Positions 1 through 64,000 of a stretch of DNA of 64,000 nucleotides are shown here, one piece after another (position 1 is the first letter of the stretch; every line of letters begins with the position of its first letter). The stretch spans positions 15,467,135-15,531,134 of the forward strand of contig NC_135255.1 in NCBI RefSeq assembly GCF_964204865.1, given 5' to 3'. Origin of the DNA: Styela clava (lineage: Eukaryota; Chordata; Ascidiacea; Stolidobranchia; Styelidae). The notes beneath the pieces were generated by a model. The model was given only the letters and a program-made list of their open reading frames with translations, had not been told where the DNA came from and did not search any database. Position numbers and translations under genes: made by a program.

Positions 1-158
1 GTTTTCGCATTTTGAAATGATCTGTTTGTTGTGAATACATTGTGTAGTCTCAATTAATAACATCTATTTTTGTATATAAAGTTGATATAGAATAGAATTG
101 GCTCCATACATCTTATTTGTTCGTTTTTATATTGCCAATGTAATGTTTTGTCTTTCAG

Positions 159-3100
159 TTCCTGGAGACTACAGACCAGAGACGCCGAATACGAGTCCAA
201 CTGCTGGGTTACTTGATAATGAGGTAATATTAACTTTTTTTATTATAGCATTTCTTACACATCTAACATTAAGGTTCGCCTGTTTTTATTATTTACTAGA
301 AATTGGATTTTCGTACTTCTCATCTCTTATCATTATACTTTGTCATTCATTTTGGTTGTACTTCATAAATTGTGTGAGTTTTTGTAGGCAGTTTAGGTTC
401 AATACAGTAGTCAATTTGTGGTTGAAGTGTAATAAATCTATATATCAGACAATCATCTCAACTTTAAAGTTGCTCCTACTAAATGCATTTGTCAGCCTAG
501 CCCAGACATGCCTTATACTTCAATTAGATGTAATTGTGTCAGCTGTACTGACTGAATTATATAGATAATGGTTATTCAAAAATTGGTTTTTGAATAAGTA
601 GAGAATTGTTCAGAATGAATGTGTGAGTAACATTCAGAATAGTGTTCAAAAAATCATCAACTTTATAGAATCTTATAAAATACATGAGATTAAAATACAT
701 TATTCTCATCTTTTCACAGGAGGGTCCTGCTGTCAATAATTTCACAACAGACAACAAACCATCTTCAACCTCGAGCTCACAATCTAGCGGTTCAATGCCT
801 GGCAAATTAAACCCAGATCTTGTCAACAAGGTGGCGTCAGTGATCCAGGGAAAACCACGGGTAATATGACGCTATAATATGTGTATGATATATAAATATA
901 AACTCTGAAATATTGTCACTATGTTACCAGGTCTTTACCCTCGTGGTGACTAATAACCCTAGTATACGCTATATACGGGGCTTTATTTGGAGGGAACATT
1001 GAATGACGAATGATAAAAATCATTATGTCAATTTTTTTCTTCCTATATAATTGAATTGCATTAGCCTGTAATTTCAATATAGACATTAACTGTTTAATTT
1101 TTTTTTAAAAACATGGTCAATAAGAGTCTTTAATAGCCCTGGTATGCACAAACCACAGAGATTGGATGAAATTTGTAACCATTGTCTTAATTGTTTTCCT
1201 TGCTATAAAATTGAATTACATTATTAACTAAATAGGCCTGGCAATGGACGGATAAAGAGAGCTAAAGGCAGTCATAATAACAAGTGTGCAACATGACTTT
1301 TGAATCGATCTAAATGGCTGTTTGAGCTTCTAATCGCTGTTTTTGAATAAATATTTTGGATGAGAGTGACATGATTCGAAATGCGAAATTTTGACATTTT
1401 ACATAAAAATGAGATTTCAAAAAATTCCAAGTTTTGAAAAATTTTATAACCATTAAGCAGTTTTTCGTCTATTTCAAGATTTATTTTCAGCATAGTGAAC
1501 CTGTGTTTTTTAAGGGAACATTCATTAGAATTGAATACTATTGAAAATTTACCCCAATTCAACAAGATATTTCATTTCATTTTATCCTTTTGTTTCAGTC
1601 CAAGTCTCAACAACTTTTTCATCAAAAAAGTTTCACAGAAGGAGTTACAGATTTCAATCCTCCATACATGGTTTTTGATCCCAAAAAGACAGGTCAAAGG
1701 GTGCTGCCTCAATTAGATCTTCCTACAGGACAGAAAAACGATACAAAAGATTCAGGGTAAGCACTTAATAACAATGTTTTCATGTTTTTATTTGGGATTT
1801 TCTAGGGAGTACTCTTTGATTGTTTTAGTGTCTGAGGACTTAGAAAGATGAAACCTGAAAAATCTGTGTTGAGTAAATAAAAAAAAATTTTTTGGGGGGG
1901 GGATTTTTTACCTTGCCTAACTTTTTAATGAAATTCTTTGATAAATGTTGTTTCAAACTACGATTTTAGAATCATAAATTATCTAAACATCAAAAACATA
2001 GTAACTCTGATGCTTTCTCGTGGTTTTTGCACATTTTTGTCACGTTTTTTTGCTGAATTTTTGCGATTTTTGTCAGGTTTTATATAATCGGTTAAATGTA
2101 ATTGCCATAATTAAATAATCGGGAGACATTATTCCTGCTTCTATATTGGGTATTAAATCTTGTTTGTAGTACGAAATACGCTTTCGTAACCTAACCTTAT
2201 AATACTGTTTTCTCTTATTGAATTTCTTTACTCACAGCCATCAATCTATTCAATCTGCCGCATCTCCGCACAGCCTGTCCAAATTTTTTCATTCCAAACA
2301 CGGTGCTTCCACTAGCGCTCTCAGTAGTGTTATTACTCGACGTCCAACACCATATAAACAATCGAAGAAAACTCCGCTGAAAGGTGCTGACGATTCAGGG
2401 GATTCAAGCACCAATGGAAATCATAGAAGTAACAGATACTCTACTGCTGGCATTCTAGAATCCAAATTGGACGTGGAACATCACAATGCTGTAAGTTGTT
2501 AATGTGATTGTCTTTACTAAAAGTACAGCAAGCATATATAGCATATAGTATATGTATCTGACTGATTTGAAGTACAGTTTTGAATGAATTGTTTTTAGCA
2601 GTACACATGTAACTTAAAATTTTAAAAATCCAAATACATTCAGAATTTGGTCAACCTGGGCATCAAAAATATCGTTTATTATTAATTTTACTTTTCTAAT
2701 ATTCAGACTCGTTTTAAATAATTTTAGTTGTTTATTGGTGCAATTAATGATGTTGGAAGTTCCGGGGTGGTAATTTCCCTCGCTTGGACAAAGTGTTTTT
2801 AACATGATTGCTGACTTACAACTCGGAGTTTATCAAGAAAACCCCTGAACTGCAAGAAAACCAAACATTGATAATATAAACCTTGGCGTTTTCGAGCCTT
2901 CTCGAAGCATTTGTTAAAAATGCTAGGTCAACTCAATCCTCGAGTTACTGTTGCACCATTGAAGATCTGAAAATCTCTACCCAAAAATACAACTGTTTTT
3001 GGGGAGTTACTCTGACTCCAGGATCAATAAAAACATGCAAAACCCTGACTCCATTGCCCTGCTATCTATAATTGAACTAACCATCCAGTTTTCTTGATTT

Positions 3101-6100
3101 GTTTATTTTTCAGTATCAAGTTTATTGTAATATAGAGTTTATCAAGTTAAAATAGGACAGAATTAATCTGAAGTTCTAAATATGGTGTTGAGTCTGAACT
3201 ATCCTGAACCTTAACAGCCAACAGTTATAATTTCCCTTAGGAATCAGCAAACCTCGTAGTTTTGTCTGCTCCCTTGTAATTTGATTTTACGTTCAATATT
3301 TTTGGCTGCAAAGTGTACTTTGAGAAATGACATTGAATATAAATTATTATCACCATCTTATGCTAACTTTGTGATATAAAATTTCTCATATAGGCGTAAT
3401 ATTATCATAGCTATTTCTTACAGGGTATGAGGCGAGGAACCAGTCATGAACTGTTGCATCCTGGTATGGCAGGTTATCGTGAGTTTACATCAGCTTATAC
3501 TCCCAAAGAAGAAAAACTTATGAAACAAAAAGCAAAAGACGAAGAGAAGAAACGCAAGGATGAGGAAAAACGAAGAGTGAGTAACCTTTATTGAACACTT
3601 GTGTGGGATTTTATCACCAACTTCCGATTATTATATGAGTCATATTTTAACATACCTTGATTATGTTCGAGCCGATGTAAGAAACTATGTGGAATATGTT
3701 GCTTTGCATTATAAATAGCCGTATGCTGTATAAATATCTACTAGTCAAGTGGATATGTTTTCATTATGTAGTGATATGCTCCTGCTTGCTATAATTCAGT
3801 TATACACAACATCATCAATATAGGAGCTGCAGAATCGATCCATCTAGCTGTATAAAAAAATATATGTATATTTACTTTAGCCAATTAGCTATGTTTTTAA
3901 TATATAGTATTAGGATAGATGGAGTTTCTGAAGTATTTGTAAACAGGCACTTTTCAATGGTAATAATTATTTTAATAACAATGACTCGCATAGAATAGTT
4001 TTCAGTTTTTGTACTTAATTTTTGTAAGCATCTTGTCAGTATTGGTCTAGAAAAGTGATTTTTTTGACCAAGATTTTTTTTTATATAAAATGATGCCTTT
4101 GGTGATGCTATCAATAATATGACATAGATTAAAGTTTGTATAACGTCAGCTTGGATGGAATCTAATTAGAAAACATCTTCAATTTGTGTATGATACACTC
4201 AACTTGAATGTCATTACAGTAATTATATTTTAATATAGAATTGGATTGAATATGAAGTGGAAGCCATGATTATATAGGCCATAGGGACAAGGACCAGTCC
4301 ATAAAGTCTTGAAATTTTCAAAATTGCAATAGGAATTCATCAATACCTTATAGAAGTAAAAATACTTGAACAATTTCTGATTAATTAAAACCAAAAAACA
4401 AACCTGGTTATCATTATATTGATTTCATAACAAACTTGAAATTGTAAAGGAATTTTATGGACGCCCTGTATATTTATTTCTTGTGCTTCTGCATATCAAA
4501 TTTGCTTGTCGTATTTCGTGAAAGCAATCAATTGTAAACACTAGCACTCGAGTATCAAATGCCGACCTAATGGCATAATTCTCCTTATTCTCACTTTGTA
4601 ATTTATTTCAATTGCATTGAATTGCGGGCATACATGCATGCGACACAATTAGGAAGGAAATAGGAAGCCGTCAAATACAGGAAATAAGTCTCTTTGAATA
4701 TCTTATGACTGCGTTGTTATAAGCTTCTGCATGCATTTGCTATTACATTGTCAGTGAAGTGTTGTAGTCTGTATGTTAGAATTTAAGCAGCAATACATTC
4801 ATTATGCATAGCCTACTGGTTATTTTTAAGGAATATTTATATGTCATGTTGTTGAAATGTGGAGTTTGCTTTTATATATACTGGGTTTCAGTTGGAAATA
4901 GAGTCAAAGAGAGAGACATATATACATCTACTCGTTGTTTTTATTCATTTTCTATTCTTAATTATCTCATTACTATAATTCATAGTCATGTCCTATTTTA
5001 TGACCACATACATAATATAAGGAATAGTATAAACCAGAATAGTAGAAAGAATTTAAATTCTTAGCTTATTAACTTAATGTTACATTGAATTTGTACTTTT
5101 TGGAAATTCTCACATTAAAATTGAATGTCCAAAATTTGAATATTACACAAAATTTTGGTATGAAATGTCTAGTTTTAGTAAAATAATAAGGTAATCTCCA
5201 ATAATTAATTTGTAGAAAAATTTATTAAGTAAAATATGGCATATAACAAGATTTTGCAGACAATTGAATTATGCTAAATAATTAAAATTGGAGTAACACA
5301 AACATTTTTTTCATTATTATTATTATTATTAGTTATTCATTTTTATGATTAACAATTTCATGATTTCAATGCAACACGTTTTTTTTATTTCCAATATATT
5401 TTCTTTAATTAAATACTTTGAATTACTTTTTATTTTTGTTGTGATCAAATTCTTTGGACCGACCAATATAGACATGACCTATGTTTAAACAAGATTCAAT
5501 ATGGTTTACCCATTGACATTAGTATTTGAATTCGCTGTCAATATAACACTAGCACATCTCTTGGTAAACAAAATCTGTGTGCTTAATATCTTTTACTGAA
5601 GGGACGAGATGTAACATTTATTGAGGGCAGGTGATAAAGGTACTCCTTGTTAAAATTTTAGCTCAGACGGGAATTCAAGATTTTTTTAGATGGTAATCGA
5701 GTTAATATTGAGCGTTTTAAAGGTTGCCATTCCCTTATTTTTTGCGTCAAGATGTCTACCCTTTGGGTGGGTTCAATCATGATCGTCTGGTTTGTATTTT
5801 GAGCAGATGTTTTGAAAATTCAACAGATTACAAAAAAAAATAGGATTAGTAATGGCTGTTGATTTCAAACCTCAACAGCATAAATGCATTTGCTTAACTA
5901 TTGTTTCATTCTACTCAATTTTTTAAAAAATTTATCCAACTGTATATGTAAAATTGGTCTATAGCGAAATTGAATCTGTCAATTTTTTTTTTAATTCAAA
6001 AATTTGGACATCTTATTGGCATCATATTATACTCAAAATTTTAAAAGTTTGCAAGATTTAATAAATTTGTCTTCAACTCAATGATTTTGCTGATTGATAG

Positions 6101-9100
6101 GTCTAAAATAGTATAATTTAGTACAAATGGCTAAAGAATTGTAAAATACCTAATTGCCCTTATCGACACCTCAAAACCAAACAGTGCTAAGTCCACTTTT
6201 CCAAAAAATGACATTTTTCAATTGCTGATTTTCCTGGACTTAGCTCTACATTTTGGTCTATTTGCCTTATCTCTAGGTGCTCTAGATCTCAAGACAGCTA
6301 TGGACATACCCTGCTTTTTTTAGGGCATTTGAGAACTAAACAGAGCTGTGTCTACTATAGTGGACTTAGCTCTGGATAACTGCATTGTAAGTTGGGACTA
6401 AGTCCGTTTTTTTGGACATAGCTCCTCTCAAAAAATATAATACAAAGCGCTAAGTCCATACCAGCCTCTATAAAAACATAATAAAAGGGCCCTAAGTCCA
6501 ATAAAATTGTTTCTGGTCCAGAAAATTGAGAGCCAAAAAGGGTTAAGTCCAAAAAAAAAACCCCCAAAAAAAATTGGGGCGGAGCACAAATTTTTTTATA
6601 CCATCTAAATATGGCCTTCATTGTAACTTTGGTGGACCATAAAAACTAGACATCCTCGATGTAAGGTATTAGAGAAATAAGAAAAAGAAACAAAAAAAAA
6701 ACGTTTTTTGCGTTTTTCTCAAAACTAGAAAAATGGACTTAGCCCAATTTGGATTTCATGCGTCGTTATATAGATAACACTTAACGTAATTGACCAATCT
6801 GTCCATACACGAAAACATGTCTACATTCAAATTGATCTTCTAATATTAAAATCCTAAAAAACTATTAAAAAATATCAATACATATTCACCAATAACATGA
6901 TGTCATTGTTTTCATCATTCATCAAAATGTCAAACATTTCCTGAGATGGCGTTTGTGACGCAATCAAATGCACCTTCACAAATTGTTTTGGTTCGCTGCC
7001 ATGTTTCTTCTTCACGCAGTAAGTAGTTAATTTTTTTGGCAAATGTAGCATTTCATGTTTTTATGGGACTTTTGTATATTACATACATATCTGAATATTG
7101 CATATTGATAAGAAATTGTGTTCTGAATAGAAGATTGTTTTTAAATGCTGATCGAAGATTTCAGAAAGAAAGTTTGAAGAAATTCAGTTCATTTTACTGA
7201 TTTATAAATAATAAAAAATATTATTATAAATAGGAATATCATATTATATGTCACTTTATTCTGAATTTAGTCTTCGATTGATGTTTTATTAGTTTTTTTA
7301 CTCAGAAAGTAATGTACAATGTAACTTAATAACTAAACATAGGAAATAATTTTTTGTCATAAACTGTTGCATAGTTAATTTTGATTAAGTAATTGCTAAT
7401 TGTTATTTAGTGTGTCTTGAAGATGTCAAATGTATTCATATAGATTAGAAACGTGGTCATGGCAATACAGTGAAATAATTTAATTTATTAATTGGGATGC
7501 TGAGTTTGAATACTAAATACAAGGGAGTACCGTAATAGACGTTAGGACAAAATTGAAGGTATTTTTAGATGAGTGCACTTGTGTTCAATATGTATTATAT
7601 ACCTCTCGCTATACAATTGCGGTCTGATGAAATCCCAATTATACTGGCTTGTGTATTCTGAATTTTGTGAAAGGATTAATCTCAGTTTTAATTTTGCAAG
7701 CATTATACTTTCAGTTTTATGTAGCCTAGTTATTATCAGATTGTTTTAGAAATTGTGATTCTTGCTGGAGTATTTAATAATATAGGGTTATCTATAATGG
7801 ATGTTATGTTTCATACTATCTCATGCTATTGTATCAAATATGTTAAAATGTTTTTATTTTAACAAAGATCTGAATTTAGTCCGAATTATTCATATTTTAT
7901 GCATGCCTTCTAAAGAAACCATGCACGGGACAAATTTATTACTGCTATTACCTAAAATATTTCGAAGATACCTTTTTTGGTTAGGCACTGTCGCTTCACT
8001 GTTTAATTATACTATATAATCTTATTATTTAGGGATTAGGGGTTTATGGGGGTGAACTTAGTACGAGACCCAACCTGTTGTATTTTTTTCAGTTTGGATT
8101 TTTCTCATGAATGAACAGTGCTTGCTACCATAAGTGGTAACAAAGCTGGGGTCTTTAGAAGTGAAACTGTATACTAGAGTCAGTTTGACTTTGAGATTGA
8201 GTCGCTCATATTGTTGGATCAATAATATGCCAGGTTGAAGATGTTTAATTGGAATTTATATCTACCTCTAGTTGTCTAGGAATGTGTGCTTTTAAACACA
8301 ATAATTCAGTTGAATTTTTCAAGTTACCTAATATGGCCCACTAGTTGGAAGGTTATAATCATATTTTGTATTGTTTCAAATCAATATAGCAAGTATGAGA
8401 GAGAATTAGTTTCAATTTTTAGGCTGTTCATATTTAAACTTTGATAATAAAGGGGTATTTTAAAAATATTGTTACTTCTGTCATACCCAAGCAAGAATAC
8501 AAACATGATAATGGCAAGAAGCTTAGCTGCGCCATAATAAATTAAAATAATATATTGACATGAGCATATTCAAAAAATTTAAATAAATAAACTGACAAGA
8601 GAAAAAATTTCAATTAAATGTATTAGTAAGCAATCTCTTGCATCTCTTGTATGTATTTCACTGCTCAGATTCAAAAATTTTATTCAAACATGATTTTTGT
8701 TTCAATATCTTTAGCTGCTATAGGTATTTTTATTCAAATTCATTTAGTGAGGTTTGATTGGTCAGAGGTATTTTGTAGTCCCTTTTCTAATTTATCACAT
8801 TCAATTTAATTAAAACCTCTTGGTGCAATACTAATCAATAAGCACTTATTGTCTTTGATTGATTTTCTAGTTAGCAATCAAGCTTGAACTAACAATAGCC
8901 CTTGTGTATTTTAATGTACTATTGATTAAATTTGCATATATGCTAACCACCTAGTTAATGCTGACATCAATGTTCAATCAAATTAAGATGTCTTTACGTC
9001 TTTCTCGAAGATGAAATAAAAGTTATTATGTCATATCACCAGGTCATGCACGTTGTTGCGCAGGAAACGTGTCATTTCACGATTAAATTTTTGGACTTTT

Positions 9101-12100
9101 TCGATTGCCGACACGTTTTAGACGGATTTGCAGAAAAATCCCGAGAATTTCATTTGTGATACTCGTCATGTAGAAATCTTTTGAGAAGGATGACGTTTTT
9201 GAAGCATGACGTTGATGTGCTTGAGCGGTATTCGTGAGGGTTGTTTGGACAGTAGATATTTTTTTAATAATTTTGGACGTGATTATGTTTATGGATTGGG
9301 GTTTTTATATGGTTTCAATTCATAGGTTCAGAATCTGGTTCTATTTAGGTCCGTTTTATTGTGGTTGCTCATTTGAAAAAAATATTTGTTGTAATCTTTT
9401 GTATATATGTTATTAATATTCAAAACGTGAACTGTAAATTTGGAACTAAAATAATTTAACAATAAGAAATTGAAGGTATTTTAATGTGATCAGTGTTGTT
9501 TCAAGATTTTACCTGATTGAATCCTTTTCTTAATTTTGTAACCAATGATATTATGAATGCGCATGAGCATAACTGTGCCCTTATATCTAATTCAAAATTG
9601 AATTTGTTCAGCAAAACGGGCTTATACCAATTACTTTTTATCATGTTAATATTGTAATACAGACTACCAAGGATATATTCACCAGGACTTTATTTTCGTT
9701 ATGACAGCTTTAACAAATGCCAGGATAATCTGTCATTACCAGATGATGTGTTTAATATGATAGTGAACACTCATTTATTGCGACTCAAAATAGTTTTGTG
9801 GCCGGACGATTTGTCAGTCTCAAGAGAATGCCATACCAGTTACAGAAGCAAATATGCATTACCATGGCCGATAGGAATGCACGCTGCTGTTTTTTTATTC
9901 TAGCGCTTTCTTTAGCTGTTTGATATATGTCAGGGTTATTCATGGATTCGAAGTCTTTAAGTAATGTTCAAAGTAAGGTTCAGGTATGTTTTAGCTTATG
10001 CAGGAAGGATATGAAGTATCGATGCTCTTATTCCTGGTTATATAATGAGTTTCAGAAGCGCACGTTGGATGTTGTTACATTATTTATAGTAGTTGAGGAA
10101 TACTTTATCGACAATGCTTAGAATAGATCACTGTCTTTATATGGTGAGAAAAGTTACTCTGCGTCATATCGTGAATGCGCTTTGTCGCATGTCACAAGAA
10201 CAATCAAATTTAGTGAAATCATTGATTTAAATATGAGGAAATGGTTCAATCTTTCAAGGCCTCTTTGGCTGTGTACTTGACAAGACGATAGGATACCTTG
10301 TTTGTGTTCATGTATTAGAAATTGCGCAAAAGTTTTCTCTCGCAAAATATAATACTACACCAGGATATCGTCTTGTCCTTTCTCAAATAACCTTCCTTTT
10401 TCAAATCGACTTCGCTTGTCTATTTAAAGTTGCAAAATGAATAATTTATATCGGTTACTCGTTTCTTACAAGCTCCAAAGTGAAGTTGAGTCATCGTCTA
10501 TTCTCTCCTTAGATTCAGCGTTAAAAGTACTTATCTTAAATCAAGTGCGAAAAAAAATGACAAACTTGTGCTCTCGAAGAATTACAATGCTGTAGTTATT
10601 CAGTTATAAGAGTATTTTCTTGTAACGATGCTAGTAGTGCCGGTGCGATTAGTACTGTTTTAAATTTATTTAGACATCTTACATGAGATAACCAAGGAAA
10701 ATTCATTTCTAAATGAAATAATGTACTATTAGTATTCTATTTAGTCTGTGTTAAAGTTTCATGGTGTATTGAAAAGAATTTATGATTGTAATAATTTCAA
10801 AGTATAAACTAGTTGAAAGTAGAAATTGGACAATATCATAGATTATGGAGAAAGTATAATAGTGATTTAGCCATATACATTTCCATTATATTTTATAAAA
10901 TCAAGGTATTTGGTCGACATAATCTACTGTTTTTTAGAGGCCATTAGAATGAAATCTTATACACAGAAATGCCTTAGGATTATAGTTATTTTTAGTTGAG
11001 ATTGAATTCTGGTATTTAGTGTCGTATTATTGTTATGTTACCACGATAAAAAATCAATATCTATTTTCATGTTTCGTCATTTTCTTCGATCAATCGTGGA
11101 CTATATTTATTGTGTGCACATTCCGGTATCAGTCACATTTATTATTTTGGCTGTTAGATTATGATACACTTACACTTTATCGTGAGTCTATCCATATCAT
11201 CATGTGAAACTAATGATGAATTGTCAGCCGATGGAAATGTGTAGAGCAATATTGTTTTGCCAGTATACAAATTTGCGAAATGGGAATTTATTTTTATTTG
11301 AATATAGTGAATTGTATATCAATATTTCAATAATGTATTTCTTGAAAATTTACCACAATATTTCCAGGTATTTCCAAATTTTGTATGAAATTAAGTCAAA
11401 TAAAATATTTAAGATAGAATTATCATCAGTTTATTTTAATTTTAGATACTAAAGAATAGTTATGAAGAAGTAATTCCCTTACGATAGTCAAGTTGTCTGC
11501 TTCCTTTTGACGTCATGTAAATATTTTTATAAATGTGGATTTGTGTTTCAAAACAATTTCTATTATATAGGAGGCCTACATGTAGACCTCACATGGCTAT
11601 TACCACACAATATATTTTTTCAATCAGTATCTCGAAACCTATATAGGTAATTAAGAGTAGTGTATATACCTAACTACTGCTCTTTTCTCTTTGCCTATGT
11701 GTTAGTGTGTCCATTTATATTGACAAGATACTGTATCTAGAATAAAAACAGCTTTTTGAGTCACACTTTCGCAAATTTAGAGTAGCGTATTCGTATCATT
11801 CCTTTATATGTCAGTCAGTGGATTCATATGCACTGACTGCAAGGATACTGTGGCAAAAATCGAAACGCCTTGAAATATCCTGTGAAAGTTTGATGCAGGA
11901 TTCTTGAACCACTGAATATTCTGAGTACTGTTACTTGTAACGTCATCTGTAGTCCAAAGTTCTGCTGTTCTTGTAATACGCCTAAATATCCCTTATTTGG
12001 GGATTCTACTCGTAATGGAACAAGTATCGTTCACTAGGGGAGGCGCTAACTATGTGATAATCAAACTTTGTACCAGATTCATGCTGTAGTCATCACATTA

Positions 12101-15100
12101 ATTACTCTGTCATAAGAGTTGATAACTCTGACTAATCCAAAAAGTCAACTATCTGAATTCATAAACCGCTCACAGAGAATAGAACTATGAATATAAGGTA
12201 GAGTGTCATCGTATGAACAGCTTCATTCAGAAAAATATCTGTTTCAATATTTTAAGTTTTTTAATAAGATAGCAACTAGTTAATCTGGGTGGCATCACTT
12301 TGTTTATAATATTCTAGCATGGAGAATGGCGCTTGGTTTTTGCTAATGAGTATATTGCCACACAATGTTTCAATTAGTCTCGAACGCTAACAAATGTCTG
12401 CCTGTATTTCAGACAAATTTTGTTAAATTCATTGATCAGAAAATGAGTAACACTCTGGTTTGGCTGTAGAGGTGTCTGATATTTATAGGTCTGATATCAT
12501 GTGGTCTACCACAGCAAATTTTCAGTCACATTTTTCAAATGTTAAATCATTGTCCAGTTATATAAAGTAACTCAGATAATACGGTAATTAGTAACAGCCT
12601 TCGTTATATTTTTATAAAATATTTTGTTTATTTTTATACTCGCTATGATGTTTTTCTTTCAGCCCACATATATGACTTCGTTTCCTTATTTTGATTGATG
12701 GCTGCAGGCCACCATATCTTGCGAAATTATTTTCTCGTAATTTTAGTCAGTCAACCATGGATTTCAGACAGTCAGATCAGACTACTAGCATGAGCTGTCA
12801 AGATTTTTTAAAATCTCGTTTCTACTAGATATGGATTTGAAACACGGAACAGTGCGTCATTCTATGTATTAGGAAGTCTTTACAACTGTATTTCTTCCTG
12901 ATAGTTGCATATGGAGTTTTTTTTAAATATATGAACAATTTCAAAAACTTGTTAAAATCTTGTAAAATGTAAAGCTTCCCACGTTAATTGTTGTATAGCA
13001 CAGATACATTCTTTGTAGTATGGTATCATTCATACATTTACTCTAGAGATTTGAGTCTGACTGAAAGCTTTGCATTGATATTGTCTATTTACTAATTAGG
13101 TTGATGATGTAAACTCATCTACTGCCAATAACTTTCAAGAATATACGTGAGGCAGGCAAGCATTAGTGTATGTATATACCTAGGTATTTATGTAGTTTAT
13201 TATATTAACGAAATGGTGTGGTTTAAGGTTTATACAGGCAACAGGCATATTTAAATGGTCTCTTTTGTCGGTAGTGGTTCTGTGCTTGATTATGTGTATT
13301 TGTAGATAACCTATGATGCATAAACTTCAACGAGTTCTAGAGAAAATATGTGAATAATTTTCAGAAAAAAAGTTTCAGATTTCAAGTATAATATTTTGTG
13401 AAATTTTGAAGAGAAATATCATTTTTGTAAGTTATTGACTTATATCTTAGTTTTTCATATTACCTCTATTCCAAGTTCTGAAATGATTTTTATAACTGTA
13501 GCTATCATAGTAGTAAATCGCGTGAAAATATATTTTTTCGACCTGGAATTTGTTATCAAAGTGCCGATGCTTTTTCACACTCTCTTTATTAATGTCTCAC
13601 TTTTATTAATTAGTCTTATGATACTGATGAATGTGATGATGCATCAATACTGCTTAGAATCATCATAAAACAGTCACATTTGACTTATTGTTTTTATATT
13701 AATAAGTGTAGTCATTCCAAAGGGACAGAAAGAACAAAGGAAGCGCAGTACAGATGATTTGAGGCAGTGGTTCCCAATCTTTTTTGTTGAATTCCCCCTT
13801 TGGCGTATTTTGAACTCGTTTTCTCCCTCACTATGCATAGAAACTATGTTATTTTTTTGAAATCTTCAGTGGATCTTTAGCTAGTGTTATGCACAAATCG
13901 CATTCCCGTTTTTAAACAGTTTGAGTAGTTTATAATGTGTGTATAAATAAGGAAGTATTCGTACCAAGATGACGCACAACCTGAACAACCTTAACCTGGT
14001 ACACATACCATCTTTGTACGAATACTGCGGGAGCACTTAAATAAGTAATATAGCAACAAAATAAACTAGAGAATACTACATCAAATACATAGTATAAGCC
14101 TCCCCAAGAACGACAAAATTTTTGAGGATTTCATCCCCAGTCGAAGAACATAGATTTAAGGGATTGTAGTTAATGTGTACATCAATAAAGTTTAAAGATC
14201 TTGAGATAATTATCTTTATATCAGAGAGCATATTGCTATACTAAGCAATGAATTATGATTCAAAATCTATGAAATTGAATTGAGTGTTAGAAAGTTAACT
14301 ATAGGTCAAGATACGTACTGAGAAAATCTTCACACTCGCGATACTTGGAAGTAATTCACTGCGGAAATTGGTCATCGTGTGTGTGTGTGAGTGAGCTACT
14401 AGGATTGTTGCAGCAGACCGGAGCTTAATATGCACTAGTTGCGCTTAGTGCATTGAAACAAATCCTTCATTGTTTCTGGGGAGAATCAAGTTGCTGTGAA
14501 TAGGATGAATGGAGAGAAAGAGAAGTGATTCAGTTTCAGATAGAAACTCTTTTCGAGTAATAGTTCAGAATCTGTTTGTTGTGATGTTTTTATTCACCAG
14601 CCGTCATTTATTACCTCAGTACTATTCAACTTAGCAATAGGTATAAAGAAAGGGAATAACTGTTGCGTCTATCACTACATTGAGAACAGAATGATGATTA
14701 CTTGCCGTAAATGTTTTCAATAACGATCGAATTTGATATTCTAATTGTGGTTTGCAATTCAGTCTTTGGGCTTTCACTATTTGTGACCACAACACTATCT
14801 ACATGACTTCACAAACCAGTTTAAAAATTGAGTATTGACTGTATTTTGAATTAGAGTAGTAATAATATATTATTTACCATTATTAAAAAGGTTAACTATC
14901 CTGGAAAATATTTTTCGAATAATTTCGAAAATCATATTTTGTACCATGATTCTGTCCACATATTTAATTAATCCGTTGCGGATGAGTATGAGAACAATTT
15001 CTGACTATATATGTATAATATTTATGACATTTACAGAGATTTCTTGTACCCTAATTCTATATTGTAATCGTATCTTAGTGTTGTCATAGTAACTGTTGTC

Positions 15101-18100
15101 TTACTCTAAGCCTGCTGATTTTTTCCTGTCGTTGCTATGCAATACTCACTACAATCAAAGCTGAATTCTCACGGGAGTTTCCACCAAGCAAGCGCAATGC
15201 AAATGTTGATAAATTTCATGATCTTACAGGAAAAGGACCAACAAAAACGATTAAAAGAAAAAGCTCCGAAAAACGGAATCCACGGTAAACAAACTATCGG
15301 AGCTATTGCTATCGGCAATAATCACACAGTTTCCGAATATTTTAATCATGGACTTGACGATATTATACAAGGATTGGATCACATGACACCACTTTTTGTG
15401 GAAAAATGCGTACGATACATTGAGCAGTTTGGTATGTTAGATTTAATAATTGTTTAATTATACTGGTAAAACAGATATACGTTCCAACAAAATTAAAAAA
15501 AATATATAATTTTTAAGGTTCAATTGGCAAATTTTTTCTAATTATTAATCAAACTTCCCTTTCCGAACATCATTTGGTATCAGTAGTTACATTTGCAGGC
15601 CTTATCTGGAGCGAAAAGTGTGAATAGGTTTCCTTCATGCGAAAAAAAGATATTCCTTAAATTTGTGAACGTGATAGAAAATTTACTCATCTTTTGTATA
15701 AGACAAATGCATCATCGAAATTAATTTCGTTCTTTCTGATGCACTTGCTTACGTGACAGGTATTTGCGTCATTCTGTCTATCATATGAGAATTGACTCAA
15801 TAAATTTGACAGAATACACTTGCATTACGTAGAGTTGGCTTTGATCGATTATGTTATTCATGGAATGTCTCATTGGTGTTTTCTTCTTTGTTTTTATTGA
15901 TTTCTGGTTATTAATTTTTTTATGTATTTGTAGGAATCTCAACTGAAGGTCTTTACAGAATTCCAGCGAACGCGAAAGAAAGAGAAAATATTTTGCGAAA
16001 ATTTGACGAAGGTGATTTTTTATCCTTGTCTCTGAATATTCTTATTTAAACCGATTACCATATATAGATTTCAATTATTATATTACAATTAAGCCTTATC
16101 ATTTCGGTAAAGCAAACTAGAATGTCACATTTTACTCCTTTTTCAGTAAAATTGAGATATAGAAAATCCATTATGACATCATAACATATTTTGAAGAAAT
16201 GGAATTTTTTCATTGTGTAATATACGAAATATGACATCACATTTTATGGTACTCCGAAAGTATACGCATCAAGATGTCGCACAACCTGAACCCAAACCTG
16301 GTACGCAACCTGAGTTCAGGTTGTGCGCCATCTTGGTGCGCATCTTTCAGGAGGTGCCAATTTTTAATATCCGTTAGCTTAGATCATGAATACATCGAAG
16401 ATCACGAGAAAATACTTTATTTTATTTGTTTCAGATAATACCATTGAGCTCTCGTCTATGTCAGTCACTGTGCAAACAATAGCTGGATGTCTGACCTGGT
16501 TTTTCAGTCACAAAAATCTTCCAGAACCTCTCATTCCGCACAATCTTCATGAAGAATTGGAAGAAGCCATAAGTAAGCTGAGGATAAGGGCATCGAAACA
16601 AATCGAATCGCGAATTATTCAAATCACTTTGCGGCTAATTTGGGAATATTCGAATCATGTTGTAATGTAAAACAGTGCTTTCCAACAAATACTAAATCGA
16701 TCAAATATACATTTTTTATATTGATCATTTGCATATTGTTATTTTTTCACAAAATTATTTGTAAATTTTTCATTTTGGTGCAGCAAAACTGTTATCAAAT
16801 GGTCTTAAACTAATTCTTATTTGCATAATACATGCAGTGAGCGTGCTGTTTTTCCTTTTTTTTCATGTTTAGTTGAATGTGTTTATTAGTCTGGCTATTT
16901 CATTGTGGTAAACAGAATAATCAATCGCTAAATGAAATAGGTTATTTCGGGAACTCTGTTTTGCATACATTTAACCTCACAAAAGGATGAAAAACGTGCA
17001 AATTTTCTTGGAATTACTATTCTTTTGGTAGAATTGTACATAAGTATTTGCAAATAGTAAATTTTAGTGTTTCCCTTTGCCTATAATTTAAATGCAGCAA
17101 CCAAATAAAAAAGTGTAGGATTAACAAAAATATTCTGCATTCACCTTTTAAAATTTTTTTTTTATATTTTTGATTTAAATATGGAATTACCTCTAACTAT
17201 TGGATGGTGTGTTACTGTGTTCATTAAATTGCAAAATGTTCTATTATGCTTCTTCATTAATTAGACTTCTTCGTAATTTTAATCATACTAATCAAACATT
17301 TCTCCTTTTACAGACATGCCTGATCCATCACTCCGAAATTTATCTGTTCGAGGAGTCATAAGAAAATTACCTAAATCTCACTATGCTACTTTTAAATATA
17401 TCTGCAAACATTTGAACACGTAAGTCTGATTTTTTATGACATCGTGCCTTACTAAGAAGCTGTGTTTATGACATCTTGCTCTACTAACAAAGGAAAGGAT
17501 TTTCTAGGAAAAATAGCAGCTAGGCCTAAGAATATAGATGTTCCTGACCATTGGCATTCTATTTGTAATTTGAATAAGGCAATTACCAAGTTTTGTTTTC
17601 TGACTTCTATAATTAAAAACAATTTCTTGTTTATTACCACTCTCAATCATTTTTCATTCGTTATACCCAAACTGTGTGGTCATACCTAATTACTATCACA
17701 CTATAAAACTTGGAATACCATTCGTCAATAAAAACCGTCAAGAAATAAAGACGTTCAGGTTTACTGACTGAGATGGTGGAAATAAGCTATTGCACTCTTG
17801 ACTTGGTATTACTTTATGCGCTTTTACCAAAGCTTAATATAACCAGTCACTGCTGGGTGAGGGTTATTATATTTCGAACGATCGGAAACTTTCCAATTTG
17901 CCACTCAATTTATTTTTTTTCTTGCGATGATAACATAGTGTCAAGTGGCGAAAAGCTTAGGTTTGTCTTATCATAGATTAGAGCAAAAATATCTGTGATA
18001 ATAAAAATTGTTTGTAGATTGTAATTATAATATGTATATCTGGAAACTAGTGTTTTCCAAGATGACTGAGTCAGTGATGTCATCAGTTGACTGATCATGA

Positions 18101-18420
18101 TATCACTACATGTGAAAGAGAAGTGACCGCCTGCTCCCTAGAGTTGATACTCACTACTCAGTTCTGTTTTTTTTTTACTGAATTAACCTTGGGTAAGTTA
18201 TTAACAAGTATTAATTCTTATATGTTTCAGTGTCTGTCAGCATGAGAGTGAGAATAAAATGAACAGTGAAAACATCTCGATATGTTGGTGGCCAACTTTA
18301 TTCAGACCAGAATTAGACGATATGAAATCGGTTTCATTCGGACGACCTTGTTTGAAGGACGTTTTACTTACTTGCATTGTCCAGTGTGGTTTTATTTTTT
18401 ACAACAAACCAGAAGTTTGA
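159..18420 (+). CDS. ARHGAP35: p190-type RhoGAP, C-terminal part (5' end outside window)
   Basis: GTPase-activating protein that switches off Rho at the membrane and cytoskeleton. Exons: 159-223, 720-860, 1599-1756, 2238-2490, 3424-3576, 15230-15431, 15934-16011, 16435-16572, 17314-17419 and 18231-18420 (TGA). All have AG/GT borders and phases join without a break, giving about 493 residues. Exons 1-4 encode a Ser/Pro-rich linker; exons 5-6 a charged Lys/Glu/Arg helix; exons 6-10 a RhoGAP domain. Visible motifs: PLFVEKC; TEGLYR with the arginine finger, where the usual following Gly is Ala (YRIPA); NLPEPLIP; and SENISICWWPTLFRP. Order and wording match the end of vertebrate ARHGAP35/ARHGAP5. 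The N-terminal GTPase and FF domains would lie upstream of the window. The exon 6 start at 15230 is the one that keeps the frame: a nearby upstream AG site leads into an in-frame stop. I cannot tell which of the two vertebrate paralogues it matches better. Confidence 0.85.
6187..6742. repeat. Cluster of CTAAGTCC / GGACTTAG motifs in both orientations
   Basis: The 8-mer CTAAGTCC or its complement GGACTTAG occurs about seven times in roughly 560 bp (near 6187, 6236, 6361, 6406, 6450, 6491 and 6735), plus near matches at about 6413 and 6543. Both orientations are mixed, so the segment can fold on itself. Coding is not supported. It may be a foldback transposon remnant. Confidence 0.6.
13763..13870 (+). 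mobile_element. hAT-like element end (fragment)
   Basis: Begins CAGTGGTTCCCAATC, the typical start of an animal hAT terminal inverted repeat, followed by a sequence alternating pyrimidine runs. I did not find a matching right end, so it is a fragment or strongly diverged. Confidence 0.45.
13940..14037. mobile_element. Small inverted-repeat MITE of the GTAC/AAGATG family
   Basis: Left half reads GTATTCGTACCAAGATG...; right half ends with CATCTTTGTACGAATAC followed by GGGAGCAC. The arms are inverted copies. Related elements lie at 16248-16358, 32770-32940, 41012-41240 and 41485-41697, so this is a short non-autonomous family. Confidence 0.6.
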
Positions 18421-19411
18421 ATTCGAAAACTTTAATTCAAGTAACAATAATAACTGTTGCTTTTTAGTTGACTTGAACGTCAACCTTGTATTGTCGAACG
18501 CAAGAAATCATCTTCAGAGATGATTGTCTCTCGATGATGTCTAACCCATTATCCGAATTATAACGTTCCGAGATTCGAAAGTAAATTCGATTTTGAACTA
18601 AGATCGAGCGTTGAGAAGAGCAAAATAGAAAAAACTATTTGTTCTTTGTAGTTCAAAGCATGATATTTCCATATTATGATGTCATAAAGCTGCTTCGCAT
18701 ACATAATTCTCTCGACTGCTTTTATTTTGTTTTAATTATTGTCCAGTAGCAACAGCATATTTGTTATTGTTGTGCTGTAGGTTGATAGCGAAACACTGTC
18801 TAATTAATATTCTTATTTTATTTTTTGTTCAAATCATTCAATTATTGATATATTGTATTTGTTTGGATCCTTTATGAAGTATGATTTGAAGAATTAATCA
18901 GAACATCAAGCAGGGATGTCTACAGCTCAAATTTTGTCCATTTCAGTTTTAAAAAAGTCATCCTTGTAAGAAAATGCTATTTTTTGAAGAATTTATTAGT
19001 TTTCTCATTCGCAAGAAACTTTGATTTTTAAGTAATGTTTAGTATTCAAAATAAAGTCTTCTCAATAGTAAAAATTCAGTACATTCTCCAAAATCCTACA
19101 CTTTGTTGAGCGCATTTTATAATACAATGATTTTTGTTTCAAATTCGCACATATCATACTTTTTTCGCTCAAAATTGATGAAATATGTACACAAATCATA
19201 TTATGTGTCTTGTTAATATAACTATTGACAAATCAATTTCGTTGTTTGTTCAAATTGTTTTGCATCCCTGCTTGCAACATGCTCGAATTGGCGCTTAAAG
19301 TTTTCCAATAATTATGCCGTGTGGACTATTGTCGTTAATTAATTGACAATAATCTTTTTGCTTTCTTCGCAGAATTTTTGTCTGCTTGTTGAAACATTTT
19401 TTTTTTATTAC
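15076..19411. repeat. Segmental duplication block A, copy 1
   Basis: From about 15076 (CTTAGTGTTGTCATAG) to about 19411 this block is closely repeated at 31690-38281. It covers RhoGAP exons 6-10, their introns and about 1 kb of 3' flank. Copy 1 sits in the intact gene. In the last exon I count 12 differences in 190 bp between the copies. Copy 1 has its own insertion (MITE at 16248-16358) that copy 2 lacks. Confidence 0.9.
16248..16358. mobile_element. MITE inserted in RhoGAP intron, absent from the duplicate
   Basis: Starts GGTACTCCGAAAGTATACGC and ends with the inverted form GCGCATCTTTCAGGAGGTGCC, with the internal arms CACAACCTGAAC and GTTCAGGTTGTG. The matching place in copy 2 (near 33258) runs straight from the left flank to the right flank, so the insertion followed the duplication. 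Confidence 0.7.
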
Positions 19412-20664
19412 CTTTGTCAATGTTCGAAAAACAATGTGTAAAGCGTTGAAAAAATATGGAAATGTTATTATGTGAGATGTAACAATTCGCTTAATTTATT
19501 TATAGTTTGCCATATGTGTTGAAACCGAATTTCATAGGACATACTGTTATGTCTGAACTTCGATCAGGCTAATTAACTTCTAATTGTGATCAGCTAGATT
19601 CTAAGAACGCTAAAACCATGAAACACATTTAATTTTTTGTATGAAGTTTTTGCAGTTTGTTTTCTTAAGCACGTCAATCAATGGGCATTTATGATCTTTA
19701 TTGTAATCGAAATGGCTTATACCAGGCATGTTTTTGCATTATATGATTTCTGAATATCTTTTTCATTTTAGATTTATGGGAGAAAATTCAATTTGAAACT
19801 TTCGCAATATTTGAATTTGATTCAGTGCTCAAATTTTTGTATCTAACTTGATTGTCAATTAATCATAACCCAAAATCTATTTGTAAATTTGATGCCCCAC
19901 TTCATTAGGGAGACAATATCTACCGTGCCCATATGCACCATACTGACCAATGATCTCTTTGTAATGCATTTGTCAGAGCAATAGAACTAGGTATAGTAGT
20001 ATATATCGTTCCCAAACTGCCTGATGAAGTCTTTAGAAAATTTACTATTTTTGATGCAGAGAAATTCCTAATAATGTGACATTCCTGCTAAGTCGTCTCA
20101 TTGTATCAAATATGGTGATCGCAATCTGGAAGTTGTTTTCTTATAATGTCTATACTGCAAATATGACAATGCTAATGATTGTGCTTTTTGATTTACAGTG
20201 GTCCGTTTATTTTACTATTTCAATTAAATGAATTAAAATCCGAAATTAATTGCTACAGTTGCAGTTGGACTCCTAAAATTGCGGAGACTATAACTGAAAC
20301 GTGAGAGCAATACATTTACAGTATTAGCGGGGTGGAATTCCGCATTCAGGCAATGTAGAAAATACGCATGACCTTCCTGTGCTCTCGCGTTATGGTCCGG
20401 TCATAGCATGACTTATTGATTTATAAAGGCTTGGAATAGTGAGTTTGAGTGTAGAGAGACTAATGGGATTGGTTGAATTAAAGTCTGTTAATCACTGTCT
20501 TTCGTGGTGGCCGTTTGCGAAATCTTGGGCGTATTTTCCATATTAAAGGGTTGTCAATTTATGATATCAAATCATTGTCGACTTAGGTCTTTGACTGGCT
20601 TATAAATTAGATAAAATGCTTTGGGAGATCATTGGTCATCGTCTCTTCATTATCATCGTTGCTG
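18421..20664. other. Convergent intergenic region between RhoGAP and SORD
   Basis: Holds the 3' flank of the RhoGAP gene, with AATAAA-like hexamers (for example near 19050), and AT-rich sequence up to the SORD stop codon. Up to about 19411 it is shared with the second copy at 37271-38281. I see no gene or RNA in it. Confidence 0.6.
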
Positions 20665-23600
20665 TCAGCAATTTATCATCACTTTTATCGCTCTCTGACG
20701 ACTGTCAGCTGCGACTTCGAAAGCCTTTTCCGATTCTTGAAGAGTAAACCGATGGGTAATGAGTTTACTAACGTCAATTGCTCCTGAAGACACCAGTGAA
20801 ATCGATTGAGGGTAACTGTAACGAGAAATCACAAATTTAAAAGTCAAATCGTGTTAAATGCTCTAAGACAAGGATGCGCGACCTGTGGCCCTCGGGCCAA
20901 CAAGGAAAACTGTGCGGCCCGAGGAGAAGTGTCAATTTTAATGGTGTGTGGCCCGCGAAACGAGTTTTTAATTTAGTTCAATCTGGTGCGTGCGGGTAAT
21001 TCCAATCCCTTCGCGATGCAAAGCCTATACCTGAGTCCGTTTCATTATCTATGCATATGACGTTACGATGTCCCGACAACTAGCTTGTGCGAAGCGAACA
21101 ACGCATGTCACAAGATCAATAATCAAAATTTTTGTGCCTGCGCATAATATAAAGCCTATGTTAAATGAAGGTGCTGCCCACGGTTTTACCCATCTATTTG
21201 TATCTGGTCCCCCGTATTGAATGTTGCAAACCCATATATACTCTTAAGACACAGGTTGGCAACCCACGGCCCGCGAGACGGATGCTTCACTGAATTATAG
21301 TAACAAAACAGCTGCTTTGACGATTATATTTTTCACGTTACACAATTCATTGTGAGACGCGTGTAGACTAAATTATATTATAATCTAACAAGTATAAAAT
21401 TCACAATTACTCGTTTATTGAGGTTATAATTAGACAAATAGCAACAAAATGCAGAAAAGTTGATGCTAAGTGCAAAAGGTTCAATGGCGCCGAAAATGCA
21501 ATGCAATGAGGAAATAAATCTATATTCTATTTGAGAGATGTATCACTGCTTCATTTGTATTATAAAATGTATCATCCGTTCGGTTTTAAACTTTCTAAAA
21601 ATATGTGCGGCCCGCCAATGACTTGCAACCCTTATTTTGGCCCGCGAGCGACAAAAGGTTGCCGACCCCTGCTCTAAGAGAATGTATTAACTTACTTATT
21701 GGCGTATCTGAAAACACCTTTAATGTCGACTTCCTTAGTAGCAGCGAGAACGATAGGTATTGAAGGACTGAGAGATCCCCGACCGACGAGAATTACAGAA
21801 CCTCCAGGTCTTGTAACCTGTGAATAAAATATGCTGGAAGAGCTTTGCTTTAGCGAGAGAATTCAGATCAAAGTAGGCAGATGAAAGAATAGGTAAGGCG
21901 CTTAGAAATCAGGCATATAACAATCTTTACCGCCATCTGCGTTTGCCGTAGAAATTTATTTTGAGCACATAATCATATTTCGAAAATTAATATAATCCAT
22001 ATGAAATAAAATTACGACGTGTTCTCATCAGTAACTCGCAAGTAGGCAACACTATATTTGCGAAATTGAAAGTAGTTAGCTGTAAAATTAGCTGCATTAT
22101 CGATAATTGCTCATTGTTAATTGAGAATTTTTTTTCTCCCCAATCATGATAATTTTTTCGAGCAACCGCAAGCTCCGTACAAATCTGTATATTGATTTAG
22201 CACGAGAAAATTTAGCACGGTGAAACATTACAACTTATTTTACTAACGTGTATTCCGGTAGCTAAACTGCTATCGGCACCACTGCATTCTAAGCTTGAGT
22301 GCGCTCCCAAATCGGATCCTAAAATTTCCAAAATGTCATCCGCCACTTTCGAAGGATCTTTTGAGGCTTCCAATGTAGCGAAATAAGTTTTGTTGGCCGC
22401 TCCAAGGCTTTTCGCAAATGCCAGCCGTCCTTCGTCGATATCTGTTGGAAAGTATTGAGAAATAAAAAAATCAAGTCAGAATTTGAAAATTCCGCCATAG
22501 CAAACCAAATCAGCTTAATAAACGTAGGCGTATGATTGTAGCAAATCCTAGGAAGAAAAGTATAACCAGAATTTTTTTTTACAAAAATCTATTTTGTTTT
22601 AGTTCGGTTTCTTATAAATGTATAACAGTTCCAACGGAACAAAAGTATCCGACCTACAATACATATATTTGAAGCTCCAGAGTTTTTAGCGACAAGTCCA
22701 CATAGAATCCCAATCGGCCCTGCGCCAAATATAACAATAGATTGCCCTAATCCAATATTTGCTCGTTCACATGCATAAACAGCGACACTCAACGGTTCCA
22801 ACATTGCGGCTTCCTCAGTCGTTATGTTGTCGGGAATTCTTTAATAAAACAAACAAAATATATGATAAGAAAAAGCTTCCAATTTGAAAACTGTATTCAT
22901 ATATTTCAGATAATATTATTTTGCCGACTTTGTTCAAATCTTGATTAATTATCATAATCAGATGGGGTTCTTTTAAAATTATGCCTGTTCGGTCTACATA
23001 AAACGATCCAGAAATATGGTTGTGATACTTAATGGTGGTGTTGACCATTCATCACTAGGGATGGCGGAATCGAGTCCGGATTCGATTACAGAATCGATTC
23101 TTCGCGGAATCGACTAGAATCAATTCCGATGCACCGGAATCGATTCTCGAGTTTGAAACTTAGATTGCAAACAATGTAATTTATAATATATATATTATAA
23201 ATATCGCCAGTAGGCTAACGTTTATTTATTTTAAAAATCTCTGTGGGTTCTGAGGGATTCGTTTTTTTTTGTGCGGTTTTGTCTCATGTGGCAGATTGGA
23301 AACCCATACTACTTAGTTTCGGCCTTCTTGTCCGTCCAGAATTTGAACATCGCTGTCTTGCTTGATTTCATATGGTATTGCTTGGGTGGGTATATTTCTT
23401 CGGTAATATGTCGAGGAATCGAGATTCGGAATCGGATAAGAATCGAATACTTGTAAGTACTCATACTTGGCATCCTTATTCATCACTAAACTGAACCAAA
23501 ATATTGTCATTTTACTTGAGGAAAAGCGTATGAGATGGATTATGTTCGCGCTGGCAGTCTGTTACGTCTTCCAGTGATGAATCAAAGTAATATCGTAATA

Positions 23601-25218
23601 AACACACGAGCTTTAGATTAAGATATCACATCCTTGCCATTATTTCAGTCCAACGCCAATAACTAATATCACTATTAAATAGCTTACTTGTAACAAAAGT
23701 CAGCGTCGTGGACGTAATAATTGCAGAGATTTCCGTCAACCGGCGGAGTCGCACAAAATCTCATCTTCTTGCATAAATTATATCTTCCACCCTGGCATAT
23801 TTCACACGATTTACATGGAACGCCCGGTTCAATAGTTACTCTATCTCCAATTTTTAAATGTTTCACACCACTACCAACAGAAGTAACAACACCAGCTGCT
23901 TCATGACCGATAACCATCGACTTGCCGTTCAAGCTGAATCTACCACATTTTCCATATGCCCAATATTTTAGATCTGATCCGCAGATTCCAACGGAAGATA
24001 TAGAGATTAACACATCTGTAAATGGAATATATAATGTAACATATTTTGACTACATGAGCAAAGCCTTTGAGATCTACAACCTATACACAATAGCCAATAG
24101 TAATGATGGTTTTGGGTGGCGAAAAGAAACAAGAGGCGGTTCGATGATCATCACAACATTTTAAGAAGGGGTTCGCCACTGGTTTTATCCGTATTTTGTC
24201 TTTCTTGTTTCAACAATGAAATCAGGCTAAAATTATGTGCTCCTATTTATAACTTTCTACTGTTAAGAATTTGGATATATTTGATTGGTCAAAATAGGAA
24301 ATAATATCAACTTTGAGTGCTAAATTTATATGCCTTCCTATTATTTAAATGAAAAATTCGCAATGCGTCAAATTGAAAAATATTGTCCACTCACCGTTTG
24401 TCCCCAAAGTAGGAATATCCCTGTGTTCCTGTAATGAAAAAAATTACTGGGCACGAAATGAATATGAATGAATAAAATGTATTGTTGTAAAAATTGCTTT
24501 ACTTCGCAAATAATGAGTCAATGGATTTCAAAGTTTTTAAAAGCTATTGCTTTTATTTTTCCAAAGTTTTTCTTTGTCATATTAGGATCGATAATTCACC
24601 TACAATTTTCCAGCGAATATTACGTCGCCACGTGACCTCATGTCAGATTAGTCCGCCATATTTTCGACAACCCAGACACTCAACCGATGTGATGCTACGA
24701 AGGGGACTTTTGACTTGCAATTTCGATTTGGATAATCGAATAACAGATTTTCAGTGTAAGTCCAATGGATTACCGGTACGACGGCCACATTGGGACATAA
24801 CATTTCAAGAATACAATGCTAACGTTAGATACAACCAGGTAACTTCAATATAACCAATGCAATGCACTGCAATACTGGGTGCAATACTGGGCATGGTTGA
24901 TTCGCGAAAGAGTAATAAGTGGTTAACGAGAAAGCCTGTGGCAAGTATACTCCTCCATTTCATTTTAACAGATTAGAATTTGCACATTTCGTGGACAATA
25001 TTTATAGCTGGATTCCCAACAAAGCAATAACTGGTTCTAGTTGTTTGTAAAAGAATACGAAGAATACTATTCCGACCAACACAGCACATTGGACTGGTAA
25101 ACATGGAACGACAATATATCTAAAATAATAGTCAATTCAAATCATGACCACTTACCAGTCTTATTTTCCTGTTGCCCTCAACAATTGCTGCAAGATTGGT
25201 TCTTTCTTCAGAAGACAT
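20665..25218 (-). CDS. SORD: Sorbitol dehydrogenase (L-iditol 2-dehydrogenase), complete
   Basis: Cytosolic NAD-dependent enzyme of the polyol pathway, oxidising sorbitol to fructose. Seven exons on the minus strand: 25218-25156, 24428-24395, 24015-23688, 22838-22654, 22441-22248, 21817-21696 and 20815-20665. Every border is GT/AG and the frames join to 358 residues, against 357 in human SORD. Catalytic zinc ligands are visible at C44 (GICGSD), H70 and E71 (GHEA). The Rossmann motif GAGPIG is in exon 4, and the C-terminal part has [11 protein letters not shown] and THRF. Unlike mammalian SORD it keeps a CxxCxxCx7C set (C100, C103, C106, C114), which in related alcohol dehydrogenases binds a structural zinc. 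It lies tail to tail with the RhoGAP gene. Several introns carry hAT-type insertions. The first exon and upstream flank are duplicated at 38937-38999. Confidence 0.95.
20872..21240. mobile_element. hAT-like non-autonomous element in the last SORD intron
   Basis: Starts CAAGGATGCGCGACCTGTGG after the flank CTCTAAGA and ends near GTTGCAAACCC. It shares an internal stretch (GCTTGTGCGAAGCGAACAAC) with the elements at 25458-25805, 39238-40305 and 61151-61495. No coding region. Confidence 0.65.
21254..21667. mobile_element. hAT MITE, CAGGGGTCGGCAACC family
   Basis: Left end CAGGTTGGCAACCCACGGCC; right end GGTTGCCGACCCCTG, followed by CTCTAAGA. It is about 414 bp with no ORF. The outermost layer of the nest at 26452-31527 belongs to the same family in reverse orientation, and a degraded piece lies at 45155-45460. 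The flank CTCTAAGA also precedes the neighbouring element at 20872. Confidence 0.75.
23057..23479. mobile_element. hAT MITE rich in GAATCGAT motifs, SORD intron
   Basis: Starts AGGGATGGCGGAATCGAG and ends near CTTGGCATCCTTAT. Both sides carry the 8-bp target duplication TCATCACT (23049-23056 and 23480-23487). The interior repeats GAATCGATTC and related palindromes. A second copy in reverse orientation is at 27325-27867. Confidence 0.85.
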
Positions 25219-26450
25219 CGCGACGTATTGATAGATTAGAAAATGCTAGCATACTACAGTCCGTGAAACAAATACATAATAGTCGTTGCGATAGGTTTGT
25301 TTGACTTTCTATAATATGTTAGAGTTATAGCAAACACCGTGAAAGAGCTGACGAGGGATGGCGAACTTTAGTCGAAACACCAACAGACTTGTATGCTTTG
25401 CAAGTCATTTTACCGCATCAGCTAATAAAAACTAAAACCTCTTACAACACTTTACCACAGGGGTGTGCAACATTTAATACATGGGGGGCCGATACAAATA
25501 ACAGAGTGAAACCTCTATTTAACGTAGGCTTTCGAGTAGTTTCAGCGTAAATATATACTACTACGTTTCAGGCATAAAAATTTTGGCTATTGATATTATG
25601 ACATGCGTTGTTCGCTTCGCACAAGCTAGCTGTTAGGGCATTGTGACGTCATAGACTTAGATAATAAATTTGACTCTAGTATAGACTGAAACGGGATTAG
25701 AATTACTAGCACGTACCAGATTTAAATCAAAAACTCGTTTCGCGATTCGCGTAATTTTATCTTGTTGACGGCATTTGGTCCATGGGCGCAGGTTGCACAC
25801 CCTTGCTTTACTCCATACACGAACACTGGTTTCAAAAATGGGATATAAAATAGCCCCTAACAAAACCAAAAAGCATACTGGCATTTCAGTGACAGAATAT
25901 TGGTAATTATGCCTGCCTTAATTCAATCTAATAACAATCCAAAAATTGTCCTGGTCGTACCCAACAGCGTCTACATGTTGGTATCTGTTTATTCTGGTTT
26001 TTGGAAAAAATCTGAAAAAAGTGAGGCTGAGCCGAAAATAGTTTATTTAGAGTGGAATTACCCCTCAAACTTTTTGAAACCATGAACATATGTACCCAAA
26101 CTTTTTAGGTTCGACATATTTATGCTACTGCCTTTTTTCCACAAAAGAATTTAATAATATCGAGTGGGCCCACCAGAAATCGCCACTGGCCTGCAGTGCG
26201 AATTCTCAGGGCTTTGATGCCGTCCTGATTTTTACATTCTTTGTATTTGAGGTGTATCCTTGCTTTGTCTTATTTTATCCCGAGGATAAACATAATAAAA
26301 AAAAAACTGAGTACACAATTAACGGTGGCTCGTTGGGCTTTCCCATTTCTTTACTTTATTATTTATTTAGCTATAATCACTCTTGTCTCTTGCAAACTAA
26401 TGAAAATCTGGATTTTGAGTAGCACCAAAATAATATATATATATCGTACG
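24523..26450. repeat. Segmental duplication block B, copy 1
   Basis: Repeated at 38282-40960. It contains the upstream flank and first exon of SORD plus a hAT element (25458-25805) that is present in both copies and so predates the duplication. The block is cut at 26451 by the nested transposon cluster. In copy 2 the sequence continues without it. Confidence 0.9.
25458..25805. mobile_element. hAT-like non-autonomous element upstream of SORD
   Basis: Begins CAGGGGTGTGCAACATTTAA and ends GCGCAGGTTGCACACCCTTG, an inverted pair. It is flanked by CTTTACCA and CTTTACTC, a slightly mismatched 8-bp duplication. The shared copy at 39238-40305 was later split by another insertion. Confidence 0.8.
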
Positions 26451-27307
26451 ACAGGGGTCGGCAACCTTTTGTCACTCGCGGGCCAAAAGTAAGGGTTGCA
26501 AGTCATCGGCGGGCAGTGTTCCCTCCAAGAAAATTTCACACTGCGCAAATGTTCTTTTTACTGAGCAAGACTATTTTAAGGCTGAGCAGAATCCTGAATT
26601 ATTTGCGAACTTTGAGAAATGTTACAATAGTAGCCTATCATATATTATCGGAATGCGAACAAAGCACACATTTAACTGAAATAGCTTCTCCTTCTTTTCG
26701 TGCTTTTTATATAATCTCAACATTTTTGTTGTTGAGATATCAAAATCAGGGTATGGAATTTTGCTTGTCTTATGCTCTGCGTAGGGTTACCATATTTTCT
26801 TGACTTCAAAGCGGGACGCCTCCATAGACACGACCTCTTAGCTGTGATCCTGTAACTTTACAGTTTTCAATTTTACTACATAGGCCTACATTTGAAGCCA
26901 TATCCCGGCTGTCTTCATTGACCATATTGTCATCGAGAGTTCATGCGCATATTCTCTGCCTAAATATCGGGTTCTGTTCGAAAAATAGAAAGGAATAGAC
27001 GCTAACGATACAAGTGTAGATTTTTTTGTACAGCAAAGGGAATAAAGAATAATGAAATAGTCTGCTGTTAAGCATTGGGAATTTACTTATTCGCCCAAAC
27101 ATGCTTTTCTGTAGATAACACCTTCAAAAAGACGTTGTTCAATGTTACATTTACATGAACGTCCGAACAGGACCAATTAGAATTGATTTCACATGTGATA
27201 AGTTCGCTAACAATGTTAGCGGGAAATAACGAAACAAACAAAATAACGCATTCGCTTTCGATAACCAGGCTAGCGTTGCGCTACACAGCAACAACAGTAA
27301 CGAGAAC

Positions 27308-30300
27308 AGGGACGGACTAAAAGTTAAGGATGCCAAGTATGAGTACTTACAAGTATTCGATTCTTATCCGATTCCTAAATTTTCGATTCCGATTCTCGAT
27401 TCCGAATCTCGATTCCTCGACATATTGCCGAAAAAATATACCCACCAAGCAATACCATATGAAATCAAGCAAGACAACGATGTTCAAATTCTGGACGGAC
27501 AAGAAGGCCGAAACTAAGTAGTATGGGTATCCAATCTGCCACATGAGACAAAACCGCACAAAAAAAACGAATCCTTCAGAACCCACAGAGATTTTTAAAA
27601 TAAATAAACGTTAAAGCCTACTAGCGATATTTATAATATATATATATATTATATATAGTGAAGTTTGCGGTGTCGTAGCAACTCAACATAGCAGTGAAGC
27701 AGTTTATACATATATATGTGTGAAGAAATTGCCACAAAACGTTACACATTGTTTGCAATCCAGGTTTCAAACTCGAGAATCGATTCCGGTGCATCGGAAT
27801 CGATTCTAGTCGATTCCGCGAAGAATCGATTCTGTAATCGAATCCGGACTCGATTCCGCCATCCCTACTAAAAGTAGGCACTTGCAAATTAGGCACTTAT
27901 TTAGGCACTTTGGAAAAAAAGTAAAAAGGGCGTAATACCTTTTAAAAACATAATTAATTAGTTAAAAATGGTCAAATTAAATGTTGAAAACGCAAATTGC
28001 AACGGGCAAACTCATAACAATATTAAAAACGTAGTATTAAAGGCAGTCGCACGCGCTTGGTCACCACATATGCTAGGCACATATTTAGGCACTTCGAAAA
28101 ATAAAGAAAATGGCAATTATCACTAATAAAAGACAGAGACATAAACATATTACCCACACTGATTAGCCTGGGTAAATATCCAATAGATGCACTTGAGTCT
28201 AGTACTGGAATTTAGAAATAATAAATTGTTACCGGTAGGCACTTATTTAGGCACTTCGGAAAAAAGGTGAAATGGACGTAGTAACTCCTAAAAAGGTATT
28301 GAATTAGTTCAAAATATTTAAATTAAATGTTGAACGCGAAAATTGCAACAGTTAAATCCAATAACGATTTTTAAAACGTAGTATTAAAGGGAGACGCACG
28401 CGCTCTGTCACCACGTATGCTAGGCACATATTTAGGCCTTTCGAAAAATAAAGAAAATGGCAATTATCACTGATAAAAGACAGAGAAATAAAAATATTAC
28501 CCACACTGATTAGCCTGGGTAAATATCCAATAGATGCACTTGAGTCTAGTACTGGAATTTAGAAATAATAAATTGTTACCGGTAGGCACTTTTTAGGCAC
28601 TTATTTATGCACATCGAAAAAAAGGTGAAATGGGCGTAATAACTTTTAAAATGATAATTAATTAGTTGAAAATTGTCAAATTAAATATTGAACACGCAAA
28701 TTGCAATAGGTGAACCGAATAACAATATTTAAAACGTAGTATTAAAAGGAGTCACACGAGCTCGGTCACCACATATGCTAGGCACATATTTAGGCACTTC
28801 GAAAAAAGAAGAAAACGGAATTATCACCAATAGAAGACAGAGAAATAAAAATATTACCCACACTGATTAGCCTGGGCAAATATCCAATAGATGCACTTGA
28901 GTCTAGTACTGGAATTTAGAAATAATAAATTGTTACCGGTAGGCACTTTTTTAAGCACTTCGAAAAAAAAAGGTGAAATGGACGTAGTAACTCCTAGAAA
29001 GATAATGAAAGTTTTATAATGCGTTTAACTAGTCCCATCAATCCCATTTTCTTTATTTTTCGAAGTGCTTAATATGTGCTTAGCATATGCGTTGATAGAA
29101 CGCGTGAGCCTCCTTATAATACTACGTTTTAACATTATCATTGGGTTTACTTGTTGCAATTTGCATATTAATTTTTTAATTTAAATATTTTAAACTAATT
29201 CATTATCATTTTAAAAGTTATTACGCCAATTTTACGCATTTTTAGAAGTGTCTAAATAAGTGACTAAAAAGTGCCTACCGGTAACAATTTATTATTCTCA
29301 AATATCACTACTAGACTCAAGTGCATTCATCGGATATGCAAATAGGCTAATTATTTTAACTAATATTTTTATTTTCTGTATTTTTATTCATGATAATTAC
29401 CATTTTCTTTATATTTCGAAGTGTCTAAATATGTGCCTAGCATATGTGGTGACAGAGCGCGTGCGTCTCCCTTTAATACTATGTTTTAAAAATCGTTATT
29501 GGGTTTACCTGTTGCAATTTCCGCGTTCAACATTTAATTTAAATATTTTGAACTAATTCATTATCTTTTTAGGAGTTACTACTTCCATTTCACCTTTTTT
29601 CGAAGTGCCCACCGGTAACAATTTATTATTCCTAAATTCCAGTACTAGACTCAAGTGCATCTATTGGATATTTGCCCAGGCTAATAGGTGTGGGTAATGT
29701 GTTCATTTCTCTGTCTTTTATTAGTGATAATTGCCATTTTCTTTATTTTTCGAAGTGCCTAAATATGTGCCTAGCATATGTGGTGACAGAGCGCGTGCGT
29801 CTCCCTTTAGTACTACGTTTTAAAAATCATTACAGTATTGGGTTTAACTGTTGCAATTTCCGCGTTCAACATTTAATTTAAATATTTTGAACTAATTCAT
29901 TATCTTTCTAGGAGTTACTACGTTCATTTCACCTTTTTTTCCGAAGTGCCTAAATAAGTGCCTACCGGTAACAATTTATTATTTCTAAATTCCAGTACTA
30001 GACTCAAATGCATCTCTTAGATATTTACTCAGGCTAATCAGTGTGGGTAATATGTTTATTTCTCTGTCTTTTATTAGTGAATATGCCATTTTCTTTATTT
30101 TTCGAAGTGCCTAAATATGTGCATAGCATATGTGGTGACCAAGCGCGTGCGACTGCCTTTAATACTGCGTTTTAAATATTGCAATTGAGTTTGCCCGTTG
30201 CAATTTGCGTTTTCAACATTTAATTTGACCATTTTTAACTAATTAATTATGTTTTTAAAAGGTATTACGCCCTTTTTACTTTTTTTCCAAAGTGCCTAAA

Positions 30301-30352
30301 TAAGTGCCTAAAAAAGTGCCTAATTTGCAAGTGCCTACTTTTAGTCCGTCCC
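27308..30352. mobile_element. Nested cluster layer D: long foldback hAT-like element, copy 1
   Basis: Starts AGGGACGGACTAAAAGT and ends with the exact inverse ACTTTTAGTCCGTCCC. Perfect 8-bp target duplication ACGAGAAC at 27300-27307 and 30353-30360. The interior is two inverted arms around about 29010-29040. Each arm has about three tandem units of roughly 345-360 bp carrying GTTACCGGTAGGCAC, GATTAGCCTGGGTAAATATC and repeated AGGCAC hexamers. There is no coding capacity, so it must be moved by a transposase from elsewhere. Sister copy at 53375-56159. Confidence 0.9.
27325..27867. mobile_element. Nested cluster layer E: hAT MITE inside the foldback element
   Basis: Same family as 23057-23479 in reverse. 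It lies just inside the left end of layer D with the perfect 8-bp duplication CTAAAAGT (27317-27324 and 27868-27875). It is the innermost and so the youngest layer of the stack. Confidence 0.9.
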
Positions 30353-31544
30353 ACGAGAACATGTTCGTGTAATATGCTGGATGGCTGAACGCCAAAGCGG
30401 GACTTTTGCCTGACTTGTCGGGACGGCGGGACAAGACGCTGAAAAGCGGGACTGTCCCGCCTAAAGCGGGACGTATGGTAAGCCTAGCTCTGCGTGATAT
30501 TTTCCTTGGCGACAAATCTTTTCTATGCTCTTTAAAAATTCAAAGGCGCACTTTTTGCTTCGCCGTGAATGTGACAATTTAGTGTATTTTGACATACGAC
30601 TTTGCGGTACAATATTGATGAATTCAGCACTATCTATGGAAGGCTTTATTTCACTTGGCGGTTTAAAACTTCACTCTCTTCAGCGGTTGGCACTGTGGTC
30701 AAAAAGTTTGAACAACTTCCTCTTGCTTCCACGTTTCGCTTCTGAGTTAATGCATCTAGTGAGTCAATGTGTTTTTATGATTTAAATGGCGTTTTAAATA
30801 GTCAACTTCCCATTCCACGATTTGCTTTTTCAAATTTACTATCAGGTGCCACTTCACATGTCAGATAAACTTCACTTCACATGTCCCGCGCTGGCACACA
30901 TAAATAAAGGTGCTTGAGCGTGACAGACACGTATGTGACATCACAATAACCAGTGATCACCAATATGCGCGTAGTCGTTGCGTGAAACATAGAATGAGAA
31001 ATCTAGTTAAGCGTTAATAAAAATGATATATGAAATATAAGCCACGCTTTAAAAACAAAACTGCGCGAGAATGAGATTTTACTGCGCAAATGTTCTGATG
31101 GTACTGCGCAGTTGCGCAGCTTAGAGGGAACCTTGTTGGCGGGCCGCACATATTTCTAGAAAGTTGAAAACCAAACGGATGATACTTTTTGTAATGAAGA
31201 TCAAGCAGTGATATATTTCTCGAATAGAATATAGATTCATTTATTCATTGCATTGCATCTCAAAAATTCCATTTGACAATTTTCGGCGCCAGTCAACCCT
31301 TTGCACTTAACACCAACTTTTCTGTTTTGTTGCCATTTGTCTAATTATAATTAAATTATAGACTCATTAAACGAGTCATTGTGAGTTTTAGACTTGTTAG
31401 ATTATGATATAATTTAGTCTGCACGCGTCTCACAATAAATTCTGTTACGCAAAGAATATAATCGTCAAAACAGCTGTTTTGTTACTATAATTCAGTGAAG
31501 CGTCGCGGGCCGGGTTATAGTACTCCGCGAGCCGGATCCTTCGG

Positions 31545-31688
31545 CACCAACTAAGACAAGCAAAAGTATCGAAACAACCAACAAACCACACCAATCGAAA
31601 TACTGGCTTTATTTCCTGTTGTTTGTGACGTCACTATTGGCGAATTTGTTCTTCATTCTCGCATATATCATCTTAATTGCATTGTAAC
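31545..31688 (-). pseudogene. 144-bp fragment of MINPP1 last exon at a duplication breakpoint
   Basis: Matches 42233-42377, the region encoding the hydrophobic C-terminus of the phosphatase. It begins after the normal stop codon position and ends where RhoGAP intron sequence starts. This is the junction that joins the end of one duplication unit to the start of the next. Confidence 0.85.
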
Positions 31689-32769
31689 TTAGTGTTGTCA
31701 TAGTAACTGTTGTCTTACTCTAAGCTTGCTGATTTTTTCCTGTCGTTGCTATGCAATACTCACTATAATCAAAACTGAATTCTCACAGGAGTTTCCACAG
31801 AGCAAGCGCAATGGAAATGTTGATAAATTTCATGATCTTACAGGAAAAGAACCGACAAAAACGATTAAAAGAAAAAGCTCCGAAAAACGGTATCCACGGC
31901 AAACGTTTGCTATTGCTATCGGCATTAATCACACAGTTTCCGAATATTTTAATCATGGACACGACGATATTATACAAGAATTGGATCACAAGACACCACT
32001 TTTCGTGGAAAAATGCGTACGATACATTGAGCATTTTGGTATGTTAGATTTAAGTGTTTAATTATCACTGGTATAACAGATATATGTTTAAACGCATGGA
32101 AGTATTTTTTTAAGGTTTCAAATGGCAAATTTTTTCTAATTAATAATCAAACTTCTCCTTCCGAACATATCGTATGATATCAGTAGCTACATTTACAGGC
32201 TTTATCGGCTTTATCTGAACCGAAAAGTGCGAATAAGCTTCCTTCATGCGTAAAAAAGATATTTCTCAAATTTGTGAACGTGATAGAAAATTTACTCATC
32301 TTTTGTATATGACGAATGCATCATCTTAATTAATTTAGTTCTTTCTGATGCACTTGCTTACGTGACAGGTATTTGGGTCATTCAGTCTATCATCATATGA
32401 CAATTGACTCAATAAATTTGACAGAATACACTTGCATTACGTGGAGTTGGCTTTGATCGGTTATGTTATTCATGGAATGTCTCATTGATGTTTTCTTCTT
32501 CGTTTTTATTGGTTTTTGGTTATTGATTTTTTTTTTAATTTGTAAGAATCTTGACTGAATGGCTTTACAGAATTCCAGCGAACGCGCAAGAAAGAGAAAA
32601 CATTTTGCGAAAATTTGACGAAGGTGATTTTTTATGCTTGTCTCAAATATTCTTTCTGATTTGAACCAAATATTGCATATAAATTTCAATTATTATTTTA
32701 CAATTAAGCCTTATCATTCCGGTAAAGAAAAACTAGAATGTCACATTTCACTCCTGTGCCAGAAAAATT

Positions 32770-32940
32770 TTGGGTAATCCCGTAATACCGTGTACCAGGT
32801 TAGGGTTAGGCCATAATTTTATTCCATTCCTTATTTTAGTTCTATTCTGAGTTCGGGGACTGCCTGTGGATATACCCTTTGCCCATAGGCGAACAAAAGT
32901 AGTTACCTCCATATTGGTACACATACTTCTGGAGCGCCTA
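32770..32940. mobile_element. MITE in block A copy 2 only
   Basis: Contains GTAATACCGTGTACCAGG on the left and TGGTACACATACTTCTGGAG on the right. Same short family as 41012-41240. Copy 1 of the block lacks it. Confidence 0.55.
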
Positions 32941-33293
32941 ATTATGATTATAGTTTAGAAGTAATTATTTATACTGACCCCATCTATCTAGTCTTACATG
33001 CACTGTTTTAAAATGTTCTAATAAACATCCATATCTGGGCCACTAGTCAGCGTCGAATTTTGAGCTTCTTAATTTGTTTCAATTATTAATATCAAAGGTA
33101 TATATTTTCTCAACTGCAATCCTGTACTTTACACAGATGTAAAAATTTCTTTTATGAATCATATTACATTAGGATATAGAAAATCTATTATGACATCAAA
33201 ACACATTTTCAAAAAATTGAATTTTTCCATTGTGCAATATACAAAATATGACATCACAAATTTTTAACATTTAATTATAAACACGTTTACCTA

Positions 33294-34597
33294 TTAACTC
33301 TTTGAACTCTGACGGCTCTGAGCGAAGTTACTCGCTCACCCTGAAGGTTCGCAGCGCCGTATTGGTAGAACAATAAAATAAGTCTAAATACTGGCTATTT
33401 GGCACGCTTGTAACTTTTTACCAATTATAGGTAGCACGTTGTGAGACATTTCAATCGAAAGGAAATTTTATCGTGCATTCAGAATGTATTTTTCATTTTA
33501 AAATACATTTTGTCAAAATTAATAAAATTGACCTCAATCTAACAGTCATTTTTCTGCATGTATGTGAGTTTTGGCTTGAAATTTTGTTAGTTTGGTACAA
33601 AATATACTGCCAATATTTGATGTTCATAAAGAGTTTTTTATAAGCTTTTTGTTGATATTCGAATTACTATTGTGGCTGCCATATAACCAATTTTATATTT
33701 AAATATTTAATTGTGTAACATTGTATCGGGTGAACAACATCGATAAGCGGCCATGACGCACTGATTACGCAGCTACGCAAAAGCCGATCACGTGACTACC
33801 GTCATGAAGATGTTGATAAGTACGTTCGGAACGTATTGCGTGGCAAAATGCGCAAGATAACTTTCACGACGACGTTCTCAGCGGGACATCGGTCGCCGAG
33901 TTTCGATATGATATTAACCCTGTTTGGATTGAAGTACCGACGTCGAGTAATGCGTGCAGTAATAGCGAAGTGAAGTTAATATCGTCATATAAAATTTCAC
34001 GTGGAAAATCTTTTATTCGCCCATGAGTATTTGTTCAAATATCAACCAAAATAAGTACTTGCCTGCTCTGCAGATCAAAATATCTGATTTTACGAATGTT
34101 AGGCGAAGCAAGTGGATGGAATAATATCTGAGAGCACTAATAATGCAGAAAGAGCAACTCTTATTCCAACAAGATCATATGCGTCGCCAGAACTAGATAC
34201 CCCACCGCAAAACGCCAGTTCTAATAATAGATGCGTCGTATGCAGCAAAATTTACATTATTGCCAAAAAAACAATCCAGCTGCTAAAGACAAAGCGTTGC
34301 TGAAACGATGCGAGACAGTATATAAGTACAAATACTGTAATGAGTACCTATGTATAGGTAACGAAACCAACAACTATTGGTATAACTGGCACAACAAAGT
34401 GCAATATTGGATTTAGTCTGCCTAATATTTTCATGTTCTTCATTGTTCCGGGCACAACAAAGTGCAATATTCAATTTAAAATTTTTAGCAAGCAGTCTTG
34501 TTCATATTGCGTATACGTAACCACAACTTCATGGGGCTTGAGCGGGCAGTCAAAGTCAAAGCGTAGTGTGAATTTTGAATGCGTAGCATCGGGTTAA
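33294..34597 (+). mobile_element. Degraded piggyBac-like transposon
   Basis: The interval lies between two TTAA tetranucleotides (33294-33297 and 34594-34597), the piggyBac target. The left end reads TTAACTCTTTGAACTC; the right end inverted reads TTAACCCGATGC. Near 34220-34400 the translation gives RCVVCSK and, in a shifted frame, KYCNEYLC, resembling the cysteine-rich C-terminal domain of piggyBac transposases. The frame is broken and the catalytic part is not recognisable, so it cannot code for an active enzyme. It occurs only in copy 2 of the duplication. Confidence 0.6.
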
Positions 34598-35195
34598 TTA
34601 ATTACTTCCTGCGGACATTTAAATAATAACATCTCGACGTAACGTTATTGCGGATATCGTCACGTTTAGGTGCATTTGCGTAATATGCGTAAAGTTGTGC
34701 GTGACGAGACGTTGCCTCTCTTCAATGAGAACATCAATTTGACGCAGCGTCGCTGTTAAATCTACAGATAATCTAATATATTTGGTCATAAAATTTGAAT
34801 GGCTCATCGTAAAATCGTTTTGGATACGTATATAAAAAGCTATTCAAATTCTCCACATATATTGCCGATTGAATATGTGGCTATTTAGGCAAGAAGTCGA
34901 AATTCTTTATAATAAATATTTGTTATCATACAATAATTTCATACGCACTTTCAAATTGCCAATTTTACTGAAACATCGTATATTAGAGCACCGATCATCA
35001 CAATATAATTAGTCCCAATAACAAGCTTTCATGCAATATAAAATTTATTTAAATACTCATTGTGGTTCTTGAGATACGAGATCATAAAGTTGATTCCCTC
35101 CGACACGAAAAACAAGCCGGTAAACCGGCTTGCCGGGGCACAGAGCGTACTCAAACAAGCCGGTAAACCGGCTTGCCGGGTTCAAGCGGTTAACA
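34598..35195. other. Unidentified insert next to the piggyBac remnant
   Basis: This sequence has no counterpart in block A copy 1. It has slightly higher GC stretches around 34620-34800 and a 62-residue minus-strand ORF without a domain I know. It ends with the palindrome pair at 35112-35180. It may be another decayed element. Confidence 0.4.
35112..35180. repeat. Paired 26-bp repeat containing a perfect palindrome
   Basis: The 26-bp repeat at 35112-35137 returns at 35155-35180. Each contains AAGCCGGTAAACCGGCTT, an 18-bp inverted repeat, followed by GCCGGG. The two lie 43 bp apart start to start. It sits 56 bp before exon 8 of the RhoGAP duplicate. Confidence 0.9.
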
Positions 35196-38100
35196 CCTAT
35201 GATCATGAGAAAAGATTTTATTTTATTTGTTTCAGATAATACCATTGAGCTCTTTTCTATGTCAGTCACTGTGCAAACAATAGCTGGATGTCTGACCTGG
35301 TTTTTCAGCCACAAAAATCTTCCAGAACCTCTCATTCCGCACAACCTTCATGAAGAATTTGAAGAAGCCATAAGTAAGCTGAGGATAATGGCGTAGAAAC
35401 AAATCGATTTGCAAATTATTCGGTTCGTATTAGGCTAATTTGCAAATAATTGAATCATGTTGTAATGTAAAGCAGTGCTTTCCAACAAATACTAAATCGA
35501 TCAAATATACATTTTTTATATTGATCATTTGCATATTGTTATATTTTCACATATTTATTTGTAATGTTTCCATTTTGGTGCAGCAAAACTTCCATCAGAT
35601 GGACGATTCGAAGAGGGTTTTCACTTAAATTCTGATGAAAGTTGATTACTTCAGATCAATAATAATTATATTTTGGGTATATTATGTGTGAATTTCTGAA
35701 AAGTTTTATGTAATTTCGATTTTTTTGATATTATTCGTAAAAAAATGATTAATTTTATGGATGTAAGCTATAACTGAAAATGTTCAAAAATTGATCTCAA
35801 TTATTTACATTTTAGGATAATCAATTTAGGTCTGATTATCATATGTAGACAGAATGTCTCAAAGTAATTCCTATTTGCATAAAACATGCAATACATGTTT
35901 TTGGTCCTTTTTTATGTTTTGTTGAATGTGTTTTTTTAGTCTGGCTATTTCATTGCGGTAAACAAAATAATCAATCGATAAATTTGGAGCTTCATTCTCG
36001 TATACATTTAGCCTCACGCAAAGGATAGAAACGTGCAAATTTTCTTGGAATTACTATTCTTTTGATAGAATTGTACATAGGTATTTGCAAATAGTAAATT
36101 TCAGTGTTACCCTTGCAAATAATTTATTGTAGCAATCAAATAAAAATGTGTAGGATTGAAACAAAATATTCTGCATTAACCATTTAAAAATGCAAAATGT
36201 TCTATTACGCTTCTTCGTTAATTAGACTTCTTCGTAATTTTAATCACACTAATCTAACATTTCTCCTTTCACAGATATGCCTGATCCATCACTCCGAAAT
36301 TTATCTGTTCGAGGAGTCATAAGAAAATTACCTAAATCTCACTATGCTACTTTTAAATATATCTGCAAATATTTGAACACGTAAGTCTGATTTTTTATGA
36401 CATCTTGCTCTACTAAGAAGCTGTGTTTATGACATCTTGCTCTACTAACAAGGAAAAGTATTTTCTAGTCGAAAATAGCAGCTGAGCCTAAGAATATGGA
36501 TGTTTCTGACCATTGGCATTCTATTTGTGATTTGAGTAAGCAATTGCCAAGTCTCGCTTTCTAACTTCTATAATTGTAAACAATACCATTCGCCAATAAA
36601 AACCGCCAAGAAATAAAGACGTTCAGGTTTACTGACTGAGCTGGTGGAAATAAGCTATTGCACTCTTGACTGGATATTATTTTATGTGCTTTTAACAAAG
36701 CTCAATAAAACCAGTCGCTGCTGGGTGGGGGGTTACTATATTTTCGAACGACTGGAAATTTGCGACTCAATTTATTAAATCCAAGGTTGGGTGACAGGTG
36801 TGGGATTTGAATCAGGAATTTTTGTCCCACGATGCCGACATGTGTTAACACAGTGTTGTTAATTGTAATTTAGTTGTACATCTGGCAACTAGTTTTTTCC
36901 AAGATGACTGAGTCAGTGATGTCATCAGTTGACTGATCATGATATCACCACATGTGGGAGTGACGTGACCGCCTGCTCCCTAGAGTTGTTGCTCAGTTCT
37001 GTTGGTTTTTTCACTAAAGTAACTTTTGGCTATTTATATATTTATACTAAGTTATTAACAAATATTCTAATTTGTTTCAGTGTCTGTCAGCATGAGAGTG
37101 AGAATAATATGAACAGTGAAAACATCTCAATCTGTTGGTGGCCGACATTATTTAGACCAGATTTAGACGATATGAAATCGGTTTTGTTCGGACGACCTTG
37201 TTTGAAGGACGTTTTACTTGCTTGCATTGTCCAATGTGGTTTTATTTTTTACAACAAACCCGAAGTTTGAATTCGAGAACTTTAATTCAAGTAACAATGA
37301 TAACTGTTGCTTTTTTGTTGACTTGAACGTCAACCTTGTATTGTCGAACGCAAGAGGTCATCTTCAGAGATGATTGTCTCTCGATGATGTCTAACGCTAA
37401 CCCATTATCCGAATTATAACGTTTCGAGATTCGGAAGTAAATTCGATTTTGAACTAAGATCGAGCGTTGAGAAGAGCAAAATAGAAAAACTATTTGTTCT
37501 TCGTAGTTTCAAGCGTTGTATTTCCATATTATGATGTCATAAAGCTGCTTCGCAAACATAATTCTTTCGACTGCTTTATTTTGTTTTAATTATCGTCAAG
37601 TAGCAACAGCATATTTGTTATTGCTGTGCTGTAGGTTGATAGCGAAACACTGTCTAATTAATATTCTTATTTTGTTCCTGGTTTTGTTCAAATCATCCAA
37701 TTATTGATATATTGTATTTGTTTGGATCATTTATAAAGTATGATTTGAGGAATTAATCAGAACATCAAGCAGGGATGTCCACAACTCAATTTTTTTTATT
37801 CCCTTACAGTTTTAAAAAAAAAAAATTATCACATTTCTGATTCCCAATAAACTTTGATTTTCAAGTAATGTTAAGTATTGTGGCATTCCAAATAAAGTAT
37901 GGTATGATAAAAATTCAGTACATTCTACAAAATCCCTCACTTTGTTGAGTGCAATTTATGATACAACGATTTTTGTTTCAAATTCGCACATATATATCAT
38001 ATTTTTTTGCTCGAAATTGCTGAAATAGGTACACAAATCATAATATGTGTCTTACTATGATAAACATTATTACTATTCGTTAATATAAGTATTGACAAGT

Positions 38101-38936
38101 CAATTTCGTTGTTTGTTCAAATTGTCTCGCATCCCTGCTTGCAACATGCTCGAATCGGCGCTTAAAGTTTTCCAATAATTATGCCGTGTGGACTATTGTC
38201 GTTAAAAATCAATTGACAATAATCTTATTTCTTTCTTCACACCATTTTTTTCTGCTTGTTGAGAAAAACTTTCTTATTACCGGATTTCAAAGTTTTTAAA
38301 AGCTATTGATTTTATTTTTCCAAAGTTTTTCTTTGTCATATTAGGATCGATAATTCAAGTACAATTTTTCAGCGAATATTACGCCGCCACGTGACCTCAT
38401 GTCAGATTAGTCCGCCATCTTTTCGACAACCCAGACACTCAACCGATGTGATGCTACGAAGGGTCTTGACTTGCAATTATAACAGATTTTCAGTGTAAGT
38501 CCAATGGGCTACCGGTACGACGGTTACAGTAGGACATAACATTTCAAGAATTCAATGCTAACGTTAGATACAATCAGGTTACTTCAATATAACCAATGCA
38601 ATGCAATACTGGACATCGTTGATTCGCGAAAGAGTAATAAGTGGTTAACGAGAAAGCCTGTGGCAAGTATACTCCTCCATTTCATTTTAACAGATTAGGA
38701 TTGGCACATTTCGTGAACAGTATTTGAAGCTGGATTCCCAACAAAGCAACACCCGGTTCTAGTTGTTTGTAAAAGAATACTATTCCGACCAACATAGCAC
38801 ATTGGACTGGCAAACATGGAAAGTCAATATATATAGTCAAATAGTCAATTTTTTTTTTATTTATTAAAAGGAGAAATAAAAATCACTTCGCAAAATAGCA
38901 TTTCGTGCTATTTCAATTTAAATCATGACCACTTAC

Positions 38937-38999
38937 CAGTCTTATTTTCCTGTTGCCCTCAACAATTGCTGCAAGATTGGTTCTTTCTTCAGAAGACAT
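38937..38999 (-). pseudogene. Orphan SORD first exon
   Basis: The same 63 bp as 25156-25218: an ATG, 21 codons and a GT donor, with the upstream flank also duplicated. Exons 2-7 are absent because block A joins block B directly at 38281. If the promoter still works, transcripts would lack the enzyme body. Confidence 0.85.
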
Positions 39000-39237
39000 C
39001 GCGACGTAGTAATAGATTAGAAAATGCTGGCATACTACAGTCCGTGAAGCAAATACATATTAGTCGATGCGATAGGTTTGTTTGACTTTCTAGAATATGT
39101 CAGAGTTATAGCAAACACCGTGAAAGAGCTGACGAGGAATGGCGAACTTTAGTCGAATCACCAACAGACTTGTATGCTTTGCAAGTCATTTTATCACATC
39201 AGCTAATAAAAACCAAAACCTTTTAAACACTTTATTA

Positions 39238-40305
39238 CAGGGGTGTGCAACATTTAATACATGGGGGACAGATACAAATAACAGAGTGAAACCGCGGACC
39301 GCACCTCTATTTAACGTAGGCTTTCGAGTAGTTTCAGCGTAGATATATACTACTACGTTTCAGGCATACAAATTTTGGCTACTGTATTGATATCATGACA
39401 TGCGTTGTTCGCCTCGCACAAGCTAGCTGTTAGGGCATTGTGACGTCATAGACCTAGATAATGAATTTGACTCTAGCACAGTACTCTTCAACATATGTTC
39501 CGCGGAACCCTAGGGTTCCGCAATACATGCAGTGGGGTTCCGTCAGTTTATAGGGGTTCCGCGTTTTTTTTTCGTGGGGAAATCATTTCTTGCTTCAGCA
39601 TGTTGATGCGTCATTATAAATATTCTTAGACCACCGTATCTCATTCAAACTCCAAGTAGGCCAGTTCGTTAAACAGGAGGTTTTGGCACAGTGCAGTTAA
39701 GATAAAAAAAGGAAATATTTTCGGTTGTTGCGTCACTTTAGTTATTGTTATGCAACTAACAAGAACGCTATTGTTGCACCATAGTTACATTATCTTCAAA
39801 GTTTGTAGATATTGCTCGAGACTAGAGAGAGTGTATACTACAAACTAGAGTTGTTGTTCAGCTTTTGTTGGAATATAGTAAAAAAAGTGTGAAACCCAAC
39901 TTTTTAATATTTAGTCAATACAGATGAAGCAAAATAGTATATTTTCTTATGTGAGGCGAAATAATAACAATGGTGAAGGTCTGGACGGCAATGAGCAAAG
40001 TAGTTCAAATGGAAAAAAGGGGCATCTGCTCCTCCTCCGAAGCGAACCAAATGTAATTCAATTGCCAAAGTTAGAACTTTTTTTTAAATTTTGTTAATTG
40101 GGGTTCCATAAAAAACGAAAAATTATATCAGGGGTTCCACAATAACAAAAAGGTTGAAGAGCACTGCTCTAGTATATATAATAGACTGAAACGGGATTAG
40201 AATAACTAGCACGTACCAGATTTAAAACAAAAACTCGTTTTGCGGGTCGCGTAATTTTATCTTGTTGACGGCATTTGGACCACGAGCGCAGGTTGCACAC
40301 CCTTG
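39238..40305. mobile_element. Older hAT element of block B, split by a newer insertion
   Basis: Left part begins CAGGGGTGTGCAACATTTAA; right part ends GCAGGTTGCACACCCTTG. It is orthologous to 25458-25805 but interrupted at 39479-40166. Confidence 0.8.
39479..40166 (+). mobile_element. hAT element with TTCCGCGGAACC motifs, copy 2 only
   Basis: Starts CAGTACTCTTCAACATATG and ends AGGTTGAAGAGCACTG. The target duplication is CTCTAGCA / CTCTAGTA (39471-39478 and 40167-40174), and block B copy 1 shows the empty site. A short ORF from 39924 begins MKQNSIFSYVRR, like the N-terminal leader of some hAT transposases, but ends soon. It is 688 bp and non-autonomous. Confidence 0.85.
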
Positions 40306-41011
40306 CTTCACTCCATACACGACCACTGGTTTTAAAAATGGGAGGTAAAATAACCCCTTACAAAACCATAAAGCTACTGGCATTTCAGTGACAGTAAATT
40401 GGTGATTAGGCCTGCCTCAATTCAATCTAATAACAATCTAAAAATTGTCATGATCGTACCCAACTGCGTCTACATGTTGGTATCTGTTTACTCTGGTTTC
40501 TGGAATAAATCATCTGAAATAAAAGTGGGACTGAGCGGAATATAGTTTATTTAGAGGGGAATTACCCCTCAAACTTTTTGAAACCATGAACATATTTACC
40601 CAAGCTTTTTAGGTTCGACATATTTATGCTACTGCATGTTTTTCACAAAAGAATTTAATAATATCGAGTTGGCCCACCAGAAATCGCCACTGGCCTGGCC
40701 TGCGAATTCTCAGGGCTTGGATACCGTCCTGATTTTTACGAAATATTCTTTGTATTTGAGGTGTATCCTTGCTTTGGCTTATTTTATCCAGAGGATAAAC
40801 ATAATAATAAAAAACTAAGTATACAATTAACGGTGGCTCTTTAGTTGGGCTTTCCTATCTCCTTACTTTATTATTTATTTAGCTATAATCACTCTTGTCT
40901 CTTGCAAACAAAAGTAAATCTGGATTTTGAGTAGCATCAAAATAATATATCGTACGATGAAAAATTTATTCAGTGAATAGTTGGCGTTGGCGGCAGTGAA
41001 TATACTTGAAA

Positions 41012-41240
41012 GGGTGCTACCGAAGTATGTGAACCAAGATGGCGGACACCGGAACGTAGTATGTTCACCAGTTTAGGGTTGGGCCATAATTTTATTCCAT
41101 TTTAGTGCTATTGCAGGTTTGGGGACTAGCCAAGAGCCTCCCCTAGTAATTGTCCCTGTAATTATGGCCTAACGTAAACCTTGTACACATACTACGTTCC
41201 GGTGCCCGCCATCTTGGTTCACATACTTCGGGAGTACCCC
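41012..41240. mobile_element. MITE with AACCAAGATGGCGG terminal repeats
   Basis: Left GGGTGCTACCGAAGTATGTG then AACCAAGATGGCGG; right CCGCCATCTTGGTT then CACATACTTCGGGAGTACCCC. The long near-perfect inverted arms are the best preserved of this family in the window. Confidence 0.85.
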
Positions 41241-41484
41241 TAAAAGTACTTGGAACAATTAAGTTTTCGCTATATTTATTCTGATTACCGACTTATATAA
41301 GCCCTGCCTAAGATACGCGTGTAATGCTCGAAAAATACAAAGTCAACCCAATTTACTGGACAAACGAGCTTAGTGCAATTATGAAGGTACATTTTCGGCC
41401 GAGGGGAATCCAAGACTTCTGTTTCCCACGTTTTTATAAATGAAAAATTTAAATTGGTGATTCTGAATGGCACTTAGGATACAG

Positions 41485-41697
41485 CGCTTGTATGTGTAAG
41501 TATGTGTACCAATATGGAGGTAACTAATTTTTGTTCGCCTATTTTCATCAAGTTGTGCAAAGGGACCGAAACCTATTGGCAGGGGGTATATTAACTTGGC
41601 TAACACAGACAGTCTCCAAACTCGTAATTGAACTAAAATACGGAAAATAGGAATAAAATTATGTTTTAACCTGGTACGCATTCTACGGGAGTACCTA
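41485..41697. mobile_element. Diverged MITE of the same GTAC family
   Basis: Left TAAGTATGTGTACCAATATG and right GGTACGCATTCTACGGGAGTACC. The arms are weaker than at 41012-41240. The interior contains CCTATTGGCAGGGG and is otherwise plain. Confidence 0.5.
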
Positions 41698-42215
41698 GGA
41701 TGCAGTATTTCAGTCAGACGCTCAATGCTCACGATACCGTGCTGTAAAAACTAGAGCTCAGAACTCGAAAAAAAGTCCAGTGCATTTTATTCATTCTTGA
41801 TTATATGAGGTAGGCCTAATATATACTAAAAGTTTGTAGCTTTATATTTATCAGTTGAGGTTTCACAAATCAAATTTTACCAAGAAAAATCATGTGGAGC
41901 AAAAATAAAAAAAAATTCGAAATTTAATTTTGACGAAATCGAAAAAATGGGGTTCTTGAGAATAGCAAAATACACGAAATTCGGTTTGTTTCTTTAACAT
42001 TTCAAAGCAAAGTGGGATATTTCTAATTTTATCTACCCGATACTCATTTTAGTAATTCCACTATTTCTTTTTGTAACAGATCATAAAGAAATAAATTATG
42101 TACAACAAGTGGAAAAATATGTTTACTTTCGGACCCAAATTTGGTGGATATGAAGCTTTTGCTTTTTACAAAGAACTCCGGTGATTATTTATCGGGAATT
42201 TAGGATTGTTTCAAA

Positions 42216-45200
42216 TTATAGAATCATTACAAAAGCACCAACTAAGACAAGCAAAAGTATCGAAACAACCAATACAACCACACCAATCGAAATACTGGCT
42301 CTATTTCCTGTTATTTGTGACGTCACTGTTGGTAGAATTTGTTCTTCATTCTCGCATATATCATCCCAATTGCACGTATCGTCACCGTCAAAATATTGAA
42401 CCAATTCCTCTAAGTCCCAAAGGCCGTCAGGGTCATTAGTTGGATGATCAAGAGGCATCCGTATGAGTTTTTCGTTGAGAAAGATTTGAATTTTCCTTTC
42501 GTTCTCTGTAAGAAGAATTCAAGACAAATCGGTTGAAATTGTGAAATATTTTACATGAAACTAATTTCAATAATTTATTTGTACTAGTGAACAATTAACG
42601 GTAAAATTCGAGTTTCGAAAGTGAGAAAATGCTAGCCTACTGCAGTTCATAAAACAAATACAAAAAGCTATTCATAAAACAAATACTCGATGCGATAGGT
42701 TTGTTTCCAGAATATGTCAAATTTAGGCTATTGCGAACACCATCTAAAACAGGGGCGGGCAAGGTTTTTTACCCAAGGGCCAAAGAATTCGCCCATTTAG
42801 TTAGGCGGGCCATGTAATTGAGACGTAAAAAGTACATTTTAGGAACAATATTTACAGTATTATAAAGCAAAGGTGGAAAACAATATGCCTCGTGCAAAAA
42901 CTAAATTTAACCGCAATTTCAACAAATTCCTTGAGCTATTTTAGCCAAAACATCAAAATTTGGTTGAGACAGCATCAGGCGGGCCAAATTGAATTAACCT
43001 ACGGGCCAGATTTGTCCCGCGGGCCGTACTTTGCCCATGTCTGGTCTAAAAGCTGACGAATGACGGCAAACTTAGACCGTAACACAACAGACCTTCTGCG
43101 TAATTCCACCACATTAGCTAGTGAAAACTAAAACATTTTACATGGCTTTACTCCACACGTGACCGCTGGCTTCAGATATGCAATATAAAATAACCACTAA
43201 CTAAGCCAAAAACGCATACTAACAATATTCTACATTTAGAGTTGAGAAACTCAAAAGTGAGAACTTGATCTATAAAAAGATGGGATCAAGGCTCCCGCTA
43301 AAAAAAAAAACACTCCGCAAACGCTTAAAATAAGAAAATTAATAATTGCCCAATTAGGGTTAGAAATGCAAATTGCGCTGGCCTAACCTCAACTGGATAA
43401 TAACTAATTTGTGATTTTTTCTCAAATCACACATTTTTGCATTAGTGGCGTTTTTTGTTTTGTAAAAAGATCCTAATTGTGTTGTTCTGCGACACAAACA
43501 GAATCGCAAGATGACTCACCACGGATCACTGCTCAAGAATGCGAAGCATATCGGTCTTCATTAAATCATTCATATTTAACTTACAAACAAATTTGAATCA
43601 CACGACCTACCAGCACATTTATATACTACGAAAGCTATGTTAGCTGCTCCAGGAGTGTAAATAGACGCTCGGAAAGTTCGGGTTCGTTTCTCCGGATATT
43701 CATCACTACCAAGTCGACCTTCGTCCTGTAATCACAATTGCTAGTTCTTACTCAGTATTATTTTGAAAACATTGTCATCAAGTACAATATTATTACTTTG
43801 AGGGCGATCGGATACAACTATGATAATAGGAAAATAGTGTATTACCGTACTTAATATATCATGCAGCCTTTTTACGCTGTGACATTGAGATCAAAATTAC
43901 AAATATTTATTCAGAATTTTAAAAGCTTTTACTGCCTTTCAGATTTGAAGTGTCTTAAGAATGAAGATTGTTGTGTTTCCGAATTCATTGTGATACGGTA
44001 GGAAAATTACAACTTCTCTTCTTGGCACTTGGCATTTGTAAAAAACAATCACAATGATTAGTGTGTGCTTCAGGACAGTCATACTTAAAACAAACAAATT
44101 TTACTTACCCGTATAAGTCGCATTTCTGTAAGTAACGACATCATCGTGGTTGAGTGCCCAAATCCGAACAGCCCAATATTATCTTTATTATTTTCGTCAG
44201 GTAATGATTCCTTTAAGAATGATACAATCAGATCTTTCAATTTGCAACTCTGTCTATGATTGATTTTGTGTCCAAAACTTTTTTCCAAATAATCGTCCAT
44301 ATCTTCGCCGTATTCAAATGCTGGAGAAAAGGATTGAAAAAGTCAATAATTTTACAATGAGATACACACTTAGCCTAACTTCACCAGTAATGTTTGTGAC
44401 ATTTCCACTTAGTTTGAAAACTGTATCTTTTGATTGTTAATAGTTTGAACTATGTAATATTATATAAAGTGATTGAATTCGATTAAATATTAATGTTAAT
44501 AATGTCGCCTATTCGCGCTTGACTGCAGAGTGCGAATATATTCTTGTATCAAGAACCATAATTTGGACGCAATCTAACATTGTTTCTCAAATTTGTTATA
44601 TAGGCTACACATATTATTCAATTGTATTGGTGTCTCGTTTTTTATGTTTTATAAATAATAATTAGAAGCATTTGCGTTAACTAAATTTATTCATTAAGGG
44701 GAACCAGCGTCGTAGGTGTCGCGACTCCCTTGCGACTCCTGTCACACATATAAAGTTCGTCTTTTATTTACTTTATATCTTACCATATTTCCGTGATATA
44801 TTTATATTGCTCGTGTTGACGAAAAAATGATGATTGATTGATATATATAGACATCTAAGAATAACAAACATCTAACGGTATATTTCCATATAAAATTGTA
44901 CCCTGGAGATCTTCTTTGGTAAATGCTTTGCACCAGACACTGTCTTGACCCGTCGCCCATTCTTCTTCCGCGCACCCTTCTTTTCTGATTTCATCTACCA
45001 ACTCATTTGTGATATCGTTCCGCGGAATTCCAAGTCTTCGTGCAACCATATCAGCAATACGAGTTATGATTGGACCTAGGCAAAGAGATGAAACATTAGT
45101 GTCATAAAACACAGTGTGGCACCACAGGAGTTGCGAGTTGACTCGTAGATTGTCTTGGCGGGCCGCACATATTTTTAGAAAGGTAAAAACCGAACGGATG

Positions 45201-47876
45201 GCCGATGAATCCTAATTATTTCACACAGATCAAAAGTGGAAATTTTGATTTATAAGCAGCGCCCGGCGACAACTCTGGAATTCAACTTAGCCGTCTTACT
45301 TGAATAAAAATAATCTAAAATGGGACTAATAGGGACACTGGATGAAGCCAAGTTTAAACATTTTATAAATGGTAATCAATATCCTCATTGCATTGCATCT
45401 CGGAGATTCCATTTGAATATATATTTCTGCCCCGTTAAACCTTTTTCTCTCAGCATCAAGTAAAAAATAATTGAAAACCTTCCATAAATGTATCGACGTC
45501 TTCCGTCACGGTGTCATTGTTGTCTATTTCTCTGAGATACTTTTTGCAATAATCATAAAATTTGATCAACTCGTCATTGATTTCGACTGTGGGTCGAGTT
45601 TTTGTCGAATTTAAGTAAAGTCTATTGATGAAAGCATCAGCCGATTGTGTTGTTCTTCTTGTATTTGACGAAATGAATCTGAAATTAAATAAAATTAAAT
45701 AAGAAGAATTTCTAGATGCAATAGCAAAGCTTGAACATCACTTAAAACATGTTCTCTTTTTTGTTCACAGTGCGAGTTCATTTCTGATGATTTGAGCAAA
45801 CGCATCAATGATTGTTCAGATAATTGTGCATCAAATAAAAAATATGATTAAAATTGAATTATTGTTATCTATATAATGAATATTAGTTGTTCAATTTTTT
45901 ACAATTCTCAGAATACATATCATATTCTCATACTAATTAATGCCGCTTTGAAATGTAGGCTGCAGTCAGTTACGCGATTAGTCCCATTATCCCATTTTCG
46001 ATCATTTCGACAAATTTAGGTCGAGTTATTCGTGATATATTCTTAGACTGTACCTATGTTTTGTTGAGTCAAGGTTTTCTCCGGAAAAAATTTCTGGAAA
46101 AGTCTTAGAAAACCTTTGAGCCAATCCTTGTAGTTCCTGTACTCCTGTTACGGCAAGGTCTTTATGAAGACTCGGTACATGCCAATTCTTCCACTTCTGG
46201 ATTTTCTAAATGTTACATATAAATATTTTCGAGATAATATTTGTTACTATAATGGAAAGACTGTTCGGCCGGATACTTATGTTACATGCTGGTTGATAAA
46301 CTTGACCCGGTTGTGATTAATGCGCAATTAAAAAATGATTATTGTAGGGATTAGGCCAATGGTTCTCAACGTTTTTTTTTCAAGCAACCCAAATTTAAAA
46401 AAAATAATTTTGTAAAATCTCGCGACCAAAGAATATGCTCAGATGCTGAACAGCGTGTATTGCTCTTATGGCGTCAAAATTAAATGATCACCATGAAACA
46501 ATCATTTTTACAGATTTAATTTCTCAAAAATTACTGAATGCGTACTTTGAATCCTCTTTTTTCTCGAAAATCTATTGCACGCCTTATAAGCTGGCTCGTC
46601 TAATGTATGAATGAGGTCGTGCTTTATTGCCTACCAGTACCGGTTGCGCCTGAAAGTCGCCTTATGTAAGAACAAAAATCCAATCTATAGCAATTTTTTG
46701 ACAGACAGGGTGAAATGAAGACGTATGTTGTTGCGTTGAATTAAATTTTCAAAAGTTTATTCATAGCATTGCAACTATTGACTGAAAACACGCTTTACTT
46801 TCGGATTTATATAAAGCGGTAATAAATAAAGTTATGCCAAACTTTTCTCGATTCTGCATTGCATGCCCAGCTTATTACACCCTGGATTAGACAGATCAAG
46901 TCCATCATTTTAACCACTACGCCCTCACATCATCATGAACCATCACGTCACGTCCATGAAACATTCTGATTGTATAATATGACAAGTTCGCGAGACGGTT
47001 AAAATACCAATTTATTGACATGAAGCTTAGTAATTATTTCTCCACCTGTAAATCTTTTTGGCACATTTCAGCATTTCCAGTAATGTTAACTTTCTTTGCA
47101 AGTTCTACAAATGACTCAAAAATATCCGTTTCATCTTCTCCCGGGTGCCTTGATCCATGTCGAATCAAAATTACAATACGCTCAGGGGTGCAATCTGAAA
47201 TAAGAGCAGTGAGTGTTGAATGGGAGCATTACGACTCATTGCTTTGAAACGTGGTACTCTGAGGTAAATAGAATTCTGGTACATGTTTTGGTAATCATGC
47301 TGTATGTAACATATTAGGGGATCTTTTGTACAAAGCCACGGCCTACGCTCAAATTGAGAAATTTAGTAATTATCCAATTAGAAATGCAGATTGCGATGGA
47401 AATCTGAATTTTTAAATCAGTCCTAACCCCAACTTGTTAATTATATACTAATTTGTTATTTTAAAAAGTGGCGGTGGTGTTTTTTCTCAAATCTCACATT
47501 TCTGCATTAGTGGCGGGAGTTTGTACAAAAGATTCCATATCATACGTTTACAGAGAACTTGCAATGGGATACATCGCAAACAGCACAATATATATATATA
47601 TATATATGTGTACAAGTTACTCGCGATGGTAAATAACATACGCTACATAAATAACATTTGGAAATTATGATATATAAACTTACTCTTAGGCCTATCTTTA
47701 TGAGATATATCTCCTCTCGTTGTTGTGTACAAAGTCTTTGTTTGATAATATTTGTAAGGATATTCATCGTCGTTGTCAAAATCACTAGAGCAAAATCCAT
47801 TGGCATGATTGCTGAAGTAACACATAGCAAGTACAACAAAAATTGAACATTCTACTACACGCGCTTTACAAACCAT
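42216..47876 (-). CDS. MINPP1: Multiple inositol polyphosphate phosphatase, complete
   Basis: Histidine phosphatase that removes phosphates from InsP6 and other inositol phosphates in the secretory pathway or outside the cell. Eight exons: 47876-47684, 47194-47046, 46205-46054, 45678-45479, 45075-44902, 44320-44109, 43725-43611 and 42505-42216. Frames join to 494 residues (human 487). Residues 1-27 form a signal peptide. The catalytic motif RHGSRHP spans R76-P82; KHRFISS and FRASIYTPGAANIAF match the family. The usual C-terminal HAE is here H345-S346-T347, lacking the acidic proton donor. The protein ends with about 27 hydrophobic residues and no SDEL-type ER signal, so a GPI anchor or tail anchor is likely. 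Several introns contain MITEs. Confidence 0.92.
42750..43043. mobile_element. hAT MITE in the last MINPP1 intron
   Basis: Starts CAGGGGCGGGCAAGGTTTTT and ends CCGTACTTTGCCCATGTCTG. Flanks are ATCTAAAA and GTCTAAAA, one mismatch in 8. It is 294 bp, with no coding. Confidence 0.8.
43282..43472. mobile_element. Short MITE, GGGATC...GATCC family, copy 1
   Basis: Shares GAAATGCAAATTGCG, TCAAATCACACATTTTTGC and ATTAGTGGCG with the element at 47317-47536. Ends are GGGATC and AAAGATCC. It lies in a MINPP1 intron. Confidence 0.6.
45155..45460. mobile_element. Degraded piece of the CAGGGGTCGGCAACC hAT MITE
   Basis: GGCGGGCCGCACATATTTTTAGAAAG near 45156 and ATTGCATTGCATCTCGGAG near 45388 match the right part of layer A (31138-31260). 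An unrelated stretch lies between them and both ends are lost. Confidence 0.6.
46348..46450. mobile_element. hAT-like terminal fragment in a MINPP1 intron
   Basis: CCAATGGTTCTCAACG followed by a T run and AAGCAACCC resembles the CAGTGGTTCTTAAAC end at 61538. No right end was found. Confidence 0.4.
47317..47536. mobile_element. Short MITE, GGGATC...GATTCC family, copy 2
   Basis: Inverted ends GGATCTTTTGTACAAA and TTTGTACAAAAGATTCC. It is 220 bp, in the first MINPP1 intron, paired with 43282-43472. Confidence 0.8.
47588..47607. repeat. TA microsatellite
   Basis: Uninterrupted alternating T/A run in the first MINPP1 intron. Confidence 0.9.
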
Positions 47877-47900
47877 TTCTATGGCTGGAAGATAAGGAAC
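47877..47900 (-). promoter_or_regulatory. Splice-acceptor-like site just before the MINPP1 start
   Basis: On the minus strand, TTCCTTATCTTCCAG ends at 47885 and only 8 nt (CCATAGAA) separate it from the ATG. This is a strong acceptor where no 5' UTR exon is visible. It could take a spliced leader or an upstream untranslated exon. Confidence 0.55.
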
Positions 47901-48658
47901 TACAGTTTATCGTGCCCACGGTAAAATATAGGCTAACTAAACTCAATCGAACATCATCGCTGAATCTACTTAGTGGCGTATCTAGGCCGATGTATACCAG
48001 TCATGGCTCGTGCCATGTGTGCCGTTTGGACAGGGATGCCAAAAAAACAGAAATTTGAATGGTAAAATAATTTCGAATTGGAATTAATAAATATTCGTAT
48101 TTTTACTTAAATAGTGTCGACAAGTATCTTAATTCAACAAAAGTCGTTAAAATTATCAGCTAGCGATGAAGAGGGCGCATTTAAAGGATTCAATAGGGCG
48201 CAACTTTGCCATTTTATGTAGATGAGCCACTGAATCTACTTATAAAATTAATTTCATATCCTAACGACATAAAGCGGTGTCGGCCGTTGGCTGAGACAGC
48301 ACGAAGATTATTAATTTCTGAAGCTAGTATATATCCATTAGTATTTGACCACTTTTTTCACCTCCACCCACTTTATTCAAGAAAGAAAATGAATTCTCAC
48401 ATATCGTATGACCAGTCGTGTATGTCAGCGACCCTCTTCAAATTCCTAAGTAGGTCAAGAAACTATTGTCCGGTATATCGCTGAAACTGACTAGTTACGT
48501 ATTCTATCCACCTCGCATTATCAAAAAAATGGATGAATTCTACGGTTCTCTTGTCCAGAAACACATACAAAATGTGCGATATACGTCAATGGCTTGCTTG
48601 GCTAAGCTTGCTTGCATCTGCTATCAAGTGGCGTTTTTGAGAATGTTGTCTAATTGTG

Positions 48659-48893
48659 CAATATGATACAGTAATTGGGTTGTAATGACCAACCATTTTC
48701 GATTATTTTGTGAATAGACAGACCTACATCATGCCGGTTCATGACTTCACCAAATAATTTAATATTTGTTAAAAACGTATATCATATCATAATAATTATA
48801 ATCGTGGAATATGATACAGTAATTGGGTTGTTATGACCATCCATTTTCTATTACTTTGTGAATAGAACAACATCATTCCGGACTCTATATGGT
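48659..48893. repeat. Direct repeat of ~86 bp, units 149 bp apart
   Basis: ATATGATACAGTAATTGGGT to CATCATGCCGG (from 48660) returns from 48809 with few changes, ending CATCATTCCGG. The second unit is followed by a hAT-type end (CGGGCCGTATGTTGCCCACC, about 48952-48978). Confidence 0.8.
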
Positions 48894-49387
48894 GTTGTTG
48901 GATACGGTCAGCGGGCCGGTCAAAATCTCGTTGCGGGCAGGATCCGGCCCGCGGGCCGTATGTTGCCCACCCCTGGGTTAGCACGATGCACCACGCCGCC
49001 GAACCGTTGTGCGTTGTATCTTTTTCCATCTAATAATGTGGTCCGACGCATCATTCCTGAAAGTTGCCGATCGCCCTACTCTCAACGCACTGTTAGTGCG
49101 AGCTGGTAAAATAAACAATTGTCTTAGTGAACAACAATTGCGTTAGCACACTTGTTAAACAAACAATATAAGGTCAAAGCAGAAAGCGTTGTAAACATTC
49201 CATAAACATAATCCATATCCACATAAACAGATTTATTATTTTGTCAACCAAAAACAAACAGTCATCAATACGAAAAAAATACATAACACAAATAAAATTG
49301 CTTTGGTATTGACTCAGAAAACTATTGGGGAAGAACATGTTTTATTGAGAACTCATTTACACAATAAAAGCTCTGTATGCTTTAGAT

Positions 49388-50135
49388 CAGTGGTTCCCAA
49401 CAGTCGGTCCGTGGACCGGTGCCGGTCCGCGAGGCTTTTTTGCCGGTCCGCGGAAAATTTCATTCTGTTGTTTTTCTACCGTCTCAATCGCTTTACCGAA
49501 GCCGTAAAGATGAAGTTACGTTGGTTTATTACGCCATTTCTCTTCCGCCGTCATATTGCTGTTTGATACGTGCGGGATTGCCCGGCGACGTCTTGGCGCC
49601 GAGTAATCATACTTTTCGGTTCATCGCGAATGCGCTCCGTCAAATCTCGCAAGATTCAGAAGCCTGGAAATCAGCATGCGTGCTTTTACCGTTCTGCATG
49701 ATTTTCTTGATTAATAGGTCGAAGTTAAGTTGGTTTATTTATTACGCAATTTCTCTTCCACCGTCATATTGGTGTTTGATAAGTGCGGTATTAATGGCCC
49801 GGCGACGTCTTGGCGCTGAGTAATCACACTTTTTGCTTTTTCGGTTCCGATTCATCGCGAAAGCGCTCCGTCAAATCTCGCACGATTCAGAGAATTGGAA
49901 ATCAGCATGCGTGCTTTTCCCGCTCTGCATGCTTTCCTTGATTAATCCGAATAAAAGATTATGAATACTTCTTTGTTTAAACCAGAATCTATCAAGATAG
50001 ACAGTATAATATTCCAGAGCGTCACCATGTGCATTTAATAAAGATTGGATGTCGAAGTATTTTTTGTAACCATCCGGCCCGCCGAGTACTTCATTTTCCC
50101 ACATTTGGCCCGCCGACTAGAGAAGTTGCCCACCC
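49388..50135. mobile_element. hAT sequences with CCGGTCCGCGG and GGCCCGCCG ends
   Basis: CAGTGGTTCCCAACAGTCGG at 49391 is a hAT left end rich in GGTCCGCGG. Near 50075-50135 a different right end reads GGCCCGCCGACTAGAGAAG then TTGCCCACCCCTG. These may be two elements with one end each lost. Inside, 49510-49700 is tandemly repeated at about 49722-49932. Confidence 0.6.
49510..49932. repeat. Tandem repeat of ~212 bp
   Basis: Two successive units share GGCGACGTCTTGGCGC, CGCTCCGTCAAATCTCGCA and GGAAATCAGCATGCGTGCTT. The second unit has small insertions. It lies inside hAT-derived sequence, so ORFs spanning it are not host genes. Confidence 0.85.
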
Positions 50136-51830
50136 CTGTGCTAACCGCTAGGAATGCCATCGCCGCCGCACCTCTGATTACTCTGCATGGGTTCGCAGGT
50201 TCGAATCCAATTGCTGGACTCGCCGCCATAGGTTGGTTTACGTAACGGCTGATCCGTCACGACTTCCTCCAACATCAAGTTCATGCATCGGAAAACAATT
50301 AACTAACTAATCCCCATAACGGACATGGACTGGTAAACAAACGAGGCCGTGGAACTAGGGTTGGGATTCCGGGAAATCGCGATCCCGAAATCCCGGGATT
50401 TAGACTGTTTTTTTCTATCCCGATCCCGCAATTATTTCCTAAAAATCCCGGGATTTTAGGGCTTTGTTATCAAGATTAGAAATCAAGATTAGATATTCTA
50501 ACAAATTATAGGTTTGAGTGGAAGTGGAATTATTGTGCGAAATTTTTCTCAAATTGTACCAAGGAATTATTACTTGACTAGTAGAATTGCCATTATTGAC
50601 GACTTATTTAATCATAATTCGAGCTTTGCAGGGTTTTTATTCAATATTTAATACGGAAATAAAACAGCCACACTTTTGAAAAGTAAAATCAAGAAGATCA
50701 ACTATCGTCTTCATAAATATCCGCATTCCGGCGTCAGAAATGATTGTATTTTGTAGCTCAAAATTGGGACAGTTAATTTACAAACGGTGACAAGAAAGAT
50801 CAAAGCCGACCCAAAAGTTAAAAATCGGAATAAAATCCCGAATTTAACCCGATATTCGACAATTCGTTAAAATCATTCGATTCGATGAAAATATACTATT
50901 TTGCCCACCCTTGCGATCAGTAAACACGCCAGTCATCTGGCGAAACACGTGGCAGTCCAAACACTGATGCAATGAAACTTAATAAAACCTTCATGAATTT
51001 AGTAAATTGCACTAGCCTACTTCACGAAAGCGTGGGGAAATTGACGATCATTCCATATCTCGAACACAAAAACGGTTATCTTTCTTATGTGGTCTGAAGA
51101 GTCGAATAAGCGTCTCGACTTAGTAAATGCTATGATCTTTGCCATCAAATTATGCTCGGGTCTTGCGCGAACTTCATAACGTGAAAAGATACGTCCAGCT
51201 GTGAAAATTGTTTATAACTACTTTGAACCTATTTAGAGTTTTTAGCGATAATAATTAATTGCTGTAATGAAATACAGTTTGTTTGCCACTTTCATTTCTA
51301 TCGCAACTGCCGACAGTAACACTATTGAATGATTTTGGCAATGGGAAAAACATATTGAATTGTAACAAAAATGACTTAGGTTGTGAAAAAGTAAGAATAC
51401 ATGCGATAATAATGAGTGCGTAACGTGGAACGGGGAAGGGCGAGCAAAACCGAAGCACGTGATCAGCGGTTACTTTGAAGACCACGTATTATTCGTGCGG
51501 CCGCGCAACTTTTACAATAATGTGAGGTGTTCCGAAGACCTCTCGTTTACAATGTAAGAAAACTGTTCTAATATCGTTAACTATTAACCATTTGTTCGCG
51601 TTCGACTATCGCATTCTTTATGGGTGGAAAATGTTCCTTTTTGTGATGAATGTGCCGCGAATACTTAAATAGCTAAATAGTGTACCGCTATATTAAATAA
51701 AGGTTGGGGTTTAAAAACTGGTCCCGAAATCCCAACCCTACGTGGAACGTCATATGATTAAGCCGTCTTATCGACTTTCCTGTCTACGGGATAAATACGT
51801 AAATCCTATCTTACAAAGCATGTGCTCACT
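50136..51830 (+). mobile_element. tRNA-derived SINE, split by a hAT element
   Basis: The head at 50136-50220 has a tRNA-like B box (GGTTCGAATCC). The body continues to 50355 and resumes at 51741-51830, ending GATAAATACGTAAATCCTATC. The same order is seen in the complete copy at 52805-53148 on the other strand. The interruption is the hAT element at 50356-51740. The A-box end is cut by the hAT end at 50135. Confidence 0.8.
50356..51740. mobile_element. hAT element with AATCCCGGGATTT motifs
   Basis: Left TAGGGTTGGGATTCCGGG; right TCCCGAAATCCCAACCCTA, an inverted pair. Perfect 8-bp duplication CGTGGAAC (50348-50355 and 51741-51748). It is 1385 bp, with no transposase recognised. Confidence 0.9.
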
Positions 51831-52462
51831 CAATAATAAGGGGGAGATTTGTAAACCTGTATCGGTTCATAATCCAAATGATTCGCCAAGATGTTCAACA
51901 TATTTTTAAAGAACTGTTATAATAATGGTGTTCCATTTTTGTTCTCCAGATCAACGGTTATTTAGCAGAATTATCTTCTTTGTCAATATTTTGTATGTTT
52001 TTCATTTCAACAAGGCAGTGAGTCGAAATAAAAACGTGGCAATTTGAAATACCGGTACGTATGCAATTAAATAATGCATTTTTCATTTCTTTCCATTGCC
52101 TTGATAAAAAGTTGAAAGGAAAACAGAATTTGAGATCTCTGGAAATATATTCTAAAATTAGTTAAGGTGGTAGAGTATCGACAAAGAATTCATCCACGTC
52201 ACCACGTGCCTCTTGCAGATAGCTCATTTTAGTCTCGTCTATTGCAGCTTATTCGGGACTAATTTTTGATAATTGCAACTAATGATAATTTAAGTATTTG
52301 ATGTACGACTAATTTTTTGAAACACAATTGAAAACTGACAAATTGCACACAAAATCGCGAACACGGGTCGATTGTTTGCAACCATGTTTATTTGGATATC
52401 TGTCTTAGTGAAAGAGGTGACTGAGCGACTGCGTCAATTTCCGTTGTTGCGTCATCGTAGAC

Positions 52463-53342
52463 TAGGGTTGCCATACGCCATATTTTTCCTTGACATGTCC
52501 GGGATTTTAGTGGTCAAACTTGCGTAAGGGAGCAATTTCAAAAAATTCTTAAGTGTCAAGGGGTTTACAGTGAATCCCTGCTACAAATCCTCAAATTTTC
52601 AGATATTTCGTCGCATTCAGATAATTGTAATAATGTCACATATAACCTGAATTTCCATCTGTAATCGGTATTTTGGTTGAACCATTTTATAGCCTTTTTG
52701 CTGATTATGGAGTCGAAATAAACTTATTTATTTTATTTATTTATAACTACCTTCACCTGTAGGCCTACTTTATTCCATGCTAGGGTTTAGTTTTAGTCAC
52801 TAGTGGATAGGATAGGATAGGATTTACATATTTATCCCGGGGGAGAGGAAAGCCGATGAGACGGCTTATCCATATGGCGAACCACGGCCTCTCGTCCGGT
52901 TATCATTCCAAGTCGGGTATGGGATTAGTTTTACTGTATTGTTTGTTTTCGGAAGCATGGACTTGGTGGTGGAGGAAGCCGTAACCGACCAGCGGTTACG
53001 TGAACCACCCAACGACGGCGAGGAGTCCAGCAATCCTCTCGCACATAACCGTCCCTGCATGGGATTCGAACCTGCGAACCCACGCAGAGTAATTAGAGGT
53101 GCGGTGGCGAGCGTATTCCTAACGCTTAGCCCGTTGAGCCACACCGCTAAAAATAGCAACAATTATGATCCTTTCGTTTTGTTCCGTATTTATTCTATTC
53201 TCACGAGAAAGCGGAGACAGCTTGTGCCTTTGGATACATCGTGAATTTATACCATAATATAAGTGTTTTGGTTGCAAAATCGGTCAATGTGGCTCATTAA
53301 TATTTTGTCAGGGATTTTGTCTTTTCAGATATGGTAACCCTA
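52463..53342. mobile_element. hAT element with AGGGTTGCCATA ends carrying a SINE
   Basis: Left TAGGGTTGCCATACGCC; right ATATGGTAACCCTA. Perfect 8-bp duplication TCGTAGAC (52455-52462 and 53343-53350). About 344 bp of its length is the inserted SINE at 52805-53148. Layer C of the nested cluster has similar ends. Confidence 0.9.
52805..53148 (-). mobile_element. tRNA-derived SINE, nearly complete
   Basis: Read on the minus strand it starts GCGGTGTGGCTCAACGGGCT, has an A-box-like TGGCTCAACGGG and a B box GGTTCGAATCC, then a 200 bp body, and ends in TCCTA repeats. RNA polymerase III would use the two boxes. The tail of short repeats in place of poly-A is the family's mark. Confidence 0.85.
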
Positions 53343-53374
53343 TCGTAGACTTATTGCTGATTGGACATTTTTGC

Positions 53375-56159
53375 AGGGACGGACTAAAAGTAGGCACTTG
53401 CAAATTAGACACTTTTTTAGGCACTTATTTAGGCACTTTGGAAAAAAAGTAAAAAGGGCGTAATACCTTTTAAAAACATAATTAATTAGTTAAAAATGGT
53501 CAAATTAAATGTTGAAAACGCAAATTGCAACGGGCAAACTCAATAACAATATTTAAAACGTAGTATTAAAGGCAGTCGCACGCGCTTGGTCACCACATAA
53601 GCTAGGCACATATTTAGGCACTTCGAAAAATAAAGAAAATGGCAGTTATCACTAATAAAAGACAGAGACATAAACATATTACCCACACTGATTAGCCTGG
53701 GTAAATATCCAATAGATGCACTTGAGTCTAGTACTGGAATTTAGAAATAATAAATTGTTACCGTTAGGCACTTATTTAGGCACTCGGAAAAAAGGTGAAA
53801 TGGACGTAGTAACTCCTAAAAAGGTAATGAATTAGTTCAAAATATTTAAATTAAATGTTGAACGCGAAAATTGCAACAGTTAAATCCAATAACGATTTTA
53901 AAAACGTAGTATTAAAGGGAGACGCACGCGCTCTGTCACCACGTATGCTAGGCACATATTTGGGCACTTCGAAAAAAGAAGAAAATGGCAATTATCACTA
54001 ATAAAAGACAGAGAAATGGAAATATTACCCACACTGATTAGCCTGGGTAAATATCCAATAGATGCACTTGAGTCTAGTACTGGAATTTAGAAATAATAAA
54101 TTGTTACCGGTAGGCACTTATTTAGGCACATCGAAAAAAAGGTGAAATGGGCGTAATAACTTTTAAAATGATAATGAATTAGTTGAAAATTGTCAAATTA
54201 AATATTGAACACGCAAATTGCAATATGTGAACCGAATAACAATATTTAAAACGTAGTTTTAAAAGGAGTCACACGCGCTCGGTCACCACATATGCTAGGC
54301 ACATATTTAGGCAATTCGAAAAAAGAAGAAAATCGGAATTATCACCAATAGAAGACAGAGAAATAAAAATATTACCCACACTGATTAGCCTGGACAAATA
54401 TCCAATAGATGCACTTGAGTCTCGTACTGGAATTTAGGAATAATAAATTGTTACCGGTGGGCACTTCGAAAAAAGGGTGAAATGGACGTAGTAACTCCTA
54501 GAATGATAATGAATTAGTTCAAAATATTTAAATTAAATGTTGAACGCAAAAATTGCAACAGTTAAACCCAATAATGATTTTTAAAACTTAGTACTAAAGG
54601 GAGACGCACGCGCTCTGTCACCACATATGCTAGGCACATATTTAGGCACATCGAAAAAAAAAATGGGAATAATCACCAATAAAAAAAAGAAAATAAAAAT
54701 ATTAGTCAAAATGATTAGCCTGGGACTGGGTGAATATCCAATAGATGCACTTGAGTCTAGTAGTGGTATTTGAGAATAATAAATTGTTACCGGTAGACAC
54801 CTTTTACCGTGTTTCCGCGAAATTAAGACAGTGTCCTATTTCAAATTTCTTCCTAAAATTACCACTAGGGCTTTTTTTCGGGGGATGTCTTATATTTTAA
54901 TTTATCAAAAACAAAATTACAAAGTAAAGAATTACGATATTTTCAAATATGCAAAATATAAAAACCGATATCATTGGGTTTACTTGTTGCAATTTGCATA
55001 TTAATTTTTTAATTTAAATATTTTAAACCAATTCATTATCTATTTAAAAGTTATTACGCCCATTTTACGCATTTTTAGAAGTGTCTAAATAAGTGACTAA
55101 AAAGTGCCTACCGGTAACAATTTATTATTCTCAAATATCACTACTAGACTCAAGTGCATTCATCGGATATTCAAATAGGCTAATTATTTTGACTAATATT
55201 TTCATTTTCTGTATTTTTATTCATGATAATTACCATTTTCTTTATATATCGAAGTGTCTAAATATGTGCCTAGCATGTGTGGTGACAGAGCGCGTGCGTC
55301 TCCCTTCAATACTACGTTTTAAAAATCGTTATTGGGTTTAACTGTTGCAATTTTCGCGTTCAACATTTAATTTAAATATTTTGAACTAATTCATTATCTT
55401 TCTAGGAGTTACTACGTCCATTTCACCTTTTTTTTTCGGAGTGCCTAAATAAGTGCCTACCGGTATCAATTTATTATTTCTAAATTCCAGTACTAGACTC
55501 AAGTGCATCTATTGGATATTTACCCAGGCTAATCAGTGTGGGTAATATTTTTATTTCCCTGTCTTTTATTAGTGATAATTGCCATTTTCTTTATTTTTCG
55601 AAGTGCCTAAATATGTGCCTAGCATATGTGGTGACAGAGCGCGTGCGTCTCCCTTTAGTACTACGTTTTAAAATCATTACAGTATTGGGATTTAACTGTT
55701 GCAATTTTTGCGTTCAACATTTAATTTAAATATTTTGAACTAATTCATTATCTTTCTAGGAGTTACTACGTCCATTTCACCTTTTTTTTCGGAGTGCCTA
55801 AATAAGTGCCTACCGGTATCAATTTATTATTTCTAAATTCCAGTACTAGACTCAAGTGCATCTCTTAGATATTTACTCAGGCTAATCAGTGTGGTTAATA
55901 TGTTTATTTCTCCGTCTTTTATTAGTGAATATGCCATTTTATTTATTTTTCGAAGTGCCTGAATATGTGCCTAGCATATGTGGTGACCAAGCGCGTGCGA
56001 CTGCCTTTAATACTGCGTTTTAAATATTGCTATTGAGTTTGCCCGTTGCAATTTGCGTTTTCAACATTTAATTTGACCATTTTTAACTAATTAATTATGT
56101 TTTTAAAAGGTATTAAGGCCTACTACTAAGGCCATAAAGGCCTACTTTTAGTCCGTCCC
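53375..56159. mobile_element. Long foldback hAT-like element, copy 2
   Basis: Same family as 27308-30352. Starts AGGGACGGACTAAAAGTAGG, ends CTACTTTTAGTCCGTCCC, with perfect 8-bp duplication ATTTTTGC (53367-53374 and 56160-56167). The left arm shows four ~350 bp units (motif GATTAGCCTGG near 53690, 54036, 54382 and 54713) and the right arm three (near 55141, 55490 and 55848 as ACTAGACTCAAGTGCAT). Another short sequence is inserted near the centre at 54806-54972. Confidence 0.9.
54806..54972. mobile_element. Short insertion at the centre of foldback copy 2
   Basis: ACCGTGTTTCCGCGAAATTAAGAC and CTAGGGCTTTTTTTCGGGGG resemble a widespread short animal repeat with CCGAAAATAAGAC ends. Copy 1 lacks it. 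The right end and target duplication are unclear. Confidence 0.45.
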
Positions 56160-56167
56160 ATTTTTGC

Positions 56168-57536
56168 AGAAATAAACGGGGAAATTGATGTTGCGGCAAA
56201 CATTTTCGAGGCCTTTGAGAAAATTGAGGCCTTCTTCTGCCTGATGTAATTTAGTAGTTTGTGGACGCGTAGGACTTCTTAACTTGCGCCTAACATTGTC
56301 AGAATGCCGGATCACATTCGCATGGTGCTAGCTCACAGCATCACACTCGTGTGACGCCACACTCGCCATCCAAGTGATCCAACACTGTTTTTGTTAGGCC
56401 ATCGATAGTTGTTAGGCCATATTGAGGTGACTGAGCTTGCTGTTGCATTTGCGTGGGATTATCAGCTATTAGGGTATATATATTATCAGAGCAACCAAGT
56501 ATTTTTATGGAATAACGTTTATGAAGTGAATATAATAGTTGGTTCACCGCAGCTTGAGTGCGGGCTTGCTGGCTTGGGTAACTCATTTAAAATCGATATT
56601 ATTTTACGTTTCGCTTGTTGTAGGAGTTGATGTGGCACATTCAGTAGAGACATTCCTGTCGAAATTTTGGAATAATTTATTAGAATATTGTGCGTGCTTC
56701 TTACTCTTTATATTTGCGCCGATTTGTTTGTTTAATTCTTGTGTGTAATGCTGCAATCGGTGAAAGGTAAAATTAGGTACGGTAAATTATACTTATACTT
56801 ATAAAATTACCAGATTCTGAGATTACTGAATTGTTTATATGGTGTACCGGTACCGGTACTCTAATCCATCAATTTTATTTTAGTAGACTACCGGTACTGC
56901 TGTACTAAATTGCATTTCTACGGAAACAAGGTTCTTGAAAAGCAGCCATCGATGTATGTCAGTATGTAGAGACTAACGTCTGAACGTATGTTTTACTAGG
57001 ACTGAATATTTTTTATTGTCATAACACAGACACTGATTGCATTCAGGTGAAAGACCTGAAGATGGAGTTTGAAACTCCGCCAAACCTTTTACTGTTTTAG
57101 TTTAACTACTACAGTACTAGGCTATTATATTAGTGTGCAGAGAAAAGAAGAAAAATATTGGATTTGTATCAACTCCTAGCATACGGCTTGCGGTTATGTA
57201 AAACTGCATATGCAGTGTCCGATGTCACACATAGGGTGAGAATATATGGCAGACATTACGATATTTCACTCTTCAGCTATTTGTTCTAATTTAAGCCAGT
57301 ACTGCATTAATAACCTTGAAACTAATTGTTCTATTTTCGTGACTATTCATTGTCTAATTAACTGTTACTCAACTATTTGGTTCCAAGGTAAATTGAAATT
57401 TATAGGTAAAATACTGAAAATGTGAAATTAACATAGTGCAGTAGTGTTTCTGTGATTGATGAACTTCATCGAACAAGTATAGACTGACAGATAATATCTT
57501 CTCCTGCCATTACATTTGTAAATGTTATTTTTTTAG
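56168..57536. other. APEX2 upstream region
   Basis: No gene seen. It holds a hairpin GGAGTTTGAAACTCC at 57064-57078 preceded by CCTGAAGAT, several ACCGGTA motifs near 56850-56900, and at its end a pyrimidine run with AG at 57535-57536, 9 nt before the APEX2 start. Confidence 0.5.
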
Positions 57537-57545
57537 TTTTAAAAT
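57522..57545 (+). promoter_or_regulatory. Splice-acceptor-like site just before the APEX2 start
   Basis: AATGTTATTTTTTTAG is followed by TTTTAAAAT and the ATG at 57546. The gene is otherwise intronless, so this acceptor would serve a spliced leader or a distant untranslated exon. Confidence 0.55.
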
Positions 57546-59240
57546 ATGAAGCTTGTAACTTGGAATATTAATGGCCTCAGATCAATGAAAGGACCAATTA
57601 AACCATTTCTTGATGGGCTTGACGCTGACATTATATGCTTTCAAGAAACTAAAATAACAAAAGATCAAATTGAGAGCGATTTAGCATTAGTTGATGGATA
57701 TTCTTCATACTTCAGCTTTTCACAAACACGCCAAGGTTATTCTGGCGTGGCCACATATTGTAAAGCAAATACTACACCATTTCTAGCACAAGAAGGATTA
57801 TTTGATTTTGCAGAAAAGTCTGCAGGAAATGGAGCCATTATGCATTATGGGGATTTAAGTTCAAAATTCTCGCAGGAGAGATTGTATGAAGTTGATAAGG
57901 AAGGGAGAACAATAATTACTCAGCATGAATTTTATGATTCAGCGAAGAAAAGAAATGAAAAGTTAACTGTTATAAATGTCTATTGTCCGAGGGCAGATCC
58001 AGAAAAACCAGAGCGACAAATTTTCAAAATGGATTTTTACAAAATGTTAGAAACTCGAGCAAACGCAATATTGAATTCGGGAAATCATGTTATTATTTGT
58101 GGGGATATCAATACATCACATAGAAGGATTGATCATTGTGATCCTAATGATCCAGAATTGTTTTACGATAATCCATGCCGAGAATGGATGGATGGGATAC
58201 TATATAACAAAGGTGACTACTCTGCTCTAATACATTTAAATTCAAACTCTATCCAGACAGAATTCTGCGAAGGATTTGAAAATATAAAAAATGTTTCATG
58301 CGAAAAAGATTCTAGTACTGATGGAACTGAATCAAATACGGAGGAATCTACACAACAAAATTTAAAACAGGATTCGGAAAATATAGATATTTGTAACAAC
58401 AATAGAGCAAAATTCATCGATACCTTCAGATACTTTTTCCCACATCGAAAAAATGCATTCACTTGTTGGAACACAATGAAATCTTGTCGAGAAACGAACT
58501 ACGGCACGAGAATTGATTATATTTTAGCGAATTCTGAGTTTCATATAAATTATGTTAAAAATTGTGAGATTTTACCGGAGATTCATGGATCTGATCATTG
58601 TCCAGTCAAAGCAGATATCAATGTAACTATGATACCTGCATCCAAATGTCCGCCATGTTGTACTAAATATATGACAGAATTTGGAGGCCGACAGCAGACT
58701 TTGTCATCCTTTTTTTCTCAAAAAGCAAAATCAAAATATGATGATGAGCAGCTTTGTCAAAGCCCTGTAAAGACAGTAGTATCTTCTTCACTAAAGACCT
58801 CTACGCAGAAACTTTCTAAATCATCTGTTTCAAATTCCAAAAAGCGGAAACATGAAAACAGCAGTAATACTGTAAGCAAACAGACGAAACTACATTTTTT
58901 TACCAAAAATAAATCTTCAAAACCTAAAGTAAATATGGAAATAAACACTAAAAAATCAGCGAATACTTTGTCTCTTTCTCAAGAAAAACTCGAATTCATG
59001 CCAAAAATTGATAAATCTTTCACGACAAAAAGCTCAAGTGAAGTTTCAAACTTTTGGAAATCAGTACTGAAAGGCCCTGAACCTCCTCCATTATGTAAAG
59101 GTCACAACGAACCTTGTTTTCTTAGAACAGTTAAAAAAGAAGGTCCAAACTTAGGAAAGCAATTTTATTGTTGTCGACGTCCTGATGGACATAAAACTAA
59201 TCCTGAAGCAAGATGTTCATTCTTTCAATGGAAGACCTGA
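57546..59240 (+). CDS. APEX2: DNA-(apurinic/apyrimidinic site) endonuclease 2
   Basis: Nuclear enzyme that cuts at abasic sites and trims 3' ends, working with PCNA and the ATR checkpoint. A single uninterrupted exon of 564 residues. The endonuclease/exonuclease/phosphatase domain fills residues 1-360: WNINGLR (N7), CFQETK (E34), NVYCPRADP, GDINTSHRRIDHCD (D187, N189), RIDYIL and GSDHCPV (D350, H351). A PCNA-binding box QQTLSSFF lies at 383-390. A Ser/Lys-rich linker follows, with a shorter look-alike QTKLHFF at 446-452. The C-terminus is a GRF zinc finger, with CKGH at 517-520 and QFYCC and CSFFQW. Length and order match animal APEX2 (human 518). The start is the first ATG, and the EEP domain begins immediately after it. 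Confidence 0.97.
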   Translation: MKLVTWNINGLRSMKGPIKPFLDGLDADIICFQETKITKDQIESDLALVDGYSSYFSFSQTRQGYSGVATYCKANTTPFLAQEGLFDFAEKSAGNGAIMHYGDLSSKFSQERLYEVDKEGRTIITQHEFYDSAKKRNEKLTVINVYCPRADPEKPERQIFKMDFYKMLETRANAILNSGNHVIICGDINTSHRRIDHCDPNDPELFYDNPCREWMDGILYNKGDYSALIHLNSNSIQTEFCEGFENIKNVSCEKDSSTDGTESNTEESTQQNLKQDSENIDICNNNRAKFIDTFRYFFPHRKNAFTCWNTMKSCRETNYGTRIDYILANSEFHINYVKNCEILPEIHGSDHCPVKADINVTMIPASKCPPCCTKYMTEFGGRQQTLSSFFSQKAKSKYDDEQLCQSPVKTVVSSSLKTSTQKLSKSSVSNSKKRKHENSSNTVSKQTKLHFFTKNKSSKPKVNMEINTKKSANTLSLSQEKLEFMPKIDKSFTTKSSSEVSNFWKSVLKGPEPPPLCKGHNEPCFLRTVKKEGPNLGKQFYCCRRPDGHKTNPEARCSFFQWKT

Positions 59241-59332
59241 CTGAAACTTTTCATTGATTATCTTGTACCAACCTTGATAAATGTTCATTTTTCGGACATA
59301 TCCATTTTCAAGTTGAATATTTCTTATTAAGG

Positions 59333-59338
59333 AATAAA
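59333..59338 (+). terminator. APEX2 polyadenylation signal
   Basis: AATAAA about 93 nt after the stop codon, followed by a T-rich stretch. Confidence 0.65.
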
Positions 59339-59978
59339 CTTTTTTAAGCCTTTTTAGATATCAGTATTCTTTACTGAGAGAAAGAATAAATTTTAAATGC
59401 AAACTTGATTTATGGTAGTTATTGAGTAGGCTATTTAACCGCTGCTGCCCTCACAGTATTGGTTTCAAAGTCATGTTTATACCCAAATTTTTCAGCTCAC
59501 AATAAATTTGATATTTCAAATTTCGATGGAATCACACTAACTACTTAAATTTTATGCAAATCTTATCATGTTAACATCTTTTTCGGTATAATAGTTGTTT
59601 TTAAACAGCGCAATGACGTATTCTTGTAATAAACTATGCCATTCCTCCTTTAATAATAGTTGTGTTTAGCTGGTCATGATTATGGAAAATTTTCATTTTA
59701 CTAGGCCTACTAAATTGCTGATTTATGCTTATGGATATAATTTGATGCAATTTAAAAGTAGTTCAGCTCTCGTATTTCTATTTCAGCCAATTTAATAATA
59801 TATTTTCATACTTCAATTTGCAGTGGTTACTATATCCATAATCAATTTGTTGTATTGATTTTTGGACTAACGGACGGACTATCATTATAAACTTTGAATG
59901 TGTTTGCTAAGGATGCTTTAAAACAAATCTATAAAACACTGGATAATATTGCAAGCGTATTAATATAAATATAGCAAT

Positions 59979-62900
59979 ATGATGCCGATGGGGTGGAACC
60001 AAATACGACAAGCAAAAGTTGCTGATGTCCAAGGGCAAATGAGGCACAATCATATGGGTCAGAATCAGCAGCAACAGTATAGTCACCACCAACAAATGAA
60101 TCCCCATACAATGATGATGCACAATCAACAAGCTCCATCCTTTGATTGGAATCAACAGCATATGATGCATCAACAACAAATGTATTCTCATCCTATGATG
60201 GGACATTTTGGAATGCAAAACCCACAAGTGAGTTGCTTATGGTAGATGTTTCAAAGATTTGATTCGAATAAAAACAAAACTAATGATATTATAAATATTC
60301 TGTTTTTGTGCTAAATTTGTCTGTATTGTAGAGAGGGAGGTTCTTTATGTCAAAATTGCAATGTGAATTTTGACATACCCGTATAGAGAAATTTTGATGC
60401 TCTGCTGATCAATTTATCGTCATGTTTTTGCATTTCTTGTTAATAAAAAGCTTGACCGTATTGGCAGCTCATCTCACCACTCATGGAAAATTCATTGTAT
60501 ACTTAAATCAGTGCCATTTTATGTATATTTTGTGCTTAACTATGTTTTTGTTTCACATTTTGAGAGAATTACCAGCTGTATTTTTTTTCTGTATTTTTGT
60601 ATTCCATTGGCATACAAGTATTAATTAATACAATATGCCATTGTAATGACTAGTAATTAATCTAATTACCTAATCAACTTGTATTTTTAGATGATGATGG
60701 GAATTGCAGACAAACCACCAGAGCCATCAGAACCTCCTCCTCCATCACCACCTGCTCCATTACCCAATGACGAACCCCCTCCAGCTCCCCCTGCTGCTGA
60801 GCAGAAGGTAAGGCTTTCTTTATATCACCTAGAATAGTTTTAGTAATTTGGGAATTTAGTCACTCACTCACTGCTAGTTGAATTACTAGTTAACTAGAAA
60901 ATGGCCCATTCAAACACATTATGCTTTTTTCTTTGCAATATTTGCCTAATATATTGCTGGACAGGCAACGAGTTTAGACTAGAATTATGAACACAGAGAG
61001 AGTTATAGAGAAGAATTTTGAAACAAATAGGATAATTCGGGTTCTTCGACAATGTATAAAAAACTAACACATTGGATGAAAATTCAGGAAAGTTGCCATA
61101 ACAATCAAGTTCAAAACATGGGATGTAAAAGTACTCCATGGTCAATCTTACTGACATACAGAAGTATTGTGCAACTTGCGTCCCACGGGCCAAGTGCGTC
61201 CCACAGAGGAAAATTATGTGGCTAACGAAACAAGTTTTCAATTTAGTTTAATTTGGTATGTGCAAGTAGTTCCATGCCTATGAGGCTATACCGTTCAATT
61301 TTTTTTATTCGTGCCTATTATAATGCCCTTACAGCTAGCTTGAGCGAAGCGAACAGCGCATATCAAGCAATAACCAAAATTTTTGTACCTGCAAGCTGCA
61401 ACTACTAGAGAACCTATGTTAAATAAAAATGCGGCTCGTGGTTTTACCCAGATATTTTTATCTGGCCCTTCTGTATTATAGTTTGCACACCACTGACATG
61501 AAGTCTATGAAAAAGACAAGATGCTTAGACCTTAGAGCAGTGGTTCTTAAACTTTTTCGAGCGCGACCCAAATCTGAGTTTTATGAATACTCGCGACCCA
61601 ATCCTAAAAAACGCAAAATGTGTTTTTAATGTTAGTACAGTTTGACTCAAATACAGACAACTATTTATTAGAAACAGTCCATTGACTCAGTGAGATTGAT
61701 GAAACTGAAATTTCCTTTTTCATTATATCTTCAATACACAGCTCTATTTTACTTAACGCAATACGTAAGTTGTCACGGGTATCGAAGCGATTGCGAGCTT
61801 AGTTTTGATAACCGTCAGTGCCAAATATCCTCGCTCGCACAAGTTCCTTGTCGCTAATTGTAGCAGAAAAGGCGTCCGCTGTCCGTCGCAAACACGACAT
61901 CCTAGCTGGCCTTCCGTATCTCTCGCAATATACAACTTTTTACTCGTCACATGTGCACGCACTGCTTCGTTCGCGGTAAATGGTGCCTCGAGATGAAGTC
62001 ACATTTTCTCTAGATATTGAATAATCTAATGTCGAGAAGCGAGCTTTTTCATTGCGTCGTCTATTACAATTTTCATTACCAAAAAGACACCCATTTTTGT
62101 TTATTTTAATCCACTAAGACGACATTCCATGCGGTCAACACATCGACAAGCGACGTGCATGGTTACCGATACCATAAAAATAATACACGTGACTGGCATA
62201 TCAGAATTGTGATGTAACAATGAGCTCAAGACTGTTCTTACCGTGAATAAAATTTTTTATTTCATTATTTTTAAATACCAGAGTTTAGAAGCTAAATTGA
62301 AACATTGGGAAAGCTGAAAATTCGTCCTTCTCCTCTCAGATTGCCCTTGCATTGACGACCTTGTCGCGACCCATTTTTAAACCTTCCGCGACCCATGTTT
62401 GGGTCGCGACCCATACTTTAAGAACCACTGCCTTAGAGGATATTATTATAACAGTTTGATGATTTTAATTTCAGTGGTGGGAATCTGAAATGCGGAATTT
62501 GCAAAATATGCATCATAGAAATGAATTGGAACGATTATCTGGTGAAAAATGGTTTCAAAGTATGAATACAAGTCAGCAGATTGAATGTTGGCAACACAAA
62601 CTGCAACTTATTAATAAGGAGAAAAAAGGTGATTTATTTTATATCTATCCCATTTCTCAATAGTCCAAATCTGAGTTGAAGACTGGTTTAACATTTCACT
62701 TCAAATAAATGTTATATATGGACTGTCAGTTTTACGAGGGCTTGTTTGGAAAAGCTGAATTATTTATAAAAAAGGTTACTAAACTTAATTTGCATTTCAA
62801 CTTTTTCACAAGGCAAACAATGTTAATAATAGTTGTTAGAAGAAAAATTTCATTGTATGTTACCCCGAAAATTGACTTCTCTGTTAAATTAGAAGAAGCT

Positions 62901-63361
62901 GAGATACACTGGCTTAAATATAGCTATCAGTACTTTTGTGTGGCAAAGCTGTTTAACTATTTCAAACAAAATTGGATTTTTGTAGATGCATACCCTCTTA
63001 CATGATCTAACTAGCCTAACCACTCTCGAAATGAGAATGAAGATCATGCATCTTAAAAGAACAACTGGTTTACTTATCCCTGTACATAACTTGGACAGAA
63101 AACTGATCTTATTAATAGTTTTTCTCTCCCTAAGATATACTATTATTAGAAATCGACACCATCAATTTTTTAAATTTTCATATCCAAGTGTGTATTACAC
63201 CATACGTGTTTGTTTTAGTGCAAAACAATAATGCAATTCACAATGAACAAGTGATATCAACTTCATCACAAAGCATTCTTCAATCATCTAGACCAGCTAT
63301 TGTTCCTGCACCTTCAGTCTCCGCTCCTTCACCTATGAGACCCCAACCTCCTATGCAACAG
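59979..63361 (+). CDS. Gln/Met/Pro-rich protein, 5' exons (continues beyond window)
   Basis: Exons 59979-60227, 60691-60807, 62475-62628 and 63219-63361, all with GT/AG borders and joining frames (221 residues). Residues 1-83 are rich in Gln, His and Met; exon 2 holds a proline block (EPPPPSPPAP) with acidic residues; exon 3 is a charged, Trp-containing helical segment (KWFQSMNTSQ); exon 4 is Ser/Pro-rich. The composition recalls nuclear RNA-linked proteins such as YLPM1, but no diagnostic domain is in view, so I give no symbol. The last exon ends with a GT donor. An AG lies 4 nt before the ATG. The third intron carries two hAT elements. Confidence 0.7.
61151..61495. mobile_element. hAT-like element of the GTGTGCAAC family
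   Basis: Contains GCTTGAGCGAAGCGAACAG and ends TAGTTTGCACACCACTG, matching 25458-25805 in reverse. The left end near TTGTGCAACTTGCG is diverged. Confidence 0.7.
61538..62430. mobile_element. hAT element with CAGTGGTTCTTAAAC ends
   Basis: Left CAGTGGTTCTTAAACTTTTT; right TACTTTAAGAACCACTG. Perfect 8-bp duplication CCTTAGAG (61530-61537 and 62431-62438). The ends carry GCGACCCA repeats. It is 893 bp, with no intact transposase. Confidence 0.92.
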
Positions 63362-63639
63362 GTAACACTAGTAGCCATCACTAACAGTAATTCATTCTGT
63401 ATTTCCTATCTGTGAGAGAGAGATTATTTTTCGTCAACCAGGAAAAACAAGCATTGCAACAATAAAAATTCTTACAACAATGTACGCAAAGTGTTTCGAT
63501 ATAGGCAGGGGATCGATACGACCATACGGTCATCAGAGTCAGCTCCCTCCATATTCACTATTTTAATTATGTATATAAGACTGACGGTTAGTGAATGGTG
63601 TAAAAAAGGGCTAACTGTTGTAGAGTTGTCTAGAATTCT

Positions 63640-63750
63640 TCGGAAAATTTTCAGGTTTGGCAATATAATTGTTTAAGCTTTGTACCCAATTCGGTATAGT
63701 ATCATAGGATATATTTCTGGGGTTCGAACCCCCACTAGGTATTAGGTAAT
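63640..63750 (+). mobile_element. Possible tRNA-derived SINE
   Basis: TGGGGTTCGAACCCCCAC at 63718-63735 is a perfect TPsiC-arm-like stem-loop with a B box (GGTTCGAACCC). No complete cloverleaf is evident, so a SINE head or tRNA relic is more likely than a tRNA gene. Confidence 0.4.
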
Positions 63751-63794
63751 TTCCATGATAATGATTAAATTTAATGTTTCTACGACACTGTTTC

Positions 63795-63820
63795 ATATAT
63801 ATATATATATATTATATATA
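63795..63820. repeat. TA microsatellite
   Basis: Alternating AT run broken once by TT. Confidence 0.9.
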
Positions 63821-64000
63821 CAAATATACTGTTTATTTCGTAGAAAGGCATCTCGTTTTTCTTATTGAGCCTTCTCTTTCAGTCTTGTTCAAGCATCCTT
63901 GTGGCTATTGCTCTGTATGCATCCAAACCAGAAAGCGCTTGCTCTCCAATAGGGCTACCTAATAATTTAATATCCTAGTACCGTCTGAATGACTTGATTC

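Follow-up and report, generated by a model that had tools for sequence, protein, structure and literature searches.

The two large foldback elements in the window, the 64,000-nucleotide stretch of DNA analysed here, are very probably non-autonomous members of a Mutator-like (MULE) transposon family, most likely of its Rehavkus branch, and derived by internal deletion of a long form of the kind represented by the genomic copy L028. They make up a new family within a known kind of element, and not a new kind of element. A first-pass annotation had described them as mobile foldback elements built from unit arrays, and this description is borne out by inverted arms, common ends and target duplications. 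The class to which it assigned them, hAT, is not.

Structure of the two window elements

Both loci stand as first annotated, with each start shifted by one base, giving 27309-30352 for copy 1 and 53376-56159 for copy 2. The flanking target duplications, previously read as 8 bp, have an actual length of 9 bp (ACGAGAACA at copy 1, ATTTTTGCA at copy 2). It is this reading that makes the ends symmetric (GGGACGG...CCGTCCC), as one terminal A stays unpaired under the 8-bp reading. The two copies have the same terminal ends and neither contains a transposase, both as reported before. The interior consists of two inverted arms of tandem ~350-bp units, again in agreement with the earlier description: Tandem Repeats Finder gives a period of ~347 bp, and each copy aligns with itself as inverted arms. 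With long inverted arms, internal tandem repeats and a short centre, both elements have the architecture of the foldback structural class.

Units were split at the TACCGG boundary. The full-unit counts proposed earlier (3+3 for copy 1 and 4+3 for copy 2) hold, and partial units have to be added to them: copy 1 carries three full units plus 71 bp on the left and three plus 246 bp on the right, copy 2 four plus 7 bp and three plus 142 bp. The left end of copy 1 is interrupted after 16 bp by a nested MITE that was absent from the first account. A sister of this MITE is located at 23056-23478, also with an 8-bp duplication (TTCATCAC). The features of copy 1 are as follows.

27300..27308 (left) and 30353..30361 (right), unstranded: target duplication ACGAGAACA, 9 bp, abutting the symmetric ends
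27309..30352, plus strand: whole element, GGGACGG...CCGTCCC, 3044 bp including the nested 543-bp MITE
27325..27867, unstranded: nested hAT-type MITE, 543 bp, with its 8-bp duplication CTAAAAGT at 27317-27324 and 27868-27875
27868..28235, plus strand: remainder of unit L1, whose first bases are 27309-27324
28236..28582, plus strand: unit L2, 347 bp
28583..28939, plus strand: unit L3, without clear right-arm partner
28940..29009, plus strand: unit L4, only the first ~70 bp, up to the deletion junction
29009..29010, unstranded: deletion junction, where the match to L028 switches; same junction in L014
29032..29277, minus strand: unit R4, partial
29278..29611, minus strand: unit R3, probable mirror of left unit 4
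29612..29964, minus strand: unit R2
29965..30352, minus strand: unit R1, including the right end

Copy 2 is organised in the same manner around a different centre.

53367..53375 (left) and 56160..56168 (right), unstranded: target duplication ATTTTTGCA, 9 bp
53376..56159, plus strand: whole element, 2784 bp
53376..54793, plus strand: left arm, with L1 at 53376-53764, L2 at 53765-54110, L3 at 54111-54457 and L4 at 54458-54793
54795..54958, unstranded: core, 164 bp, common to 14 family copies (itself counted; that of L020 cut short)
54959..56159, minus strand: right arm, with R4 partial to 55110, R3 at 55111-55459, R2 at 55460-55812 and R1 at 55813-56159
56115..56139, unstranded: right end patch, in which the outer 20 bp are kept and the TIR is then replaced; AAGGCCTACT starts at 56115 and 56137

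Target duplications across the genome

The 376.6-Mb assembly (379 contigs) was searched with the terminal 20-mer pattern GGGACGGACTAAAAGTAGGC, allowing up to two mismatches. This retrieved 111 genome places, and the reversed control none; the 20-mer was likewise absent from viral contigs. Forty stretches were fetched around listed 20-mer places and, together with the window copies, yielded 32 two-ended elements. Nine cases were left out of this set, namely L010, L017, L018 and L019, with one end in the stretch fetched, and the single ends L044-L048.

An exact 9-bp duplication abuts the ends in 24 of the 32 two-ended copies, while an 8-bp duplication is found in 0 of 32. As a control, mismatched flank pairs were compared, and 0 of 992 agreed. 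No base is fixed at any position of the duplication, the ninth being A in 7, C in 9, G in 6 and T in 2 cases (n=24). An exact 9-bp repeat lies beside extra end bases in L014 (5), L015 (2), L016 (1) and L034 (1), and L035 has a 9-bp repeat with one mismatch; in three of the 32 (L022, L041 and L043) no 9-bp repeat was seen. The duplications recorded in the census are 9 bp long, and the family is therefore not hAT. MULE target duplications are described as 8-11 bp long, a range that includes the 9 bp found here, and those of Rehavkus, which has a PHD finger and is regarded as a near relative or an outgroup of MULEs, as 9 bp (PMC6446971).

Comparison of units and arms

Same-position units of copies 1 and 2 are 93-99% alike, and in the parts compared their left arms differ at 23 of 1068 positions and their right arms at 40 of 1125. 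The difference in unit number sits at the centre, where the junctions differ. Across the arms of copy 1, L1 and R1 share 97% identity; the value for copy 2, whose R1 has a patched outer end, is 91%, and L2 and R2 share 94%. The nearest unit to R3 is L4 of copy 2 (90-91% identity), followed by the unit-2 copies (86-88%) and L3 (80-81%), and L4 of copy 2 is equally near unit 2 (90-91%) and R3. Hence L3, from which R3 is far, seems to be without a right-hand partner, and R3 is probably the mirror counterpart of L4. Each unit is composed of two unlike halves with only the first 28-41 bp in common, the B half being 161-163 bp long. R3 and L4 agree at 87% in the B half against 75-80% for the others (copy 1 R3 only), and the A halves do not discriminate between partners for R3 (94-96%). 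A tree of the A halves sets units 1, 3 and R4 apart from units 2, 4, R2 and R3.

The motif AGGCAC is enriched as first noted, with 47 of the 57 window occurrences inside the two copies. All 47 are oriented alike relative to the arm, and there are two pairs per unit. Set against one reference unit, the motif displays no excess conservation (3368 of 5000 random placements were as conserved), since that unit carries a private change. Measured against the majority base on the same full-length units (n=191), conservation is 0.959 versus 0.911. In this alignment, which begins at the motif, 10000 random placements reached as high a value 390 times and 10000 GC-matched ones 375 times. This gives a hint that the AGGCAC repeats could be putative transposase-binding sites.

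A recurrent 57-codon frame was considered as a possible unit-encoded protein. This candidate was rejected, with changes at the three codon positions of 24/28/26 on all 13 full window units. The coding-like 21/13/43 distribution on seven units picked for an open frame is a product of that choice, and no family was matched when two of the 57-codon frames were scanned against Pfam. Of the exact 21-mers in the left arm, 505/1131 recur in the right arm of copy 1 and 478/1405 in that of copy 2, so that hairpin RNA from the arms might possibly feed small-RNA pathways, as had been suggested. An Rfam scan of the window gave no match.

A long form with protease and probable transposase frames

L028 has the same ends as the window copies, is 9,089 bp (9.1 kb) in length and is flanked by the target duplication CACAACCAG. 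Unit arrays of 1,689 and 2,244 bp occupy its ends, with a centre of ~5.2 kb between them. MULE ends are described as having G/C at the first three positions (PMC13359780); the family ends begin with GGG, and the long TIRs of L028 are inverted over 1,697 columns at 92.6% identity. On the minus strand L028 carries frames of 647 (P0001) and 375 (P0002) residues, overlapping in different frames. The core of L017, an element whose left end is absent from the stretch fetched, is 97.7% alike, with its frames broken at other places. The transposase and protease parts are split over two overlapping frames in L028 and three in L017, and hence no intact gene is seen.

P0002 matches the Pfam family Peptidase_C48 (Ulp1; E=6.5e-14) and the PDB entry for SENP2 (E=3.1e-11), with residues H169, D186, Q235 and C241 in place. 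A C4HC3 pattern resembling a PHD finger is located at residue 330, at the protein end. This PHD-like finger, which sits in the second frame of L028, has a weak PDB match to the Polycomb protein Pcl (E=0.025) and no Pfam PHD match.

P0001 contains D282, D347, the sequence CTNH at 367-370 (C367-x2-H370) and E461, followed by a SWIM-like CxC...CxH at 594. It matched neither the transposase models of Pfam and NCBIfam nor PDB sequences, and no relatives were found in viral contigs. A comparison can be made with Muta1, for which D214, D283, H307, W401 and E419 are the residues tested (PMC5225508). The H follows the second D by 23 residues in P0001 and 24 in Muta1, and the first gap between acidic residues is similar (64 versus 68). 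The second gap is shorter (113 versus 135), and the W that precedes E by 18 residues in Muta1 is replaced by V. Judged by motifs and spacing only, the transposase part is probably MULE-type; the assignment of P0001 further draws on duplication length and neighbours.

Origin of the foldback forms

The junction of copy 1 at 29009 can be placed on L028. The sequence to its left is 95% identical to the right-hand array of L028, ending at 7420 (nearly equally at 8127), and that to its right is 96% identical to L028 1912-1760, which comprises the inner end of the left array and adjoining non-unit DNA. The left arm of copy 1 is 95.9% like the right-hand L028 array. The same junction is present in L014 (96% and 98%), which lies on another contig with its own 9-bp repeat TAAATGATT. 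As L014 is an independent insertion, the shared junction traces copy 1 back to a derivative with an internal deletion. Copy 1 and L014 would both be explained if an L028-type element underwent a single such deletion and the product then transposed to two or more sites.

Copy 2 can be assigned to a second lineage, which has a 164-bp core in common. All 14 of the 60-300-bp centres that were compared, that of copy 2 among them, share this core, and the possibility that the centre of copy 2 is a private foreign insertion was rejected on this ground. The core has no match to L028 beyond a 27-bp edge, and copy 2 aligns collinearly with L036 across 2766 columns (94% identity). Other members differ in what they retain or have gained. 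In both L009 and L012, one part of the L028 interior survives at 95% identity and further parts at 79-86%; the left arm of L023 numbers 11 units and contains a repeated 5-unit block of ~1.75 kb, 99.1% alike over 2,087 bp; the short forms L038-L043 measure 275-512 bp.

The long form thus has tandem 347-bp units in its inverted ends, which measure 1.7 and 2.2 kb, and a 5.2-kb centre whose frames are predicted to specify a DDE transposase with SWIM-like finger, followed by a PHD-like finger and, before it, the Ulp1 SUMO-protease domain. We propose that internal deletion would strip the coding part and leave two unit arrays facing each other, so that the element folds back. Such deleted forms appear to have gone on moving, producing 9-bp target duplications. 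The short forms would be mobilised in trans by the L028-type transposase, with the AGGCAC repeats as its presumed binding sites, and unit number may shift by unequal exchange.

Alternative explanations

It is possible, though rather unlikely, that the family belongs to the MULEs but outside the Rehavkus branch (e.g. Phantom/Muta, as do Tm1 and Muta1), and that its satellite-built ends arose independently. Tm1 combines 9-bp duplications and foldback ends with a Phantom-like transposase, and FB-like ends are reported with different transposases (PMC3169594). Short subterminal tandem repeats occur in 10 of 12 long-TIR Muta families (PMC5225508). Ulp1 domains are described in Mutator elements of hydra and lancelet, and Ulp1 together with PHD in one hydra Ginger1, a figure legend aligning the Ulp1/PHD of Ginger1 and Mutator transposases (PMC2836005); the PHD finger may therefore not single out Rehavkus. 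On the other hand, PMC6446971 mentions PHD twice, each time for Rehavkus and beside the 9-bp duplications, and Rehavkus-1_TC matches in length and in the 164-bp satellite arrays within its inverted ends (PMC10218199). The family here has both the 9-bp duplication of Rehavkus and a tandem (mini)satellite in its inverted termini, in the form of unit arrays in both arms. For Rehavkus an insect or annelid host would be expected; the host genes seen here (APEX2-like, Rad9 and IRE1-like kinase/RNase) suggest an animal, and the telomere patterns (TTAGG)6 and (TCAGG)6 gave 0 matches. We retain the Rehavkus branch as the most likely placement.

That the unit is primarily satellite DNA, picked up by transposons, is very improbable. 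The 5-unit block of L023, repeated at 99.1%, does indicate that the arrays expand like satellites. However, in a genome search with a single unit all matches listed (part of 202 matches; 40 of 112 candidates scored) fall by coordinates in known elements, no free-standing unit arrays were seen among the matches listed, and the outermost unit carries the transposon end.

A Merlin-type element is an even poorer candidate, in spite of ends that start with GGG and a 9-bp duplication: Merlin has 5'-GG ends, 8-9-bp duplications and, in some elements, internal tandem repeats (PMC8101967). Pfam DDE_Tnp_IS1595 was not detected in five frames of L028 and L017, an argument of little weight as the Mutator domain is also unmatched there, and the frames contain both the C-x2-H after the second D, at a MULE-like distance, and the SWIM-like finger.

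A foldback element of the hAT type, flanked by 8-bp duplications and asymmetric by one base at its end, can be dismissed almost entirely. Both window copies do give an 8-bp duplication when AGGGAC is read as the left end, the C that precedes this A in both yields CAGGG, a hAT-like end motif, and copy 1 harbours a true hAT-type MITE with its own 8-bp duplication. Against it speak the census count (8-bp in 0/32, exact 9-bp in 24/32), the unfixed ninth base and the five L028 and L017 frames, in which Pfam detects no hAT domain.

Implications

The MULE assignment corrects a plausible misreading, given that the two copies alone resembled hAT. A single genome contains a graded series, with a coding element of 9 kb at one extreme, then partly deleted copies (L009, L012) and pure foldback elements, and the short forms (L038-L043) at the other; the common deletion junction shows how a foldback element can arise. 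A tentative wider model, which we regard as speculative, is that a Rehavkus-type transposon carries its transposase in fusion with a PHD reader and a SUMO protease, that the ends are ~350-bp unit arrays selected as multiplied binding sites, that array-only derivatives out-compete the autonomous form, and that L023 represents a first step to satellite DNA. The family is suited to testing whether end arrays act as transposase-binding arrays and seed satellite DNA (L023).

Comparison with known elements

The first-pass annotation knew of no described family with such a make-up; Tetris of Drosophila virilis and Rehavkus-1_TC of Tribolium already display similar repeat-built ends. The nearest published element is Rehavkus-1_TC, the likeness being one of described architecture. 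This element of Tribolium castaneum (satellite TCsat23) is described as 9.5 kb long, against 9.1 kb here, and in its inverted termini a 164-bp unit is repeated in short tandem arrays, most of them with 5 and 8 monomers (PMC10218199). The B half of the present unit is 161-163 bp long. A difference is that the whole unit of the present family, at 347 bp, is composed of two dissimilar halves. The Ulp1 protease of the present family is a further difference from Rehavkus. No report of Rehavkus together with Ulp1 or with a protease was found in the literature searched, and as Repbase Reports was outside this search, Ulp1 is not claimed as new to Rehavkus.

Tetris is likewise a non-autonomous foldback element, with ~220-bp tandem repeats in long TIRs, 8-10-bp duplications and two alleles with 3 and 4 repeats (PMC4079207). 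In contrast to the present family its transposase is reported as not found, and its repeats also occur as satellite arrays with as many as 66 copies (PMC4079207); no such arrays were seen here among the matches listed.

Tm1 (Meloidogyne) and Muta1 (Aedes aegypti), both Mutator/Foldback elements, share 8-9-bp duplications, composite ends made of a terminal motif and tandem repeats, and non-autonomous derivatives (PMC3169594; PMC5225508). Their repeats are 12-15 bp long, as opposed to ~350 bp here, and Ulp1/PHD is not mentioned in the sections of these sources that describe them (PMC3169594; PMC5225508). Galileo of Drosophila belongs to a different superfamily, P, but resembles the present elements in its long, internally repetitive TIRs, whose repeats contain secondary transposase-binding sites (PMC3688188), and in the variable number of its ~210-bp TIR repeats (PMC3573991).

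Changes within the unit arrays

Copy 2, one of the two foldback elements of the window, has peculiarities at two of its unit junctions and at its right end. Its right-arm units (R1 to R3, numbered from the outer end inward) share variants, for example ACCGGTATC, at the R3/R2 and R2/R1 junctions (55429-55490 and 55780-55840). These variants are not seen in copy 1, and it appears as if one unit junction was copied onto the other after the split of copies 1 and 2. At the right end of copy 2 (56115-56139), AAGGCCTACT begins at position 56115 and again at 56137 with a short filler between, a patch that resembles the templated repair of a break.

A larger rearrangement is found in L023, a genome stretch around a further family member, where positions 231-4064 form an array of 11 units. 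A block of five units (about 1.75 kb) is repeated here with 99.1% identity over 2,087 bp. This repeat is probably the result of a recent unequal exchange, and it is possible the array represents the start of a satellite.

Other family members and the elements in or beside them

The stretch L029-L030 contains a 12-kb two-ended element with the duplication CAAAATCTG and frames of 90 or more codons. In L027, a gypsy-like retroelement with integrase and an envelope-like frame is located within the element (4221-7740), the latter frame displaying a weak match to glycoprotein B of herpesviruses, whose E-value of 1.1e-7 does not reach the cut-off set by Pfam. L018 has a LINE-like element (1434-4376; reverse transcriptase and endonuclease frames) on the side expected to hold the second arm.

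MITE copies and gene-like sequences in the window

The window contains two copies of a hAT-type MITE with ends TAGGGATGG / TAAGGATGC:
23056-23478, hAT-type MITE
27325-27867, hAT-type MITE, nested in the left end of copy 1

The 8-bp duplications at these copies are TTCATCAC and CTAAAAGT. Among the genome matches listed, at least seven more places match the MITE at about its length.

A long tandem duplication was also observed (15067-26438 versus 31681-40950), its larger pieces being mostly 81-92% identical. Exons near 22592-24049, within this duplication, comprise an ADH_N match at 23684-24049 and weak matches at 22592-22840; we read them as putatively sorbitol-dehydrogenase-like. An open frame of 565 codons (57543-59240), with endonuclease/exonuclease/phosphatase and GRF zinc-finger domains, is APEX2-like.
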